Below the pieces are notes generated by a model. That model was not told the origin of the DNA. It worked only from the letters and a program-made list of their open reading frames with translations, and did not search any database. This document shows, piece by piece, positions 1 through 60,669 of a stretch of 60,669 bases of DNA. The DNA comes from Candidatus Sumerlaeia bacterium (GTDB lineage Bacteria > Sumerlaeota > Sumerlaeia > JADFCW01): contig JAOAGV010000013.1 of the NCBI GenBank assembly GCA_026415575.1, positions 1 to 60,669 of the forward strand. Reading direction: 5' to 3'. Position numbers and translations under genes: made by a program. Numbering within the stretch: position 1 is the stretch's first letter; each line of letters starts with the position of its first letter.

Positions 1-27
1 ATCCATCCTACACACCGCCATGATTTG

Positions 28-150
28 ATCCGGATGCCGTGGAAGGCATCCCTCCGTGGAGGGTCGGGTTCCACCCCGACCGGATTGGTTTTCGGATACC
101 GTGGAAGACCGCCCTCCACTTGGAGGGTCGGGTTCCACCTCGACCCTTTG
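28..150 (+). repeat. Two tandem copies of a dispersed repeat, period about 62-64 bases
   Basis: The core TGGAGGGTCGGGTTCCACC occurs at 57-75 and again at 121-139. In both copies it is followed by a CGACC block and preceded by CGGAT-CCGTGGAAG. A third copy on the minus strand lies at 52808-52826 and keeps the flanking CGACCG, ATT, CGGA and CCGTG blocks. The core can fold on itself, because GGTCG pairs with CGACC. This looks like a REP/MITE-like dispersed element. Confidence 0.7.
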
Positions 151-330
151 ACGCCCGCTTTCTTTATTGTTTTCGCGCCCCGCAAGTCGTTCAGCGTCGT
201 TATCAATCCCGCCTCGCCGCCATGTATTTTTCAGCCAACCCCAGATAACAACGCCGACCTCCGAACAACAACAATGCCAGGGCAATCCTGTTGCTTTTGG
301 GCTTGACTGGGTGTGGCTTGCTGTTTGAAA

Positions 331-346
331 CCTGCCTGTAGGCAGG
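331..346. repeat. Perfect hairpin CCTGCC-TGTA-GGCAGG
   Basis: This is a perfect 6-bp stem with a four-base loop, about 190 bases before the first gene. No T-run follows it, so it is not a standard terminator. It may be a small dispersed palindrome or a leader RNA structure. Confidence 0.4.
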
Positions 347-531
347 GAAATGTTCACATTCCGCCGACAGAAATCGGGAATTCAAAGGCCAAACCTTGCC
401 GGGGGCGGCAACGCCGCATCGGGCCGTCGAACATCGTTTTCGAGGCACGGGCGTTTGCATGGAACCTCGGTTTTGCGCACTGGGCATTCTCGGCGGTTTG
501 GCCGTTTCCATTACGCTCGGAGGAAATCAGA

Positions 532-2328
532 ATGAAACGAAGGATTGCAATCGCAGCACTTGCGCTAATTGGACTGACGCCGTGCGTTGTTGGCGCAAGC
601 GCGCAGCAAACGTTCAAAGAGATGGTCGGACCGGTGCAGATTGGTCCGGTGACCCAGACCTCGCCGCTCCTTGTGCCGTTCATTACGTGGGGCGGCGACA
701 TGGCGACGTTCTATGCGAACGGCGGGCTGGAAACCCGGCCGGGAACAATCTTTCAGAAGCAGGGTCTGAATCTCAAGCTGACGCCGGGAGACAATTTTGT
801 CCAACAAGTGCGCGACTACCTCGCCGGCAAGACGCCCTTCCTGCGAGGCACGTTTCGCATGATCGGCATGGCCAGCGAGGTCATTGGCAGCGACCCGCGC
901 ACCAAGGGCGTGGTGATTTTGCAGATGACGTGGTCGGCGGGCGATCACCTCGTGGTGCGCAGCCATGTCAAAACCATCAGCGACCTGAAAGGCAAGACAC
1001 TGGTGCTGCAAACCGGCGGCCCGCACGTGGGCATGTTGGACGACATTCTCAAAACCGCGCGGCTGAGCTGGGACGATGTCAAAATTGTCTGGGCCAAGGA
1101 TTTGACCGGCTCACCCGACTGTCCGGCCGAACTTTTCCGGAAAAACCCCAACATAGACGGATGTTTTGCCATCAGTCCCGACATGATCGGACTGTGCGGC
1201 GGCTTGCAGAACACCGGCACGGGCGCCGAGGGCACGGTCAAGGGGGCGCGCGTTCTGGTTTCCACCGCCGAGATGGCGCGCTCGATCGCCGATGTCTATG
1301 TCTGCCGGAAAGATTTTTACGACGCCAACAAAGCCCTGATCACCAAGTTTGTTGCCGGCTATCTCAAGGCGTGCGAAGAGGTGGTCGAACTGAAAAAGGA
1401 ATACGAGAAGAAGGGCTCGCCGGCCTACACGCAGCTTCTGACCCTCACGCAAAGCATCTATGGCAAAGACGTCATTCCGACGCTCGAAGAGGCCCACGGC
1501 CTGCTGTCGGACTGTGTGTTTGTGCATTATCAGGGCAATGTCGAGTTTTTCACGCAGCCCAACAATCTGCACGGGTTCGAAGCATTTCAGAAGTCGGCGC
1601 TCGATCTGGCCGTCGGGCGCGGCTACGCCAAAATCCGCACGGGTCTTTTCCCGTCCGGGCTCGATTACAACTCCCCGGACTTTGTGGGCTACCTGAAGGG
1701 AACGGCCACGGCGGAATTTGTGGACATTCCGGCGGCTCCGGGCGCCAGCGCCGATGCCATCTATGAGTTCAGCGTCAGTTTCGATCCGAACATCACCGAG
1801 TTTGATCCGGTGCGCTACGGCGCGGAGTTCCAGCATGTTGTCGAGACCGCCGACAAATTCGGCAACGCGGTGTTTCTGATTCGCGGCCATTGCGACCCCA
1901 GCAAAGTGTTGTATGAGCTGGTTCAGGCGGGCATGAAAAAGGGTATTTTGCAGCGCACGGGCACGCCGGGCAACTACCGCTATTCGCTGCGGGGCAAGCC
2001 GCTGGACCTTGCGCAGACGGCGGAGATCGTCAAGATGATCGAGGCGGGGGAGTTTGACGGCGTGCCGGAGTTCAATCCGCGGGCGACCTTGCAGGCTGCG
2101 CTGAACATTTCCCAACGGCGGGCCGAAGCCGTGCGCGACGCCATTGTCGCCTATGCCCAGCAGAAAGGTATAAAGATAGACAAGACGCAATTTCAGGCCG
2201 TCGGCGTGGGCGTCCGCGAGCCGTTTATCGCCGTGCCGCGCGACAAGGACCAGATTCGGCAGAACACACGCGCCCAGTTCCGTCTGGTGCGCGTGGCCGC
2301 CGAAATGGACACCGTGCCCGAACTGTAA
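532..2328 (+). CDS. Secreted NMT1/NitT-type substrate-binding protein fused to an OmpA-like domain
   Basis: The product has 598 residues. Start 532 is chosen because GGAGGA lies 8 bases upstream and the sequence then opens with a signal peptide of about 26 residues (MKRRIAIAALALIGL, cleavage near ASA-QQ). Residues about 30-400 resemble a periplasmic substrate-binding protein of the nitrate/sulfonate/taurine class. Residues about 425-590 look like an OmpA domain: a GHCD motif near 450, SQRRAEAVRDAI near 527 and a GVGVREPF motif near 558. OmpA domains bind peptidoglycan, so this receptor may be tethered to the cell wall. It opens a nine-gene same-strand cluster that also encodes a second SBP-OmpA, a third SBP, an ABC permease and an ATPase. 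The ligand cannot be told from sequence. Confidence 0.8.
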   Translation: MKRRIAIAALALIGLTPCVVGASAQQTFKEMVGPVQIGPVTQTSPLLVPFITWGGDMATFYANGGLETRPGTIFQKQGLNLKLTPGDNFVQQVRDYLAGKTPFLRGTFRMIGMASEVIGSDPRTKGVVILQMTWSAGDHLVVRSHVKTISDLKGKTLVLQTGGPHVGMLDDILKTARLSWDDVKIVWAKDLTGSPDCPAELFRKNPNIDGCFAISPDMIGLCGGLQNTGTGAEGTVKGARVLVSTAEMARSIADVYVCRKDFYDANKALITKFVAGYLKACEEVVELKKEYEKKGSPAYTQLLTLTQSIYGKDVIPTLEEAHGLLSDCVFVHYQGNVEFFTQPNNLHGFEAFQKSALDLAVGRGYAKIRTGLFPSGLDYNSPDFVGYLKGTATAEFVDIPAAPGASADAIYEFSVSFDPNITEFDPVRYGAEFQHVVETADKFGNAVFLIRGHCDPSKVLYELVQAGMKKGILQRTGTPGNYRYSLRGKPLDLAQTAEIVKMIEAGEFDGVPEFNPRATLQAALNISQRRAEAVRDAIVAYAQQKGIKIDKTQFQAVGVGVREPFIAVPRDKDQIRQNTRAQFRLVRVAAEMDTVPEL

Positions 2329-2378
2329 AAGCAAAAGTCCACCAACGCTGCACAGGGACGGGTACAAAGGGGAAGACA

Positions 2379-3392
2379 ATGAAACGACAACCGACGGTTT
2401 GGGCCTTTTCGCTCGCGCTGGCGGCACTGCTCATGGCATCCCGCATCGTTCCGGGGCAAAGCGCCGACGAGACGCTGCATCACAACAATGTGATGATTGT
2501 CCTCGACTCGTCGGGCTCGATGGATGAGCGGATGGCCGGAAACATGCGGAAAATTGACGCGGCCAAGAAAGCCTTGATCGAGGTGCTGAATCAGGTGCCG
2601 CCGGACACACACATCGGCCTGTTGGTTTTCAGCGCGCGCAACCTCCAAACGGACTATGTCTATCCCCTCGGCCCGCGCGATGACGCGCGGCTTCGGCAGG
2701 CGATTCTTCAGCCGCAGCCGGGCGGTAATACGCCCCTCGGCGCATACATAAAAAAGGGGGCTGACTACCTGCTCGAACGCCGCGCCAAACAGCGCGGCTA
2801 CGGCACCTACCGGTTGCTCATTGTCACCGACGGCGAGTCCACCGACCAACTCGTGGATCCCTATTTGCCCGACGTATTGGCCCGCGGCATCATCGTGGAC
2901 GTCATCGGCGTCAACATGAAGGCCGACCATACGTTGGCCACGAAGGTGCATTCCTACCGGCGCGCCGACGATCCGGCCTCGCTGCGGCGCGCCGTGGCCG
3001 AAGTATTTGCAGAAGTCAGCGACAAAGACACCGGCATAGCCGACGAAAGCGTGCTGGCGGACATTGCCGCCCTTCCCGAAGAAATGGCAACGGCGATGTT
3101 ACAGGCGCTGTCCAACAGCAGCACGGCCAACCAACCGATCGGAACAAAGACGCCCGCGGCCGTGGAACCAAAGGCACCCGCAGGAGTCCAACCGCCCGCC
3201 TCGAAGGCGCCAACCCGGCCGAAAAGCGCTGCGCCCTCGCGAAGCAGAAAATCCGGCGATACGGCGGACACGCTCAAAACCGCATTCACGGTCATTCTGA
3301 TTGCGGTGATCATAATCATGCTCGCCGCACTGCGTGCGGCCAAAGCCGGCAGCGGCGGGTCCCACCCACGGGGAAGGAGACGCCGTCCATGA
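2379..3392 (+). CDS. Membrane-anchored von Willebrand factor A domain protein
   Basis: The product has 337 residues. An N-terminal signal segment (about 1-28) is followed by a VWA domain at about 36-210. The metal-ion site is intact: DSSGSM near 43, the threonine in GGNTPLGA near 118 and VTDGES near 149. A proline/alanine/lysine-rich linker (about 250-295) leads to one C-terminal transmembrane helix (about 300-322). The domain is thus expected outside the cytoplasmic membrane, with a short cytoplasmic tail. VWA domains usually assemble protein complexes through a bound divalent metal. The next gene starts at 3389 inside this stop codon (ATGA), which points to translational coupling. Confidence 0.85.
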   Translation: MKRQPTVWAFSLALAALLMASRIVPGQSADETLHHNNVMIVLDSSGSMDERMAGNMRKIDAAKKALIEVLNQVPPDTHIGLLVFSARNLQTDYVYPLGPRDDARLRQAILQPQPGGNTPLGAYIKKGADYLLERRAKQRGYGTYRLLIVTDGESTDQLVDPYLPDVLARGIIVDVIGVNMKADHTLATKVHSYRRADDPASLRRAVAEVFAEVSDKDTGIADESVLADIAALPEEMATAMLQALSNSSTANQPIGTKTPAAVEPKAPAGVQPPASKAPTRPKSAAPSRSRKSGDTADTLKTAFTVILIAVIIIMLAALRAAKAGSGGSHPRGRRRRP

Positions 3393-4960
3393 GCGAGCGG
3401 AATCCCAAAGGCTGCCTGCTGGCCGCGCTGATCTGGCTTGTCATTCTCGCTGCGTTGGCGGTCGCGGCGAAGGTATTCCTTCTGCCTGCACTACGGGACA
3501 AATGGGAAAAAAAAGAGGAAGGCTATAAGCACAAAATCCGGCTGGCGGCCGATTCGTTTTCCGGCTATTGCATCCTGCGCTCGGCGGCCATGGCCTATGA
3601 ACTGCGCACGCAGGGAATCAAACTGGTGGTGGAAGACGACAAAGCCGACTACGAAGCGCGCATCAAGGCCCTGCGCAACCGCCAGTTCGAGATGGCCGTC
3701 TTCACGGTGGATTCGCTGGTGCTGACCGGCGCGAAGCTGGGCGAGTTTCCGGCGGTCATTATCGCCGTGATAGATGAAAGCAACGGCGCCGATGCCATCG
3801 TGGCCTATAAGTCCGCCGTGGGGAGTCTTCAGGACCTCGACCATCCGGACGGGCGGTTTGTCCTCACGCCGCAGTCGCCGAGCGAGTTTCTGGCGCGCAT
3901 TGTCAAAGCCGATTTCAACCTGCCGCGCCTGCCGGAGAAGTGGTGGATCGCAGCCGAGGGTGCGTCGGACGTTTTCCGGCAGTTTCGCGCCGCCGACAAG
4001 ACCGCCAAACGCGCCTACGTACTTTGGGAACCCTACGTGTCGAAGGCTCTGGAGATCCCCGATGCCCATGTGTTGCTCGACAGTGCCAAGATCAAGGGCT
4101 ACATTCTGGATGTGCTGGTGGCCGAACGCACATTTCTGGCCGAAAATCCCGCTTTGGTCCGCGCGGTTCTCGAAGCTTATTTTCGCGTCGCCTATGTGTG
4201 GGCGCAAAAAAGCGACGGTATGAAAAGCATGGTCATGGGGGACGCACAGAAAACCGGCACAGAAAGCCTGACCGACGCCCAAGCAGCCAAACTGGTGCAA
4301 GGCATCGAGTGGAAGAGCACTCTGGAAAACTACGCCTATTTCGGCCTGCAGGGCGCGCCGACCACCGGCGGGCCCCCGCCCATTCAGGAGTCCATTACCA
4401 ACATTGCCCGTGTGCTCGTGCAGACGGGTGCGCTGCCGGCCGATGCCATCCTCGGCAGGGAATCTACGCTGTTTTCGGATCAAGTGTTGAAAGCCCTCCT
4501 TGCGGACAAATTTCATCCCGGCCGACGGGCCAACGTCATCAAGGGAGCCGGCATCGAGAGCCTGCCGGCTGAAACGATCCGAACCCGCGGGCCCCTGCGG
4601 GCGCTGAGCGATGCAGAATGGGAAAGCCTGCGACCTGTCGGCCAGGTCAAAGTCGAGGACATCAGTTTTGCACGGGGCGGCGCACGCCTGAGCGAGGAAG
4701 GACAGCGGCGGCTTGATGATCTGGCGCGCAAACTGTCGGCTTGGCCCGAATACTATCTGGTGGTCGAAGGCAATGCGCGCGCGGAAGGCGATCCGGAGGC
4801 AAACCTGCAACTGGCGCAGGAACGGGCGAAGGCGGTAGCCGACTATCTGATTGCCCGCGGTGTAGCGCCGGCGCGGCTTCGCGCCAAAGCGGTTCCGCCG
4901 TCTCTGAAGGAAGGCGCCGCGCAGTCGGTGTCGTTCGTACTAAAACAGTTGCCCTATTAG
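3389..4960 (+). CDS. Membrane-anchored substrate-binding protein fused to an OmpA-like domain
   Basis: The product has 523 residues. It begins with an uncleaved-looking transmembrane helix (about 9-32) followed by a charged stretch. An NMT1-like solute-binding region covers about 45-340. An OmpA-like domain covers about 410-520, with an ISFARGGARLSEEGQ opening and the EGNARAEGDPEANLQLAQ helix entry near 459. Unlike the SBP-OmpA at 532 it is held in the inner membrane, so it could bridge membrane and peptidoglycan. The start overlaps the stop of the VWA gene. The two SBP-OmpA proteins differ enough to be old paralogues rather than a recent duplication. Confidence 0.78.
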   Translation: MSERNPKGCLLAALIWLVILAALAVAAKVFLLPALRDKWEKKEEGYKHKIRLAADSFSGYCILRSAAMAYELRTQGIKLVVEDDKADYEARIKALRNRQFEMAVFTVDSLVLTGAKLGEFPAVIIAVIDESNGADAIVAYKSAVGSLQDLDHPDGRFVLTPQSPSEFLARIVKADFNLPRLPEKWWIAAEGASDVFRQFRAADKTAKRAYVLWEPYVSKALEIPDAHVLLDSAKIKGYILDVLVAERTFLAENPALVRAVLEAYFRVAYVWAQKSDGMKSMVMGDAQKTGTESLTDAQAAKLVQGIEWKSTLENYAYFGLQGAPTTGGPPPIQESITNIARVLVQTGALPADAILGRESTLFSDQVLKALLADKFHPGRRANVIKGAGIESLPAETIRTRGPLRALSDAEWESLRPVGQVKVEDISFARGGARLSEEGQRRLDDLARKLSAWPEYYLVVEGNARAEGDPEANLQLAQERAKAVADYLIARGVAPARLRAKAVPPSLKEGAAQSVSFVLKQLPY

Positions 4961-4985
4961 AAAAGGCGGCCCTATAGTCGGCGGT

Positions 4986-5813
4986 ATGAATGGTGGCAAG
5001 CCAGAGCTGGGATATACGGCCGCGTCGCGCGGCGCCCAACTGGAGGCGGAGATCAAAAAGCGGGTTCTGTGGCAACTGCTGTCCAGTCCCCTGACGCTCG
5101 GCCCTGTGTTGGTGGGCGCGACGGTGCTGGCCGCGCTATGGACGTTCGGGTTGCGGTCGGGCGTGGCAGCGTTCGGCGGCATTGCGGCCATTTTGGCCGG
5201 GATTGGAGTATTCTTTACGCGGCTGTTTCTAAGCAGCGAGGCGCTCATTCGCAAAACCCTCGCCCGAATTCAAAAGGAGGCCCGCGAGCAACACGAAAAG
5301 GCCTTGGACGTTCTGGAAAAGGAGCTTCGTGCAACGGCCGACGACCGCCGCGACGAAACGTGCCTGCGCGATCTTCGGGCGCTGATGAAAGCGTTCGAGG
5401 AAAGCCGACAGTGGTCGGAAACGCTGAATCCGCGCCTGACGTTTGACATTCTCGGCGGCGTGGGACAACTCTTCGACAGCTGTGTGCGCTCGCTGCGAAA
5501 AGCACTTGAACTGTGGCGGACGGCCGAACGCATGTCCACGCGCGAGGCGCGCGTGCCGATCCTCGAACAGCGCAGACGCATCATCGAAGACGTGCAAAAG
5601 AGCGTGACACAGCTGGGGCATCTGTTGGCGGGAGTTCAAAGTCTCGACGCGGACAGCGAGGCGGGCGACTCGGAACTGGCGCGGATTCGCGCCGAACTGG
5701 ACCAAAGCCTTGAAGTGGCCCGACGGGTCGAGCAGCGCATGAAATCGCTGGATTCCGAACTGGGTACAGCACCGGTGCGCACAGCGAGAAATGGCACGGA
5801 AAAAGAGACGTAG
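4986..5813 (+). CDS. Membrane protein with long coiled coil, function unknown
   Basis: The product has 275 residues and is not a family I recognise. Two hydrophobic helices (about 36-56 and 60-80) are followed by a long charged, helical, coiled-coil-like region (about 85-260) rich in Glu, Arg and Leu. The likely topology is a hairpin in the membrane with a cytoplasmic stalk. It lies 25 bases after the SBP-OmpA gene and before the PspA-like gene, so it is a candidate membrane partner for the PspA-like protein or the AAA+ ATPase. No enzymatic motif is seen. Confidence 0.65.
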   Translation: MNGGKPELGYTAASRGAQLEAEIKKRVLWQLLSSPLTLGPVLVGATVLAALWTFGLRSGVAAFGGIAAILAGIGVFFTRLFLSSEALIRKTLARIQKEAREQHEKALDVLEKELRATADDRRDETCLRDLRALMKAFEESRQWSETLNPRLTFDILGGVGQLFDSCVRSLRKALELWRTAERMSTREARVPILEQRRRIIEDVQKSVTQLGHLLAGVQSLDADSEAGDSELARIRAELDQSLEVARRVEQRMKSLDSELGTAPVRTARNGTEKET

Positions 5814-5840
5814 GCTAAAAACCGAACCCATCACGGTTGG

Positions 5841-5953
5841 AGTGAACAGAGTGGACAGAACGGACGGAGTGGATAAGAAGCAGGGCAAAGCAGGAGCACC
5901 GAGTTTTTCGGCCCCTGTTGTCCATTCTGTCCCTGTCGTCCGCTCCGTCCACC
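5841..5953. repeat. Fold-back pair of 9-base-period GGAC/GTCC repeats
   Basis: The left half (5841-5876) is a run of GGAC units spaced 9 bases apart. The right half (5917-5953) is a run of GTCC units with the same spacing, so the halves are inverted copies around a spacer of about 40 bases. The region is intergenic, in the 207-base gap before the PspA-like gene. The same fold-back layout recurs at 60534-60630. Confidence 0.7.
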
Positions 5954-5975
5954 CGCACCGCAAATAAAGGAAAGC

Positions 5976-5991
5976 GCGGGGCCCGCCCCGC
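5976..5991 (+). other. GC hairpin upstream of the PspA-like gene
   Basis: GCGGGG-CCCG-CCCCGC forms a perfect 6-bp stem about 30 bases before the ATG at 6021. No U-run follows, so it is not a clear terminator. It may affect RNA stability or expression within the operon. Confidence 0.35.
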
Positions 5992-6020
5992 CACCCTTCT
6001 CACAAAGGAGAGCCCCGTCC

Positions 6021-6857
6021 ATGTTCAGAGCACTGGGAAGATGGATCAAGGCAGTCATGTATCTGCTGACCGGCCAGATTGACGCCGCGCGCCGAACGCT
6101 GGACACCAACCCCTACGTCCTGCGCGCCAAATATGAGGAGATCATCCGCGAAAAAACCAACCGCATCCAGCAGTACAAACAGGCGGTCGCCGGCCTGATC
6201 GCCCAACAGGAAGACAAACTGGCCAAGGTCAAAACGCTGACCGAAGAGGTGGAAAAACTCGAACGCCTGAAGGCCGGCGCACTGGCCAAAGCCAAGCAGC
6301 GCGTCGAGGCCCTTCAAGCCCAAGGCCGCGACAAGGAGGCCATTCAGCACGATGAAGAGTATATGAAGTGTCTGGCCGCCTACAATGATTTCTCTTCGAC
6401 TCTGGCGGAAAAGCAGGCGCGGATTGCTGAACTCGAACAAGATGTCGAACTCTACGGCACGCGCATCAAAGAACACAAAGTCCAACTTTCCCAGCTGGTC
6501 CGCGAGATCGAACAAATCAAGGCCGAGGCCGTGGATGCCGTCGCCGACATCATCACCGCCCGTCAGGAGCGCGAGCTCGCTGACGCGCTGTCGGGCATTG
6601 CCGAGGACGGCACGGCCAAGGAATTGCAGCGCATGCGCGAGCTGCGCCGCGAGATCAAGGCCGAAGCGCGAATCTCGAAGGAACTCGCCGGCACCGATGC
6701 CCGCGTCCAGGAGCGCGAATTCCTCGAATATGCCCGCACAACCGCCGCCAACGATGAGTTTGAACGGCTGGTGGGTTTGGCGCGTGCTGCTGATGCTTCC
6801 GAAAAATCGGCCGCCGCAGCCCCGCAAGCCGAGAAAAAATCCGCTTTGCCCGAATGA
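6021..6857 (+). CDS. PspA/IM30-like (ESCRT-III family) protein
   Basis: The product has 278 residues and is almost entirely alpha-helical and charged, with an amphipathic N-terminal helix (MFRALGRWIKAVMYLL). It has the long coiled-coil layout of PspA/IM30/Vipp1 proteins. The spacing of an N-terminal amphipathic helix, two long helices (about 40-200) and a polar tail with an Ala/Lys-rich end fits the family. PspA proteins bind stressed membranes on the cytoplasmic side and form ESCRT-III-like polymers. An AAGGAG ribosome site precedes the ATG. Its place between membrane proteins and an ABC importer with an AAA+ ATPase suggests a membrane-remodelling or stress-linked role. The assignment rests on helical pattern and context; a profile search would settle it. 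Confidence 0.6.
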   Translation: MFRALGRWIKAVMYLLTGQIDAARRTLDTNPYVLRAKYEEIIREKTNRIQQYKQAVAGLIAQQEDKLAKVKTLTEEVEKLERLKAGALAKAKQRVEALQAQGRDKEAIQHDEEYMKCLAAYNDFSSTLAEKQARIAELEQDVELYGTRIKEHKVQLSQLVREIEQIKAEAVDAVADIITARQERELADALSGIAEDGTAKELQRMRELRREIKAEARISKELAGTDARVQEREFLEYARTTAANDEFERLVGLARAADASEKSAAAAPQAEKKSALPE

Positions 6858-6919
6858 CCGGATAAGAGATAAACATGTCGTATATCTTCACATCGCGCAG
6901 GATAGAAAGGAGAACCATC

Positions 6920-8008
6920 ATGAAACGGCATTGTTGGGAAATCGCGTTGATCGCAGCCATCGCGCTCCTCGCAACTTTGGGGCTTGGCGAGGCCTTTGGC
7001 GCCGCCGCGCCGACGCCCAGCTTCTCGCTCGCCTGGAGCGAATATCCCTCTTGGAGCACATTTGGCGTCGCCCATGAAATCAAACTCATCAACGGAAAGA
7101 AAGGTGCGCTTGGCCCCATCGAAAAAAAATGGGGCGTGGACATCGAACTCAAGGAGGCCGAATACGACCCGTGTCTGGTCATGTATGGATCGGGCAAGTG
7201 CGATGCCGCCTGCATCACCAACATGGATGCGCTCAATCCGAGTCTAACGCGCCCGTCGGTGGCCATTCTGCCCAATTCGACCAGTTTCGGCGCCGACGCC
7301 CTGATCGTGACCAAGGACATTACGGACATCAAGCAGCTGCGCGGCAAAAAGGTCTATGGACTGGCCAAGACCGTTTCCGAATACTGCTTTGTCCGCAATC
7401 TCGAACTGCTGGGCGAAAATGAAAAGGACTACGTGTTCACCAACATGGACCCCGCCGCCGCCGCCCTCGCCATGCAGCAAAAACAAAGCGGCTTCGACGC
7501 CATCATCGTATGGAATCCCTTCGTTTTGGAAACGCTCAACCGCCGCAAGGATGTGCGCGTGCTCTTCGACTCGACCAGCATCCCCGGCGAGATTATTGAC
7601 ATGGTGGTTGTGGCGCAGGCCTCGCTCGACCAGCCGGGCGGCAAGGCCTTCGCCCTCGCTGTGATTGACACCTACTACGCCATCAATCAACGGCTGGCCG
7701 ATCCGAAGACCGCCGATGAGACACTCATCGCCCTCGGCGAGAAGTTTTCGCATCTCGACTTGCAGTCCATGCGCAAGGTCGTGAAACAAACGCGCTTCTA
7801 CAGCACGCCGGAAGAAGGCCTGAAAATCCTGACAAGCCCGTCCACGCAGGAGATCATGAAGAAGGTCAGCGCGTTCTGCGTCAGCCACGAGATCGTGCCC
7901 AAAGCGCCCACGATTGGTTTCGGCGACAAGACCGCCGCGCCCAACGCCGCCTTCCGGCTCGATCCGACGTATATCGAGGAATACCTCAAACAGGAGAAAT
8001 CGAAGTAA
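6920..8008 (+). CDS. ABC transporter substrate-binding protein (NitT/TauT-like)
   Basis: The product has 362 residues. Start 6920 is chosen over an ATG at 6875 because AAAGGAG precedes it and the protein then begins with a signal peptide (about 1-28, ending near AFGA). The rest resembles periplasmic binding proteins of the NMT1/nitrate-sulfonate group: LAWSEYPSW near the mature N-terminus, then a two-lobed alpha/beta fold with a hinge near the middle. It has no OmpA domain. Its stop lies 4 bases before the permease start, so it is the dedicated receptor of the importer encoded next. Confidence 0.85.
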   Translation: MKRHCWEIALIAAIALLATLGLGEAFGAAAPTPSFSLAWSEYPSWSTFGVAHEIKLINGKKGALGPIEKKWGVDIELKEAEYDPCLVMYGSGKCDAACITNMDALNPSLTRPSVAILPNSTSFGADALIVTKDITDIKQLRGKKVYGLAKTVSEYCFVRNLELLGENEKDYVFTNMDPAAAALAMQQKQSGFDAIIVWNPFVLETLNRRKDVRVLFDSTSIPGEIIDMVVVAQASLDQPGGKAFALAVIDTYYAINQRLADPKTADETLIALGEKFSHLDLQSMRKVVKQTRFYSTPEEGLKILTSPSTQEIMKKVSAFCVSHEIVPKAPTIGFGDKTAAPNAAFRLDPTYIEEYLKQEKSK

Positions 8009-8012
8009 GCCG

Positions 8013-8819
8013 ATGATTCGCAAACCCATTCCCGCGCGCTGGTCGCTGGCTCTCGGAGTCCTGTCGGTCCTCCTTCTTCTTGCCGCCTATACGGGCCTTT
8101 CCCTCTGGCAGCATCATCGCAACCCCGATGATACGACGATTCCGACATGGAGCCAGCTGGGGGCGGGTGTGAAACAGATCATCGAGCCCAATGCACGCGA
8201 TGGCCAGCGGTGGCTTGTCGCCGACGGCAAAGCCACGTTGATTCGCCTGTTCCTCGGTCTTCTGTGCGGCATTGCAGGCGGCATTGTGCTGGGCTTGCTG
8301 ATGGGGTGCTATCCGGTCATCGAAGCCTTGCTGGTGCCTCCGCTTTCGCTGCTGGCCAAGGAGCCGCCGACCGCCATGCTGGCCGTGTTTTTCGTGCTGG
8401 TCGGAACCGACACCGAGATGTATGTGGCGATGATTGCCTTTGGGATTTTGCCTACGCTGAGCCAAACAGTCTATCTGGGTGTTCGCGAGGTGCCGGCCGA
8501 ACTGCTCGACAAGGCCAGCACGCTCGGCGCCTCGCAACTCGAAATCATCTGGAGCATCATTGCGCGGGCGATTTTCCCCAAGATCATTGACGTCGTCCGG
8601 CTGTCCATCGGCCCGGCCATGGTCTATCTGATTGCCGCCGAAATGCTCGTCGGCGACGTGGGGTTCGGCTACCGCATCCGGCTCCATTCGCGGCTGCTCA
8701 ACATGAATGTGGTCTATCCCTATCTGGCGGTTCTGGCCGCCTTTGGCTTTGCCTTGGACTATGCGCTGCGGCTCCTGCAGCGCTATTGCTGCCCGTGGTA
8801 CGTATCGGGCGAAAAATGA
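8013..8819 (+). CDS. ABC transporter permease, NitT/TauT/SsuC-like
   Basis: The product has 268 residues with about six hydrophobic helices. The EAA loop that docks the ATPase is clear at about 168-180 (ELLDKASTLGASQLEI followed by FPKI). This is the binding-protein-dependent inner-membrane component family of nitrate, taurine and alkanesulfonate importers. It starts 4 bases after the SBP stop and ends where the ATPase leader begins. The start at 8013 is chosen over an upstream in-frame start inside the SBP gene. Confidence 0.88.
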   Translation: MIRKPIPARWSLALGVLSVLLLLAAYTGLSLWQHHRNPDDTTIPTWSQLGAGVKQIIEPNARDGQRWLVADGKATLIRLFLGLLCGIAGGIVLGLLMGCYPVIEALLVPPLSLLAKEPPTAMLAVFFVLVGTDTEMYVAMIAFGILPTLSQTVYLGVREVPAELLDKASTLGASQLEIIWSIIARAIFPKIIDVVRLSIGPAMVYLIAAEMLVGDVGFGYRIRLHSRLLNMNVVYPYLAVLAAFGFALDYALRLLQRYCCPWYVSGEK

Positions 8820-8844
8820 TTACTGGTTTGGAGAACCATCCAAC

Positions 8845-8910
8845 TTGTCCACGCCCTCCCTATCGTCGCTATCATCCGCTCCGTCCGCCGATTCCGCTTG
8901 TCCACCCGAA
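8845..8910 (+). repeat. 9-base-period repeat forming the N-terminus of the ABC ATPase
   Basis: TCC triplets recur every 9 bases or so from 8849 to 8904, matching the repeat family seen elsewhere. Here the repeat lies at the start of the ATPase reading frame and codes for a serine/proline-rich lead before the conserved domain. Confidence 0.55.
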
Positions 8911-9858
8911 CCGGACATTGTTCTGGAATGCCGGGACATTCACCATTGGTTCGGCAACAAGCGCGTTCTACATGACATCAACCTGCGGATCGTGCGCGGC
9001 GAAATTGTGGGTCTGGTCGGGCCCAGCGGGTGCGGCAAGTCCACGCTCCTGCGCGCTATTGTTGGCACGCATCCACCGCGCAAAGGCGTTGTGCTCGTAA
9101 GGGCCGCCGGTCAAACGTCGGCCTACGCTGTCGAGGGTCCGGGGCCGGACCGCGGGATCGTGTATCAGCGCTATGCGCTGTTTCCATTTCTTACGGCTCT
9201 GGAAAATGTGGCCTTGGGGCCGATGCTTCATCAAACGACGATCCCCTTCCGGCTGTTGCAGTACCCGTCATGGCGGCAGTTGCGCAGGCGGCATCTCGAC
9301 GAAGCCGCGGCCATCCTGGTCAAGCTGAAACTCGGCGACGCCATGCACCAATACCCGCATCAAATGTCGGGCGGCATGTGCCAGCGCGTGGCGATTGCCC
9401 AGACGCTGATTATGAAGCCGGAAATCCTTCTGCTGGACGAGCCGTTCGGCGCCCTCGACGAGGCCACGCGCGAAGAACTTCAACGCACGCTCCTGACGCT
9501 CTATCAGGAAAATTGTGCGGCCAAGGCCGCCGGGTTGCCCCCGCCCGCCGGCACAATCATCATCGTAACCCACGAGTTGACCGAGGCCTTGTATGTCGGC
9601 GACCGCGTTGTCGGCCTTTCGCCCTATTGGGACTGGAAAGCCGAAGGCTTTACGTCCTGTCCGGGCGCGGCCATTGTCTATGACAAAGTGGCGCGGGTGT
9701 ATCAGCCCGACGAGGAGAAAGACTATGACTCATTCGTTCGGCAGCGCGAAGAAATCCGCCGCGTGGTCTTCGATTCAACCTATTTCCCCTCGCGCGTCGA
9801 AAACCTCACGTTTTGGAACGACGTCCGGCAAGGCAAGGGGGAAGGGGTCCTCAAATGA
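8845..9858 (+). CDS. ABC transporter ATP-binding protein, NitT/TauT-like, TTG start
   Basis: The product has about 337 residues from a TTG at 8845, with a GGAGA ribosome site about 10 bases upstream. An upstream frame overlaps the permease and looks spurious. The nucleotide-binding motifs are complete: Walker A GPSGCGKST near 61, signature MSGGMCQR near 174, Walker B ILLLDEPFG near 194 and the H-loop VTHE near 242. A C-terminal extension of about 70 residues follows. The first 22 or so residues (Ser/Pro/Ala-rich) are written by a stretch of the 9-base-period repeat, so the true start may be further in. The stop overlaps the ATG of the next gene (ATGA). Confidence 0.85.
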   Translation: MSTPSLSSLSSAPSADSACPPEPDIVLECRDIHHWFGNKRVLHDINLRIVRGEIVGLVGPSGCGKSTLLRAIVGTHPPRKGVVLVRAAGQTSAYAVEGPGPDRGIVYQRYALFPFLTALENVALGPMLHQTTIPFRLLQYPSWRQLRRRHLDEAAAILVKLKLGDAMHQYPHQMSGGMCQRVAIAQTLIMKPEILLLDEPFGALDEATREELQRTLLTLYQENCAAKAAGLPPPAGTIIIVTHELTEALYVGDRVVGLSPYWDWKAEGFTSCPGAAIVYDKVARVYQPDEEKDYDSFVRQREEIRRVVFDSTYFPSRVENLTFWNDVRQGKGEGVLK

Positions 9859-11678
9859 AACCGCCTGACTATCCCTTTCTGCGCTCGGCCGGGCGAATCC
9901 TCAACGCCGGCCAAGCCCGCACATTGGTGCTTTCGGGCAACATCCATGATCTGTTCGCCCTGCCCCACGACGGCGGCGCCGTCGAGTATGTCCCGCTGAT
10001 CAACCTCCTGACCGCCCAGTGGAACGTGCCCGATCATATCCTTGTGGTCTATGAACTCAACGGGCCGATTCGCTTCCTCCGGCCGGGCGACCGCGACAAG
10101 GTCCGCGACGCCTGGCTGAAGTGGCGAACCGGCCTCGACAGCAATCAACTGGCCGTCGAGGTCATGCTGTCGTCCGGCAAGGTGCAGGCGGAGCTCGAAC
10201 AGATGCGAAAGACCTTCGACGCCAACCTCAGCGATGCCGTCGGCAATCCCACCATGGCCCTCGAACTCCTGCGGCAACTGTGCCTGTGCTCGCGCAGCAC
10301 GCTGGGCGGCAAGCCGATCCTCCGCGAAGACTTGATTGTTATCATCGAGGGCGCCGACCTTCTGATTCCCGAAGGCGAGATTACTCATCTGTCCGATGCC
10401 GACCGCCATCGCATCAGCATCTGTCAGGACTGGTTCTCCGATCCGGGCTTTATGAACGGCGGCGATTGCGTGACGCTCCTTGCAGAATCGCGCAGCCTGA
10501 TCAACCGGCGTGTCGCGCGGCTGCCCCAAATCATCGAAGTTGCCATTCCTGCGCCCGACGCCGCTCAGCGCGAGCAATTCATCCTCTGGTTTGACGAGCG
10601 CCAGCCACCCGACCGCAAACTGCGCCTGTGGGGCTCGGTCGAAGAACTGGCCAAGCTGACGGCCGGTCTGTCCATTCACGCGCTCATGCAACTGCTCAAA
10701 GGCGCGTGCCACGAAGGGCGGACACTCAGCCCGCAGGATGTGGTGGCCAAAGTTGAAGAGTATATTCAAAGCCAGCTGGGCGAAGAAGTCGTTGAGTTCA
10801 AGAAACCCGGCCACACGCTCGATGCCGTGGTGGGGTTCAGCAAGTTGAAGCGCTTTATCCGCACGGAACTGATCCCGAGATTTCGGGCGAGCGGCCCTGA
10901 AGCGCTGCCCGGCGCGGCGGTGTGCGGTCCCATCGGCGGCGGCAAGACGTTTATCTTCGAGGCCATGGCCAGCGAGCTGGACATCGTGGTCCTGACGCTC
11001 AAAAACATCCGCAGCAAATGGTTCGGCGAAACCGATGTCATCTTCGAGCGCCTGCGCCGTGTGCTCGATGCCCTCGCCAAGGTCGTCATCTTTGTGGACG
11101 AGGCCGATACCCAATTCGGTGGCGTCGGGGCCGACACGCACGAAACCGAACGCCGCTTGACGGGCAAAATTCAGGCGATGATGTCCGACCCGCAGTTGCG
11201 CGGCCGCGTGATCTGGCTCCTGATGACCGCCCGCATTCATCTGCTGTCGCCCGACATCCGGCGGCCCGGCCGTGTCGGGGATTTGATTATTCCCGTCCTC
11301 GACCCCGAAGGCTCCGACCGCGAGGCGTTCCTGCGCTGGACGCTGGAAAAAGTTATGGACCGCGAGCCCGCACCGGAGGAGTTGGAAAAACTAAACCGCG
11401 CGACGGAGAGTTACTCGGCCGCCAGCTTCGCCTCGCTGCGCTCCGAGCTTCGCGCCAAAGCCGCCGTCAAGGGCACGCCGTTGGACTTCGCCGAAATCGC
11501 TGCAATCTTCGACGACCACATCGCACCGGCGATCACCGATACGCGCCGCTATCAGACGCTTCAGGCGCTGGTCAACTGCACGCGCCGCAGCCTTCTGCCC
11601 GACCCCGCCGCCGGCCCAAACGAGCGTCGCGCGTGGGAAGCGGAAATCCGCGCGCTCGAGGCCAAGGGCGTGCGCTGA
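9855..11678 (+). CDS. Tandem AAA+ ATPase, Ycf46-like layout
   Basis: The product has 607 residues. The N-terminal half (about 1-310) resembles a degenerate AAA module: the Walker B region is VIIEGADLL and no clean Walker A is seen. The C-terminal half (about 325-560) is a full AAA module with Walker A GPIGGGKT near 358, Walker B VVIFVDEAD near 411 and an arginine-finger region SPDIRRPGR near 465. The layout of an inactive first module and an active second one recalls Ycf46-type AAA proteins. It is translationally coupled to the ABC ATPase (ATG at 9855 in the stop). A soluble AAA+ next to a PspA-like protein suggests remodelling of that polymer, in the way Vps4 or PspF-like proteins act on ESCRT-III or PspA; this is inference. 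Confidence 0.75.
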   Translation: MKPPDYPFLRSAGRILNAGQARTLVLSGNIHDLFALPHDGGAVEYVPLINLLTAQWNVPDHILVVYELNGPIRFLRPGDRDKVRDAWLKWRTGLDSNQLAVEVMLSSGKVQAELEQMRKTFDANLSDAVGNPTMALELLRQLCLCSRSTLGGKPILREDLIVIIEGADLLIPEGEITHLSDADRHRISICQDWFSDPGFMNGGDCVTLLAESRSLINRRVARLPQIIEVAIPAPDAAQREQFILWFDERQPPDRKLRLWGSVEELAKLTAGLSIHALMQLLKGACHEGRTLSPQDVVAKVEEYIQSQLGEEVVEFKKPGHTLDAVVGFSKLKRFIRTELIPRFRASGPEALPGAAVCGPIGGGKTFIFEAMASELDIVVLTLKNIRSKWFGETDVIFERLRRVLDALAKVVIFVDEADTQFGGVGADTHETERRLTGKIQAMMSDPQLRGRVIWLLMTARIHLLSPDIRRPGRVGDLIIPVLDPEGSDREAFLRWTLEKVMDREPAPEELEKLNRATESYSAASFASLRSELRAKAAVKGTPLDFAEIAAIFDDHIAPAITDTRRYQTLQALVNCTRRSLLPDPAAGPNERRAWEAEIRALEAKGVR

Positions 11679-11730
11679 GCGCAGGGGGCACGCGGCGACT
11701 GTTGGGTTTTGAAAACAAACGGAGTTCGAG

Positions 11731-12024
11731 ATGATCCGGTTTCGTCGTATCCGTGTTGTGTTTCTTTCAGCGGCAATTGCGGCAGGGGCCGTTCTGCTCG
11801 TTCCCGTCTTTTGCTGACTGACGCCGGCTGTCCTGCTTGTCGCAGGAATTCACATTGCTCAAATCAGCGCATGGGGACTGGCTGCGGGAATGGTGCTCAT
11901 CGCCGGTGCCGTGGTCTGGAAAATCTGGGCCACGCGCCTTGTCGGGCGAATAGCGCGCCGAATCAAGCAGGCACGCAAACATGCAACCGCCAGTGATCGC
12001 AGCGAAAACCAAACCCGCCCGTGA
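11731..12024 (+). pseudogene. Small two-helix membrane protein gene with an in-frame TGA
   Basis: From ATG 11731 (GGAG 6-9 bases upstream) the frame codes for 28 residues including one hydrophobic helix, then meets TGA at 11815-11817. The same frame stays open for 68 more codons to TGA at 12022. The second part continues in protein-like fashion: a hydrophobic helix (GLAAGMVLIAGAVVW), then an Arg/Lys-rich tail. Together they make a plausible 97-codon membrane protein. The codon before the TGA is Cys. A small stem (11831-11835 with 11843-11847) lies 13 bases after it. The simplest reading is a nonsense mutation or sequencing error; readthrough or selenocysteine is possible but unproven. Confidence 0.5.
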
Positions 12025-12192
12025 GCCGGATCCTCGTTGCGTTGCCAACCTTCCTGAAAAACACGCGCGCTCTCAACAATGGCTTCGAAAAAAGCGTTTG
12101 TCTAATAAGTCCGTCCAGCCCCCGCAAGGGTTGTGCAGCCGGCAAAAGCGGTTCTGTCCGTCTCCATCATCGTGTCCGGCGATCGAGCCATA

Positions 12193-12891
12193 CTACTTTC
12201 GCTTCGTCGCCATCCGTCCCAACGCAAACAACAGCTCGAGCACCAGCAAACCGAACGTATGTTGTCCGCTAATGGTCCCGACATACCGGCAGAACGACTC
12301 CAATACCAGATAGAACAAACCCACGCACACGAGGATCATGGACAGCGGCGGCGAACCTCCGTATTGTTTCAGCAGTTCGATATTGAGGCCGAACGCCGCC
12401 ATCGCGGCGCAAAAACCAATCACCGCACTGCTGATTCTCACCCACCGTATCCCATCGTAGCCGTATTCCTCGCCGAAATAATCTTGCACGCGGGCCGGCA
12501 GCAGGGCGATGAAAAAACTCCACGCGCATACCTGCTGATTCCGCCGCCGTTCCGCTTTCTGTCGCCGTTGCTCCTCCGCCAACGCCTCAAAATACTCCCG
12601 CGACAGCGGGACCTTGCGCCGAACCAACTCTCCCGGCGGCCAGTCAACCAGATCATAACGCCAATACGTTCCCACTGCCTTGCGCGCGGCAATCGCATAC
12701 AAGACCCCGCGATGTTCCAGCGTCGTGGCCACTCGACGGCTTTCCTCCTGCGTCGGATCGGCCGTAAAGAGTGTCCAGTCCGTCTGCTCGTGCGGCGTCC
12801 ATACGCGCGCCCTTATCGGCGAGTCTTCGCCAAACAACTCGATCCGCATGTCTGGAACCGACCGGTCCACTTTCAACGGGCTTGTGTCCAC
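12193..12891 (-). CDS. Hypothetical integral membrane protein
   Basis: The product has 232 residues and starts with GTG, preceded by AAGGAG about 7 bases away. The N-terminal half (1-110) is soluble and charged. The C-terminal half has three or four hydrophobic helices (about 122-135, 148-170, 183-205 and 210-228). No known family is recognised. It begins 16 bases after the stop of the DegT-type gene on the same strand, so the two are likely co-transcribed. Confidence 0.65.
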   Translation of the reverse strand: MDTSPLKVDRSVPDMRIELFGEDSPIRARVWTPHEQTDWTLFTADPTQEESRRVATTLEHRGVLYAIAARKAVGTYWRYDLVDWPPGELVRRKVPLSREYFEALAEEQRRQKAERRRNQQVCAWSFFIALLPARVQDYFGEEYGYDGIRWVRISSAVIGFCAAMAAFGLNIELLKQYGGSPPLSMILVCVGLFYLVLESFCRYVGTISGQHTFGLLVLELLFALGRMATKRK

Positions 12892-12906
12892 TGCCCCACT
12901 CCTTGA

Positions 12907-14274
12907 TCATGCCTTATAGGCCTGCGGAAAAACCTCGCGAATGGCTTTGATGATTCGCGCCACATCCGCGTCCGAATACTTTGGACCCATGCGGACCTGC
13001 ACAAACCGGTCGAAAATGTCGAGCGTCTGGCGGCAGGTCTCCCGCCCGTATCGAATAGCGCGCCCTTCGGGCGACGTGAACGACGGCCAGTCGGGATGCC
13101 GCGTCTGTTTGTTGACCACCGACGGCTCGGTCGGCAGGAGAACCGAGCCCGACAACGTGCCGGCCGGCACGCCCCGCTCGCGCAAGCCCGCAATGCAACG
13201 GTCGCGCCCCGCCCGGTCATTCATCTCCATATACAGCGCATAGCCCAAATCGCCTTCCGGATCGGGCTGCCGGCGAAAGCGAATGTTCGGCAGGTCTTTG
13301 ACGCCGTCGAGAACGGCCAAAAATGCGCGCTTCAGTTCCGCCTTCATGCGGTCGAGCTTGGCCAGTTGCGCCAGAAGCACCGCGCCGGTGAACTCGCTCA
13401 TGCGGAAGTTTTCGCCGGCAAACATGGGCACGCGGCTTTGGCCGGTTCGGTCGGAAAACAACCCGCGAAAAACCCCCATGTCGTGAAACCGCACCGCACG
13501 CTCATAGATCACCGGATCACGGGTGACCAGTGCGCCGCCTTCGCCCGAACTGATCATCTTGTTGAGCTGAAAACTGTAAATGCCCACATCGCCAAGCGAG
13601 CCGAGTTTCTTGCCGCGATAGGTCGCGCCGACCGCTTGCGCTGCATCCTCGATGACGGCAATTTTCCGCGCCCGCGCAATCCGCAGGATTTCGTCCATAT
13701 CGCACGGCCCGCCGAGCAAGTGCACCGCTATCACCGCCCGTGTACGCGGCGTAATCCGCCGCTCAAAATCCGCCGGATCCAGACACAGCGACCGGTCAAT
13801 GTCGGCAAACACCGGCAGCGCACCCGCGTGCACCACGCACGTATAGTCCGACCACCACGTATAGGCCGGCACAATCACCTCGTCGCCCGGACCAATGCCC
13901 AGACCGGCCACGGCGCAGTCGAGTGCCGCCGTGCCTGAGGTCACTCCCAGAGCATACGTGGTCCCCATGTATTTGGCAAACTCGTCCTCGAAGGCTTTTA
14001 CTTTCTGCGGCGTGCGGGGTCCCCAAAATCGAAACGGCGAACCGGTTTCGACCACCTCGCGAACGCCCGTGTTTTCCGCCTCGTCATAGAATTGCGAGGC
14101 GAAATAACCCGGATCAATCCGACCGCCGGTCGCCGCCACCGCCCCGCCGCCGGAAAGTCCCGACGTTGCCGCCACCGCCGCCGCGCCGGTTGAAAATCCC
14201 ACGCTTTGCCGCAAGAACGCCCGCCGCGATACGCCCCGGCTTTCCGCCCATTGTTTTGCCCCTGCATTGCTCAT
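12907..14274 (-). CDS. DegT/DnrJ/EryC1/StrS-family PLP protein with a Tat signal
   Basis: The product has 455 residues. The start at 14274 is chosen because AAGGAGG precedes it and the protein then shows a twin-arginine signal, SRRAFLRQS near 17-25, and an Ala/Gly-rich h-region. The main domain is a type I PLP fold of the DegT family: GVTSGTAALDCA near 130, VIEDAAQAVGA near 205 and the lysine in SFQLNKMISSGEGG near 238, which should bind PLP. Family members usually aminate nucleotide-sugars in the cytoplasm, so an export signal is unusual; some environmental bacteria do carry Tat-tagged versions. It shares an operon with the membrane protein at 12193. The divergent gene at 14468 shares its promoter region. 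Confidence 0.85.
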   Translation of the reverse strand: MSNAGAKQWAESRGVSRRAFLRQSVGFSTGAAAVAATSGLSGGGAVAATGGRIDPGYFASQFYDEAENTGVREVVETGSPFRFWGPRTPQKVKAFEDEFAKYMGTTYALGVTSGTAALDCAVAGLGIGPGDEVIVPAYTWWSDYTCVVHAGALPVFADIDRSLCLDPADFERRITPRTRAVIAVHLLGGPCDMDEILRIARARKIAVIEDAAQAVGATYRGKKLGSLGDVGIYSFQLNKMISSGEGGALVTRDPVIYERAVRFHDMGVFRGLFSDRTGQSRVPMFAGENFRMSEFTGAVLLAQLAKLDRMKAELKRAFLAVLDGVKDLPNIRFRRQPDPEGDLGYALYMEMNDRAGRDRCIAGLRERGVPAGTLSGSVLLPTEPSVVNKQTRHPDWPSFTSPEGRAIRYGRETCRQTLDIFDRFVQVRMGPKYSDADVARIIKAIREVFPQAYKA

Positions 14275-14318
14275 GGCTGGCCTCCTTACCCCCTCCCGCC
14301 CAATCATTCCATTTCCGA

Positions 14319-14340
14319 CTTTTATAGTCCGATATAAAAG
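14319..14340. promoter_or_regulatory. Perfect 8-bp inverted repeat between divergent genes
   Basis: CTTTTATA, a 6-base spacer (GTCCGA) and TATAAAAG form a perfect dyad 45 bases upstream of the DegT-type start and about 128 bases upstream of the Cys-rich gene. Its AT-rich nature and position suggest a dimeric repressor or activator site, possibly overlapping the minus-strand promoter. Confidence 0.45.
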
Positions 14341-14467
14341 CAGAGCATGCCGCAAATCAATCTTTTTGCAAACACTACTGTCGTTTTTTACTTGCAGCGG
14401 CATCTGCTTTTCAGAGTAGCATTGAATCGTAGTTTGAGGGAGGTACTTTTGCAGGAGGTAATTGAAC

Positions 14468-14884
14468 ATGACGAAGAAGGTAACACTCGCACTCGCTGCC
14501 GCCGTTCTTCTGGTCGGCGCTGGACTCTGGGCGGTCACTTCGGCTTCTGGGCCGGTGGCACCTTGCGCAAAGGTCGAGATGGCCGGCTGCCCCGCCGCCG
14601 GTCAGTGCAGCCTTGCCAAAGGGCAGAGTGGTTGCGGACAAGCCGGCTCCGGCTGTGCATGTCAGTGCTGCTCGTGCGAAAATTGCTCGTGCGAGAACTG
14701 CACATGCTCGTGCAACTGCGGCGATTCTTGCAGCTGCGCGAAGCAAGCCTGCGGCTGCTGTAACTGTGCTTGCTGCGGCGATTGCTGCAAGTGTGAACAA
14801 TGCACCTGCGCCTGTTGCCAGAAATGCCCTGCGGCCGGCTGTGAACAATCCGCCTCTGCCGGCTGCGGCGGCTGTGGTCAATAA
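14468..14884 (+). CDS. Exported, extremely cysteine-rich protein (metallothionein-like)
   Basis: The product has 138 residues from ATG 14468, with AGGAGG 9 bases upstream; a TTG at 14462 is too close to the ribosome site. A signal or anchor helix covers about 3-28 (VTLALAAAVLLVGAGLWAV). The mature part holds 34 cysteines (a quarter of the whole protein). Most are in CxC, CC and CxxC patterns in a central block (about 58-118), with few hydrophobic residues. Such spacing is typical of metal-thiolate proteins. No known metallothionein family is recognised, and those are normally cytoplasmic, so an exported version is notable. It may bind copper, zinc or cadmium outside the membrane. Real coding is supported by the ribosome site, the signal and the composition. 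Confidence 0.75.
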   Translation: MTKKVTLALAAAVLLVGAGLWAVTSASGPVAPCAKVEMAGCPAAGQCSLAKGQSGCGQAGSGCACQCCSCENCSCENCTCSCNCGDSCSCAKQACGCCNCACCGDCCKCEQCTCACCQKCPAAGCEQSASAGCGGCGQ

Positions 14885-14933
14885 GCAAATCGCCCGCCTT
14901 GCCTAACGGCAAGGGTAGGCAATGCTCACTGCT

Positions 14934-15004
14934 GCGAGGCCCGCTTTTCGAGTCGCCGTGTCCTTTCTGAAACTTCTGACGGCGGCTCCAAAAACGGGCC
15001 TCGC
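14934..15004. repeat. Long imperfect hairpin: 26-bp arms, 19-base loop
   Basis: The left arm (14934-14959) and right arm (14979-15004) are inverted copies with 23 of 26 positions paired, beginning GCGAGGCCCG and ending CGGGCCTCGC. It lies between the convergent Cys-rich and RraA-like genes. The inner bases contain TTTT but no T-run follows the stem. It could act as a two-way terminator or be a small mobile palindrome (MITE/REP). Confidence 0.65.
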
Positions 15005-15046
15005 GCTATTTTCAGGGATCGGTTCCTGCGTTGTGCGCGGCCGGCC

Positions 15047-15916
15047 TTATTTTACCGACGCATCCTCTTTCAACCCCAGCTTTTGATACAATCCGCGCCG
15101 GCCTTTTTTGTCGCCTTCCAAAACTCCCTGCGCATACTTCGCCACGTCGGCGGCAACGGCGCGCGGCACCACAACCACCCCGTCGCCGTCGGCCACAATC
15201 ACATCGCCCGGCACCACCAGCGCGCCGCCCACGACCACCGGCCGGTTGACCGACTCGATCACATTCCGTCCGGGCCGAATCCCGCGTCCTACCTTGCGGA
15301 AATAAAGCGGGATTTTTTCCGTGATTATTTCATCCGTGTCGCGCGCCGTGGCGTCTGTGACCACACCCACGCAGCCGCGCAATTTCCATCCCATGATATT
15401 GTTCGAGCCAATTGAACCCACGTCGGCGTTCGGTGCCTCGTCTATAACCAGCACCGACCCCTTCCGCAGTAGCGGCACAAACGGCTCCGGCGTCTCCTTC
15501 GCGTAGGTTTCTCTCACCCACTTGTCGTACTCAGCCACGGGCATCTTCCCCGCTGCGCCCTTCTGCGTCGGCACATAGCGCGCCGTCACGGCCACGCCGA
15601 CGATGCGATGCGAGAACTGCTCTGTGTCGCGCCACAACGGGCGAATCTCCGGGTCCATGTTCCCGACATTCTGCAACCCCACCGCGTCCATACCATCGCA
15701 CACGTCGGCCACGCGCAGGTTCTTAAACATCTCGATCAGCTTCAAATCTTCCTCTTCCGAATATACTGGGGTTGGCAGAAAGTTCTTCCCCGCCCGCAAT
15801 GCTTCGACATCGTCGGTCTTGCTTTTCTTCTCCGCCGCACCACACCACGCGGTGCTGGCGCACAGCAAGCCGCCCAGAACTATCGCTCCCGTTGAAAGAA
15901 GTCTTTTGGCTTTCAT
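15047..15916 (-). CDS. Exported RraA-like / HMG-aldolase-family protein
   Basis: The product has 289 residues with a cleavable-looking signal peptide (about 1-27, ending near CGAAE). Residues about 60-280 resemble the RraA/MenG-like family, which includes regulators of RNase E and 4-hydroxy-4-methyl-2-oxoglutarate aldolases. The family hallmark GCVGVVTDATARDTDEI lies near 180, with an Asp/Arg pair expected to bind substrate or metal. A DGDGVVVVPR motif follows near 245. These proteins act in the cytoplasm in model species, so export implies another, probably catabolic, role. An ATTAG/AAAC-rich AT stretch precedes the start. Confidence 0.8.
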   Translation of the reverse strand: MKAKRLLSTGAIVLGGLLCASTAWCGAAEKKSKTDDVEALRAGKNFLPTPVYSEEEDLKLIEMFKNLRVADVCDGMDAVGLQNVGNMDPEIRPLWRDTEQFSHRIVGVAVTARYVPTQKGAAGKMPVAEYDKWVRETYAKETPEPFVPLLRKGSVLVIDEAPNADVGSIGSNNIMGWKLRGCVGVVTDATARDTDEIITEKIPLYFRKVGRGIRPGRNVIESVNRPVVVGGALVVPGDVIVADGDGVVVVPRAVAADVAKYAQGVLEGDKKGRRGLYQKLGLKEDASVK

Positions 15917-16043
15917 CTTTTGTTTTCCTCCCGTTCTTGGTGCACAGCATGGAAAACATTCATGCTGTCAACACGGGGGACGGGTCTGCAGCCCGCCGCC
16001 CACTTACTTCTCCCCACTTGCCTCTAACCTCCTGCCTCTCCCC

Positions 16044-16667
16044 TCATTCCCCCAGAATCTCAATTCCATTGATTTCCGGGTTCTGCGTTTTGGGCGTAAA
16101 GGTGATTTCGATTGTTCCCTCGCCGGCGTCTATGCCCTTGAACTCCTTGACGACGGCCTTTTGTACTGCGCCGGCTTCTTTCACCACGTCGAAATCCGGC
16201 AGCACAACCTTGCCTTGAATCGCCACGTCGAACACGCGCTGGCCCGGCTGGGTCACACCGCTGTAGGTCTCTGCAAAATGGAGCCGCACCGTGTATTTCC
16301 CTTTCGGCACTTCCGCCACAAAGCTTTTCATCATGTAGTGCTCGGTTTGATAAATGCGTGCGTCCGAGGTTCCCGCGATCTTCATCTCCGCGCCGCGATC
16401 CACCGTCCGTCCCTCAACAAAGCCGTAGCCGCCGCCTTTGGCATAGGTTTTTCCGCCCTTCCACACATTACCGGCCTTGTCCGTATAGTCTTCGGTGATT
16501 CCCGCATTCACGCGCAGGGCAAATTTCGCCTTTGCGGTTCCAAACAGCGACGGCGGTGTCCGGTCCTTGTGTGGAATGGTCGGCCCACACGCCGCCAGAT
16601 ACGCGACCATTACCGCTATTGCGGCCATCGCCGTTAGTGCTCCCCTCGCCCGGACGTTATCGTTCAT
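16044..16667 (-). CDS. Malectin-domain lipoprotein
   Basis: The product has 207 residues from 16667 with AGGAGG upstream. A lipoprotein signal ends in a lipobox (VAYLAAC) near residue 27, so it should be anchored in a membrane. The rest matches malectin-type carbohydrate-binding domains: LRVNAG, then a YTD-GNVW block, GGGYGF, and a C-terminal FTPKTQNPEINGIEIL strand. Malectin domains bind oligosaccharides such as diglucose. A role in polysaccharide capture at the cell surface is likely. It is transcribed away from the phage cassette. Confidence 0.82.
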   Translation of the reverse strand: MNDNVRARGALTAMAAIAVMVAYLAACGPTIPHKDRTPPSLFGTAKAKFALRVNAGITEDYTDKAGNVWKGGKTYAKGGGYGFVEGRTVDRGAEMKIAGTSDARIYQTEHYMMKSFVAEVPKGKYTVRLHFAETYSGVTQPGQRVFDVAIQGKVVLPDFDVVKEAGAVQKAVVKEFKGIDAGEGTIEITFTPKTQNPEINGIEILGE

Positions 16668-16772
16668 CGCTACGCCTCCTGTGTGTAGGATTGAAAACTC
16701 AGCCGCGCCGACTTTCCCACCCTGTGCCCCCAGCAATCAAGCCCTTTTGTCAAGCGATTTCACCCGTTGCCC

Positions 16773-16802
16773 CTTATCCATTCCGTCCATTTTGTCCGCC
16801 CC
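16773..16802 (+). repeat. 9-base-period GTCC repeat
   Basis: Units beginning TCC at 16777, 16786 and 16795 (TCCATTCCG, TCCATTTTG, TCCGCC) belong to the dispersed 9-base family. Confidence 0.65.
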
Positions 16803-16901
16803 GCGCGTTTCCTCAAGCCGCTTTTTCGTTCCCCCAAGCGTCCGCAGGGGAATTGTCGCCGAAACCGCTCCTATGTTTCACTCCGCCGCATGTTCGTCGT
16901 T

Positions 16902-16922
16902 CCCGCTTCGGCGGGCGTTTTT
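16902..16922 (+). terminator. Rho-independent terminator-like hairpin
   Basis: CCCGC-TTCG-GCGGG, a 5-bp stem with a stable TTCG loop, is followed by CGTTTTT. It stands 50 bases before the phage protease gene on the plus strand, so it could end a lost upstream transcript or attenuate the cassette. Confidence 0.55.
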
Positions 16923-16965
16923 CCCGCCTGCTTGCGGAATTTCACCCCAATAAGGAGTCTGCCGA

Positions 16966-17880
16966 ATGAATACTCCGCTCGAAATTGAAGTTTTCCGCGC
17001 CGGCGACTACGGCTCCAAAGGCATTTACACGCCCGATGCCCTCCGGCAAATCGCCGACGACTACGATCCCGCCGCCCACGAAGCGCCCGTCACGCTCGAC
17101 CATCGCCAAGACGGCCCGGCTTTCGGCTGGGTCGAAAGCCTTCGCACCGGCGGCGACCGCCTGATCGCCCGCCTCAAAGACCTGCACGAATCGCTCCGCG
17201 AGTGGATTCAGCGCGGCGCCTACAAGAAACGCAGTATCGAATTGTATCGCGCCTTTCCCGCCACCGGCCGACCGTATCTGCGCGCCGTGTCATTCCTCGG
17301 CGCCTGTCCACCCGAGGTTAAGGGCCTTGCCGATCCCGTCTTTCGCGAAGACGACGGCGAACACGTCGTCGTCGAGTTTGAGGAACCGCCCGCCGCTTCG
17401 TCCGACCCGTCCGATCCGTCCAACTCCTTCGCGGCCATTGCCCAATTCTGCGAAACCGAACGCCTCGCGGGCCGCATCCTTCCCGCCTGGGAACGCGCCG
17501 GCCTTGCCGCCTTCATGCTCTCGCTTGACTCCGAGACGCCGCGCGTTGAGTCTGCCGACGGCCGCCGGCTCACCTCACTCGAATGGTTCAAGGAATTCCT
17601 CCGCGCCTTGCCGCCCCAAGTGCCCCTGCACGAAATCGCCCCAACCGCCGACAATGGGCACGACACTCCTGTCGTGCACAGAATTGGCAGTGGCACTGCC
17701 GCCGTCCCGCACATGATCGGCGGCGGCAACATTTTTGTCGCAGACCGTGTTCCCAAACCCACTGCCCGCGCGGCCATCCGCCCCGCTTCGCTGGCGCTCC
17801 ACGAACGCGCCCTCGCTTTCTGCCGCCAAAACCCGGCTGTCTCCTACGTCGAAGCGCTGCAAACAGTTTCCCGGTTCTGA
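16966..17880 (+). CDS. Mu I-like phage prohead protease/scaffold
   Basis: The product has 304 residues, preceded by AAGGAG. The N-terminal part matches Mu-like I proteins, in which a maturation protease is followed by a scaffold: TPDALRQIADDYDP near 22-35, APVTLDH near 40 and a serine/aspartate-rich middle. The domain processes phage proheads. The C-terminal scaffold region is proline-rich and holds a short 9-base repeat insert (SDPSDPSN near 146). It is the first of four adjacent head genes. No terminase, portal or tail gene is found nearby, so it belongs to a cassette and not a whole prophage. Confidence 0.78.
   Translation: MNTPLEIEVFRAGDYGSKGIYTPDALRQIADDYDPAAHEAPVTLDHRQDGPAFGWVESLRTGGDRLIARLKDLHESLREWIQRGAYKKRSIELYRAFPATGRPYLRAVSFLGACPPEVKGLADPVFREDDGEHVVVEFEEPPAASSDPSDPSNSFAAIAQFCETERLAGRILPAWERAGLAAFMLSLDSETPRVESADGRRLTSLEWFKEFLRALPPQVPLHEIAPTADNGHDTPVVHRIGSGTAAVPHMIGGGNIFVADRVPKPTARAAIRPASLALHERALAFCRQNPAVSYVEALQTVSRF
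17398..17430 (+). repeat. 9-base-period repeat inside the prohead protease gene
   Basis: TCC units recur every 9 bases and code for SSDPSDPSN in the linker between protease and scaffold. The host-type repeat inside a phage gene suggests long residence in this genome or a phage that evolves in hosts carrying it. Confidence 0.6.
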
Positions 17881-17925
17881 CCCATACGACTCGTCTGACT
17901 TGTCCGACCCGTCCGACTTTTTCAA
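17881..17925 (+). repeat. 9-base-period repeat between protease and decoration genes
   Basis: Units CTGACTTGTCC and GACCCGTCC repeat with 9-base spacing directly after the protease stop codon and before the AAAGGAGG of the next gene. Confidence 0.6.
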
Positions 17926-17948
17926 ACTCACTCGAAAGGAGGACTCCC

Positions 17949-18341
17949 ATGTCCCACTACATCCTCGACAAAGCCTACGCAGTCACCGACACGGGCGGTG
18001 TGCCCGCGTACCGCGTGGTGGTTTGCGGCACCAACGCCGGCGAATGTGCGCTGCCCGGCGCGGCCAACGCGGCGAAAATCCTCGGCGTCACGGTTCATGG
18101 CCAGTCGCTCAAAGGCCAGAACGTCGCCGTCCGAAAGGCCGGCATTGCCCGCGTGACCGCCGCCGGCGCCATTGCCCTTGGCGCCCCCGTCAACATCGCC
18201 GGCACCACCGGCAAGATCAAGGCGATCAGCGAAACCTCGGGCACCAAGATCAACTGTCTCGGTTTCGCGGAGACCGCCGCTTCCGCCGACGGCGACATCA
18301 TCGAGGTCTTCCTCGCCCTCCACGAACGCACCGCGCCGTAA
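17949..18341 (+). CDS. DUF2190-like capsid decoration protein
   Basis: The product has 130 residues. ATG 17949 follows AAAGGAGG. The sequence is Ala/Gly-rich with beta-structure motifs typical of DUF2190 proteins (recombinant/decoration proteins of Mu-like and lambdoid phages): a conserved GVTVHGQSLKGQNVAVRKAG-like core near 50, where the chain turns after the glycines, then AVNIAGTTGKIKA-like strands. These proteins bind the outside of capsids. It sits between protease and major capsid genes, as in Mu-like phages. Confidence 0.72.
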   Translation: MSHYILDKAYAVTDTGGVPAYRVVVCGTNAGECALPGAANAAKILGVTVHGQSLKGQNVAVRKAGIARVTAAGAIALGAPVNIAGTTGKIKAISETSGTKINCLGFAETAASADGDIIEVFLALHERTAP

Positions 18342-18437
18342 GTGCATAGGTCCTATCCTGTAGGTCCTATTGCGCGTATCGCCCAAAGCCATACCCGCTA
18401 CCGCAAAACCGATTTTCCCGGAAAGGATCCCACCCCC

Positions 18438-19379
18438 ATGCCTGAAGCGTCCCAAGTCCACATTGACGCCGCGCTGACCAACGTGTGCGCCGCCTACAGC
18501 AATCCCAATTTCATCGCCGACCTTGTCGCCCCGCCTGTCGCCGTGCGCAAACAGAGCGACCGCTACTTCATCTACGACCCCGACCGCGACCGCTTTCGCG
18601 CCTCCGACGACAAACGTGCCCCGGGCGCCGAGGCCAACGAAGTCAACTTCGCCCTCAGCACCGACAGCTACTACTGCGAGGATCACGCACTGGCCTCTGT
18701 CATTCCCGACGAGGAGCGCGAAAACGCCGACCCGCCCATTCAGCCCGAAATTGACCGCGTCGAGTTCCTTATGGAGAAAATGCTCCTCAACAAGGAGATT
18801 CTCCTCGCCGACCGCATCACCGCCGGCACGGACATTCCGGGCGAAACCCTCAGCGGCAACGCCCAGTGGAGCGACTACCAAAACAGCGATCCGGTCGCGG
18901 AGGTCGAAAATCACAAAGCCACCATCCAGGCCGCCGTCCAAGTCGCCCCAAACACCCTCGTCCTTGCCTATGATGTTTATACGAAGGTGCGGCTTCATCC
19001 CAAAGTCGTCGAGCGCAATCCGTCCCTGAAGATCGGCGCAGCCGACACGGGCGACCTCGAAAAGATGTTCGGCGTAGAGCGCGTTCTCGTCGCCCGCGCA
19101 CTCAAAAACGTCGCCGCGGCCGGCCAGACCGCCTCGATGCAATACGTCTGGGGCAAGAACGCCTTCCTTTGCTACATTCCGCCCCGACCGGCACCCAAGC
19201 GCGTGGCCTTTGCCTATTCGTTTGTCTGGACGCTGGCTCCCGGCAGCGTTGCCGGCCACGTCGTGGAAGTCTGGCGCGACAACGCCCGCAAAGCCGACAT
19301 GTTGCGCGTCCAGCGCTACTACGACCAGAAGGTCATTGCCCCCGGCGCCATTTATCTCTGGAAAGCTGCTGTCGCCTAG
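18438..19379 (+). CDS. Phage major capsid protein
   Basis: The product has 313 residues. The start 18438 has a GGAAAGG site upstream; an earlier in-frame start at 18342 has no ribosome site. An acidic/aromatic N-terminal arm (YFIYDPDRDRFR near 48-60) and an HK97-type alternation of helices and strands fit a Mu T-like or similar major capsid subunit. Its place right after the decoration gene and before a gp36-like gene supports this. It looks intact. Confidence 0.72.
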   Translation: MPEASQVHIDAALTNVCAAYSNPNFIADLVAPPVAVRKQSDRYFIYDPDRDRFRASDDKRAPGAEANEVNFALSTDSYYCEDHALASVIPDEERENADPPIQPEIDRVEFLMEKMLLNKEILLADRITAGTDIPGETLSGNAQWSDYQNSDPVAEVENHKATIQAAVQVAPNTLVLAYDVYTKVRLHPKVVERNPSLKIGAADTGDLEKMFGVERVLVARALKNVAAAGQTASMQYVWGKNAFLCYIPPRPAPKRVAFAYSFVWTLAPGSVAGHVVEVWRDNARKADMLRVQRYYDQKVIAPGAIYLWKAAVA

Positions 19380-19396
19380 AAAGACAAGACAGGGAA

Positions 19397-19479
19397 AAAG
19401 ACGGAATGGGCGCAGAGACTGACAAGGGGCCAAACGGAACCTCTCTGCCCGGCTCGTTCACCCCGTCCATTCCGTCCTT
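19397..19479. repeat. Fold-back repeat with 9-base-type ends
   Basis: GACGGAATGG (19400-19409) and CCATTCCGTC (19467-19476) are perfect inverted copies. A second inner pair (GCAGAGA, 19412-19418, with TCTCTGC, 19442-19448) makes a branched stem. It lies between the capsid gene and the gp36-like gene. Confidence 0.6.
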
Positions 19480-19502
19480 TCTTCCCCCGGAGGCTCTTTC
19501 CC

Positions 19503-19926
19503 ATGTATTGCACCCAAGCCGATCTCGAACAGCGCCTCGATCCGCAAGTCCTTCGTGCTCTGGCCGACGATGACCAAGATGGTCTGGCCGACACCGCCGT
19601 CATCGGGGCCGCTATTGCCGACGCCGGTGCGCTCATTGATGCACGTCTTCACGCACGCTACTCTGTTCCCTTCGATCCTGCGCCCGAAATCATCCGCGCC
19701 GTCGCCGCCGCCCTCGCCATCTATCTGCTCCTGACGCGCCGCCACGACTCCGCCCCCGCCGAGCACCGTCGCCGCTACGAAACCGCCCTCGCCCTGTCTC
19801 GAACAACTGGCCAGCGGCCGGGTCGCGCTCGACGCTGCGCAAGGCGACACATCCACCCACCCTCCCCGCTCCAGCCGCGCAGGCGATGAGCGCTGCTTTC
19901 CCGATGATTTGTTGGAGAATTTCTGA
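19503..19926 (+). pseudogene. Mu gp36-like (DUF1320) gene broken by a +1 frameshift
   Basis: ATG 19503 opens a gp36/DUF1320-type frame (MYCTQADLEQRLDPQVLRAL, then a VPFDPAPEIIRAVAAALA block). These small proteins connect head and tail. Near 19797 (CTCGCCCTGTCTCGAAC) the frame goes off into Arg-rich codons. One base earlier or later, a second frame gives LEQLASGRVALDAAQGDTST and ends DDLLENF before the stop at 19924, which fits the expected C-terminus. A single extra base in the T/C run explains this. It is either decay of the remnant, a sequencing error or, less likely, programmed frameshifting. Confidence 0.75.
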
Positions 19927-20006
19927 AACGGACGAATCCGAAAATGAAAGCCTCGCCCCGCCGGCTGGTCGTGCGCCAAAAACCTCTCCCGCCTCTTCTC
20001 CCGTCT

Positions 20007-21281
20007 CTACACGCCCGCCTTCCGACTTCTCACCATGTCCAAGAACGCCTCGATGCGCGTGGCCAGCCCGGCCGGGGCGGGGCTTTCATAATCGTCTTCA
20101 ATTTGAAGACAAGGCAGGCCAAGCCGACGGAAAAGACCTTCCAGCCGGTCGGCCTCCAGATCATATAAATAGCAACTCTTCAGACGGTGAATGACCGCGC
20201 CCTCGATCCGGAAGTCCCTTGTCTGGTTTTCCACACGCCAAAGATATTCTTCGTCGCTTCCAAAACATGGACATGTGCATGGCAGCAAATAGCGGTCGGC
20301 CAGCGCATCCAGCAAACCCGTCCGCGTCGTCTCGTCCACGCTCACCAGATCGCTGAACCCACGATAGCTCGAACACAACGCATCGGCAACAATCCGCCCG
20401 CCCAGCGATTCGATCAGGCGCGGCACCTGCCAGTGCGGCCAGATGATCGGCGCCCCAACCACAAGAATTCGCGGCCCCTTGGCCCCTCCGGCTCCTCCGT
20501 CCACCTTGTCCAACTTGTCCGCGCCATCCATTCCGTCCATCCCGATCCCCGCCAACAACGCCCCCGCCGCCTCAATCCACACCTCTATCGGAAGCGAATA
20601 GAACAAATTGAACACCCGCATAAGATCACTGCCCGACATCGGCGGCGGCGCCTGTTTCATTTGCTCGGTCAGGCGCCGGCCCAATGCCGTCGCCTGCTGA
20701 TATAGCGCGATGGAACGAAGCAGCGAAGCGCGCGTCGCGGGCGCGCCGGTTCGCCGGCCCAAATAGTCGGCCAAGGCCGCGATTTGCCGCCGCCAAGCCT
20801 GCCGCGCCTCCCATGAGGACTTGTCACGCGGCACATCGAGCACCAACGCGCCATCGCCCAGCCCCAGAAAATCACCATACCGCGCCTTCCAATCGCACGT
20901 TCCGGGAATGACAACCGCGACCAGCCGTTCGCCCACCTGCCTGCGAAGCGCACCCAGCCGGGCCGCCGCACCCTTGACCACCGGACACATCTGGCGCGGC
21001 GGCTCGGGCACACCCTCCGGCAGCGGTCCCGCCTCTCCCGCACACAACCGCACCGGCGTCGCCCCCGACGCATGGATTAACTCCAACGGCGCAAGATTGC
21101 ACACGACGGCAACCACCGAACGGCCGCTTTCGGCCACAGCCTCAGGCCAGTGCCCTTCGGCAATCTGCTCTGCCGCTTTTTCAAGGCATGGGATGCGTAT
21201 GGACACGCGGGCTATGCAGTTTTGATTTTGGATTGAAAAGCCTTCTTCCGCGATCGTTTTTTTCGCTCCGATCACGCGCAA
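20007..21281 (-). CDS. 2-hydroxyacyl-CoA dehydratase-like (HgdB/BcrC) protein, solitary
   Basis: The product has about 424 residues; the start is uncertain because the longest frame begins with TTG and a GTG at 21206 or 21275 is possible. The protein resembles the HgdB/BcrC/FldB family of [4Fe-4S] subunits: cysteine-bearing blocks are GTCDWKARYGD near 125 and CTCPCFGSDEEYLWR near 335. The family cleaves 2-hydroxyacyl-CoA or reduces aromatics, with an ATP-using activator. No activator or second subunit is present, so it may be an unpaired or DCCP-like member. A 9-base repeat insert (GMDGMDGADKLDKVDGG near 250) interrupts the middle. Confidence 0.72.
   Translation of the reverse strand: MRVIGAKKTIAEEGFSIQNQNCIARVSIRIPCLEKAAEQIAEGHWPEAVAESGRSVVAVVCNLAPLELIHASGATPVRLCAGEAGPLPEGVPEPPRQMCPVVKGAAARLGALRRQVGERLVAVVIPGTCDWKARYGDFLGLGDGALVLDVPRDKSSWEARQAWRRQIAALADYLGRRTGAPATRASLLRSIALYQQATALGRRLTEQMKQAPPPMSGSDLMRVFNLFYSLPIEVWIEAAGALLAGIGMDGMDGADKLDKVDGGAGGAKGPRILVVGAPIIWPHWQVPRLIESLGGRIVADALCSSYRGFSDLVSVDETTRTGLLDALADRYLLPCTCPCFGSDEEYLWRVENQTRDFRIEGAVIHRLKSCYLYDLEADRLEGLFRRLGLPCLQIEDDYESPAPAGLATRIEAFLDMVRSRKAGV
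20497..20543 (-). repeat. 9-base-period repeat inside the dehydratase-like gene
   Basis: Units TCCACCTTG, TCCAACTTG, TCCGCGCCA, TCCATTCCG and TCCATCCCG have a 9-base period and read as GMDGMDGADKLDKVDGG on the coding strand. The insert lies in the middle of an otherwise conserved domain, most likely on a surface loop. Confidence 0.7.
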
Positions 21282-21465
21282 GATAATTCAAATACGTAAT
21301 AGCGAGCCTTCCGACAGGATCCTTGAAAGCAGGGAAAAAGACAAAAAGTCTGACGGGATTTTCGGGATTGCCCCGATAAGCCAAAAAATCTCAAATCCTC
21401 AGAATCCTGTAAATCCTGTCAAAAAAACCCGCGAACCCTCTGCATCACTGTTGCAGAACGCCGAC

Positions 21466-22839
21466 TCACCAGCCGAAGATGCGGTCTCTCTCCTGTTTGT
21501 TCCACGCCAGCTTTTGATCGGGGGTCATGCGATCGAAGTCAGGCGAGCCGTCGGGCAGGCGCGGAATGTCTATGTCGGGCACGACCGGTTTGGCCGCAGC
21601 CGGTCGGGACGGGGGTGCAGGTATGGCAGCGGGAGCCGGTACTGCGCGTGGAACCGCTGATGCGGAAGCAGCGGGGGGCGTAGCGGAAGCCGCCGCGGGT
21701 TGCGGTGCCGGAGCGGTCGCCGCCTGACGCGGCGACATGAGGATGTCGGCATTGGCCGCAAACGTCGTCGCCGCGGGCTTGGTCGTTGCCGGCATCGAAA
21801 CCGTCGAACTGCCATAGGACATAATCGGCGTGGTCAACTGGCTGTCCTCTTCGAGTGTCCGATAGGGGCGGATTTTTAGTTCCTGCAACACCCCGTGATA
21901 TGCCTTGACGGCCTCTTCGGGCGAGATGACGCCGTCGGCGATCATTCGCAGGAACTTGATGAACGCCAGCTGGTTCTCGCTGTTGTTGATTTTGCGCCCG
22001 AACAGCGCCACGCGCGCGCCGTATTTCTGCGCCTCAGCCAAAAGCTTGAACGCATCATACGTCGTTCCCGACGCCCCGCCCAGAACCCCCGGAATCAGGT
22101 CGGGGTCATAGTGGACCAGCTCTTCCATCCACTTCGGCCCGTGATAGACCATTTTCAGGAACAGCGGCTTGGCGGCTTTGGTCACACCGGCCAGAGTCCG
22201 GGCGATCATATCGTTGATAAACGGCCCCACCATGTCGGGGTCAATCGCGCCGGGGACATTGGGGTCGAACACTTCAAGGAAGTAGCGGAACTTCTTGCGC
22301 TCGGCCTCGATCCGAAACTCCTTGAACGCCTGCAGGGTCGCGCGGTCCAACTCGGCGTCGTTGTTGAACGTAATGGAGTAGAGGCCGAGGTTGACGCCGC
22401 GGGCCGCCTCTTCGGGCGTGCATTCGAGCTTGGCACAAATCGCGTGATCGAGCGTCGGCGTGCGCCACGGGCGCGACGCCTGAATGGCATAGTTCGACCC
22501 CCGCGCAATATGGATGTCGGTGGTGTCGTTGGTGCGGCAGGCGGGCGTTACCGGCGAGTGGTCGAACAGCCGCTCCTCGTGCACGAGGATTTCGCTCGTG
22601 CTGGCGGTCATCAGGACAATATCCACTTCGGCCTGCCGAACCACGTCGCGGATGCACTGGCGGAACTCGGCCAGCGAGCGATACTTGACCTCGTCGCCAT
22701 AGTATTCCGGCGAGCGGCCCGGTGCCTTCATGCCGTAGGCAATGTCGGGGTCCTTGGCGTCGGCGAGAATGAAGGTGCGCGTGTTATAATTGGCACGAAT
22801 TTCAGCCAGTTTGCGGTCGAGTGATTTCTCAACGGCCAT
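21466..22839 (-). CDS. Aldolase-like TIM-barrel protein with Ala/Pro-rich tail
   Basis: The product has 457 residues. ATG 22839 has a GAGG site upstream; a longer frame begins in a weak context. Residues about 1-330 look like a class I aldolase-type TIM barrel of the DeoC/LacD kind: RIEAERKKFRYFLEVFDPN, FLKMVYHGPKWMEEL with a central Lys that could form a Schiff base (near 218-220), then GGASGTTYDAF. The exact family is not certain. After about residue 330 a long Ala/Pro-rich segment leads to a short conserved end (MTPDQKLAWNKQERDRIFG). Confidence 0.55.
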   Translation of the reverse strand: MAVEKSLDRKLAEIRANYNTRTFILADAKDPDIAYGMKAPGRSPEYYGDEVKYRSLAEFRQCIRDVVRQAEVDIVLMTASTSEILVHEERLFDHSPVTPACRTNDTTDIHIARGSNYAIQASRPWRTPTLDHAICAKLECTPEEAARGVNLGLYSITFNNDAELDRATLQAFKEFRIEAERKKFRYFLEVFDPNVPGAIDPDMVGPFINDMIARTLAGVTKAAKPLFLKMVYHGPKWMEELVHYDPDLIPGVLGGASGTTYDAFKLLAEAQKYGARVALFGRKINNSENQLAFIKFLRMIADGVISPEEAVKAYHGVLQELKIRPYRTLEEDSQLTTPIMSYGSSTVSMPATTKPAATTFAANADILMSPRQAATAPAPQPAAASATPPAASASAVPRAVPAPAAIPAPPSRPAAAKPVVPDIDIPRLPDGSPDFDRMTPDQKLAWNKQERDRIFGW

Positions 22840-23046
22840 CGAAGTTGCCTCGAAATAAGGTTTATGCCGCTGCGGCTTCCCATCGGCAGAAAACAAAACA
22901 CAGCAAGAGAACGGTATGGGCCGCAACCGTCGCTGTCAACGAAACTTCGCACCCGTCTTCAACTCCCGTGAAAAGTTCTTGCAGCTTCCGGGGAATCCGT
23001 GCGAACTCGAAATCCGTTCCGACGCCCCCGGCCGGAAAGGATTGCC

Positions 23047-24096
23047 ATGAACGAACCGCCCCGCCCACCCCTGTCGCTGAAAAAGAAAATCCTCTTTGCC
23101 CTCGCCCCGCTCTTGATCCTCCTTGCCGTCATTGAACTGGGCACGCGCTTCTGGTATTACCAAGTAAAATCCGGCTATCCCCTCGCCCTGCTGCATGTTT
23201 TCGACCGCGCCGCCAAAAAAGTCACCGACTTCCGCTTGAAAATCGCCCTGGGCAAGTTTCAGGCCGAACGCCCCGCCGACCCCGACAAACATTCCCGCGA
23301 CTTCTTCAATGCCGACTCGATGAAGGAAACGCGCGAGAAGTTCTTTGCCCGCTACGAAACCATCTTCCGCGACTTCCAACGCCTGTGTGCCGAGGCCGAT
23401 GCCCGGCTGGTCCTTCTCTACATCCCCTCGACCGACTTCAGCCGCAACACCTCGCGCACCTTTTTTTCCGCGCTGGCCGAAAAAACCCATACCCCGCTTC
23501 TCGATCTCACCGACACATTCGCCCGCTACAGCTCGACCACCGTCTATCTGCTCCCGCGCAACGCCCATCTCTCCCGCTTTGGCAATCAAATCGTGGCCGA
23601 TGAATTGCTCAAGTTTCTCGAACCGCATCTGGCCCACCGATCGAAAGTCACCTACAGCCGCCGTCCCCGCCGCCTCGGCGATCTGCGTCCCAATCACGAC
23701 GCCATCTGGCCGATTGATCCCGAAATGCCCTACCGCGTCGTGACCAACTCGCAGGGCCTGCGGCGCAACGGCGACCTGCAATTCCCCAAGCCCAAAGACA
23801 AGACCCGCATTTTGTGCATCGGCGATTCCTTCACGTTTGGCCCGTATCTGAACGGGCTCGATTGCTACCCACAGATAGCTGAATCGCGCGGCCGGAATGT
23901 CGAGGTCATCAACGCCGGCGTTTCCGGCTATACGGTGTGCGATGAATACTCCTACTTCGAGGAGCGCGGCCGGTTTGTCGAACCCGACATCGTTGTGCTT
24001 CAGGTGCTCGACAACGACCTGTATGGTTTCTTCCCCTATGTCATGCGCCAGTTCTGCCGCGGGGGAAAGTATTGCATCGGGCGCGGTCTGCAGTAG
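23047..24096 (+). CDS. Membrane-anchored SGNH hydrolase-like protein, circularly permuted
   Basis: The product has 349 residues. One N-terminal transmembrane helix (about 11-32) is followed by a region with the usual last part of an SGNH domain: ARLVLLYIPS near 118-127, LLDLTDTF near 150 and NAHLSRFGNQIVADELLKFL near 172, where H is the expected catalytic His. After a linker come the usual first parts: GDSFTFG (block I, near 259), INAGVSGY (block II, near 288) and LDNDLYG (block III, near 322). All four blocks are thus present once but in swapped order. The Asp before the His is replaced by Asn (NAH). SGNH proteins with this start are often acyl-transferases or esterases acting on glycans. 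Confidence 0.7.
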   Translation: MNEPPRPPLSLKKKILFALAPLLILLAVIELGTRFWYYQVKSGYPLALLHVFDRAAKKVTDFRLKIALGKFQAERPADPDKHSRDFFNADSMKETREKFFARYETIFRDFQRLCAEADARLVLLYIPSTDFSRNTSRTFFSALAEKTHTPLLDLTDTFARYSSTTVYLLPRNAHLSRFGNQIVADELLKFLEPHLAHRSKVTYSRRPRRLGDLRPNHDAIWPIDPEMPYRVVTNSQGLRRNGDLQFPKPKDKTRILCIGDSFTFGPYLNGLDCYPQIAESRGRNVEVINAGVSGYTVCDEYSYFEERGRFVEPDIVVLQVLDNDLYGFFPYVMRQFCRGGKYCIGRGLQ

Positions 24097-24440
24097 CTAA
24101 AACGGATTCCGAAGCCAGCCTTTGCATTCGATTCTCGTTTTCTCGGTCTGAAATCGTGGATTTAGGATTCTGCCTGTTGCATTAAAGAATCCCGCAAGTC
24201 GTTTTTCAAACTCCGGATGGCAGCATCTCGGAACAGCCCGCGTCGTTCGACGTGGGGAAAAAGTGTCACCATTCCTCCCGCAAGCTCCCACTGGGGCTTT
24301 CAGCGCGTTAAATGCATACGGCGCTCATCCCACGTTGGGGCGATATTTCGCAACGCACCCGCGGCCCGGCTCTGCGGCGCCTCAGGCAAAATTGTTTGCC
24401 AGCTTGCAATTTGCCCCCATGCGGAGCAAAAACTCCGGCC
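24097..24440. other. Intergenic region without a visible gene
   Basis: About 344 bases between the SGNH gene and the large unknown gene. Open frames here lack ribosome sites and family signals. Nothing regulatory could be placed with confidence; a promoter for the 24441 gene is expected. Confidence 0.45.
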
Positions 24441-27400
24441 ATGAGCGAGACGGACTTCTGCGATCTCGATCTCCTGCTTGGACCTGAACACCGCGGCGCC
24501 GCACTGCTGGTTGCCCAGAGCGACCTGTGCCCTGCCCTTGTGATGCAGACGCACGCGGAAAGTTTGCGTCTGTTCGACGGTCTCGAACCGTGGGGGCTGA
24601 GTGGCCCGATGCACCTTGCCGTTCCCACAGACAACGGCATTGTCGTCAAAAACGCGGGTGCGCACGCCGCGTGGGTGGACGGCGCGCGCCAAACCGAAGC
24701 CTGGCTGCTCTGCTGGTTCGAGGGCGGCCGCGGCTGGGACCGTCTCGCATACGGCCAACCCTCCCACTGGCGGGGCCGCCATCCTGAACGTCCGCTTCCC
24801 CCTGTGGATGTGCCTTGGTTGGTGGTGTTGGATCGCCGGGCGAAGCGGCTGCGCACGAGCAAGAAGGGTCTTGAGATCATCGGGGAACCGAAAAAACCCG
24901 GGCAGCACGCGCGGGCTACGATTGTGATGATGCCGCTTTTCGGCGCGCAGTTTCTTTTGGCCGATACCACACGCCGCTGGCGCCACGGTTTGCCCGACGA
25001 CGTGATTGCGCGCTGCCGGCAGTGGAGCCGTTTTCTGCGCCGCGTGCCCATAGGGTGCCGCGAAACATTTCGACTGGACGAACAGCGCGACGTCGTTTCC
25101 ATCCGCCAGACTTTTTCCTACTTGGCAATCGAGGACGCATGGCAGACACCGGCTGAATACATCGCCCCCTATCCGCCGTTTGCGTTGCTGGCGGCGGCAG
25201 CCGGCTTTCCGCTGGTCTTCGAGGAAGCGCCCGCTCGCGACAAAACAATTCCAACACTCTATGGGCCGTATGGTTTTCGGTGTGCTGCAAAGTCTGCCGC
25301 CTATGAGCTTCGCGGCTTGTTGAAGTATATCCGCTGCGAGGAAGCTTATCCCGATGCCCCGTGCAGCAAAGCAGCCGGTCGCGCACGGGCGCGCCTGCAG
25401 CAGATGTTGCGCAACGACCCGCAGCTGCCAGCCAAAACTTCGGGCGGATATACGCGCGGTCTGGCGCTGGCCCTGGCCAGTTCTGCGCGGGCGCTCCGCT
25501 ACTTGTCCGAGAACGAAGCGCGTCCGCTTCGCGCTGCCATGCGCAAATGGATCGAGCGCATCCTCGATCCGTCTCAGTATATGCCGCTAATCCGCTATGC
25601 GTTCAGCAACGCAGGTCTGCCGCCTGCTTCAGCACGAACGGAACGTCATGATAGCCTTCAGCCCGTCAGCCCTGTGCCGGAGCCGCTCGGCGAAGCGATT
25701 TGCCAGCGGATGCGCGATGCCTATAAAGTCGTGCAGGCAAACTTCTACGGTCTGTGGGCGGCCTTTCACACAAGCGGCAACTGGGCGCGGGCAAACGGCG
25801 CTTGGCCGCTCATGCGGCGATGGTTCCATCTGCCCTATCAAACCCACTGGCTTTCGCCGCTGCCGGCGCGCTGGGAGGGACTCGACATTGCGCGCGCGTT
25901 GTTCGACGGCACGGTCGGCTATGCACGGCTGGCGGCGCGCGTCGGCAGTCCGAACGAATACCGCCGCGCCGCCTGTCTGTTCGCCAAGGTTTGCGCCGGA
26001 TGGTTTGCCATGGAGCAGATGCCCGCCTTTCTGAGCGCGCAGTCGCCGGCGCGGGTCAACACCGACGCCGACTTTCTCATCTGGCATCCCTGCCGGCTCA
26101 ACGGCTATGCGCTGATTGCCAACGATCACCTTTTGCCCGCCGACGAGCCCGAAGTGGACGGCCGCGGCTGGGCCAGCGCCTATGGCCGCATCACGCCGTC
26201 GTGCGCGCGATTCTGGCGCGACCACTTGCGCGAGCGCGCACGCGAGGTTCTCGACGGCCTGCTTGCGCGCTGCATGCCGGCGTGGGCCGCAGCGGGGGTT
26301 CCGGTGGTACTGCGCGCCTATGCCTTCGGCGAAAGCGCCGCACGCATCGAGCGCCGCCGCGCCGCCGAGGCCTCCGTCGAACGCGAGGCCGCAAGCCACC
26401 CGCTGCGTCTGCGCACGTGGCGCCTTTTCCAGTCCACGCCGGTCTGGAAAGCCATTGCCGCCATCGAGGCCGGCGCCCGCCCCGTTGCCCAATGCGTAGT
26501 GCCGCCCGTTCCGCCGATGCGGCGCCCGCTCGAAGGTGCAAGCGTCTCCGCCTGCCGGATGGAGCAAACCGCCATGCCCGTCCGCGTGGCGTGGGGCGGG
26601 GCAGACTTGCCGGATGCCGGCGCGCCGTCGTGTCTACTTTTCTGGCCCGGCATACGAACACCGCAAAAACCTTACACCGTTCTCGACCCGCGGCTCGATC
26701 TGCTGCCGTTCGGCTCGATTGCGCCGTTGAGGTATCCTGCGGGTGCGAAACCAACGGCGGACCGTCCACTCTGCCGCGTTCATCATCCGAATTGGTGCCT
26801 GAGCCTTTTCACCAGCCATGATGCCGTTCAATCTGGCGATGGGAATGGGCGGTCGGTTGGCGTTCGGCCCCGGTCTGCGCCTCGCATCAATTGGGCGGCA
26901 GGCCGGCCGGTTTATGTCTCCAAACGCTTTCCATTCAAAGAGTTCAAGTATGCGGCCGACCGCGAGCAATGGCTTGCAGCATGGCGCCGCGAGGGCAAGG
27001 CGTGGAATCTCCTCCGGCCGCCCCACGAACTGACCGACGGACAGGGGCTTCGGCCGGGTGTGGAGCCGTGGCTGCGCCATGCCGAGGCCGACCCTTCCTA
27101 TGTGCATTGGATCGCCGTGGATTTGGGCCGGACGCAGCTTGTGGACGAAGTGGTCGTTGCTCATGATCCCGGATGGATTTCCGCAGGCTTGCGGGTCGAG
27201 GTGTGGCCCGATGACCACGACTGGTCTGCCAAAATGTCCGACCTGTCCGACCTGTCCGCCCGCGACTCGTCCGACAATTTTTCATCGCCCCTGCCGCGCC
27301 CACGCTGGCGGTCTCTTGCCCGAATCGCGCGCAATCGCAAGGCCGTGGTTGCCTGTTCGTTTGAGCCTGTTCGCACGCGTTGGATTCGCGTGGTCTTTAC

Positions 27401-27479
27401 CCATCCAGCCCCCATCGGGCTTTCGATCAATCGCATTGCGCTGTGGGAAATCGAGGTGCGCGGTCCCGCCTGCGAATAG
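24441..27479 (+). CDS. Large protein of unknown function with discoidin-like C-terminus
   Basis: The product has 1012 residues; ATG 24441 is chosen because the sequence then fits a soluble protein, though the ribosome site (GGAG, about 14 bases away) is weak. It has no signal peptide. The body is rich in Trp, Arg and Ala, with aromatic motifs (AYGQPSHWRGR near 115, YQTHWLSPLPARWEGL near 470) that hint at sugar or glycan contacts. The C-terminal 150 residues look like an F5/8-type (discoidin-like) domain: WIAVDLGRTQLVDEVVVAHD near 900, then WIRVVFTH and a LWEIEV strand. A 9-base repeat insert (SDLSDLSARDSSDN near 935) interrupts it. No catalytic family could be named. Confidence 0.6.
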   Translation: MSETDFCDLDLLLGPEHRGAALLVAQSDLCPALVMQTHAESLRLFDGLEPWGLSGPMHLAVPTDNGIVVKNAGAHAAWVDGARQTEAWLLCWFEGGRGWDRLAYGQPSHWRGRHPERPLPPVDVPWLVVLDRRAKRLRTSKKGLEIIGEPKKPGQHARATIVMMPLFGAQFLLADTTRRWRHGLPDDVIARCRQWSRFLRRVPIGCRETFRLDEQRDVVSIRQTFSYLAIEDAWQTPAEYIAPYPPFALLAAAAGFPLVFEEAPARDKTIPTLYGPYGFRCAAKSAAYELRGLLKYIRCEEAYPDAPCSKAAGRARARLQQMLRNDPQLPAKTSGGYTRGLALALASSARALRYLSENEARPLRAAMRKWIERILDPSQYMPLIRYAFSNAGLPPASARTERHDSLQPVSPVPEPLGEAICQRMRDAYKVVQANFYGLWAAFHTSGNWARANGAWPLMRRWFHLPYQTHWLSPLPARWEGLDIARALFDGTVGYARLAARVGSPNEYRRAACLFAKVCAGWFAMEQMPAFLSAQSPARVNTDADFLIWHPCRLNGYALIANDHLLPADEPEVDGRGWASAYGRITPSCARFWRDHLRERAREVLDGLLARCMPAWAAAGVPVVLRAYAFGESAARIERRRAAEASVEREAASHPLRLRTWRLFQSTPVWKAIAAIEAGARPVAQCVVPPVPPMRRPLEGASVSACRMEQTAMPVRVAWGGADLPDAGAPSCLLFWPGIRTPQKPYTVLDPRLDLLPFGSIAPLRYPAGAKPTADRPLCRVHHPNWCLSLFTSHDAVQSGDGNGRSVGVRPRSAPRINWAAGRPVYVSKRFPFKEFKYAADREQWLAAWRREGKAWNLLRPPHELTDGQGLRPGVEPWLRHAEADPSYVHWIAVDLGRTQLVDEVVVAHDPGWISAGLRVEVWPDDHDWSAKMSDLSDLSARDSSDNFSSPLPRPRWRSLARIARNRKAVVACSFEPVRTRWIRVVFTHPAPIGLSINRIALWEIEVRGPACE
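27233..27276 (+). repeat. 9-base-period repeat inside the large unknown gene
   Basis: Units TGTCCGACC, TGTCCGACC and TGTCCGCCC recur every 9 bases, then a weaker unit follows. The insert codes for MSDLSDLSARDSSDN within the discoidin-like domain. Confidence 0.7.
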
Positions 27480-27499
27480 CGAAGTTTGCATTTGTTGGC

Positions 27500-27554
27500 T
27501 TGAATACGCCAAAGGCTTGATATTATATTTGTTTGGCCTTACGTGATGGCCAAA
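27500..27554 (+). promoter_or_regulatory. Promoter and dyad operator for the ThuA-like gene
   Basis: A -35-like TTGAAT (27500-27505) and -10-like TATATT (27524-27529) are 18 bases apart. A perfect 7-bp dyad, TTTGGCC-ttacgtgat-GGCCAAA (27532-27554), begins 3 bases after the -10, where a repressor would block initiation. The element lies 29 bases before the ThuA start. Confidence 0.45.
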
Positions 27555-27582
27555 GGCAATCATTCCGTGCGAGGGTAATGCA

Positions 27583-28314
27583 ATGCGAGTCCGATGGATT
27601 ATTGGCATGATGTCGCTGGCGGCGCTGGTAGGCGCGGCGCCAAAAGTCAAAATCAATCCCAACGCCATTCGTGTATTGATTGTCACCGGCAACGATTATC
27701 CGGGCCACAAGTGGCGCGAGACCGCGCCGGCCGTGCGTGCGGGACTCGAGGCTGCCGGCGATGAGTTCCTCGTGCGGGTCAGCGAGGACCCGGAGATTAT
27801 GGCCACCAACCTTGCGGCGCGCTACGACGTCGTGGTGTTGCACTATATGAACTGGGAGACCTCATCGCCCAGCCGCGCAGCACTGGAAGGGCTTGCGGAT
27901 TTCGTGCGCGGCGGAAAAGGTTTGGTGGCGCTGCATTTTGCCTGCGGCGCCTTCGAGGACTGGCCGGAATACGTCAACCTCATCGGCCGCGTTTGGGACC
28001 GCAGCAAAACCCACGATCCGTTCGGAACGTTTCGCGTGCAGGTTATCAAGAAAGACCATCCGATCACGCGCGATCTCGACGATTTCGACATCGAGGACGA
28101 ACTGTATTTCTGCCTCAAAGGCGAACCGAAGATTGAGGTGCTGATGACGGCGCGCTCGAAAAAGACCGGCCAAGATGAACCCATGGCGTTCGTTCTGCCC
28201 TACGGCAAAGGCCGTGTGTTTCAAACTGTGCTTGGCCACGATCTGCGCGCGATGAACAACCCGGCGATGATCAAGATGATCCAGAATGCCTGTCGCTGGG
28301 CGGCGGGGCGATAA
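27583..28314 (+). CDS. ThuA-like (trehalose utilisation) domain protein
   Basis: The product has 243 residues with a signal peptide (about 1-19). The rest fits the ThuA family: IRVLIVTGNDYPGHKW near 30, then GGKGLVALHFACGAF near 108 and HPITRDLDDFDIEDELY near 155. ThuA proteins have a class I glutamine amidotransferase-like fold and often sit with sugar catabolism genes, though the reaction is not settled. A ROK kinase follows, so a sugar role is plausible. Start 27583 has a GAGGG site. Confidence 0.85.
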   Translation: MRVRWIIGMMSLAALVGAAPKVKINPNAIRVLIVTGNDYPGHKWRETAPAVRAGLEAAGDEFLVRVSEDPEIMATNLAARYDVVVLHYMNWETSSPSRAALEGLADFVRGGKGLVALHFACGAFEDWPEYVNLIGRVWDRSKTHDPFGTFRVQVIKKDHPITRDLDDFDIEDELYFCLKGEPKIEVLMTARSKKTGQDEPMAFVLPYGKGRVFQTVLGHDLRAMNNPAMIKMIQNACRWAAGR

Positions 28315-28515
28315 CCTGTCGGACAAATCAGACGGGTCGGAGGGGGCCAAAATAACTTGATTTCCGCCGACGGCATGGCACAGTGTCGCGGCGTTTGGCT
28401 GAACGGCAGGTGCCTGACGCAAAAGAGCGGGTCAACCACCTGATGCCGCAGTTGGAACGGTGGTCTTGGTTTCGCAACGGCTGTTTTGGAGCCTAATTCA
28501 TCGGGAGGAGCATTC

Positions 28516-29487
28516 GTGTCTGCAGACAAATCCAAAACCCTGCTGCTGGGCGTGGACCTCGGCGGCACCGATACCAAACTGGGCCTGGTCTCCGATGCCG
28601 GTAAGATTCTCGACCAGATGAAGATACCCACACGCGCGGACAAACCCGCCCGCGACGTCATTGAGCGTATTGCCGCAGCACTCAAAAAACTGCTCAAGCG
28701 AAACCGCGTTCAGCCGGCGGACATTCTTGGCATCGGCTTTGGCTCGCCCGGACCGCTAAGCACCAAGCGCGGCGTAGTGATTGACACGCCGAATCTGGGC
28801 TGGAAAAACGTACCCGTCCGCACTTGGCTCCGCGAACTCATAGACCTGCCGATGGTGCTGCACAACGACGCCAACGCGGCGGCCTACGGCGAGTTTTGGA
28901 AGGGTGCCGGACGCGGCAGCGAAGTCATGGTTCTCTACACGCTCGGAACGGGTGTCGGCGGCGGCATCTGTCTGAACAACGACCTGTGGGTGGGGCCCGG
29001 AGAGAATGCTGCCGAACTGGGCCACATGGTCATTAACTTCAACGGCCCGCAATGCCCGTGCGGCAATTACGGATGTCTCGAAGCGCACGCCTCGGCCAAG
29101 GCGGTTGTGCGCAATGCCCTTGGCGAAATTGCCATGGGCCGCGAAACCTCGCTTCGCAAACTCAAACTCGAGGACGTGACGGCCAAGCGGGTGTTCGAGG
29201 CGGCCAAGGCCGGCGACAAGGTGGCGCAACGGATTTTTCACCGTGTCGGCTGGGCGCTCGGACTGGCTTCGGGCAACTTGGTCAACATTCTCAATGCCGA
29301 GATGTTTGTGTTCGGCGGTGCGATGTCGGGCGCGTGGGAATTTCTCTACGACGCCATTGTCGAAGGCTGCCGCGCCAGCATTCTGGCCATGCCGATAAGC
29401 AAAATCAAGTTTGTGCGCGCCCAATTAGGGGAAAATGCGGGCATCATCGGTGCCGCCGGTCTGGCTTTGAAAGAGTTCGGCGCATAA
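28516..29487 (+). CDS. ROK-family sugar kinase (glucokinase-like)
   Basis: The product has 323 residues. The GTG at 28516 is chosen because GGGAGGAG precedes it. It has the phosphate-1 motif LGVDLGGTDTKLG near 15, HNDANAAAYGE near 117, LGTGVGGGI near 146 and the ROK zinc motif CPCGNYGCLE near 180. These fix it as a ROK protein, most likely a glucokinase or related hexose kinase, since it lacks the DNA-binding domain of ROK repressors. It follows ThuA in the same direction. Confidence 0.9.
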   Translation: MSADKSKTLLLGVDLGGTDTKLGLVSDAGKILDQMKIPTRADKPARDVIERIAAALKKLLKRNRVQPADILGIGFGSPGPLSTKRGVVIDTPNLGWKNVPVRTWLRELIDLPMVLHNDANAAAYGEFWKGAGRGSEVMVLYTLGTGVGGGICLNNDLWVGPGENAAELGHMVINFNGPQCPCGNYGCLEAHASAKAVVRNALGEIAMGRETSLRKLKLEDVTAKRVFEAAKAGDKVAQRIFHRVGWALGLASGNLVNILNAEMFVFGGAMSGAWEFLYDAIVEGCRASILAMPISKIKFVRAQLGENAGIIGAAGLALKEFGA

Positions 29488-29510
29488 ATCTTTGTTTCGC
29501 CGCTCGATTT

Positions 29511-31481
29511 CTACGGCAAGCGGGCGGCAGCGTCGGGAAACTCGCGGGAAAACAACTGAAACAGAACCGTGTCTTTTTCGCGCGTCTGGGGGCGGCGCGT
29601 GAAATAGACTGTCCATGCGCGCTGCGCGCCGTCGCGGTCGCCCAACGCCCAACAGGCCCGGCCCCATTTGTCATAGTAGTCGAACACACTTTCGCGCTCG
29701 GCGACCCTTTCATAAGCCGCGCGCGCTCCTTCGTAATCGCCGACAGCCAGAAGGGCATCGCCCAAGAGCTTGCGCGCCGTGTGGTGGCGGGGATTGACAG
29801 CCAGCGCGCGCCGGGTCAAGTCTGCGACTTCCGGCCAAGCCTGATACCACAGCGCGGCAACCTTGGCACGGTTGAACAGCGTATCGGCGGCAATCGGATG
29901 CACGGCGCGCGATGCTGCAATTCCTCCCACTGCCACTGCCACCGCTGCTACGACAACTCGAATCGCTCTTGAATCGCCAAGCCGCACGCCCGCCGATTGA
30001 ATGCGGCGCATTTCCGTTGTCTCCAGATCAACCTCGACCCCGGCATGGGGCATGCGCAGGCGCAACGGAAACTCCTCGCGCCCGCGCAGCACCGCCGCCG
30101 CGCTGATCATCCCCGCAAACAGAAGCGACGAGGTCGGCAGCTGCAGCGTGAAATTCATCATCGAGTGGGCGATGAACGCCGTCATCATCGCCGCAAGCAC
30201 AACCCGCAGCCGCCGCGTTTCGGCGTCCAAGTCGCCCAACCGCCGCAACACCGCAACCAGAAAGACGGCCCATAACAACACCAGCACCAACGCCCCGATG
30301 GCTCCCGTTTCCACCCATGCTTGCAGCAACTCGTTGTGCGCCGCGTTGGTGTACATCCCCGCATACACCGCCAAACCAGGATCGGCCAGCACGCGCGGTG
30401 AAAGCGTCTTCGCGTAGGCATAAGTGAAGTTGCCCGCGCCGGTGCCCGCGAGCGGATGCTGCCGGACCACCTCCCACGAGGTCAGCCAAATCGCCACGCG
30501 CGTGGGCCAGCCGGCGCGCCAGCGCTCCGAGCCGAACGCCTGAGCGAAAATTCCTCCGGGATGCGGATTGAGCCGGTGCGGAACCACATAGAATCCCACG
30601 ACAGCCGCCCACAAAGCCGCCAGCACGCCGAGCCGGAGTGCCCGCCGTCGCCAAAACTCTCCCGACTCGTGCACCACCAGTAGAATTCCCATCACCGCCC
30701 CGGCCAGGATCAGCCCGCCGTTCGATCCCACCGAGTAGCAGGCAATCAGCGCCGCCGCGCCAGCGACCAGTGTAATCAGCGATAGCACTTCCCGGACTTT
30801 GCCCTCCGCGGTCAGATACTGCAAAAACAGCATCGGAAACAGCACGGCCAGATAGTCGGCGATGTGATTGGTGTTGCCCATTCCGGCCCACAGATGCCCG
30901 CGCCAGTCGGGAAGCTTGGCAATCGAGGACTGCGCGCCGGTCAGGCGGTCGAGCATCCAGCGGAGCGGGTCGCGCAAGGATGCGGGAAGATGCATCACGC
31001 CGGCCACCATGTTCTGATAAAACGCCACGGCAAAGTCCTGCACCAAAAGCCCCAGCGCTATGGCCAAAGCCGAAAGAGTGAGCGCCGCAGCGCACTGCCG
31101 CAGCCGTCGCCGGTCGTTCCTCAGCCAGTCCTGAAACAACAGCGCCCACAGGCCCAGCGCCGCCCACCAACAGATGTCGTCGGCGGCCAGCGACCGGCTT
31201 TCGGCCCAAAACCACGACACAGCCTTCCATCCGATAAACAGCAGCAAGGCCAAATTGAGCCAGTGCAGCCGGAGCCGGAAGTCGCCGCCGATGGCCAGAC
31301 GGAGGCCCGTCAACACCAGTGCAGCCGCCGTCAGCACTTTGACCCATACCATCTTGGGCAAAATGAATTGATCGTAGGTGGGCGTGCAGATGAAAAGCGC
31401 CGTGCCGGCAGCCGCAAGCAGCATCACTGCCGTTTGCGCGCGCTCCATCAAAGTCGGCAAGTTGAGGGCCATTTTGTCCAT
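29511..31481 (-). CDS. O-antigen ligase/Wzy-like membrane protein with C-terminal TPRs
   Basis: The product has 656 residues. About a dozen hydrophobic helices cover about 15-455, and a periplasmic loop with GTGAGNFTYAY near 346 fits the Wzy_C/O-antigen-ligase family, which joins or polymerises lipid-linked glycans. The C-terminal 150 residues hold TPR-like pairs (NPRHHTARKLLGDALLAVGD near 573, then YEGARAAYERV). The TPRs may bind partners in the periplasm. The gene converges on the ROK kinase. The start lacks a clear ribosome site, and an ATG 9 bases in is an alternative. Confidence 0.8.
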   Translation of the reverse strand: MDKMALNLPTLMERAQTAVMLLAAAGTALFICTPTYDQFILPKMVWVKVLTAAALVLTGLRLAIGGDFRLRLHWLNLALLLFIGWKAVSWFWAESRSLAADDICWWAALGLWALLFQDWLRNDRRRLRQCAAALTLSALAIALGLLVQDFAVAFYQNMVAGVMHLPASLRDPLRWMLDRLTGAQSSIAKLPDWRGHLWAGMGNTNHIADYLAVLFPMLFLQYLTAEGKVREVLSLITLVAGAAALIACYSVGSNGGLILAGAVMGILLVVHESGEFWRRRALRLGVLAALWAAVVGFYVVPHRLNPHPGGIFAQAFGSERWRAGWPTRVAIWLTSWEVVRQHPLAGTGAGNFTYAYAKTLSPRVLADPGLAVYAGMYTNAAHNELLQAWVETGAIGALVLVLLWAVFLVAVLRRLGDLDAETRRLRVVLAAMMTAFIAHSMMNFTLQLPTSSLLFAGMISAAAVLRGREEFPLRLRMPHAGVEVDLETTEMRRIQSAGVRLGDSRAIRVVVAAVAVAVGGIAASRAVHPIAADTLFNRAKVAALWYQAWPEVADLTRRALAVNPRHHTARKLLGDALLAVGDYEGARAAYERVAERESVFDYYDKWGRACWALGDRDGAQRAWTVYFTRRPQTREKDTVLFQLFSREFPDAAARLP

Positions 31482-31677
31482 CCGGTGTGCGGTGCGGTAT
31501 GCGGCTTCAACGCCGGAAAGATGTTTTGCTCTACATGGGACCCACTGGAGTGTGAACTACATGCTGCACACTGAAGTGTGGACTACGTACGGCATACCAA
31601 AGCATGAACTACAAACGGATGCTCATCCCAACCTTGCGGAACGGACAAGATAAAAATGGGCCGGACAGCGCTCAAGG

Positions 31678-31822
31678 GCTTTGGAGTGCGGTAGCCATGC
31701 TGCCGCTTTGCTGAAATCGTCCGTCGTCAGAGAAAGCGTCGGTGCTGAGGAAAGAACCCGCCTTTGGTGGGTTTGGGTTTGGCAAAAGAGAAAGCGGCAG
31801 CACGGCTGCCGCAGTCCAAAGC
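31678..31822. repeat. 32-bp inverted-repeat element (REP/MITE-like)
   Basis: The arms 31678-31709 and 31791-31822 are inverted copies with 29 of 32 positions matched, starting GCTTTGGA and ending GCTGCCGCTTT. An 81-base spacer separates them. Similar 'CTGCGGCAGC' palindromes are common as scattered elements in Verrucomicrobia and relatives, so it is likely a dispersed repeat of the lineage. No transposase is near. Confidence 0.65.
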
Positions 31823-31976
31823 GGCCGCGGATTTGTGTATATTCACAAGGGCACCATCTCAGGGTTTTTTCTTTTCGCCGTTCCAGTCAAAAAAGGCCAC
31901 AGCATGATCGAATGATCTTCTCCTGATTTCGGGAAAAGCCCCCCGGACGCACCCTGTCGCGCCTTTTCATTTGATT

Positions 31977-32004
31977 TTGATTCGCTTTCCGGACAGGCTA
32001 TTAT
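31977..32004 (+). promoter_or_regulatory. Sigma-70-type promoter for cysK
   Basis: TTGATT (31977-31982) and TATTAT (31999-32004) are separated by 16 bases, ending 55 bases before the cysK start. Confidence 0.45.
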
Positions 32005-32059
32005 CGCAAGGCGCAAGAAGACCCATCCCCTTCACGTTTGCGTAATTGGAGATATTTCC

Positions 32060-33019
32060 ATGGCACGCATTTTTGACAGCATCACCCAGACCATCGGCCA
32101 TACGCCTTTGGTTCGGCTGCACCGCGTGACGCAAGGCTGCGTGGCCGATGTGCTTCTCAAACTCGAATTTTTTAACCCTCTCGGCAGCGTCAAAGACCGC
32201 ATCGGGCTGGCCATGATTGAGGCCGCCGAGGCCGAGGGACGCATCCAGCCGGGGCGCTCCGTTCTTATCGAACCGACCAGCGGCAACACGGGAATCGGTC
32301 TGGCTTTCGTCGCCGCTGCCAAAGGCTACGAACTGATTCTCACCATGCCCGACACCATGTCCATCGAGCGCCGCAAGCTGCTCAAGGTCCTTGGCGCAAA
32401 GGTGGTTCTGACCGACGGCGCGCAGGGCATGAACGGGGCCGTGGCCAAGGCCGAGGAACTGGCCCGCCGCATTCCCAACGCGTTCATCCCGCAGCAGTTT
32501 TCCAACCCGGCCAATCCAGAGATCCATCGCCGCACCACGGCCGAAGAGATTTGGAACGACACCGACGGCGCGGTGGACATCGTCGTTGCCGGAGTCGGAA
32601 CAGGGGGCACCATCACGGGGATTGCCGAGGTTATCAAGGCGCGCAAACCGTCGTTTCGCGCCGTGGCGGTAGAGCCCGACACGTCGGCGGTTCTCAGCGG
32701 CCGCAAACCGGGCCCGCACAAGATTCAGGGGATCGGCGCCGGCTTCATCCCCGAAGTGCTGAACAAGTCGGTCATAGACGAGGTCATTCCCGTCGGCCAG
32801 GAGCAAACCCGCGCGACCGCCCTCCGGATTATCCGCGAGGAGGGCATCCCGGTCGGCATTTCGAGCGGGGCGGCTGCGTGGGCTGCCTTGCAGGTGGCCC
32901 GCCGCCCGGAAAATGTCGGCAAGATGATTGTGGCCATTGCGCCCAGCTGCGCCGAACGCTATCTGTCCACTTGGATTTTCACCGACGTCCACACGGAAAG
33001 CGACAGCGTCGGAGAGTGA
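32060..33019 (+). CDS. cysK: Cysteine synthase (O-acetylserine sulfhydrylase)
   Basis: The product has 319 residues, usual for the family. PLP is bound by the lysine in NPLGSVKDR near 45. The substrate loop TSGNTGIG near 74 and the phosphate loop GVGTGGT near 180 are intact, and SSGAA near 270 completes the PLP site. It makes cysteine from O-acetylserine and sulfide. It has its own promoter-like sequence. Confidence 0.95.
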
Positions 33020-33040
33020 AAAGAACGTAGAATCTTGCAG

Positions 33041-33120
33041 TCCACATTGTCCATGCCGGCCATCGGAGGAACCGGGTTGGCTGTAGCCAAGGGACGACAT
33101 GGACTGCATGGACTTGATGG
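33041..33120. repeat. Weak 9-base-type repeat pair before the beta-lactamase-fold gene
   Basis: GTCC units near 33044-33060 and GGAC units near 33091-33115 form a loose inverted pair in the intergenic gap. Confidence 0.5.
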
Positions 33121-33152
33121 CCCAAACATTCATCCCAAAAAGGAGAACAGCC

Positions 33153-33890
33153 ATGGAAGCCATTCTCGCCGCAATCTTCTGGCTCGGACAGTCCTGTTTT
33201 GTCATCCAGACTTCCGATGCCACCATCCTCGCCGACCCGTTTGACCCCAAAATGGGCTACGCGGTCACAAAGGTCGAAGGCGTCCACGTGGTTACAATCA
33301 GCCATGAGCACTTTGACCACAACAACATGGCCATGGCCGCGGGCACGCCGCTGGTGCTGCGCGGTCTGACCGCCGGCGGCGCCGACGTGGCCAGCCTCGA
33401 TCAGAAGGTCCGCAATGTCCGAATCCGCACCGTTCCGTCGCTTCACAGCGCCGACGGCAAGCGGGGCAAAAACGCCATTTTTGTTTTTGACATTGAGGGC
33501 GCCGGCACGCCGCTTCGCATTGTCCACATGGGCGATTTCGGCGAAAAGCAATTGGGTGCCGAACGCATCAAAGCCCTCGCGCCGGTGGATGTGCTGCTCC
33601 TGCCCGTCGGCGGTTTTTACACCATCGGCCCGGCCGAGGCCAATCAGATACTGGCCGATCTAAAGCCGCGCATTGTGGTGCCGATGCACTGGAAGACGGC
33701 CAAGACGGCGGGGCTTCCGATTCAGAATGCCGACGAGTTCTTGAAGGGGAAAAAACACATTTTGCGCGACGGCGCGGTGTCGGGCAACCGGCTGGACGTT
33801 TCGGCCTCGCTTCTCAAGCGCGCAACCGACGCGGGCGAGCCGCTGATCGCCCTGCTGGATTTCGGTCCCCCACCCGCACCAAAGAAATAG
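33153..33890 (+). CDS. UlaG-like metallo-beta-lactamase-fold hydrolase
   Basis: The product has 245 residues; ATG 33153 has AAGGAG upstream, and the longer frame from 33099 only adds repeat-derived residues. The metal motif HEHFDHNN near 51 and the later conserved VHMGDFG near 126 and PMHWKT near 176 fit the metal-dependent hydrolases of the UlaG/YhfI-type family. The substrate is unknown. It follows cysK. Confidence 0.87.
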   Translation: MEAILAAIFWLGQSCFVIQTSDATILADPFDPKMGYAVTKVEGVHVVTISHEHFDHNNMAMAAGTPLVLRGLTAGGADVASLDQKVRNVRIRTVPSLHSADGKRGKNAIFVFDIEGAGTPLRIVHMGDFGEKQLGAERIKALAPVDVLLLPVGGFYTIGPAEANQILADLKPRIVVPMHWKTAKTAGLPIQNADEFLKGKKHILRDGAVSGNRLDVSASLLKRATDAGEPLIALLDFGPPPAPKK

Positions 33891-34019
33891 GCCCCCATTT
33901 CGAGGCGAACCTGCGCACGGCAAAGGGGCAGATTGCCGGGGGTTTTGGCGCGCGATAGGGGCTGTGTCTCAGGGTGAGAATCAGCAAAGCAAGCCTTCGA
34001 CCGGCGGCGAAATGAAACG

Positions 34020-35357
34020 ATGGATGCACTCAAAATCGCCTTTGTTTGTTTGTTGATTCTGCTGAACGGTTTTTTCGTCGCGACGGAATTTGCGATTGTC
34101 AAAGTGCGCTCGACGCGCATTCGGATTTTGGCGCGCGAGGGCGGTTGGCGCGCCCGCATCGCCGCCCGCGTGACAGCCAATCTCGATGCCATGCTGTCGG
34201 CCACACAATTGGGCATCACGCTGGTAACGATTGCGTTGGGATGGGCGGGCGAAAAATGGGTCACCGAAATCATCTTCATGCCGCTGTTGCGCCTGCTCGG
34301 GCTGACGTGGGTGTCCGACGAGGTGGTTCATTCGATCGCGTTTGTGTCGGGCTACGTGGTTATCTCGGCCCTCCATATCATCATCGGCGAGCTGGCACCG
34401 AAGTCGCTGGCAATCCAGAAGGCCGAGAGTACGACGCTGTGGGTGGCCGCGCCGATTCAGGCGTTTTACGTCCTGTTCTATCCGGCAATCTGGCTGCTCA
34501 ACCATGCCGCGTTTCTGGTGCTCCGGCTTGTGGGCGTGACTCCGGCAACCGGCCACGAGGCGGCGCACAGCGACGAGGAGTTGCGGCTGGTGCTGGCGGG
34601 TTCGCGCCGAAGCGGCTTGCTGACCGCCGACGAGCAGGGCTTGATGGAGAACGTGCTCTCGATGACCGAAAAAACGGCGCGGCAGGCGATGACCCCGCGG
34701 GCCTCGGTCGTGTTTCTTTCAACGCAGAACTCGCTGCGGGAGAACCTGTGGATCGCGCGCGAGTCGGGCCACACACGTTTCCCGCTGTGCGACGGCGACT
34801 TGGATCACGTTCTCGGCATGGTGCACATCAAAGACCTGTTCGAGGCGCGCGAGTCGGGGCAGTTGTCGCCGGATTTTCGCGAGGCGCGCCGGGAAATTCT
34901 GTTCTTCCCCGAAAAGGTCCCGCTCATCAACCTCCTGCGCGCCTTCCAGCAGCGCCACATTCACATGGCCATTTTGGTGGATGAATACGGCGCCACATCG
35001 GGCATGATCACGCTCGAAGACGTGCTCGAAGAACTGGTCGGCGAAATCCAAGACGAGTTTGACAAGGAGTCGCCGCCCATCGTGATGATCCGACCCGGCC
35101 AGTACCGCGTGGACGCACTCTGCCCGCTCGATACCTTCCAGCGCGCATTCGGGTTTGAGGCCATCGAAAGCGGCTCGACGACAGTCGGCGGCTTTGTGTT
35201 CGAGCAGTGCGGCCATCTGCCCGAGCGGGGCGAGGCCGTGGCGTGGGGAGAGAACAAGTTCATTGTCGAGTCGGTCAAGGGCCAGCGCATCGTGTCGCTG
35301 CGGTTTTTGACACAGCGCAAAGCGCGGCTGCAAACGGCGCCAAGCGATGTGCAATAG
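34020..35357 (+). CDS. CorC/HlyC-type (CNNM) membrane protein with CBS pair
   Basis: The product has 445 residues. A DUF21 domain with about three or four transmembrane helices (about 5-170) precedes two CBS domains (about 200-330) and a C-terminal transporter-associated domain (about 345-430). This is the CNNM/CorC layout, linked to magnesium or cobalt transport, though many such genes are annotated as hemolysins. The CBS domains likely bind adenosine nucleotides. Confidence 0.88.
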   Translation: MDALKIAFVCLLILLNGFFVATEFAIVKVRSTRIRILAREGGWRARIAARVTANLDAMLSATQLGITLVTIALGWAGEKWVTEIIFMPLLRLLGLTWVSDEVVHSIAFVSGYVVISALHIIIGELAPKSLAIQKAESTTLWVAAPIQAFYVLFYPAIWLLNHAAFLVLRLVGVTPATGHEAAHSDEELRLVLAGSRRSGLLTADEQGLMENVLSMTEKTARQAMTPRASVVFLSTQNSLRENLWIARESGHTRFPLCDGDLDHVLGMVHIKDLFEARESGQLSPDFREARREILFFPEKVPLINLLRAFQQRHIHMAILVDEYGATSGMITLEDVLEELVGEIQDEFDKESPPIVMIRPGQYRVDALCPLDTFQRAFGFEAIESGSTTVGGFVFEQCGHLPERGEAVAWGENKFIVESVKGQRIVSLRFLTQRKARLQTAPSDVQ

Positions 35358-35428
35358 GATTGTAAATCGAATTTGGTCAAAAAATCTGGGAAAGCAAACT
35401 TCAGATTACACTCCGAACGGATTGAGCC

Positions 35429-36361
35429 ATGAGCTTCGAGCCGGCTTATCTGAAACTGTTTCGCAGCGGCGAATTACACAAGCGCGCGACTGCGGCGCAT
35501 CAGGCGCTCGCCCATTGCACGCTCTGCCCGCGCAACTGCGGGGTCAATCGTCTCAACAATGAATTGGGTTATTGCCGGACGGGCGCGCGGGCAATCGTCA
35601 GCAGCTTCGGCCCCCACTTTGGCGAGGAGGAGCCGCTGGTCGGGCGCGGCGGCTCGGGCACCATCTTTTTCGCCTCGTGCAACCTGTGCTGCGTATTCTG
35701 TCAGAATTTCGAGATCAGCCACGAGATGGAGGGCCGCGAGGTCGAGCCCCCATCGCTCGCCGGCATCATGCTGCACCTGCAGGACGCCGGCTGCCACAAT
35801 ATCAACTTTGTAACGCCCAGCCATGTCGTGCCCCAGATTCTTGCCGCCCTCGAACTGGCTGTCGAGAGGGGGCTTCGCCTGCCGCTGGTTTATAACACCG
35901 GCGGCTATGATGCCCTCGAGACGCTGCGCCTGCTCGATGGCATCGTGGACATCTACATGCCCGACCTCAAGTGCATGGACCGCGAGGTGGCGCGAACGTA
36001 TCTGACGGCGGAGGACTATCCGGATGTGGTGCGCGCAGCACTCCGCGAAATGCACCGGCAGGTGGGCGATCTGGTCCTTGACGATCGTGGGATAGCCCTT
36101 CGCGGCCTGCTGGTCCGCCATCTCGTAATGCCCAACGGTCTGGCCGGCACCGATGCTGCCATGCGCTTTCTGGCCGACGAGATTTCCCGCAACACCTACG
36201 TCAATGTTATGGCGCAATATCGGCCGTGCGGGCTGGCCGACCATTATGCGCCCCTTGCCCGGCCGATTTCCGGCGCCGAATACCGCGCGGCCGTCGAAGC
36301 GGCTCTGGCCGCCGGATTGACCCGGCTGGACGAGCGCGTGGCGCGGCGGCTGCGCCTGTAG
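35429..36361 (+). CDS. PflA-like radical SAM protein
   Basis: The product has 310 residues. The N-terminal region has the extra cysteine pair CTLCPRNCGVNR near 31, followed by the radical SAM motif CNLCCVFC near 84 (CxxxCxxC). This matches a family of pyruvate-formate-lyase-activating-like proteins. Target is unknown: the usual partner, a glycyl-radical enzyme, is not in the window. Confidence 0.87.
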   Translation: MSFEPAYLKLFRSGELHKRATAAHQALAHCTLCPRNCGVNRLNNELGYCRTGARAIVSSFGPHFGEEEPLVGRGGSGTIFFASCNLCCVFCQNFEISHEMEGREVEPPSLAGIMLHLQDAGCHNINFVTPSHVVPQILAALELAVERGLRLPLVYNTGGYDALETLRLLDGIVDIYMPDLKCMDREVARTYLTAEDYPDVVRAALREMHRQVGDLVLDDRGIALRGLLVRHLVMPNGLAGTDAAMRFLADEISRNTYVNVMAQYRPCGLADHYAPLARPISGAEYRAAVEAALAAGLTRLDERVARRLRL

Positions 36362-36398
36362 CCGCGCCAAATTGTTGTGCGCAAGCGCAAGGTAGGGC

Positions 36399-38090
36399 TT
36401 ACGGGGCGGACGGGCGCGACCAGATGATCTTGCCGCCGAAAATGGTTGTCTCGACCCGAACGTCGCGGATTCGTTCCGGAGCAAGGGTGAAAATATCGTC
36501 GCTGAGAATGACAAGGTCGGCCAGTTTGCCCGGCGTGATCGAGCCTTTCTCGTTTTCCTGAAACTCGGCGTAAGCGGAGCCCAGAGTGAAGGCCTCGACT
36601 GCTTCGGCGACGCTGATTTTCTGCTCCGGCACCCAGCCGTTCGGATTCTTGCCGTCGAGCGTGGCGCGGGTCACGGCGGCGTAGATACCCTGCATCGGGT
36701 CAAGCGGTGCCACGTCCCAGTCGCTGCCGAAAGCGAGACGGACGCCGCGGTCGAGAAATGTGCGAAAGGCGTAAGTGGTCTTGCAGCGTTCGGGGCCGAT
36801 GCGTTTTTCGGCCCAGCGGCCGTCGTCTATGCAGTGATAGGGCTGCATCGAAGCGACGACGCCGAGGCGGGCGTAGCGGTCGAAATCCTTGGGCGCGACG
36901 TGCTGGGAGTGCTCGATGCGAAACCGACGGTCGCGCGGACCGTTCTCGCGCGCCACCGCTTCGAACAGATCGAGGACAACGGAAATTCCCTGATCGCCGA
37001 TGGCATGGATGCACAGCTGGCGTCCTGCGCGGTCGGCTCGCACCATGCGCTCGCGCGCTTTGTCAAGCGGCAGCATCGCAGCGGTGAGAAGGCCGCGGTT
37101 GGCTGGATCATCGGCAAATGGCTCGAAAAAGTAGGCGGTCGAGGAACCGAGTGAACCGTCGGCAAACACCTTGATGCCGCCGAGACGCACCAGCGAGGCG
37201 CCGCCGGCTGCGTCATGCGGGATGTCCGGCACGCTGTCGCGGCCCGACTCGGAAGGCACGGCATAGATGCGGACGGTGAGCTCGCCGCGCCCGGCCAACT
37301 CGCGAAAAACGGCCAGGTCAGCCGGGTGGCTGCCCATATCGTGGATGCTGGTCACGCCAAGTGAGGCGGCGTGGGCAAGGGCGCGTCGGGCACCGCGCAG
37401 ACGCTGCTCGCGGTTGAGGGGTGGAATAATTTTGCGCACATACCCCATCGCGCCTTCCTTGAGAATGCCCGTCGGGTTGCCGTTGGCGTCGCGGGCAATA
37501 ACGCCGCCGGCCTCGTCGGGGGTTGCCGCCGTCACGCCGGCCAGACGCAGCGCGACCGAATTGACCAGCGCCAAATGGCCGTCGTAGCGGTAAAGAAAAA
37601 CGGGATTGTCGGGCGTGACGGGGTCTATTAGTTCTTTAGTCGGCAGTACGGGTGGCGACCATTGCTGCTCGTCCCAATCGCCGCCGGTGATCCACTCGCC
37701 TTTGGTCAGGGTTCGGGCGCGTTCGGCAATGCGGCGGACGAACTCGCCGGTCGTCGAAGCGTCCTTGAGCCGGACGTTGTCCAGCTGACACCCGCCGCTG
37801 ACGAAATGGACGTGCGCGTCGTTGAAGCCGGGAAGAACCAGCCGTCCCTTCGCATCAAGGACACGGGTATCAGAGCCGCGCACGGCTGCAATTTCCGCAT
37901 TTGTTCCAACAGCGGCGATGCGCTCGCCGCGCACGGCAATGGCCTCGGCGCGCGGCCGCATCTTGTCCACCGTCCACACGTTCGCGTGGGTGATAATGAG
38001 GTCGGCCGGTATTTGACTTGCGTTTGCGGCAAAGCCGCTGATCGCAAGGAGGATCCATCCCAAAACCCATCGTATGGCGCTCATGCTCAT
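36399..38090 (-). CDS. Exported amidohydrolase (YtcJ-like, Amidohydro_3)
   Basis: The product has 563 residues with a signal-like N-terminus (about 1-25) and GGAG upstream. The metal motif DAHVHFVSGG near 92 and the later HAIGDQG near 357 and FGSDWDVAPLDP near 456 fit YtcJ-type amidohydrolases. They have a TIM-barrel with one or two metals and hydrolyse cyclic or amide bonds. The substrate is unknown, and the export signal suggests a periplasmic one. It converges on the radical SAM gene. Confidence 0.88.
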   Translation of the reverse strand: MSMSAIRWVLGWILLAISGFAANASQIPADLIITHANVWTVDKMRPRAEAIAVRGERIAAVGTNAEIAAVRGSDTRVLDAKGRLVLPGFNDAHVHFVSGGCQLDNVRLKDASTTGEFVRRIAERARTLTKGEWITGGDWDEQQWSPPVLPTKELIDPVTPDNPVFLYRYDGHLALVNSVALRLAGVTAATPDEAGGVIARDANGNPTGILKEGAMGYVRKIIPPLNREQRLRGARRALAHAASLGVTSIHDMGSHPADLAVFRELAGRGELTVRIYAVPSESGRDSVPDIPHDAAGGASLVRLGGIKVFADGSLGSSTAYFFEPFADDPANRGLLTAAMLPLDKARERMVRADRAGRQLCIHAIGDQGISVVLDLFEAVARENGPRDRRFRIEHSQHVAPKDFDRYARLGVVASMQPYHCIDDGRWAEKRIGPERCKTTYAFRTFLDRGVRLAFGSDWDVAPLDPMQGIYAAVTRATLDGKNPNGWVPEQKISVAEAVEAFTLGSAYAEFQENEKGSITPGKLADLVILSDDIFTLAPERIRDVRVETTIFGGKIIWSRPSAP

Positions 38091-38314
38091 TGCGGCTCCT
38101 TTTCACTTGTTTGGTGACCATGTACGATCACCGTTATGAACTTCAAAATATGCCGAAGCGGACCATCGCGCTGTGGGTGGGTTCCATCATAAACGTTCTT
38201 GCCACCCGGCAGGATTTCCGTTGCTATGTATCATAGCGTCACCTCTCCGTTCGACAAGATTGACTCAAGTCGCGAATGGATGCGATTGCACCGAGCGCTA
38301 CAAATGCGCTGTGT
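38091..38314. other. Gap between the amidohydrolase and uvrB
   Basis: 224 bases upstream of the amidohydrolase and downstream of uvrB, both on the minus strand. No gene or clear terminator is seen; a promoter for the amidohydrolase is expected. Confidence 0.4.
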
Positions 38315-40348
38315 CTACGCGGTCGGCAGCGTGGTAACCTTCTTTTCAAGTGCAAACAGTTTGTCGCGCAGTTCGGCCGCCTTCTCGAAGTCCAGTTTCG
38401 CGGCGGCATCGAGCATCTGCTTGCGCAACTTCTTGATCTCCTTTGCCAGCGCCGCCGGGTCCGCCAGATACTTCTCCTCCGGCTCGGCCACCAGCGGCAC
38501 CGTCGCGTAGTCGGCTTCATAGACGGTGTCGAGGATGTTGGTGATCTGCTTTTTGACGGATTCGGGCGTAATGCCGTTGGCGCGGTTGAACTGTTCCTGC
38601 AGCACACGGCGGCGGTTGGTCTCCTCGATTGCGGCGCGCATCGAATCGGTCACACGGTCGGCGTAGAGGATGACACGGCCTTCGATGTTACGAGCCGCCC
38701 GCCCGCACGTCTGGATGAGTGCCACCGTCGAGCGCAAAAACCCCTCCTTGTCGGCGTCGAGAATGGCCACCAGCGCGACTTCCGGCAGGTCCAGCCCCTC
38801 GCGCAGCAAATTGACGCCGATCAGCACATCGAACACACCGCGCCGCAGGTCGCGGATGATCTCCGTGCGTTCGATCGTGTGAACGTCGGCGTGCAGATAC
38901 TTCACTTTGATGCCAAGGTCGGCATAGTAGTCGGCGAGGTCTTCGGCCATGCGTTTGGTAAGCGTGGTGACCAGCACACGCTGGCCGCGCTCCACACACT
39001 TGCGCACCTCGCCGAGCAGGTCGTCCACCTGCCCGGTCGCCGGCCGCACTTCGATGGCGGGGTCAATCAGACCGGTCGGGCGAATGACCTGTTCGGCGAC
39101 CACTCCGCCGCTGCGCTCGATTTCCCATTCGGCGGGAGTGGCCGAGACGTAGATGGTCTGGTGGATGCGCTGCAAAAACTCCTCGAACTTGAGCGGGCGG
39201 TTGTCGAGCGCCGAGGGCAGCCGGAATCCATACTCGACGAGGGTTTCCTTGCGCGAGCGGTCGGCCCGATACATGGCGCGCAGCTGGGGGACAGTCTGAT
39301 GGCTTTCGTCAATGAAAAGCAGAAAGGGTTCGGGGAAGTAGTCGAGCAGACAGTCGGGCGGCTCGCCGGGAGCGCGGCCGGCAAGGTGGCGCGAGTAGTT
39401 TTCAATGCCGGTGCACGTGCCCATTTCCTCGATCATTTCGAGGTCATACATCGTCCGCTGTTCGAGGCGCTGGGCCTCGACAAGTTTGTTTTGGGCGCGC
39501 AGCCCGGCCAGCCGCTCGCGCAGCTCGGCGCGTATGGCCTCGATGGCGCGGCTGCGCCGGTCGCTGCCCGTAACGTAAAACGTCGAGGGATAAATGGCCA
39601 CGCGCCGCAGCGGGCGGAGCCGCTTGCCCGTCAACGGGTCAATTTCGCTGATGCTTTCGAGTTCCTCGCCGAAGAATTCGAGGCGGATGGCCTTGCGTTC
39701 TTCGTAAGCCGGGAAGACATCCACCACATCGCCGCGCACGCGGAACGTGCCGCGGTAGAAATCCGTGTCGTTGCGCTGGTATTGAATGTCCACCAAGCGG
39801 CGCAGGACGTCGCGGCGGCGGTCGCGGGTGCCCTCGCGCAGAAACAGAACCATGTCGTGGAAATCCTGCGGCGAGCCAATGCCGTAAATGCACGACACCG
39901 ACGCCACGACAATCACGTCGCGCCGTTCCAGCACCGACCGCGTGGCCGACAGCCGCATCTTGTCCAACTCGTCGTTGATCGAAGCGTCCTTGGCAATATA
40001 CGTGTCGGTTTCCGGAATATACGCCTCGGGCAGGTAATAGTCGTAGTAGCTGACGAAATACTCGACGGCGTTGTCGGGAAAGAGCTCCTTGAACTCGCGG
40101 AACAGTTGGGCGGCGAGCGTCTTGTTGTGCGCCAGAACAAGGGCCGGCCGGCCCACCCGCGCAATGACATGCGCCATCGTGAACGTCTTGCCCGAACCCG
40201 TGACGCCCAGCAACACCTGATCTTTCAGCCCGCGCTCGACGCCGGCGACAAGCTGATCTATTGCCCGCGGCTGATCGCCCCGCGGCTCAAACGGGCTGAC
40301 AAGTCGAAATTCACTTGGCCGATCATCATAAGATTCGGACCGCAACAT
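38315..40348 (-). CDS. uvrB: Excinuclease ABC subunit B
   Basis: The product has 677 residues, the usual UvrB length. The Walker A motif GVTGSGKT near 49 and the beta-hairpin tip with [12 protein letters not shown] near 98 are intact, followed by helicase motifs and the C-terminal UvrC-binding UVR domain ([20 protein letters not shown] near 655). It loads UvrC on DNA damage. The start has no strong ribosome site. Confidence 0.97.
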
Positions 40349-40407
40349 AATGAAGGAATGCTACCCAATCCGGATCCAGCAAGCAAGTGTTTGGAGACAC
40401 ACGGGTG

Positions 40408-40430
40408 CATCTCCCGAAATCGGGAAAAGC
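40408..40430. repeat. Palindrome CCCGAAATCGGG
   Basis: TCTCCCGAAATCGGGAAA forms a 6-bp palindrome with neighbouring bases. The same core ends the window (60651-60669), and similar GAAATCGGGA pieces occur near 365 and 31926. It is likely a small dispersed palindrome. Confidence 0.5.
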
Positions 40431-40537
40431 CCGCGCCATGCATCTTTCATCATTCTCCTTGATTGCAGACAGGGGCAACTCTACGCTGTCCGGTGATTGG
40501 GCAACGTGAGAAAAAATGTAAAACGTTCTTTCACTCT

Positions 40538-41254
40538 ATGGAAGAAATCGGCCTTCAGTTTGAAATTCCGCAAGACTTGCTGATTCCGGCCGTCCGGCGC
40601 CATGTGTCGGTCGAGGGGCGGCGTTTGATCGAGGAAAGCCCGCTTCGGCGCGGCATGTCGTTGTTTCGCTCAGCGGCCCCGCCGCCGCAGCCGGCGCGCG
40701 CGTATGCTCCCCAACGGTCGGCGGACCTCGCGGCACTGCTCGAAACGTATTTCGACGGTTATTTCTGCCGCGCCCGCAGACGCGCTCTCATCATCGGCCC
40801 CACCGTGGGGCGCTGGACCGGCATCCTGTATGACGAGAAAGCTCTGGACAGCCGGTTGCTGCGGGCGATCTCGGCCGATCTCGGCTGCCGCGCCGTCGGC
40901 TTTTGTTTTGTCGAAACCGCCGAGGCCGCCGAATACTCCTATATGGAGCTGCGCGCCGGCCGGATTGCCGAGGTCTTTTGTTCGTTTTTGACCGACGGCA
41001 CCGGGTGCAGCTTCTGGTCGGCCTACCGGCAGGCGCGCCCGCCCGAAGGCGCTCTAATTGCCAACGGCTTCCTCAAGGGGCGCTATCAATTCATCCCCGG
41101 CTTTTACGATCTGCCCTTTCTGCGCGGCCAAAAGGCCGAATTTGCCTGCTACCGATACAGCGCGTTTCCCGACCGCTATGCGGAGGCGGGAAATTATCCG
41201 CTCAGCGCCTTTCGATACTTTGTTTTTCAGTGCAGCAAGCCGGAACGAGCGTGA
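40538..41254 (+). CDS. Conserved hypothetical protein
   Basis: The product has 238 residues from ATG 40538; upstream starts lack ribosome sites too. It is cytoplasmic, with no membrane helix or motif recognised. A Tyr-rich C-terminal part and aromatic ends (YQFIPGFYDLPF near 190) mark it. The next gene follows after 16 bases, and the run continues to 48247 on the same strand, so it may be co-transcribed with the glycosyltransferases. Confidence 0.55.
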   Translation: MEEIGLQFEIPQDLLIPAVRRHVSVEGRRLIEESPLRRGMSLFRSAAPPPQPARAYAPQRSADLAALLETYFDGYFCRARRRALIIGPTVGRWTGILYDEKALDSRLLRAISADLGCRAVGFCFVETAEAAEYSYMELRAGRIAEVFCSFLTDGTGCSFWSAYRQARPPEGALIANGFLKGRYQFIPGFYDLPFLRGQKAEFACYRYSAFPDRYAEAGNYPLSAFRYFVFQCSKPERA

Positions 41255-41270
41255 GAAGAGGTGACACCCC

Positions 41271-42239
41271 ATGTCCCCTGCACCGCCGCCCGACCTCTCG
41301 TTTGTCATACCGGTTTTCGACGAGCGTGATTCCATCGCCGAAGTCTACGCGCGCTGCGCGGCGGTCGCCGCCCGTCTGAACCTGTCTTACGAAATCCTTG
41401 TCGTAGACGACGGCAGCACCGACGGCACCGACGCCGTGCTGCGCGATCTGGCGGCGAAGGACGAGCATCTGACGGTGATTCTTTTCCGGCGAAACTTTGG
41501 CAAGTCCGCCGCGTTGGACGCAGGCATTCAGAACGCGCGCGGCGCGATTATCGTGACCCTCGACGGCGACCTGCAGGACGCTCCGGAAGACCTGCCCGCG
41601 CTTCTGGAGGCGTTGCGCGCGGGTTATGATGTGGCCGTCGGGCGAAAGACACCGCGCCGCGACTCGTTCGGGCGCGTGCTGTCGTCGCGTCTGTTCAATC
41701 TGCTGGTCTCGCTTCTGGCCGGCCGGCGCTTTCACGACTGCAACAGCGGGTTCAAGGCGTTCCGGCGCGACGTGGCCGGGCACCTCGAACTCTATGGCGA
41801 GCGCCATCGGTTTGTGCCCGTTCTGGCGCACTGGAAAGGGTTTCGCGTGACCGAAGTGCCGGTGCACCACGAGCCGCGGCGGTTCGGGCGGTCCAAATAC
41901 GGTGCGGGCCGATTTCTGGCCGGCTTCTTCGACCTCTGGAGCATCGGTGTGCTGACACGCTTTCGCCACAAGCCGCTGCATTTTTTCGGCCAGCTGGGCG
42001 CCGCATCTTTTGCCGTCGGATTCGTGATCCTTCTGGTGCTGACCATCCTGCGGCTGACCGTCGCCGGCTTCTGGTTCGGTCGCCATCTGCCGTGGGCGTT
42101 TTTTGGAATCCTTCTGGTGCTCGTGGGGGTTCAGGTGTTCACAACGGGCTTGATTTGCGAGCTGGTGGTCAATCTCCGGCCCGACCGCCGGGCGGATTTT
42201 GTGATCAAGGAGATTATACGCAAGAGCAATGAGTCATAG
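41271..42239 (+). CDS. GT2 polyprenol-phosphate glycosyltransferase (DPM1/GtrB-like)
   Basis: The product has 322 residues. The GT-A domain has FVIPVFDERDSI near 10, a VVDDGSTDGT near 43, the DGDLQD motif near 96 (DxD metal site) and a RFGRSKYGAGR loop near 203. Two C-terminal helices (about 235-260 and 270-295) anchor it. Family members transfer a sugar from a nucleotide donor to polyprenyl phosphate for glycan or O-antigen modification. A paralogue lies at 43725. Confidence 0.92.
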   Translation: MSPAPPPDLSFVIPVFDERDSIAEVYARCAAVAARLNLSYEILVVDDGSTDGTDAVLRDLAAKDEHLTVILFRRNFGKSAALDAGIQNARGAIIVTLDGDLQDAPEDLPALLEALRAGYDVAVGRKTPRRDSFGRVLSSRLFNLLVSLLAGRRFHDCNSGFKAFRRDVAGHLELYGERHRFVPVLAHWKGFRVTEVPVHHEPRRFGRSKYGAGRFLAGFFDLWSIGVLTRFRHKPLHFFGQLGAASFAVGFVILLVLTILRLTVAGFWFGRHLPWAFFGILLVLVGVQVFTTGLICELVVNLRPDRRADFVIKEIIRKSNES

Positions 42240-42249
42240 GAGAAAACCG

Positions 42250-43563
42250 ATGCGGAGCGCATCCGATGCTATTCGCTTGGCGGCGCGGGTTTTTATTGCC
42301 GCCGTCTGCATGATTGTTCCGCAAAGCGCCAAGGCCGCAGATAGCGCGGACCTTCGCAACACGGTCGTCACGCCCGTTCTCGACGCGGAAATCCCGCCGG
42401 GGAAAAACCTCATCTATTGCGCCGCGTTTCAACCGGCGTGGGAGGAACTTCGGCAGAATCTGAAAGCGAGTCTGCCCGAGGCGCCGACGGCGGTGCGCGC
42501 GCTGGACAGAAGCCTTGTCGGCAAGCCGGACCTGCCCGAAGATGCCTGCGTTGCCCTCGGCGGTCTGGCCGGCGATTTGCCCGACAAAATCCGCGCGGGT
42601 GTGCGAAAGAAATTCGGCGCCGCCGCCCCGCCGCTCGATGACCTTGCCACGACTCTGGCAGCCTATGCGCTGCTGCAGAAGACCGTCCAGTTTCCGCAGG
42701 AATTCGCCCTGCACGATAAGCCGCTCAACTTTTCCGCCGGCGCCGTGCAATTCCCCGCCGCGGCCTTCGGGTTTGCCCCCGACACGGGCGGGGATCTTCT
42801 GCGCGAGAAGCTGCGCGCGCAGGTTGGGCTCGTGGACTCCAATCCGGAAACCGGCCAGTTCGTGGTCCGGCTTCAGAGCCGGTCGCCGGACGACGAGATC
42901 ATTCTGGCCCGGATTACGCCCGAGAAATCGCTCCTTCAAACCATCGAGGCGGTTTCCGTACGAATCGCAAAAGGGCAACCCGCTCCGCTCGCCGCCGGTG
43001 ACACATTGGCCATCCCGCAAATCGGTCTCGACATTCGCCATGTCTTTACGGAAATCAGCCGCTATGTCGGCACGCTGACCGGACGGCCGGGTTTGGCCGT
43101 TCAGCAAATTCATTTCACCCTCGGCGAAAAAAGCATTGCGGTGAAATCCGAGACGCAAATTCTTGCCGCGGCCGCACCGCGGCGGTTGGTGTTCGACCAA
43201 CCCTTCCTCCTCTGGCTTCGCAAGACCGGCAGCCGCTATCCCTATCTGGCGATCTGGGTTGGGCATCCGGAGATTCTTCGGGCGGCCGGCGGGCCGCCAA
43301 AGGCCGCACCCCAAAAGCCCGCCGCGCCCACACCCTCCACCAAGCCCACCCAATCCACACCCGCCCCACCCGCCAAGCCCGGCCTCGACGGCAAAGCGCT
43401 GGTCGAGGCCCGCTGCGCCGACTGCCACGCCCTCAGCAAAGTCTATAGCGCCAAATACAACAGCGCGGAGTGGACAGCGACGGTCAAGCGGATGGTCAGC
43501 AAGGGCGCCAAACTCAATGCCGCCGAACGCAAAGCCGTCGTGGACTACCTGAGTTCGCGATAG
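42250..43563 (+). CDS. Exported conserved protein fused to a c-type cytochrome domain
   Basis: The product has 437 residues from ATG 42250 with AGGAGA upstream; an ATG at 42229 overlaps the previous stop. A signal peptide (about 1-29) comes first. Residues about 35-345 match a conserved family that I know mainly from Firmicutes: NLIYCAAFQPAWEELRQNL near 53, ILARITPEKSLLQTIEAV near 220 and a serpin-like end FDQPFLLWLRKTG near 315. A Pro/Lys linker leads to a heme-binding CADCH near 388 and a cytochrome-c fold with a distal Met near 413. The fusion of this family with a cytochrome is unusual. It sits between two glycosyltransferases. Confidence 0.68.
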   Translation: MRSASDAIRLAARVFIAAVCMIVPQSAKAADSADLRNTVVTPVLDAEIPPGKNLIYCAAFQPAWEELRQNLKASLPEAPTAVRALDRSLVGKPDLPEDACVALGGLAGDLPDKIRAGVRKKFGAAAPPLDDLATTLAAYALLQKTVQFPQEFALHDKPLNFSAGAVQFPAAAFGFAPDTGGDLLREKLRAQVGLVDSNPETGQFVVRLQSRSPDDEIILARITPEKSLLQTIEAVSVRIAKGQPAPLAAGDTLAIPQIGLDIRHVFTEISRYVGTLTGRPGLAVQQIHFTLGEKSIAVKSETQILAAAAPRRLVFDQPFLLWLRKTGSRYPYLAIWVGHPEILRAAGGPPKAAPQKPAAPTPSTKPTQSTPAPPAKPGLDGKALVEARCADCHALSKVYSAKYNSAEWTATVKRMVSKGAKLNAAERKAVVDYLSSR

Positions 43564-43724
43564 ACAGGGCCCCATGCGATAGGACAGCCGAAAGCGGCAT
43601 TCGGCAGACCCCGCTTTGCGCAATTTCAGTATCTTTCTATTGATGCCCGCCAGAAGGCATGCCAAGAAGAATCTGAGTTTTCGCAGAGGCATCTAAACGC
43701 ACGCAAGGCAAGGCGCTTTTATCT

Positions 43725-44735
43725 ATGCAGAAGCGGGGCAAACAAACAACGGTGCAGCAGCAAGCAGCCGAGCCGCGGCTTCAACTCTCGGTCATCATTC
43801 CGCTGTTCAACGAGGAAGCCAACGTCGAGGCGCTGTATGGGGAACTTGCGGACGTTCTCTCCCGGCTGGACCGCTCATGGGAGGTGCTCTTCATAGACGA
43901 CGGGAGCCGCGATGCAACGGTCGAACGGCTTCAAGGTGCCTCCGCCGGCGACCCGCACGTCCGCATCATCCGTTTCCGGCGCAACTTCGGCCAGACCGCC
44001 GCAATTAGTGCCGGCATTGATCACGCCCGCGGCCAGGTGCTCTGCCTCATGGACGGCGACCTGCAGAACGATCCTGCCGATCTGCCGCGCCTGCTCGACA
44101 AACTTGAAGAAGGCTACGACGTGGTCAGCGGTTGGCGGCGCAAGCGGCGCGACCCGTTTCTGACGCGCCGGCTGCCCTCGGCCGTGGCCAACCGCCTCAT
44201 TTCGTGGATCAGCGGCGTGCGGCTGCATGACTACGGCTGCACACTGAAGGTCTATCGCCGGGACGCGCTGGCCGATGTCCGGCTCTACGGTGAGATGCAC
44301 CGCTTCATTCCCATCTACGCGGCATGGTATGGCGGGCGGATTGCCGAGATCGAGGTGAACCATCGCCCGCGCCGCGCTGGCCGCTCGAAATACGGTCTGG
44401 CGCGCACGGGCAAGGTGATCCTCGACCTGATGGTCATTATGTTTCTGTCGCACTACTCGCGCAAGCCGATCTACGTGTTCGGCGGATTTGGGCTGGCGAT
44501 GTTTGCGGCGGCGCTGGCGATGTTTGCCTATTGGTTTTACGAAAAATTTCTTCGCACGCCAAGCGTCAACCGTCCGGCGCTGCCCGCACTGGTGGTCGGA
44601 ATGACCGTGGTGGGATTCCTTGCGATCTTCATCGGTCTGCTGGCCGAAATGATCACGCGCGTGTATTATGAGTCGCAGCACAAACCGACATATGCCGTAA
44701 AAGAAGTGATTGAGTATGAAAAGGAAGACAAATAA
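43725..44735 (+). CDS. GT2 polyprenol-phosphate glycosyltransferase
   Basis: The product has 336 residues, a paralogue of the protein at 41271. It has SVIIPLFNEEANVE near 22, FIDDGSRDAT near 56, the DGDLQNDP metal site near 110 and RPRRAGRSKYGLAR near 216. Two membrane helices end the protein (about 250-275 and 288-312). Both copies likely make a lipid-linked sugar for cell-surface glycans, perhaps on different donors. The preceding gap holds short stem-like repeats but no clear regulatory signal. Confidence 0.92.
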   Translation: MQKRGKQTTVQQQAAEPRLQLSVIIPLFNEEANVEALYGELADVLSRLDRSWEVLFIDDGSRDATVERLQGASAGDPHVRIIRFRRNFGQTAAISAGIDHARGQVLCLMDGDLQNDPADLPRLLDKLEEGYDVVSGWRRKRRDPFLTRRLPSAVANRLISWISGVRLHDYGCTLKVYRRDALADVRLYGEMHRFIPIYAAWYGGRIAEIEVNHRPRRAGRSKYGLARTGKVILDLMVIMFLSHYSRKPIYVFGGFGLAMFAAALAMFAYWFYEKFLRTPSVNRPALPALVVGMTVVGFLAIFIGLLAEMITRVYYESQHKPTYAVKEVIEYEKEDK

Positions 44736-44869
44736 AGGCGCTTGCGTTGCCCGCCGCATGAGGCTTGCCTCAAAAAAGACGCCATGAAAGCCTGAGAGAC
44801 AGTTGCCGAAAGGCACGGCAAACGTTTGGAAAAACCGGCTCGATAGCAAACCATCGCTGAATACCGCAA

Positions 44870-45799
44870 ATGCTTGCATACTGTATTTCAAGACTCATCC
44901 AATGCATCCTTACTCTCTGGGTCATCGCCACGGCGGTATTCTTTTTGGCAAAGTTGATTCCGGGCGGGCCCTATGATCCGGAGAAACCGCCGCCGCGCGA
45001 GGTGCGCGAAAAAATTGATGCCTACTACGGCCTCGACCGCCCGGTCGCCGTCCAGTACCTGCGCTGCATGGCCAATCTCGCCCGGCTGGACCTCGGCCCC
45101 AGCTATCGCTATCTCGACGAGCCTGTGCAGCGGCTGATCCTTCGGCATTTTCCGCCCTCGGCGGTCCTCGGCCTGCTGGCGCTGACGCTGGCCTTGGGAG
45201 TGGGCGTGCCCTTGGGCGTCTATGCGGCGCTGCGGCAAAACCGCGCCGCCGACTACGCCACACTGGCTGTGGCGTTGGCCGGAGTGTCGGTGCCCAATTT
45301 TGTGCTCGGCACGGTGCTGCTGTATGTGTTTGTTCACCGGCTGGGGTGGGCGGAAGTCGGCGTGGTCGGGGGACCGGCGCTGTCGAGCCTGATCCTGCCG
45401 GCGCTGACTCTTGCCGGTTTCTCGTTGGCGTTTATAGCGCGCATGACGCGCGCAAGCATGATCGAGGCGCTGCGACAAGACTTCGTGCGGACGGCACGGG
45501 CCAAGGGCGCCACGCTCCGCCGCGTGGTCTGGCTTCATGCCTGGCGCAACGCCATGCTGCCGATTCTGACCTATCTGGGGCCGTTGGCCGCTGCGCTTCT
45601 AACGGGCAGTTTTGTGGTCGAGCACATCTTCCATATCCCCGGCCTCGGGGCGTTTTTCGTTCAGAGCCTCGAAGACGACCCGCCGGCGATTCTCGGCGTG
45701 GCGTTGTTTTACTCCGCTCTGCTGGTCCTCTTCAACCTTGCCGTGGACCTGCTCTACGGTCTGGTGGACCCGCGGATCAAACGGTCTTGTTCCTCATGA
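44870..45799 (+). CDS. ABC permease, DppB/OppB-like, without partners
   Basis: The product has 309 residues with about six helices. The N-terminal ISRLIQCILTLWVI and the GGPYD motif mark the peptide-permease OppB/DppB class, and the EAA loop (FVRTARAKGATLRRV near 208) is present. Such permeases need a second permease, two ATPases and a binding protein, none of which is in this window. It overlaps lipB by ATGA. It may use partners elsewhere. Confidence 0.9.
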   Translation: MLAYCISRLIQCILTLWVIATAVFFLAKLIPGGPYDPEKPPPREVREKIDAYYGLDRPVAVQYLRCMANLARLDLGPSYRYLDEPVQRLILRHFPPSAVLGLLALTLALGVGVPLGVYAALRQNRAADYATLAVALAGVSVPNFVLGTVLLYVFVHRLGWAEVGVVGGPALSSLILPALTLAGFSLAFIARMTRASMIEALRQDFVRTARAKGATLRRVVWLHAWRNAMLPILTYLGPLAAALLTGSFVVEHIFHIPGLGAFFVQSLEDDPPAILGVALFYSALLVLFNLAVDLLYGLVDPRIKRSCSS

Positions 45800-46509
45800 G
45801 CGCCACGGGTTGTTCCCTTGTCTTTCGCAATCTCGGCCGCCTCGACTGGGATTCGGCCTGCCGCGAGCAGGAGCGGACGGCCGGGGCGATTGCACGCGGT
45901 GCGGGCGGCGACACGGTTCTGTTTGTCGAACATGAACCGGTTTATACCCGGGGGCTGCGGTTTCGGGCGGAGAATTTCCGCCTGCCTTTCGACGCCGCCG
46001 GTTCGATGTATTGTGGTATTCCCGTGCGGCGGGCATGGCGCGGCGGCGAACTCACCTATCATGGACCGGGCCAGTTGGTGGTCTATCCGATTCTGCGGCT
46101 TCCGCGCGGCGGCCCCTGTCTCCATCGCCTTGTGGCTTTTTATCAAGAGGTCATCATTGCGGCATTGGCTGAACTGGGGATTGGGGCGTTTGGCCGTCGC
46201 GAGGCCGTCGGCGTCTGGACCGTGCGCGGCAAGATTGCCAGCATCGGCGTCGGCTTGCGGCGCGGCGTGACGCGCAACGGTTTCGCGGTCAATGTGGCGG
46301 TGGACAAACGGGCGTTTGAGCCGATTGTGCCGTGCGGGCGGGAGGAACCGTTGGCGAACGTGGTGGATTTTGTGGACGGCATGGACAGGATGGACAGAGT
46401 GGACGGGAGGGGGAGAAGGATTTCCATTGACGTTGTGCGCGGGCTGGTTGAGAAGCACTTCATTCGGTTGGCTGAAACGGAATTGCCCCGAATCAAGGAG
46501 AGAGCATGA
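45796..46509 (+). CDS. lipB: Lipoyl(octanoyl) transferase
   Basis: The product has 237 residues. LipB motifs are intact: RAWRGGELTYHGPGQLVVYPI near 76-94 (glycine-rich acyl site), GKIASIGVGLRRG near 145 and the catalytic cysteine in VPCG near 179. The enzyme moves octanoyl from acyl carrier protein to lipoate-dependent complexes. A 9-base repeat insert (DGMDRMDRVDG near 195) lies after the catalytic part. The stop overlaps the Lrp gene start. Confidence 0.92.
   Translation: MSATGCSLVFRNLGRLDWDSACREQERTAGAIARGAGGDTVLFVEHEPVYTRGLRFRAENFRLPFDAAGSMYCGIPVRRAWRGGELTYHGPGQLVVYPILRLPRGGPCLHRLVAFYQEVIIAALAELGIGAFGRREAVGVWTVRGKIASIGVGLRRGVTRNGFAVNVAVDKRAFEPIVPCGREEPLANVVDFVDGMDRMDRVDGRGRRISIDVVRGLVEKHFIRLAETELPRIKERA
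46371..46415 (+). repeat. 9-base-period repeat inside lipB
   Basis: Units TGGACGGCA, TGGACAGGA, TGGACAGAG and TGGACGGGA recur with a 9-base period. They code for DGMDRMDRVDGRGR just before the C-terminal helix of LipB, a place where LipB proteins vary. Confidence 0.75.
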
Positions 46510-46991
46510 TGAGCCGGACCGTTTTGCAATTGTTGCGCGCCGAGGGCCGTCTGTCGGCCCCGGAAATCGCCGAGCGGTTGGGCATTACACCCGCCGAGGC
46601 CGCCGCCGAGGTCAAGCGCCTCCACGACGAAAAAGTCATTCTCGGCTATCGGGCCATTATCAACCCGGAGAAAACGGGCGAAGACAGCGTGCTGGCAATC
46701 ATCGAGGTCAAGGTGACGCCGCAACGCGAAGTGGGGTTTGATGCGATTGCGCGGCGCATCTACAAGTTTCCGGAAGTCCGCACCTGCTATCTCATGTCGG
46801 GAACCTATGATCTGTTGTTGCTGGTCGAAGGCGAGTCGCTGCGGCAAGTGGCCTCGTTTGTGGCTGAAAAGCTGGCCACGCTCGAACACGTCAGCAGTAC
46901 CACGACGCATTTTCTTTTGCGCAAATACAAGGAAGACGGCTTGGTTATTCATGAGGAAGACGAGACGGAGCGGCTGGCCGTCTCGGCATGA
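46506..46991 (+). CDS. Lrp/AsnC-family transcriptional regulator
   Basis: The product has 161 residues. An N-terminal winged helix-turn-helix (about 5-55; SAPEIAERLGITPAEAAAEV) is followed by an RAM ligand-binding domain (about 70-155). It overlaps lipB by four bases and lies just before an aminotransferase, a pairing often seen for amino-acid regulators. It may regulate that gene in response to an amino acid. Confidence 0.88.
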   Translation: MMSRTVLQLLRAEGRLSAPEIAERLGITPAEAAAEVKRLHDEKVILGYRAIINPEKTGEDSVLAIIEVKVTPQREVGFDAIARRIYKFPEVRTCYLMSGTYDLLLLVEGESLRQVASFVAEKLATLEHVSSTTTHFLLRKYKEDGLVIHEEDETERLAVSA

Positions 46992-47038
46992 ACACGAGAT
47001 GCGTCCCTCCCATTCCCCCAAAGCAGAGAACCTTGATT

Positions 47039-48247
47039 ATGTCCCCCGTTCCCCATAAAACGCCCTCGCGTGTTTCGCGGCTGGTCGAATCGCTTCCGCC
47101 TTCGGGCATCCGGAAGTTTTTCGACCTCGTTATCGGGCGCGAAGACATTGTTTCTCTCGGCGTCGGCGAGCCGGACTTCGCCACGCCGTGGCGGATTTGC
47201 GAGGCCGCCGTTTATGCCATCGAGCGCGGCCAAACGTCCTACACGTCCAACCGCGGCCTGATTGCCGCGCGCAACGCCATTGCCGACTATCTTCAGAACC
47301 GCTTCGGCGTCGAGTATCATCCGGCTACCGACGTGTGCATCACCGTCGGCGTCAGTCAGGGCATAGACATCACGCTGCGCGCCATCGTCAATCCGGGCGA
47401 CGAAGTGATCGTCATCGAGCCGTGTTACGTCGCCTACCGCCCGATGGCGCTGCTGGCCGGCGCAGAAGTTCGAATTCTGCCGACCTTTATGCGCGACGGT
47501 TTCCAGCCCGACCTCGAACGGCTGGAATCTCTTGTCACGCCCCGCACCAAGGCCCTTTTTCTTTGCAATCCGAACAATCCAACCGGAACCACTTACGCCC
47601 GCGCAACCCTCGAAGGCATCGCCGACATCGTCCGCCGCCACGACCTCATCGTCCTGAGCGACGAGGTCTATGCGGAGTTGACCTACGAGGGCGAACATGT
47701 GTGCTTTCCCACGCTCGATGGCATGCGGGAACGGACGGTTCTGCTGTCGGGGTTCTCGAAGGCTTGGGCGATGACCGGCTGGCGGTTGGGCTACATTGCC
47801 GGTCCGCGCGACATCATCGAGATGGCCGTCAAGGTGCACCAATACTCGATGATGTGCGCGCCGATCATGGCCCAGTATGCGGCAATCGAGGCGCTCAAGA
47901 ACGGCCGCCGCGATGTGGACGACATGGTGGCCGCCTATGACGAGCGCCGCCGCGTGATCACCAACGGCCTGCGGGCGATCGGCTTGCCCTGCATTCTGCC
48001 CGCCGGCGCCTTTTACGTCTTCCCCTCAATTGCCCACACCGGCATGACCAGCGAGCAGTTCTGCACAGAGTTGCTCAACCAGACCAATGTCGCGGTGGTG
48101 CCGGGGAACGCCTTCGGCGAGTCGGGCGAGGGGCATGTGCGGTGCGCCTATGCGGCCTCGCTCGAGCAGATTCGCACGGCGCTCGATCGCATGGGGGATT
48201 TTATCGGTGCGTTGCGCCCGCTCAAAAATCACGCACTGGCGCAGTAA
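47039..48247 (+). CDS. Class I/II aminotransferase (AspC/PatA-like)
   Basis: The product has 402 residues from ATG 47039. An ATG at 46988, coupled to the previous stop, is an alternative and adds 17 residues. PLP motifs are clear: SLGVGEPDF near 38, NPNNPTGT near 177 and the lysine in SGFSKAWAMTGWRLGY near 238. Substrates are not certain; aspartate, aromatic or branched amino acids are possible. The Lrp regulator upstream may control it. Confidence 0.9.
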   Translation: MSPVPHKTPSRVSRLVESLPPSGIRKFFDLVIGREDIVSLGVGEPDFATPWRICEAAVYAIERGQTSYTSNRGLIAARNAIADYLQNRFGVEYHPATDVCITVGVSQGIDITLRAIVNPGDEVIVIEPCYVAYRPMALLAGAEVRILPTFMRDGFQPDLERLESLVTPRTKALFLCNPNNPTGTTYARATLEGIADIVRRHDLIVLSDEVYAELTYEGEHVCFPTLDGMRERTVLLSGFSKAWAMTGWRLGYIAGPRDIIEMAVKVHQYSMMCAPIMAQYAAIEALKNGRRDVDDMVAAYDERRRVITNGLRAIGLPCILPAGAFYVFPSIAHTGMTSEQFCTELLNQTNVAVVPGNAFGESGEGHVRCAYAASLEQIRTALDRMGDFIGALRPLKNHALAQ

Positions 48248-48259
48248 GGGTCGGGGGCT

Positions 48260-49213
48260 TTATCGGCGTTCCAGAGGAAGAATGACCGAGCGGATCCACT
48301 CGCATTCGGCGCGAAGGCCGTCTTCGAGTTTGACTGTAGGCTTGTAGCCCAAATCGTTGCGGGCGCGGGTCGTGTCGGCGTAGGTGTGGCGCACATCGCC
48401 CTTTTGGGCTTCGGTTTCCCGGATTTTTGTGGCGCGGCCGGTAAGGATCTCCACCATGGCGATGACGTCATGCATATTCACGCGCGAACCGCCGCCGATG
48501 TTATAGACCTCGCCGGGTTTGCCTTTTTCAGCGGCCGCCAAATTGGCCGCCACCGCGTCGCTGATAAATGTGAAGTCGCGTGTCTGCTCGCCATCGCCGT
48601 AGAGTGGAAACTCCTCCCCCCGAATTGTGGCCCGAATCAACCGGTGAAACGCCATGTCGGGCCGCTGGCCCGGGCCATAGACGGTGAAATACCGAAGCGA
48701 AACCGTGGGTACCTCGAAGTTAATCCAATACAGTCGTGCCAGATGCTCGGCGGCCAGCTTGGTCACGCCGTAGGGTGAAACCGGCGCCGTCGGATGATCC
48801 TCGCGCATGGGCAATTGTTCGGTGTTGCCATACACCGACGAGGACGAAGCATAAATGAAGCGAAGGTTGCGTCCCTTGCAGGCTTCCAGCAGGCGTTGCG
48901 TGGCCAGCACATTGTTGGTTGTATAAATCTCGAAATCGCGTCCCCAGCTGGCGCGAACTCCCGCTTGGGCCGCCTCATGGTAGACCACCTCGACATCCTT
49001 GAGCAGTTGCCCCAAGTCCGTATCCAGCAGGCTGGCCTCGAGGAAGGTAAAGTGTTTGTTCTCCCGCAACGCCTTGAGGTTGCTCTCTTTGATCACGCGC
49101 GGATAGTAATCCAGAAAACAATCAATCCCCACCACGTCGTTGCCGCGGTCCAACTCGGCGCGCGCAATGGCCGAGCCGATGAATCCGGCCGCTCCCGTAA
49201 CAAGGACTTTCAT
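48260..49213 (-). CDS. NAD-dependent UDP-sugar epimerase (GalE/WbpP-like)
   Basis: The product has 317 residues. A GxxGxxG motif (GAAGFIGS near 7-14), an SSSVYG near 121 and the YxxxK pair YGVTK near 145 mark an extended short-chain dehydrogenase of the UDP-sugar epimerase group. ATG 49213 has a GGGGAG site upstream. It probably supplies a surface-glycan sugar; the exact substrate is not clear. Confidence 0.88.
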   Translation of the reverse strand: MKVLVTGAAGFIGSAIARAELDRGNDVVGIDCFLDYYPRVIKESNLKALRENKHFTFLEASLLDTDLGQLLKDVEVVYHEAAQAGVRASWGRDFEIYTTNNVLATQRLLEACKGRNLRFIYASSSSVYGNTEQLPMREDHPTAPVSPYGVTKLAAEHLARLYWINFEVPTVSLRYFTVYGPGQRPDMAFHRLIRATIRGEEFPLYGDGEQTRDFTFISDAVAANLAAAEKGKPGEVYNIGGGSRVNMHDVIAMVEILTGRATKIRETEAQKGDVRHTYADTTRARNDLGYKPTVKLEDGLRAECEWIRSVILPLERR

Positions 49214-49380
49214 TCGCTCCCCCCTGCCGCTGGTCTTTGGCTTCATCCCCTTGCGGACTGAGTCGAGGTTTAACCACACTCCAGAAAGAAACGCGTTCCT
49301 CCCCCGCTTTCTATGGCACACCGCCATCGGGTCGCCGACAGCCACCGGCAAGCGTCGCGAAAGTCAGCGTGTTGCCGGCC

Positions 49381-50196
49381 TCAGCCGCCTTCTTCCAGCC
49401 GAACAACCCGGCTGGGTTTTGGCTGCTGAAGTGTTCCGACGTTGCCTTCGTCTATTTTTGCCGTCTTGGGCGGCGTTGCAGGTTTGGCGATTTCAGTCTT
49501 GGGCGGCTGCATGTCTATATTGACAATGGGTTTGGGCGACAAGCCCTGCATTTCGCGCGCGCGCTCGGTCTTGGGGTCATACATGCGCGCCCCGCGCTGC
49601 ACCAGCATGTTCGTACGTCCGTTCTGGTCCTGTGTAAGGACAATCGTTCTGCCGGAAATCACCGTCTCCTTGCCGTCCTGCCCGCGCTGATGAATGATGG
49701 GGTCCTGTGTCAGGACGTGCTTGCGCGCATTGACGAAGTATTCATAGCGGCCGCAGGTTGCCCGCGTGATACTTTGGGCTGTCACTGGCCCCGTGGCGTT
49801 GACGTTGCGCATGATGATGTTGACGCGGCCTTTGCGTCCGGCAAGTGCAAGGATTTTTCCTTCGGGCTTGTTGTAGGTCATCTCATCGCACGTGAGACTG
49901 AAATCTTTTGTTTCGAGCGAGACATTGTCCACGGCGCGGAACCTGCTCAATTCCCCGTCATCGCCTTGAATCATTTCAAACTCGCCGTCCGCTTCCAACC
50001 GGCTTCCCGGACCCAGCAAATCGCTGATGGGGTTGGACGGCTGCTGGGCCGCCGGAGCGGCCGCAGGAGCCGGCGCGGTTGGGGGAGCCGGCGCCGGCGC
50101 GCCGAAAGCCGGAGTGAGCAAAGCAAACACTGCAATGAGAATAAACGACAGGGAAAAAATCACATTCCTGAAATGGTCTTTGAAAGCCACAAGCAT
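49381..50196 (-). CDS. LptA/OstA-like periplasmic protein
   Basis: The product has 271 residues from ATG 50196 (AAAGGA upstream); a first ATG at 50214 is possible. A signal peptide (about 1-32) is followed by an Ala/Pro-rich linker and an OstA-type beta-jellyroll (about 62-200: RLEADGEFEMIQ, then VSLETKDFSLTCDEMTYN). The family bridges LPS transport across the periplasm. It is the third gene of a minus-strand block after kdsC and a lipoprotein, the position of lptA in many genomes. Confidence 0.75.
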   Translation of the reverse strand: MLVAFKDHFRNVIFSLSFILIAVFALLTPAFGAPAPAPPTAPAPAAAPAAQQPSNPISDLLGPGSRLEADGEFEMIQGDDGELSRFRAVDNVSLETKDFSLTCDEMTYNKPEGKILALAGRKGRVNIIMRNVNATGPVTAQSITRATCGRYEYFVNARKHVLTQDPIIHQRGQDGKETVISGRTIVLTQDQNGRTNMLVQRGARMYDPKTERAREMQGLSPKPIVNIDMQPPKTEIAKPATPPKTAKIDEGNVGTLQQPKPSRVVRLEEGG

Positions 50197-50236
50197 GATA
50201 CTTTTTCCTTTCATTCCAAAAGCACTAACAACATAA

Positions 50237-51004
50237 TTATTTCTTGGTTGCGGGTTCCGGTGTCTCTTTTACACCAAATTGCACTCTTTTCCCTTTCGAC
50301 CCGCGAATGATGATCCCTTTAAAGCGATCATCACTTCTGAATGTCTCGCCGAACATGAACTGAGGCTGATTTTTTGTCTGCGTTATCATTTCGCATTCGC
50401 CGACCCCGTGAAGCAACCGGCGAAAGGTATCCCGATAAGCGCGCATGCACGTCACGGTTGTATCATCGCCGCGGCGATAGATAATCTTCCTTCCCGGCCG
50501 CCCCATAACATCGAGGTCGTTACAATAACGCGTGATTTCGGCGGGCAGACCGGCCTTGGGCGGCGTCGAGGTGGTCAACAAGTCTATGTTGGCTGTTTTC
50601 CCCCCGATCTTTTCATAGAAAGGATGCCCGGGCTTGATTCGAAAATCGCCTCGCTCGTCCAGCACAAAGTCTTTAAGATACAAAAAGCCTTCCGGAGCGT
50701 CAAGACTATCTTTTCTCTGGAACGTTAAGTCATAGAGATCGGCCTGCATGTTTTGCAAATGCGCAATGCCCAAGCGCTCATAAATATAACAGACTTCCGC
50801 GCGAACCTCTTCGGTTATCTGCCCCTGACGTGCCAAAAAAGCCACAAAATCCCGAATCTCCGCCGGAATCCCTGTCGCATCAGTTACGGTTGGAGCTGCC
50901 AGCGCATCCTCGACGCGCGTTTCATCCACCGCCGGCGCACCGCAACCCAGCAGGAGTGCCGACAAAAACACTCCGACTGCCAACGTTCGGACTGTCTTGG
51001 GCAT
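50237..51004 (-). CDS. Lipoprotein of unknown function in the lptC position
   Basis: The product has 255 residues from ATG 51004; a longer frame from 51067 lacks a better site. A lipoprotein signal (about 1-20) ends with LLLGC at Cys21. The rest is not recognised, and an LptC-type strand pattern is only partly visible: DEPEGFLYLKDFVLDERGDFR near 128 could be a beta-jellyroll edge. It lies between kdsC and the lptA-like gene, exactly where lptC is normally found. A replaced or highly diverged LptC is possible. Confidence 0.62.
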   Translation of the reverse strand: MPKTVRTLAVGVFLSALLLGCGAPAVDETRVEDALAAPTVTDATGIPAEIRDFVAFLARQGQITEEVRAEVCYIYERLGIAHLQNMQADLYDLTFQRKDSLDAPEGFLYLKDFVLDERGDFRIKPGHPFYEKIGGKTANIDLLTTSTPPKAGLPAEITRYCNDLDVMGRPGRKIIYRRGDDTTVTCMRAYRDTFRRLLHGVGECEMITQTKNQPQFMFGETFRSDDRFKGIIIRGSKGKRVQFGVKETPEPATKK

Positions 51005-51104
51005 CCAATGAGGAAAACCGACCGCGCTCCGTTTTTCTCCTTCCCGGTTCACTTTGCCGCCGCCCATTCCCCACGCCTGCGACCCCCGACTTCCGTGTTT
51101 TTGC

Positions 51105-51707
51105 TCAAGCAAGATACGCCTCCACACACTGATCCCACAACCCCTTGGCCTTGAGAATCGCCTCGGCGACCTCGCGCACGGCTCCATGGCCGCCCGGCGC
51201 GCGAGTCACCCAATCAGCCCGTTTCCGGACTTCCTCGCAGGCATCCGCCACGGCAATACCAACGCCCGCCCGCCGCAGAATCGGCAAGTCGGCCAAATCA
51301 TCGCCCATGGCCGCAACTTCTTCTTTGGCAAGATGGCGGCGTTTGAGAATCTCCAGATAGCAGGGCAGTTTTTTCAGCTGGCGTTGATAGACATCCTCGA
51401 TGCCCAGTTCGGTGCAGCGGCGCATGACCGAGAGCGACTCGCGGCCGGTGATGACCGCCACGTGAATTCCATGGCGGATGAGATACTTGATGCCGGCGCC
51501 GTCGCGACTGTCGTAACGCTTGAACTCTTCGCGGGTACCCAAAAAAATGCCCGCGTCGGTCATTACGCCGTCCACATCCAACACGAGGTAGCGCACGCGC
51601 GCGAGGGCGGCTTTCAATTGTTCCTCAGTCAGCGGCAATTTTTCGACTGCCTTTTTTCGATTCCCCCCAAGCCAACGCCATAATTCGATTGTGCGGCGAC
51701 CGCGCAT
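51105..51707 (-). CDS. kdsC: 3-deoxy-D-manno-octulosonate 8-phosphate phosphatase
   Basis: The product has 200 residues, near the usual length plus an N-terminal extension of about 30. HAD motifs are intact: VLDVDGVMTDAGIF near 42 (nucleophile Asp), ITGRES near 85 and the MGDDLADLP motif near 131. It frees KDO for lipid A-core synthesis, so the host makes LPS. The start at 51707 lacks a clear ribosome site. Confidence 0.92.
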   Translation of the reverse strand: MRGRRTIELWRWLGGNRKKAVEKLPLTEEQLKAALARVRYLVLDVDGVMTDAGIFLGTREEFKRYDSRDGAGIKYLIRHGIHVAVITGRESLSVMRRCTELGIEDVYQRQLKKLPCYLEILKRRHLAKEEVAAMGDDLADLPILRRAGVGIAVADACEEVRKRADWVTRAPGGHGAVREVAEAILKAKGLWDQCVEAYLA

Positions 51708-51942
51708 GCGGTGTCAAGAACAAGCCGTGCACTTGCCGTGCACGATTCCCGCGCAAAACACACCGCCTGACAGGAGCAGACAGTCCCACGCCCGCCTCGC
51801 GTTCTTCTTTCTGTTGACAGCGGCAGCATGTCGGCGGCACGGTGTGTGCCGCGTTTATGACGTTGCATGGCAAGTCGCAAATGACGGTATGACCATGAGA
51901 TCCCATAGCGGGCCGGCGCGACCGGCCGACGGCGGGTTGCAG

Positions 51943-52704
51943 ATGAAAGCAGCTTCGTTGCATTCGCGGATCAGACACGTTGGCATTTTGCTTGGGATGG
52001 TTTTGTTGGCGGCCTGTGCCGCTCCGCCGCCGGAACCACCCGCCGTGACCCCGCCGTCGTTCCGGCTGGCCGTGCTCGATTTCCGTGTTCCCGACCTGTG
52101 GCTCGACGCACTGTTGCCCGACAAAGCGCGCCGCGAAATGCACGGCTGGTGGTTCGGCGCGCGCGACGTGTGGCGCAATCCGGGCATGGGGCGCGTGGCC
52201 GCCGACCTGTTTGCCCACGAACTCAACCGCCTGCCCTTTGTTCACATGGTCTCGCGCGTGGACATCAAATACTACATGGCCAACAAGCGCCAGTTGATTC
52301 GCACGAAACTCGAAGAGCGGCGGCGACTGCTCGAACAAAGCGAGAACCCGCGCGACCGCGAGGAAGCCGGAAAAATTCGCGCCATGACCGAAGCCGATCT
52401 GGAGCGCCAGCTGGCGCAGCTGTGCACCAAGGAAGCGGCCTCGGGCGTCGGGCGCGAGTTGAAAACCGACCGGATTCTTGTCGGCCAAATTCACAACATT
52501 GCCCTCAATCACAACCGCACGATCCATTGGTTTTGGAGCACGGTGGACTTGGAAGTGGACTTGGTGGATGTGGACAGCGGGCGGGTGGTCTGGCACAAGC
52601 GTGCGCAGTTTTCCAAAAACTTCGCCTCCACGTCGCTTCTGCTGGAAATCGCCGCCCGCCAAATGGTCGAGATGATGAAGCGCGAGTATTTCTACCAGCC
52701 ATAG
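51943..52704 (+). CDS. CsgG/LpoB-like lipoprotein
   Basis: The product has 253 residues with a lipoprotein signal (about 1-24, lipobox LLAAC). The mature part has the RLAVLDFRVP start and the DRILVGQIHNIAL followed by a VDLVDVDSGRVVW strand near 200 that are typical of CsgG/LpoB-like outer-membrane lipoproteins, which assemble in the periplasm and can sense peptidoglycan synthesis. It faces away from kdsC. A GAC-rich VDLEVDLVDVDSG strand resembles the 9-base repeat by chance or origin. Confidence 0.68.
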   Translation: MKAASLHSRIRHVGILLGMVLLAACAAPPPEPPAVTPPSFRLAVLDFRVPDLWLDALLPDKARREMHGWWFGARDVWRNPGMGRVAADLFAHELNRLPFVHMVSRVDIKYYMANKRQLIRTKLEERRRLLEQSENPRDREEAGKIRAMTEADLERQLAQLCTKEAASGVGRELKTDRILVGQIHNIALNHNRTIHWFWSTVDLEVDLVDVDSGRVVWHKRAQFSKNFASTSLLLEIAARQMVEMMKREYFYQP

Positions 52705-53001
52705 TCTGCCGTAGTATGGTCCCGCCGGCATAAGACTGCCCGCCGCGAAAGATCAGTGTACGAATCCGCAGGAAGGTGGGTTTGGCACGGCGTCCGAATA
52801 CGGTCGCGGTGGAACGCGACCCTCCATTTGGATTGATGCGCAATCTACCGGAAAACGTATTAAAGCGAGCTCAAAGAGATACATCCTCCGCCGGCGTTTC
52901 GGGATGGAATTTGGTTGCACACTGCCCCCGGAGAATCGAATAGTGCCGTCGGTCAGCGGTTGCGCGGTCGCGCGAAAACGCTACAGCCCGGAGGGCATGC
53001 C
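52705..53001. other. 297-base intergenic region with a dispersed repeat copy
   Basis: It holds the minus-strand copy of the repeat found at 57-139 (core at 52808-52826). No gene is seen. The GH57 promoter should lie here. Confidence 0.5.
52808..52826 (-). repeat. Third copy of the 1-150 dispersed repeat
   Basis: On the minus strand the core TGGAGGGTCGCGTTCCACC and the following CGCGACCG match the copies at 57 and 121, with one changed base in the core. Confidence 0.7.
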
Positions 53002-55386
53002 ATGAAAAAAGCTGTGTGCATCCACGCGCATTTCTATCAGCCCCCGCGCGAAAACCCATGGCTTGAAGCCGTTGAAGTGCAGGACAGCGCGCACCCGTTC
53101 CACGACTGGAACGAGCGGATCACGGTCGAATGTTATGCACCCAACGGAGCGGCCCGCCTGCAGGACGCTCAGGGCCGCATTCTCCGCATCGTCAACAACT
53201 ATTCCCGAATCAGTTTCAACTTCGGACCGACGCTTCTGGCCTGGCTCGAACGGCACTCGCCCGAAGCGTATCGCCGCATACTGGAAGGCGACCAAGAAAG
53301 CTGCAAGCGTTTCGGCGGCCACGGCAATGCGCTGGCCATGCCCTATAACCACATCATCATGCCGTTGGCGAGTCCCCGCGACCGCGAAACGCAGGTGGTC
53401 TGGGGCATTGAGGAGTTCCGCCGCCACTTCGGCCGTCCGCCCGAAGGCATGTGGCTGCCCGAAGCCGCCGTGGACATCCCGACGCTGGATGCGCTGGCGC
53501 GACACGGCATTCGCTTCACCATCCTGTCGCCATTTCAGGCCAAAAGGGTTTGGCTGGCAGACGAAAAGAAGTCTGTAGATGTGACGGGCGGACGGATAGA
53601 CCCGCGGCGACCGTATCTGTGCGCCCTGCCGGAAGGCCGATCCATTGTTTTGTTCTTCTACGATTCGCCCATCGCCCATGCAGTGGCCTTCGAGCATTTG
53701 CTGGCCAACGGCGATGGGTTTGCCCAGCGGCTCAAGAGTGCTCTGGATGCCAAGCCGGCCGAGCCGCAACTGTCGCACATCGCAACGGACGGCGAATCCT
53801 ACGGCCACCACTGGCGTCATGGCGACATGGCTCTGGCCGCCGCGTTGGCCAACATCGAGAACGACCCTGCGGTTGAATTGACGAACTATGGCCGGTATCT
53901 GGAATTGAATCCGCCGAAGTGGAATGTCGAAATCTATGAGAAAACCTCGTGGAGTTGCGCCCACGGCGTCGAGCGCTGGCGCAGCGACTGCGGCTGCAAA
54001 CTCGATCCGGGTCGCGGATGGCACCAGCGCTGGCGGACGCCGCTGCGCGAGGCGCTGGATTGGCTGCGCGACGAGACGGGAGCGTTGTTCGAGAAGCGGG
54101 CGGCGGCCCTTGTCAAATCGCCTTGGCAAGCGCGCAACGCTTACATCCGGGTTGTGGGTCGGCGCACCGCCGAGGCGCTCAACGAATTCTGTTCCGCTCA
54201 TCAAACGCATCCGCTGACGCCGTCGGAATCGGTCGAGATGCTCAAACTGTTCGAGATGCAGCGCCACGCCATGCTGATGTTCACCAGTTGTGCATGGTTT
54301 TTCGACGAAATCTCCGGGCTCGAAGCCGTGCAGAATCTCAAATTTGCCTGTCGCGCGATTCAACTGGCAGATGACCTGGGTGTTTCGCTCGAAGAGGGGT
54401 TTGTGGCGCGGCTGGAGCGGGCCGAAAGCAACCTGCCCGAGTTCAAAAACGGCGCGGGCGTCTGGCATCGTCTGGTCAAGCCCGCCTTGACGCCGATCCG
54501 CCGGGCCGCCGCCCATGCCGCCATGGAAAGCGCCTTCGACAACCGGCTGGACGAGCATGCGCTCTTTTGCTATGATATCGTTCCGCGCCGTTTTCATCGG
54601 GCAACCAACGGCGCTTCGTCGCTGACGGTTGGCCGCCTCGAAGCGCGCTCGCGGATCACGCAGGAAGCCGACGACGTGACGTTTGCGGTGCTGGCGTTTG
54701 GCGGCCACGACGTGCAGTGTTCGATGCGCGCGAGCTCGGGCGTGGCCAACTTCGATGCCCTTCAGAACGATTTGCTGGCCGTCTATGCGGGCGGAGGCCT
54801 TGCCGATGTCGTCCGCGCCCTCGACCGGCATTTTGGCACGGGTTCTTTTACCCTCAAAGACCTGTTTCTCGAAACACGCCGCCGCATTCTGGCCGATATG
54901 ACGCAGGACAAATTGCAGGCGTACGAAGGCGTTTTTCGGTCGCTGTACGAAGAGAATCAGCGGCTGATGGAGTTTGTGCGCGAGGCCGACGCGCCCGTTC
55001 CACGTGCCTTTCTGGCCGCCGCCGAGTGCATCCTCAACCGCGACCTTGCCGGCGCCATCGCAGAGTTCCTCGACAAAGGCGAAACGGAGCGGTTGTCGGC
55101 CATTGTGGCTCAGGCACGCCGTTGGAATGTTCCCCTGCAACTGAGCGAATATGAGCCGCGTCTGCGGGCGCACCTTAACTCGCGCCTGAAGCGTCTGATC
55201 GAATTGCCCGACGAGGCGGTTGCCCGCGAAACCATTGAACTGATCCGGAAAATCCGGCAATTGCAATTGCCGCTGTATTTTTGGGAAGCGCAAAACCTGT
55301 TCGTAACGCTGTCCCAAAACATGGCCGCCGGCGGGCCGATGGAGGAAATGATCCATACCCTTCGCACCGAATTGGGCTTTGCATAG
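53002..55386 (+). CDS. GH57-family glycoside hydrolase with DUF3536
   Basis: The product has 794 residues from ATG 53002 (GGAGG upstream). The N-terminal barrel has IHAHFYQPPRENPW near 7, typical of GH57, then HNIIMPLA-like and GMWLPEAAVDIPTLDAL near 151. The acid/base and nucleophile (Glu near 155 and an Asp near 285) are plausible. The second half matches the DUF3536 region. The family hydrolyses or branches alpha-glucans and is a common storage-glycan enzyme. It is followed by the sulfatase with 44 bases between. Confidence 0.9.
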   Translation: MKKAVCIHAHFYQPPRENPWLEAVEVQDSAHPFHDWNERITVECYAPNGAARLQDAQGRILRIVNNYSRISFNFGPTLLAWLERHSPEAYRRILEGDQESCKRFGGHGNALAMPYNHIIMPLASPRDRETQVVWGIEEFRRHFGRPPEGMWLPEAAVDIPTLDALARHGIRFTILSPFQAKRVWLADEKKSVDVTGGRIDPRRPYLCALPEGRSIVLFFYDSPIAHAVAFEHLLANGDGFAQRLKSALDAKPAEPQLSHIATDGESYGHHWRHGDMALAAALANIENDPAVELTNYGRYLELNPPKWNVEIYEKTSWSCAHGVERWRSDCGCKLDPGRGWHQRWRTPLREALDWLRDETGALFEKRAAALVKSPWQARNAYIRVVGRRTAEALNEFCSAHQTHPLTPSESVEMLKLFEMQRHAMLMFTSCAWFFDEISGLEAVQNLKFACRAIQLADDLGVSLEEGFVARLERAESNLPEFKNGAGVWHRLVKPALTPIRRAAAHAAMESAFDNRLDEHALFCYDIVPRRFHRATNGASSLTVGRLEARSRITQEADDVTFAVLAFGGHDVQCSMRASSGVANFDALQNDLLAVYAGGGLADVVRALDRHFGTGSFTLKDLFLETRRRILADMTQDKLQAYEGVFRSLYEENQRLMEFVREADAPVPRAFLAAAECILNRDLAGAIAEFLDKGETERLSAIVAQARRWNVPLQLSEYEPRLRAHLNSRLKRLIELPDEAVARETIELIRKIRQLQLPLYFWEAQNLFVTLSQNMAAGGPMEEMIHTLRTELGFA

Positions 55387-55430
55387 AAGCGTATGAAAAA
55401 GCAGACAGACCGGCAAAAAGGAGGAAGAGC

Positions 55431-56990
55431 ATGAGCACGCTCAGTCGTCGCCGTTTTTTGAATCGCAGTGCAATCGGGACCGCAGTGTTTGCCGCCGGAC
55501 CGGTCATTCTGACGCGCGCGGGCTTGAGTGCTTCGTCGCGCACGCGCCGGCCCAATATCCTCTTCTGCATTTCCGACGACCAGTCGTTTGCCCATACAGG
55601 AGCCACCGGTTGCAAAACCGTGAATACGCCCAACTTCGACCGCGTGGCGCGCGAAGGCGTCCTGTTCACCCAAGCCTTTGTCGCCGCTCCGCAATGCAGT
55701 CCCAACCGCGCGTCCATTCTCACGGGCCGCCATATTTGGCAGAACCGCGAGGCGGGCACGCACGCCAGCAACTTTCCGCGCGACCTGACCGTCTATCCCG
55801 ACCTTCTGGAGAAGGCCGGCTATTTTGTCGGCTGTTCGGGCAAGGCGTGGGGACCGGGCAATTATCAGATCACGGGCTGGCCGCGCAATCCCGCCGGCCC
55901 GAGTTTTTCCAAAGGAAAGAAAGAACCGCCGGCGAAAGGAATCGCTGCGGACGACTTTCGGGCCAGCTTCAAGGACTTCCTCGCCCAAAAACCCAAAGAC
56001 AGTCCGTTTTGCTTCTGGATGGGCTGCAAAGAGCCGCATCGGGATTATCAAAAGGGCATCGGAGTCAAGTCCGGAAAGCGACTGGCCGATGTCGTTGTGC
56101 CCCCGTTCCTGCCGGACGTCGAGGAAGTGCGCAACGACATTCTCGACTACTGCTTCGAGATAGACTGGTTTGACCGGCACGTCGGCGAGATGCTTCAGGT
56201 GCTCGAAGAAACCGGCGAACTGGACAACACCATTGTCGTCGTCACCAGCGACAACGGGATGCCGTTTCCCAACGCCAAAGCCAATTTGCGCGAATATGGA
56301 CTTCGCATGCCGCTGGCCATTCGCTGGGGCGCAGGCGCAAAGGGTGGCCGGGTCGTGGACGACCTGATCAGTTTTGTGGATTTTGCGCCGACATTTCTGG
56401 AAGCGGCCGGTGTGGCGGTGCCCGAAAGCATGTCGGGACGGAGTTTCCTGAATGTGTTGCAGTCGGACAAAAGCGGCCGCGTGGACGCGGCGCGGGACAA
56501 GGCGTTTTCGGGCCGCGAGCGCCACACCCACGCGCGCCCGGACAATGTCGGCTATCCGGCGCGCTCGATTCGCACGCACGACTTCCTGTTCGTGCTGAAT
56601 CTCAAGCCCGACCGTTGGCCGGTGGGCGACCCCGAAGGATTCCACGACACAGACGACGGGCCGACGAAAACGTGGATGATCAAGCATCGCAATGATCCCA
56701 ATGTGAAAGAGCTGTATCAAGCGGCGTTCGAGAAACGGCCCGCCGAGGAACTGTTCGACATCCGTAACGATCCGGGCTGCCTGCGGAATCTCGCCAACCA
56801 GCCGGAGTTCGCCGGGGTGAAAAAGAAATTGCGTGCGGAACTGGAGCGAACCCTCGCGGAGCAAAAAGACCCCCGCATGGCCGGCGACGAGGTCTTCGAC
56901 AGCTATCCGCGCTACAGTCCCATGCGGCCGCAGCTGGGCGGATTTGCCGAAGAGGGACAATACAATCCGAAGTTTCAGGCAAAGAAATAG
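55431..56990 (+). CDS. Tat-exported sulfatase
   Basis: The product has 519 residues from ATG 55431 (AAGGAGG upstream). A Tat signal, SRRRFLNRSAIG, opens the protein. The sulfatase site CSPNRA near 89 has a cysteine that an FGE-type enzyme would turn into formylglycine, which can work with an N in the second variable position. The metal loop ISDDQSF near 49 and SDNGMPFP near 275 are intact. It likely removes sulfate from polysaccharides outside the cytoplasm. The GH57 gene upstream may share the promoter. Confidence 0.93.
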   Translation: MSTLSRRRFLNRSAIGTAVFAAGPVILTRAGLSASSRTRRPNILFCISDDQSFAHTGATGCKTVNTPNFDRVAREGVLFTQAFVAAPQCSPNRASILTGRHIWQNREAGTHASNFPRDLTVYPDLLEKAGYFVGCSGKAWGPGNYQITGWPRNPAGPSFSKGKKEPPAKGIAADDFRASFKDFLAQKPKDSPFCFWMGCKEPHRDYQKGIGVKSGKRLADVVVPPFLPDVEEVRNDILDYCFEIDWFDRHVGEMLQVLEETGELDNTIVVVTSDNGMPFPNAKANLREYGLRMPLAIRWGAGAKGGRVVDDLISFVDFAPTFLEAAGVAVPESMSGRSFLNVLQSDKSGRVDAARDKAFSGRERHTHARPDNVGYPARSIRTHDFLFVLNLKPDRWPVGDPEGFHDTDDGPTKTWMIKHRNDPNVKELYQAAFEKRPAEELFDIRNDPGCLRNLANQPEFAGVKKKLRAELERTLAEQKDPRMAGDEVFDSYPRYSPMRPQLGGFAEEGQYNPKFQAKK

Positions 56991-57208
56991 CGGGACGTGT
57001 GAGGTTCAAATTGCACGCGTTTCGGAGGGTTGTGCAGCAGTAGAACCGCCGTTACATCGCCGGCGTTATTCGCGAGGTTTTGCTGCCAAATTCTTCAAGA
57101 AATATCCCGCGGGAAACGCAAACAAATCCCACACGGGGTGGGCGATTGCGGTCAAAGCCACCGCTGCATGGAACTGCGTATGTTGTCCGACAGGCCCGCC
57201 ACAGGTTC

Positions 57209-57610
57209 TTATTTGGGTGCGCTTGGGCTTGAGGTCCGCTCCCGATAAATCGTCACTGACACATGGTCGAGGATGCCGCCCAGCGGCACTTGCGGTTTTC
57301 GCACGGTCACCTCGACGGCTTCAATCATGGGCAAAGCATCGAGAATGTGGTCGGCGATGTCCTGCGCCAACGCCTCGATGAGATGATAACGCCGCTTCAG
57401 CGTCATGTTCGAGATGACCTGATAGACCTTTTCGTAGTCGGCGGTATCGCGCACATCATCGGTGCGGCCGGGGCGGCTGAGGTCGAGCCAGAATGTCACG
57501 TCGAGGTAGAAGCGCTGGCCCACCTGTCGTTCGGTTTTGGTCACGCCGTGGTAGGCGAAGAAACTCATGTTGTGGAGTGTGATGGAATCGCGGCGAGGCA
57601 CGGGGTTCAC
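57209..57610 (-). CDS. folB: Dihydroneopterin aldolase
   Basis: The product has 133 residues with a GTG start that overlaps the previous stop (GTGA). FolB motifs are seen: ITLHNMSFFAYHGVTKTERQ near 10-28 (the catalytic Lys/Glu region) and LIEALAQDIADHIL near 80. It makes hydroxymethyl-dihydropterin in folate synthesis. It is coupled to a pterin-binding methyltransferase-like gene. Confidence 0.93.
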   Translation of the reverse strand: MNPVPRRDSITLHNMSFFAYHGVTKTERQVGQRFYLDVTFWLDLSRPGRTDDVRDTADYEKVYQVISNMTLKRRYHLIEALAQDIADHILDALPMIEAVEVTVRKPQVPLGGILDHVSVTIYRERTSSPSAPK

Positions 57611-58410
57611 GGTTTTTCCTCCAGGCGACCGGCGCGATAAAGGCTGATAAAATTCATGGCAAAACTGTCGCGGCCCAGAAGCAACTCGGCGGCCGCAATC
57701 TCGCTCATCAAGGCCGTGTCCAGAGGGTCCAAAATCGCTGCATCGAGGCCGCGCGACATCGCCAGAGTCAGAAACGTCCGGTTGATCAGCTTGCGCGCGG
57801 GCAGGCCGTGACTCACGTTGCTGATTCCACCGCTGATATGCACCTGCGGGAAGGCCGCCCGAATACGGCTGATCACATCCAGCACCGTCGGCGGAATGGC
57901 CGTATTGGCACCGGCGGGCCGGACCAGCGGGTCGGCAAAAATGTTGCCGGGCGCCACGCCGTCGCGCTCCAGTCGCGTAATCAGCTGCGCCAAAACCTCG
58001 TAGCCGCGGTCGGCATCTTCGGGCAACCCCTCGTCGTCCATGCCCAGTGCAATGACGGGCGCCTGATGCTTGCGAACCAGCGGCAGGACGTCTTCGTACC
58101 GGCGGGCCTCAGCCGAGATAGAGTTGATCAAGGTGCCGGGACCGGCCAAGTCCAGAGCCGCGGCCAGCGCATCGGGATTGGGGCTGTCAATGCAGAGCGG
58201 CCGGTCGGTCACCTCGCGGACGGTGCGAACGAGCCATTGCATGCATTCGACCTCGCGGTCGAGCAGCGCGCCGGTGTTGAGGTCAATATACTGCACACCG
58301 GCATCGGCTTGGCGCCGCGCCAAATCCTGGACAAAGGCGGTATCGCGGATTTCGAGTGCGGCGCGCACACGCTTTCGTGTGGAATTCAGCAACTCACCGA
58401 TCAGAATCAT
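57607..58410 (-). CDS. Pterin-binding protein, methyltetrahydrofolate-methyltransferase-like
   Basis: The product has 267 residues. It has the pterin-binding TIM barrel: IGELLNSTRKRVRAAL near 3, a CIDSPNPDALAAAL near 72, then SAEARRY near 100 and GGISNVSHGLP near 195. These resemble AcsE/MetH-type methyltetrahydrofolate:corrinoid methyltransferases more than folP, whose loops differ. Coupling with folB suggests a folate-linked role. No corrinoid partner is next to it, so its methyl acceptor is unknown. It could also act as an unusual dihydropteroate synthase. Confidence 0.7.
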   Translation of the reverse strand: MILIGELLNSTRKRVRAALEIRDTAFVQDLARRQADAGVQYIDLNTGALLDREVECMQWLVRTVREVTDRPLCIDSPNPDALAAALDLAGPGTLINSISAEARRYEDVLPLVRKHQAPVIALGMDDEGLPEDADRGYEVLAQLITRLERDGVAPGNIFADPLVRPAGANTAIPPTVLDVISRIRAAFPQVHISGGISNVSHGLPARKLINRTFLTLAMSRGLDAAILDPLDTALMSEIAAAELLLGRDSFAMNFISLYRAGRLEEKP

Positions 58411-58584
58411 TCTTCTGTCTCCGCATCAGAATAAACAAGCCTGCAGAACACGGGAACGCATAACGCGATTTCCGGAGTGCGTCAAGCCACAAGGCGCTTG
58501 ACGCCGCGAAGCCGTCCTGCCAGAGCATTCAGGCGCAGTGCTTGACGACTTTTGACTATATTCTTCTCGGAGAGGAACAAGCCC

Positions 58585-59451
58585 ATGCGCTGGTTCAATT
58601 TTGAAATGGATGGCACGCGGCATCTGGGCGTTTGTTGGCAGGCCCGCTTGATAGATGCAACAGTTCCAAGCGAGGGCAGGCTGCGGCGGGTTTTGGATTA
58701 TCTGCGTCTTACAAACGACGAGCGCCAGAAAATCCATGCGGAGATCCAGCGGCGTGGAGACGGCGTTCCGCCGCTCGATCCTGCACGCATCCGGTTCCTT
58801 TCCATCGCCGAGCCGGAGACAAAGTTTATGTGCATCGGCCAGAACTATGCCGACCACTGCCGCGAGCAAAACGTCGCGCCGCCGACCGCCCCGATTCTTT
58901 TCTGCAAAATGAACAACGCCCTTGCCGGCCACGGCGAAATCATTCCCGTCCCCGTGACCACTACTTCCATTGACTTTGAGGTCGAACTGGCCGTGGTCAT
59001 CGGCCGCCCGTGCCATCGTGTGTCGCGCGACGAGGCCCTGCAGTATATCGCCGGCTACACGGTCGTCAACGACATCAGCGCGCGCGACCACCAGCGGAAC
59101 GACGGCCAGTGGGTGCGCGCCAAAAGCCTCGACAAATTCGGCCCCAACGGCCCGTTTCTCGTTACCGCCGACGAAGTTCCAAATCCCCACAACCTGAACC
59201 TGTGGCTCGATCTCAACGGCCGCCGCATGCAACAATCCAATACCAGCAATCTTATTTTCGACATCCCCTATCTCATCGAGTATTACTCGCGCGACATTAC
59301 CCTCCTGCCGGGCGATCTGATTTCGACCGGAACGCCGCCGGGCGTCGGCTGTTTCCGCAAACCGCCGGTGTGGGTCAAGCCAGGTGACAAAATGGAGGCG
59401 ACGGTCGAAGGCGTCGGCACGCTGGTCAACTGGCTGGGTCGGGCGGACTGA
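58585..59451 (+). CDS. Fumarylacetoacetate hydrolase-family protein
   Basis: The product has 288 residues; ATG 58585 follows AGAGGA. The domain motifs are clear: KFMCIGQNYADHC near 85, DFEVELAVVIGR near 132 with metal ligands, then YTVVNDISARDHQ near 158 and TPPGVG near 250. The family hydrolyses C-C bonds of diketones and decarboxylates oxaloacetate. Substrate is unknown. Confidence 0.92.
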   Translation: MRWFNFEMDGTRHLGVCWQARLIDATVPSEGRLRRVLDYLRLTNDERQKIHAEIQRRGDGVPPLDPARIRFLSIAEPETKFMCIGQNYADHCREQNVAPPTAPILFCKMNNALAGHGEIIPVPVTTTSIDFEVELAVVIGRPCHRVSRDEALQYIAGYTVVNDISARDHQRNDGQWVRAKSLDKFGPNGPFLVTADEVPNPHNLNLWLDLNGRRMQQSNTSNLIFDIPYLIEYYSRDITLLPGDLISTGTPPGVGCFRKPPVWVKPGDKMEATVEGVGTLVNWLGRAD

Positions 59452-59474
59452 GCAGGGTCGGACGGCCGGCAAGC

Positions 59475-60458
59475 CTATGCTGTCGGGGCCGCATGAAGTT
59501 CGGCGCGCAGCGCGTCGGCCGTACGGCGGATAATCTCGCTAATCCCCATGAGCGGGCCGAAGGCAATGTAGCGGCGCAGTTTGGCGACGGAGGGCACGCG
59601 GCGGCGAAGGTCCTCGAATTGCGGGCCATAGATGGTCTCATAGGGGGCGAACCGGATGTCCGAGCGGCTTTCGGTGATCTCGATAACGCGGCGCGCCAGA
59701 TCGCCAATTGAAATCTCTTCGTCGCTGCCGATGTTGAACACCTCACCGGCCGCGCGCGGCGTGTCCATCAGATCGCTGATCGCCCGGACGGTGTCCGCGA
59801 CATAGCAAAACGAGCGGGTCTGGCGGCCGTCGCCGTGAACCACCAGCGGGTCGTTGCGAAGCGCGCGCTCGATGAACCGCGGGATGACCATGCCGTATTG
59901 GCCGACCTGACGCGGGCCGACGGTGTTGAACAGGCGGCCGATGACCACCGGCAGGCCGCGTTCGTTGAAGTAGGCCAGCGCCAGATACTCGTCAATGGCT
60001 TTTGAGCAGGCATAGCACCAGCGCGGACAGGTTGTCGGGCCCAGTATCATATCGTCTTCTTCGGAGAATGGAACCTTGTCGCCCTTGCCATAGACCTCCG
60101 ACGAGGAGGCGATAAAAACCTTTTTGCCCTTGCGGGCGGCGCGTTCGAGAACAATCTCCGTGCCCTTGATGTTGGTCTCGATGGTATGGACGGGCTGCTC
60201 GAAGATAAGGCGAACGCCGACAGCAGCGGCCAGATGAAACACCACGTCGCACTGGTCTATCAATTCCGACATGACGGCGGTGTTCATGATCGTCTCGATG
60301 GTATAGGAAAAGCGCGGGTGGGTTTTGAGCGGGACGATGTTGGCCATACGGCCGGTCGAGAGATCGTCAATGACATGGACGCGGCGGCCACGAGTCAGTT
60401 GCTCTTCGGCCAGATGGGAGCCAATGAAACCGGCGCCGCCGGTAATGAGAACGTTCAC
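59475..60458 (-). CDS. NAD-dependent dehydratase/epimerase for sugar nucleotides
   Basis: The product has 327 residues. GGAGFIGSHL near 7, SSSEVYG near 118 and YACSK near 148 place it in the extended SDR group (UDP-glucuronate decarboxylase, GDP-mannose dehydratase or dTDP-glucose dehydratase). The substrate cannot be settled by eye. It makes sugars for surface glycans with the epimerase at 48260. Confidence 0.87.
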   Translation of the reverse strand: MNVLITGGAGFIGSHLAEEQLTRGRRVHVIDDLSTGRMANIVPLKTHPRFSYTIETIMNTAVMSELIDQCDVVFHLAAAVGVRLIFEQPVHTIETNIKGTEIVLERAARKGKKVFIASSSEVYGKGDKVPFSEEDDMILGPTTCPRWCYACSKAIDEYLALAYFNERGLPVVIGRLFNTVGPRQVGQYGMVIPRFIERALRNDPLVVHGDGRQTRSFCYVADTVRAISDLMDTPRAAGEVFNIGSDEEISIGDLARRVIEITESRSDIRFAPYETIYGPQFEDLRRRVPSVAKLRRYIAFGPLMGISEIIRRTADALRAELHAAPTA

Positions 60459-60533
60459 GGCAAGCCCGCCTTTCGTGCAAATATCCGCTTGAGAGTGTTA
60501 TGGTTTATGCAGGGGGTTTCAAGTGGCAAGTTG

Positions 60534-60630
60534 GGTGGACACGGTGGACCAAATGGATAAGATAAGCAACGCCCTTCTGTCCATGTTCTCCTTGTCGTCC
60601 ATTTTGGCCATTCCGTCCAAGCTGTCCATA
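60534..60630. repeat. Fold-back pair of 9-base-period GGAC/GTCC repeats
   Basis: GGAC units (60536-60560) and GTCC units (60578-60628) form inverted halves around a short spacer, with the same layout as at 5841-5953. It lies between the last gene and the window end. Confidence 0.7.
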
Positions 60631-60649
60631 CCACCCCCTTCGTTGGGAG

Positions 60650-60669
60650 CTTCTCCCGAAATCGGGAGA
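60650..60669. repeat. Palindrome CCCGAAATCGGG at the window end
   Basis: TCTCCCGAAATCGGGAGA is a perfect 9-bp-arm palindrome and matches the copy at 40408-40430. Confidence 0.5.

Follow-up and report, generated by a model that had tools for sequence, protein, structure and literature searches.

Nine genes of a Candidatus Sumerlaeia bacterium, which recur in the same order in other bacteria and in the genomes of very large phages, may together encode one envelope-guarding ABC/ESCRT-III-like machine. We favour this reading tentatively, as no experiment and no complex prediction backs it; what has been computed is the gene content, its conserved order, a PspA-type fold, intact catalytic and MIDAS residues, an asymmetry between two OmpA-like domains, phage copies of the set and a form in which TelA replaces the PspA-like protein. 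The window (the whole stretch of DNA analysed, 60,669 nucleotides) comprises positions 1 to 60,669 of the forward strand of contig JAOAGV010000013.1 (assembly GCA_026415575.1). ORFs and profile matches confirmed the nine same-strand genes of the initial annotation (532-11678; Table 1), including its two SBP-OmpA fusions, its VWA protein and its third SBP, permease and ATPase. The "several" ATGA overlaps that it had listed are reduced to two, g2/g3 and g8/g9; the remaining gaps measure 4-207 bp, and g7 and g8 overlap if the modelled g8 start is correct. Filing of the locus as a defence system was rejected, the PADLOC matches being merely generic ATPase and coiled-coil ones.

Table 1 The nine genes of the set (positions are those of the window)
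Gene	Position	Strand	Predicted product and profile evidence
g1	532-2328	+	secreted NitT/TauT-type SBP fused to OmpA-like domain; NMT1 31.4 bits (over cut-off), OmpA weak, 16.8 bits
g2	2379-3392	+	VWA 53.7 bits, complete MIDAS (DxSGS, T, D); N-terminal signal, C-terminal TM
g3	3389-4960	+	N-terminal TM anchor, SBP (TIGR03427 53 bits), OmpA-like domain (OmpA 51.1 bits)
g4	4986-5813	+	two N-terminal hydrophobic/TM segments, cytoplasmic helical bundle; no family, no known fold
g5	6021-6857	+	divergent PspA/Vipp1 (ESCRT-III superfamily); PspA_IM30 14.2 bits vs cut-off 33.9
g6	6875-8008	+	stand-alone periplasmic SBP; nearest TIGR03427, 153 bits; start possibly 6920
g7	about 8013-8819	+	TauC-type ABC permease; BPD_transp_1 52 bits; NCBIfam TauC E 9e-23
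g8	about 8761-9858	+	ABC ATPase; ABC_tran 108 bits; start codon uncertain
g9	9855-11678	+	AAA+ ATPase; one AAA domain, 57 bits

Conservation of the gene order in relatives had been set beforehand as a test that could refute the integrated machine. It withstood this test, as 23 loci from at least six phyla keep g1-g9 collinear, with g9 identities of about 57-71% outside the genus, and the nine-gene grouping is therefore not a product of chance. The flanking genes are unrelated and lineage-specific. Plasmid AAA+ matches in Paenibacillus were discarded as relatives of the set, their neighbourhood being unrelated.

The set is also carried by huge phages, a side of its distribution that was not part of the initial annotation. 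All nine genes are present and collinear in two IMG/VR phage contigs of 436 kb (Gp23 E 1e-16) and 299 kb (Gp23 1.7e-83, TerL 6.7e-11), while g1-g8 are collinear in the 595-kb phage LR756511.1, which bears T4-type markers (Gp23 capsid E 5e-87, TerL 4e-6) and in which no g9 was detectable. The phage copies retain the catalytic motifs. By g3 the PspA-type phages fall in one clade (100) and by g1 the bacteria fall on one side (93); whether the set passed from phages to bacteria or the reverse is unresolved. A five-gene form, consisting of P1, a TM-PspA-like protein (PF04012 E 2.9e-6, 27.5 bits, under the cut-off), an SBP-OmpA protein, a permease and an ATPase, occurs in a 735-kb phage, a Lak phage and the cultured Bacillus phage G. 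Its SBP-OmpA type was found in 15/15 Lak records and, among 50,697 INPHARED records, only in phages of at least 497 kb (megaphages without the set were not counted). The viral scan gave nothing when queried with the Vibrio SBP-OmpA alone; matches were obtained with alignment queries. All 31 copies of SBP-OmpA from phages show the OmpA-domain Asp, but as the search pattern itself partly imposed this residue, we draw no evidence from it.

A further form, carried by megaplasmids of Vibrio and a phage contig of 545 kb, has TelA at the exact position of g5 and lacks the AAA+ gene. Six transporter, receptor and VWA genes of this form are homologous to those of the PspA form, and so is g4 (hhalign E 4e-7). 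TelA itself showed no homology to g5 by profile comparison, the two being unrelated in sequence; it is confined to loci L105-L107 and L120 and is absent from the window operon. No TerB, TerC or TerD was seen in the TelA-form loci examined.

That the genes might merely be co-transcribed, as a PspA-AAA+ pair and an independent ABC importer with its receptors, has some footing, as the g5-g9 pair is found without the transporter in Poribacteria and others, and the same genome encodes a second, true PspA elsewhere. The occurrence in Poribacteria does mean that the parts are separable. Full independence is nevertheless highly unlikely: bacteria and phages alike have g5 placed between g4 and g6, TelA takes precisely this place in the TelA form, and in other phages a PspA-like protein is once more found together with SBP-OmpA, permease and ATPase.

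The 6021 gene (g5) had been called PspA/IM30-like, and its failure against PspA/IM30 profiles was the second condition that would have refuted the integrated machine. This condition is escaped at family level: the g5 protein of the window alone does not reach the PspA_IM30 (PF04012) cut-off, but 43 of 54 orthologues match the profile at E<=0.1 (a single one, L080, over the cut-off with 36.8 bits), and its AF2 model (pLDDT 80) has the helix 0-5 architecture, the best nine PDB folds in a Foldseek comparison all being Vipp1 (E 1.9e-4 to 1e-2). On the strength of the predicted fold and the orthologue profiles, g5 is a divergent PspA/Vipp1-type protein. Its helix 0 is amphipathic (muH 0.60, shuffle p 0.0055). 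The neighbouring g4 is a candidate membrane platform; its reading as a Snf7/ESCRT-III protein was rejected for want of a match in a fold search, and it shows no similarity to the TM-coiled-coil protein of a distant variant.

The description of g9 as a tandem AAA+ ATPase holds for its C-terminal domain only, which looks active (GPIGGGKT, DEAD and RPGR motifs). Its N-terminal 315 residues are conserved, but they match no AAA profile and their comparison with the C-terminal half gave no alignment, so that a second AAA domain could not be demonstrated and the fold of this part is unproven. A MoxR-VWA pair was excluded: g9 is CDC48-like by clade, not a member of the MoxR clade, and g2, with its signal-like N-terminus and C-terminal TM, is predicted to be periplasmic and anchored in the inner membrane, not cytoplasmic.

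The proposed wall-tethered receptor set survives in part. The conserved Asp and Arg of OmpA-type domains, which we take to be the peptidoglycan-binding site residues, are both kept in 21/21 aligned copies of g1 (GHxDP and NLSxxRAE), whereas the Asp is replaced in all 25 aligned bacterial copies of g3, which retain the Arg. The two OmpA-like domains are thus asymmetric in their predicted binding sites. NCBI names the g3 family "phosphate ABC transporter substrate-binding/OmpA family protein". The wall-binding residues of g1, the membrane-anchored VWA protein and the degenerate-site SBP-OmpA protein would fit an adaptor chain in which a non-transporting, FtsEX-like ABC core passes ATP-driven force to the VWA and OmpA-anchored SBPs and so remodels or monitors the wall, PspA being the cytoplasmic arm. 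Such a core is improbable, the permease being an ordinary TauC-type importer subunit, not FtsX-like, and the SBP domains being strongly conserved.

With g6, g7 and g8 falling in the NitT/TauT-type SBP, permease and ATPase families, their motifs intact (in g8, Walker A, SGGM signature, Walker B and H-loop, followed by a C-terminal extension of about 80 aa), transport itself is inferred. The set could then be mainly a nutrient importer. Its three SBPs would deliver a small solute, nitrogen- or sulfur-containing or resembling guanidine or urea, to the permease, PspA/AAA+ would do no more than keep the membrane tight around the transporter, and very large phages would use the whole as auxiliary metabolic equipment. 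With 414 and 439 bits, SBP3 of the TelA form exceeds the cut-off of TIGR03427 ("putative urea", 333.9 bits), the five-gene phage form retains exactly SBP-OmpA, permease and ATPase beside the PspA-like protein, and PHROGs places the ATPase in auxiliary metabolism/host takeover. We nonetheless consider a mainly nutritional role rather unlikely: g6 of the PspA form stays well below the same cut-off (132-154 bits), a simple importer can do without VWA, AAA+ and wall-anchored receptors, no conserved catabolic neighbour that could fix the substrate was found in the flanks, and a search of five loci for a guanidine or other riboswitch that could fix the ligand gave zero Rfam matches.

In the envelope-guarding machine that we prefer, the ABC core g7/g8 would be served by the soluble g6, the membrane-anchored g3 and the wall-held g1 receptors, with the periplasmic VWA protein g2 as a metal-dependent adaptor tying receptors to core. 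On the cytoplasmic side, g4 would be the membrane platform for a PspA/Vipp1-like polymer of g5, which may bind the inner leaflet via its helix 0 and be remodelled or recycled by g9 using ATP. Ligand-driven cycling of the ABC core, coupled to g5 assembly, would let uptake or sensing at the wall keep the inner membrane sealed and control crossing. The physical complex, the coupling, the ligand, g5 polymerisation and the action of g9 on g5 are all inferred. TelA could substitute for g5/g9, and in huge phages the set may serve to protect or maintain the cell that they occupy, possibly against superinfecting phages; this protection is likewise inferred, by analogy with TelA and from the behaviour of PspA elsewhere. 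It is conceivable, if doubtful, that a PspA/TelA-linked ABC-SBP-OmpA machine recurrent in the largest phages (735-kb, Lak, G and 595-kb) and several bacterial phyla keeps up the envelope of an infected cell while a long infection lasts or shuts out competing phages, the PspA-like protein and TelA being interchangeable membrane-coat parts. If this is true, phages with complete ABC-importer, wall-receptor and membrane-remodelling sets would be a remarkable example of viruses that rebuild the envelope of their host. As Bacillus phage G is cultured, the role of the set is testable now, and the PspA-to-TelA swap offers a testable clue to the role of TelA.

The initial annotation was right that PspA neighbourhoods had already been surveyed. 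A single sentence in the main text of Ravi et al. 2024 (PMC11237479) describes bacterial operons with PspA/Snf7-TM, AAA+, ABC ATPase, permease and SBP-OmpA (e.g. OGG56892.1), the AAA+ having an inactive N-terminal AAA domain beside a second one (in g9, only the C-terminal domain was detected), and the TM-bearing Snf7 homologue being optional ("may occur"). The window locus encodes the defining proteins (PspA, AAA+, ABC ATPase, permease and SBP-OmpA) within a single operon and resembles these operons in protein kinds, length, AAA+ type and the proposed link of membrane remodelling to solute transport. It differs in that g4, although it bears TMs, gave no match to an ESCRT-III fold. That main text gives no mechanism for the operon type and mentions no VWA gene, three SBPs, fixed nine-gene order, phages or TelA (supplements not covered). 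For bacteria, a one-line prediction thus becomes a defined nine-gene unit. The set shares with the phage-shock and Vipp1-PspA proteins the helix 0-5 layout of g5 and Vipp1 as nearest fold, but lacks PspB/C/F and partners g5 with an AAA+ and an ABC transporter. NitT/TauT importers (TauABC, SsuABC, TIGR03427 SBP) have the same SBP, permease and ATPase families, but the nine-gene set has three SBPs (two of them OmpA-like-fused) and the extra VWA, g4, g5 and g9. The Ter/TelA stress and superinfection systems of jumbo phages resemble the Vibrio/545-kb-phage form in having TelA beside a VWA gene; TelA has been proposed to form sub-membrane structures that block phage entry, and the ABC/SBP-OmpA set is unmentioned there (Iyer et al. 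2021, PMC7824862). In Bacillus phage G, gp243, gp245, gp249 and gp250 comprise a permease, an ATPase and a pair of SBP-OmpA proteins from the families of the nine-gene set. Their annotation stops at "ABC-like transporter permease", "ABC transporter" and "OmpA/MotB domain", and names neither the SBP portion nor the TM-PspA-like gp247. The huge-phage copies, the five-gene phage form, the TelA form and the OmpA asymmetry between g1 and g3 are new.

The nine ORFs of the operon lie where the initial annotation had placed them, as an ORF check bore out. The "several" ATGA overlaps ascribed to them are present, but only at g2/g3 and g8/g9, and the "tandem" AAA+ architecture proposed for g9 is unproven, its N-terminal half having no detectable AAA domain. 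Families were assigned with Pfam and NCBIfam profiles, neither of which matched g4. The contig is complete in the window and belongs to a 4.67-Mb genome; its nearest named relative is a Sumerlaeota MAG (95% identity in g9). Elsewhere this genome also encodes a canonical PspA (locus L001, G000:C178; 132 bits). Downstream of the operon, at a distance of about 5 kb, 16966-19889 holds Mu-like phage head genes, probably a prophage remnant.

Features of the operon, of the downstream head genes and of compared loci
Feature	Position	Strand	Assignment
g1		+	NMT1, weak OmpA
g2		+	VWA
g3		+	SBP, OmpA
g5		+	PspA_IM30, 14.2 bits only
g6		+	SBP, TIGR03427-like
g7		+	TauC-type permease
g8		+	ABC ATPase
g9		+	AAA
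Protease/scaffold-like ORF	16966-17880	+	Mu-like, unprofiled
Small head protein-like ORF		+	Mu-like, unprofiled
Major head protein	18342-19379	+	phrog_1005, E 1.3e-74; sole profiled head gene
gp36-like ORF	19503-19889	+	Mu-like, unprofiled
L067, sulfatase-like gene	6661-8085	opposite to operon	
L071, sulfatase-like gene	6598-8022	opposite to operon	
L016, NfeD-like and flotillin-like genes with g5/g9 pair	9596-14157		

When 84,980 species genomes were scanned once with a g9 profile, 208 loci were confirmed, and 80 of them were retained. In 23 loci (the window counted) g1 to g9 are collinear on one strand; by record titles, with taxon names as given by the submitters, these belong to Sumerlaeota, Verrucomicrobiota, Acidobacteriota, Hydrogenedentota, candidate division CSSED10-310, Thermodesulfobacteriota ("Desulfosudis" and "Desulforapulum" MAGs) and a "Proteobacteria" bin. 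A locus labelled Myxococcota (L024) has every gene of the set except g6, and a reduced form, g5-g9 alone, occurs in Poribacteria and a few others. The flanks differ by lineage (ribosomal protein operons in marine Verrucomicrobia, for example) and hold no tenth gene common to the conserved loci. Two Verrucomicrobia genomes (L067, L071) carry the sulfatase-like gene between g6 and g7. In loci L017 and L018, which have no SBP or permease genes, a g9-type AAA+ gene adjoins one for a coiled-coil protein resembling g5, and in L017 a protein-kinase-like gene lies upstream of the pair; the neighbours of the pair in L016 recall PspA/band-7 links. A distant variant with PspA, AAA+ and ATPase occurs in the class of the window's genome (L019, L021, L022) and in a 186-kb viral contig (L138, which also has a VWA gene); its PspA is clearer (43-48 bits to PF04012 in L019/L021), and some members add a permease, a TM coiled-coil protein and SBP-OmpA.

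The assignment of g5 as PspA-like finds little support in the profile score of the window copy, but its orthologues and predicted fold agree with it: PspA_IM30 is matched at E<=0.1 by 43 of 54 orthologues, one exceeding the cut-off. Vipp1/PspA also heads a profile search against PDB sequences, albeit weakly (E 0.007). Helices 0 to 5 are all present in the AF2 model (pLDDT 80), helix 0 being strongly amphipathic, and the model's best nine Foldseek matches are all Vipp1 (lowest E 1.9e-4). The TM-scores of these nine are modest (0.34-0.54), as expected if long helices hinge differently; in predicted fold, g5 is a PspA/Vipp1-type protein. A helical bundle without any known relatives found, plus two TM segments, makes up g4.

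All 21 aligned copies of g1 retain the peptidoglycan-binding Asp and Arg of the OmpA domain. The 25 aligned copies of g3 all have another residue in place of the Asp and retain the Arg; the same pattern holds in the phage and Vibrio plasmid copies read, wherever the motif is readable. On these residues g1 is likely the wall anchor, and g3 is held by its own N-terminal TM. The MIDAS of g2 is intact in the aligned copies; the N-terminus of the protein is signal-like, and a TM lies at its C-terminus.

The set is also carried by huge phages. A tblastn search with a Vibrio SBP-OmpA found LR756511.1, a 595,163-bp phage genome with g1-g8 in order (g1 776, g3 550, g6 427, g8 384, g7 328 and g5 300 bits). 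No g9 is detectable in this record, which encodes a terminase (E 4e-6) and, as major capsid protein, one of T4 type (E 5e-87). IMG/VR scans added g1-g9 in contigs of 436 kb (Gp23-like capsid protein, E 1e-16), 299 kb (Gp23 1.7e-83, TerL 6.7e-11) and 94 kb, g2-g8 in a 494-kb contig and partial copies in contigs of 65-107 kb; extra ORFs are commonly inserted between g8 and g9. In the g3 tree a single clade (support 100) holds the phage copies of the PspA type, so they are not a recent capture from a sampled bacterium. Phage SBP3 (g6) proteins of L108, L109 and L111 have lipobox-like N-termini, e.g. MLGC, and differ in this from the window g6.

A five-gene form, encoding P1 (about 220 aa, matching no known family), a TM-PspA-like protein (PF04012 E 2.9e-6 in locus L142), SBP-OmpA, permease and ATPase, is present in the 735-kb phage LR756501.1 (L159) and, read with code 15, in Prevotella phage Lak-A1 (L158), and recurs in further viral contigs. 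The cultured Bacillus phage G (L157) encodes a permease (gp243), an ATPase (gp245), gp246, a TM and PspA-like protein (gp247, PF04012 E 0.049 only) and SBP-OmpA (gp249/gp250, at present annotated just as "OmpA/MotB domain"). INPHARED matches to the SBP-OmpA of the 735-kb phage comprise only 19 records, all of at least 497 kb: every one of the 15 Lak records, and two records each for the 735-kb genome and phage G (phages of that size without a match were not counted). Five of ten further large IMG/VR contigs match Gp23 or terminase; the other five show no hallmark with these two profiles.

In Vibrio megaplasmids pSEA2, pAM7 and pIFO15640 (L105-L107) and a 545-kb phage contig (L120; TerL E 1e-5), TelA stands exactly at the g5 position (PF05816 171 bits, with 229 bits for the phage-contig copy) among homologues of g1, g2, g3, g4, g6, g7 and g8 (in pSEA2, g1 333, g2 122, g3 271, g6 137, g7 185 and g8 239 bits). 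Gene order differs from the window mainly in the position of the ATPase gene, and no g9/AAA+ was found beside TelA in these loci. The TelA-form SBP3 exceeds the TIGR03427 cut-off.

The nine-gene unit and its conservation were established by computation, as were the PspA-type fold and the presence of the set in phages; we infer that ABC cycling is coupled to a PspA/TelA coat, that the AAA+ protein g9 acts on g5, and that the set has a guard role during phage infection. The strongest rival explanation is that the set imports nutrients.

The bacterial operon type is already known as a prediction from Ravi et al. 2024 (PMC11237479), whose main text mentions neither phages nor TelA. Iyer et al. 2021 (PMC7824862) proposed that TelA and the VWA protein TerF build structures beneath the membrane that counter superinfecting phages; PspA, OmpA and transporters are unmentioned in that survey and in a 2026 jumbo-phage review (PMC13282480), and Al-Shayeb et al. 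2020 (PMC7162821) touch on membrane or surface proteins only in general terms. On its own, the bacterial operon would merely give sharper definition to one member of an already predicted type; its copies in phages, the occurrence of a five-gene form in the largest of them and the exchange of g5 for TelA go beyond that, and the role of the set is testable in a cultured phage.
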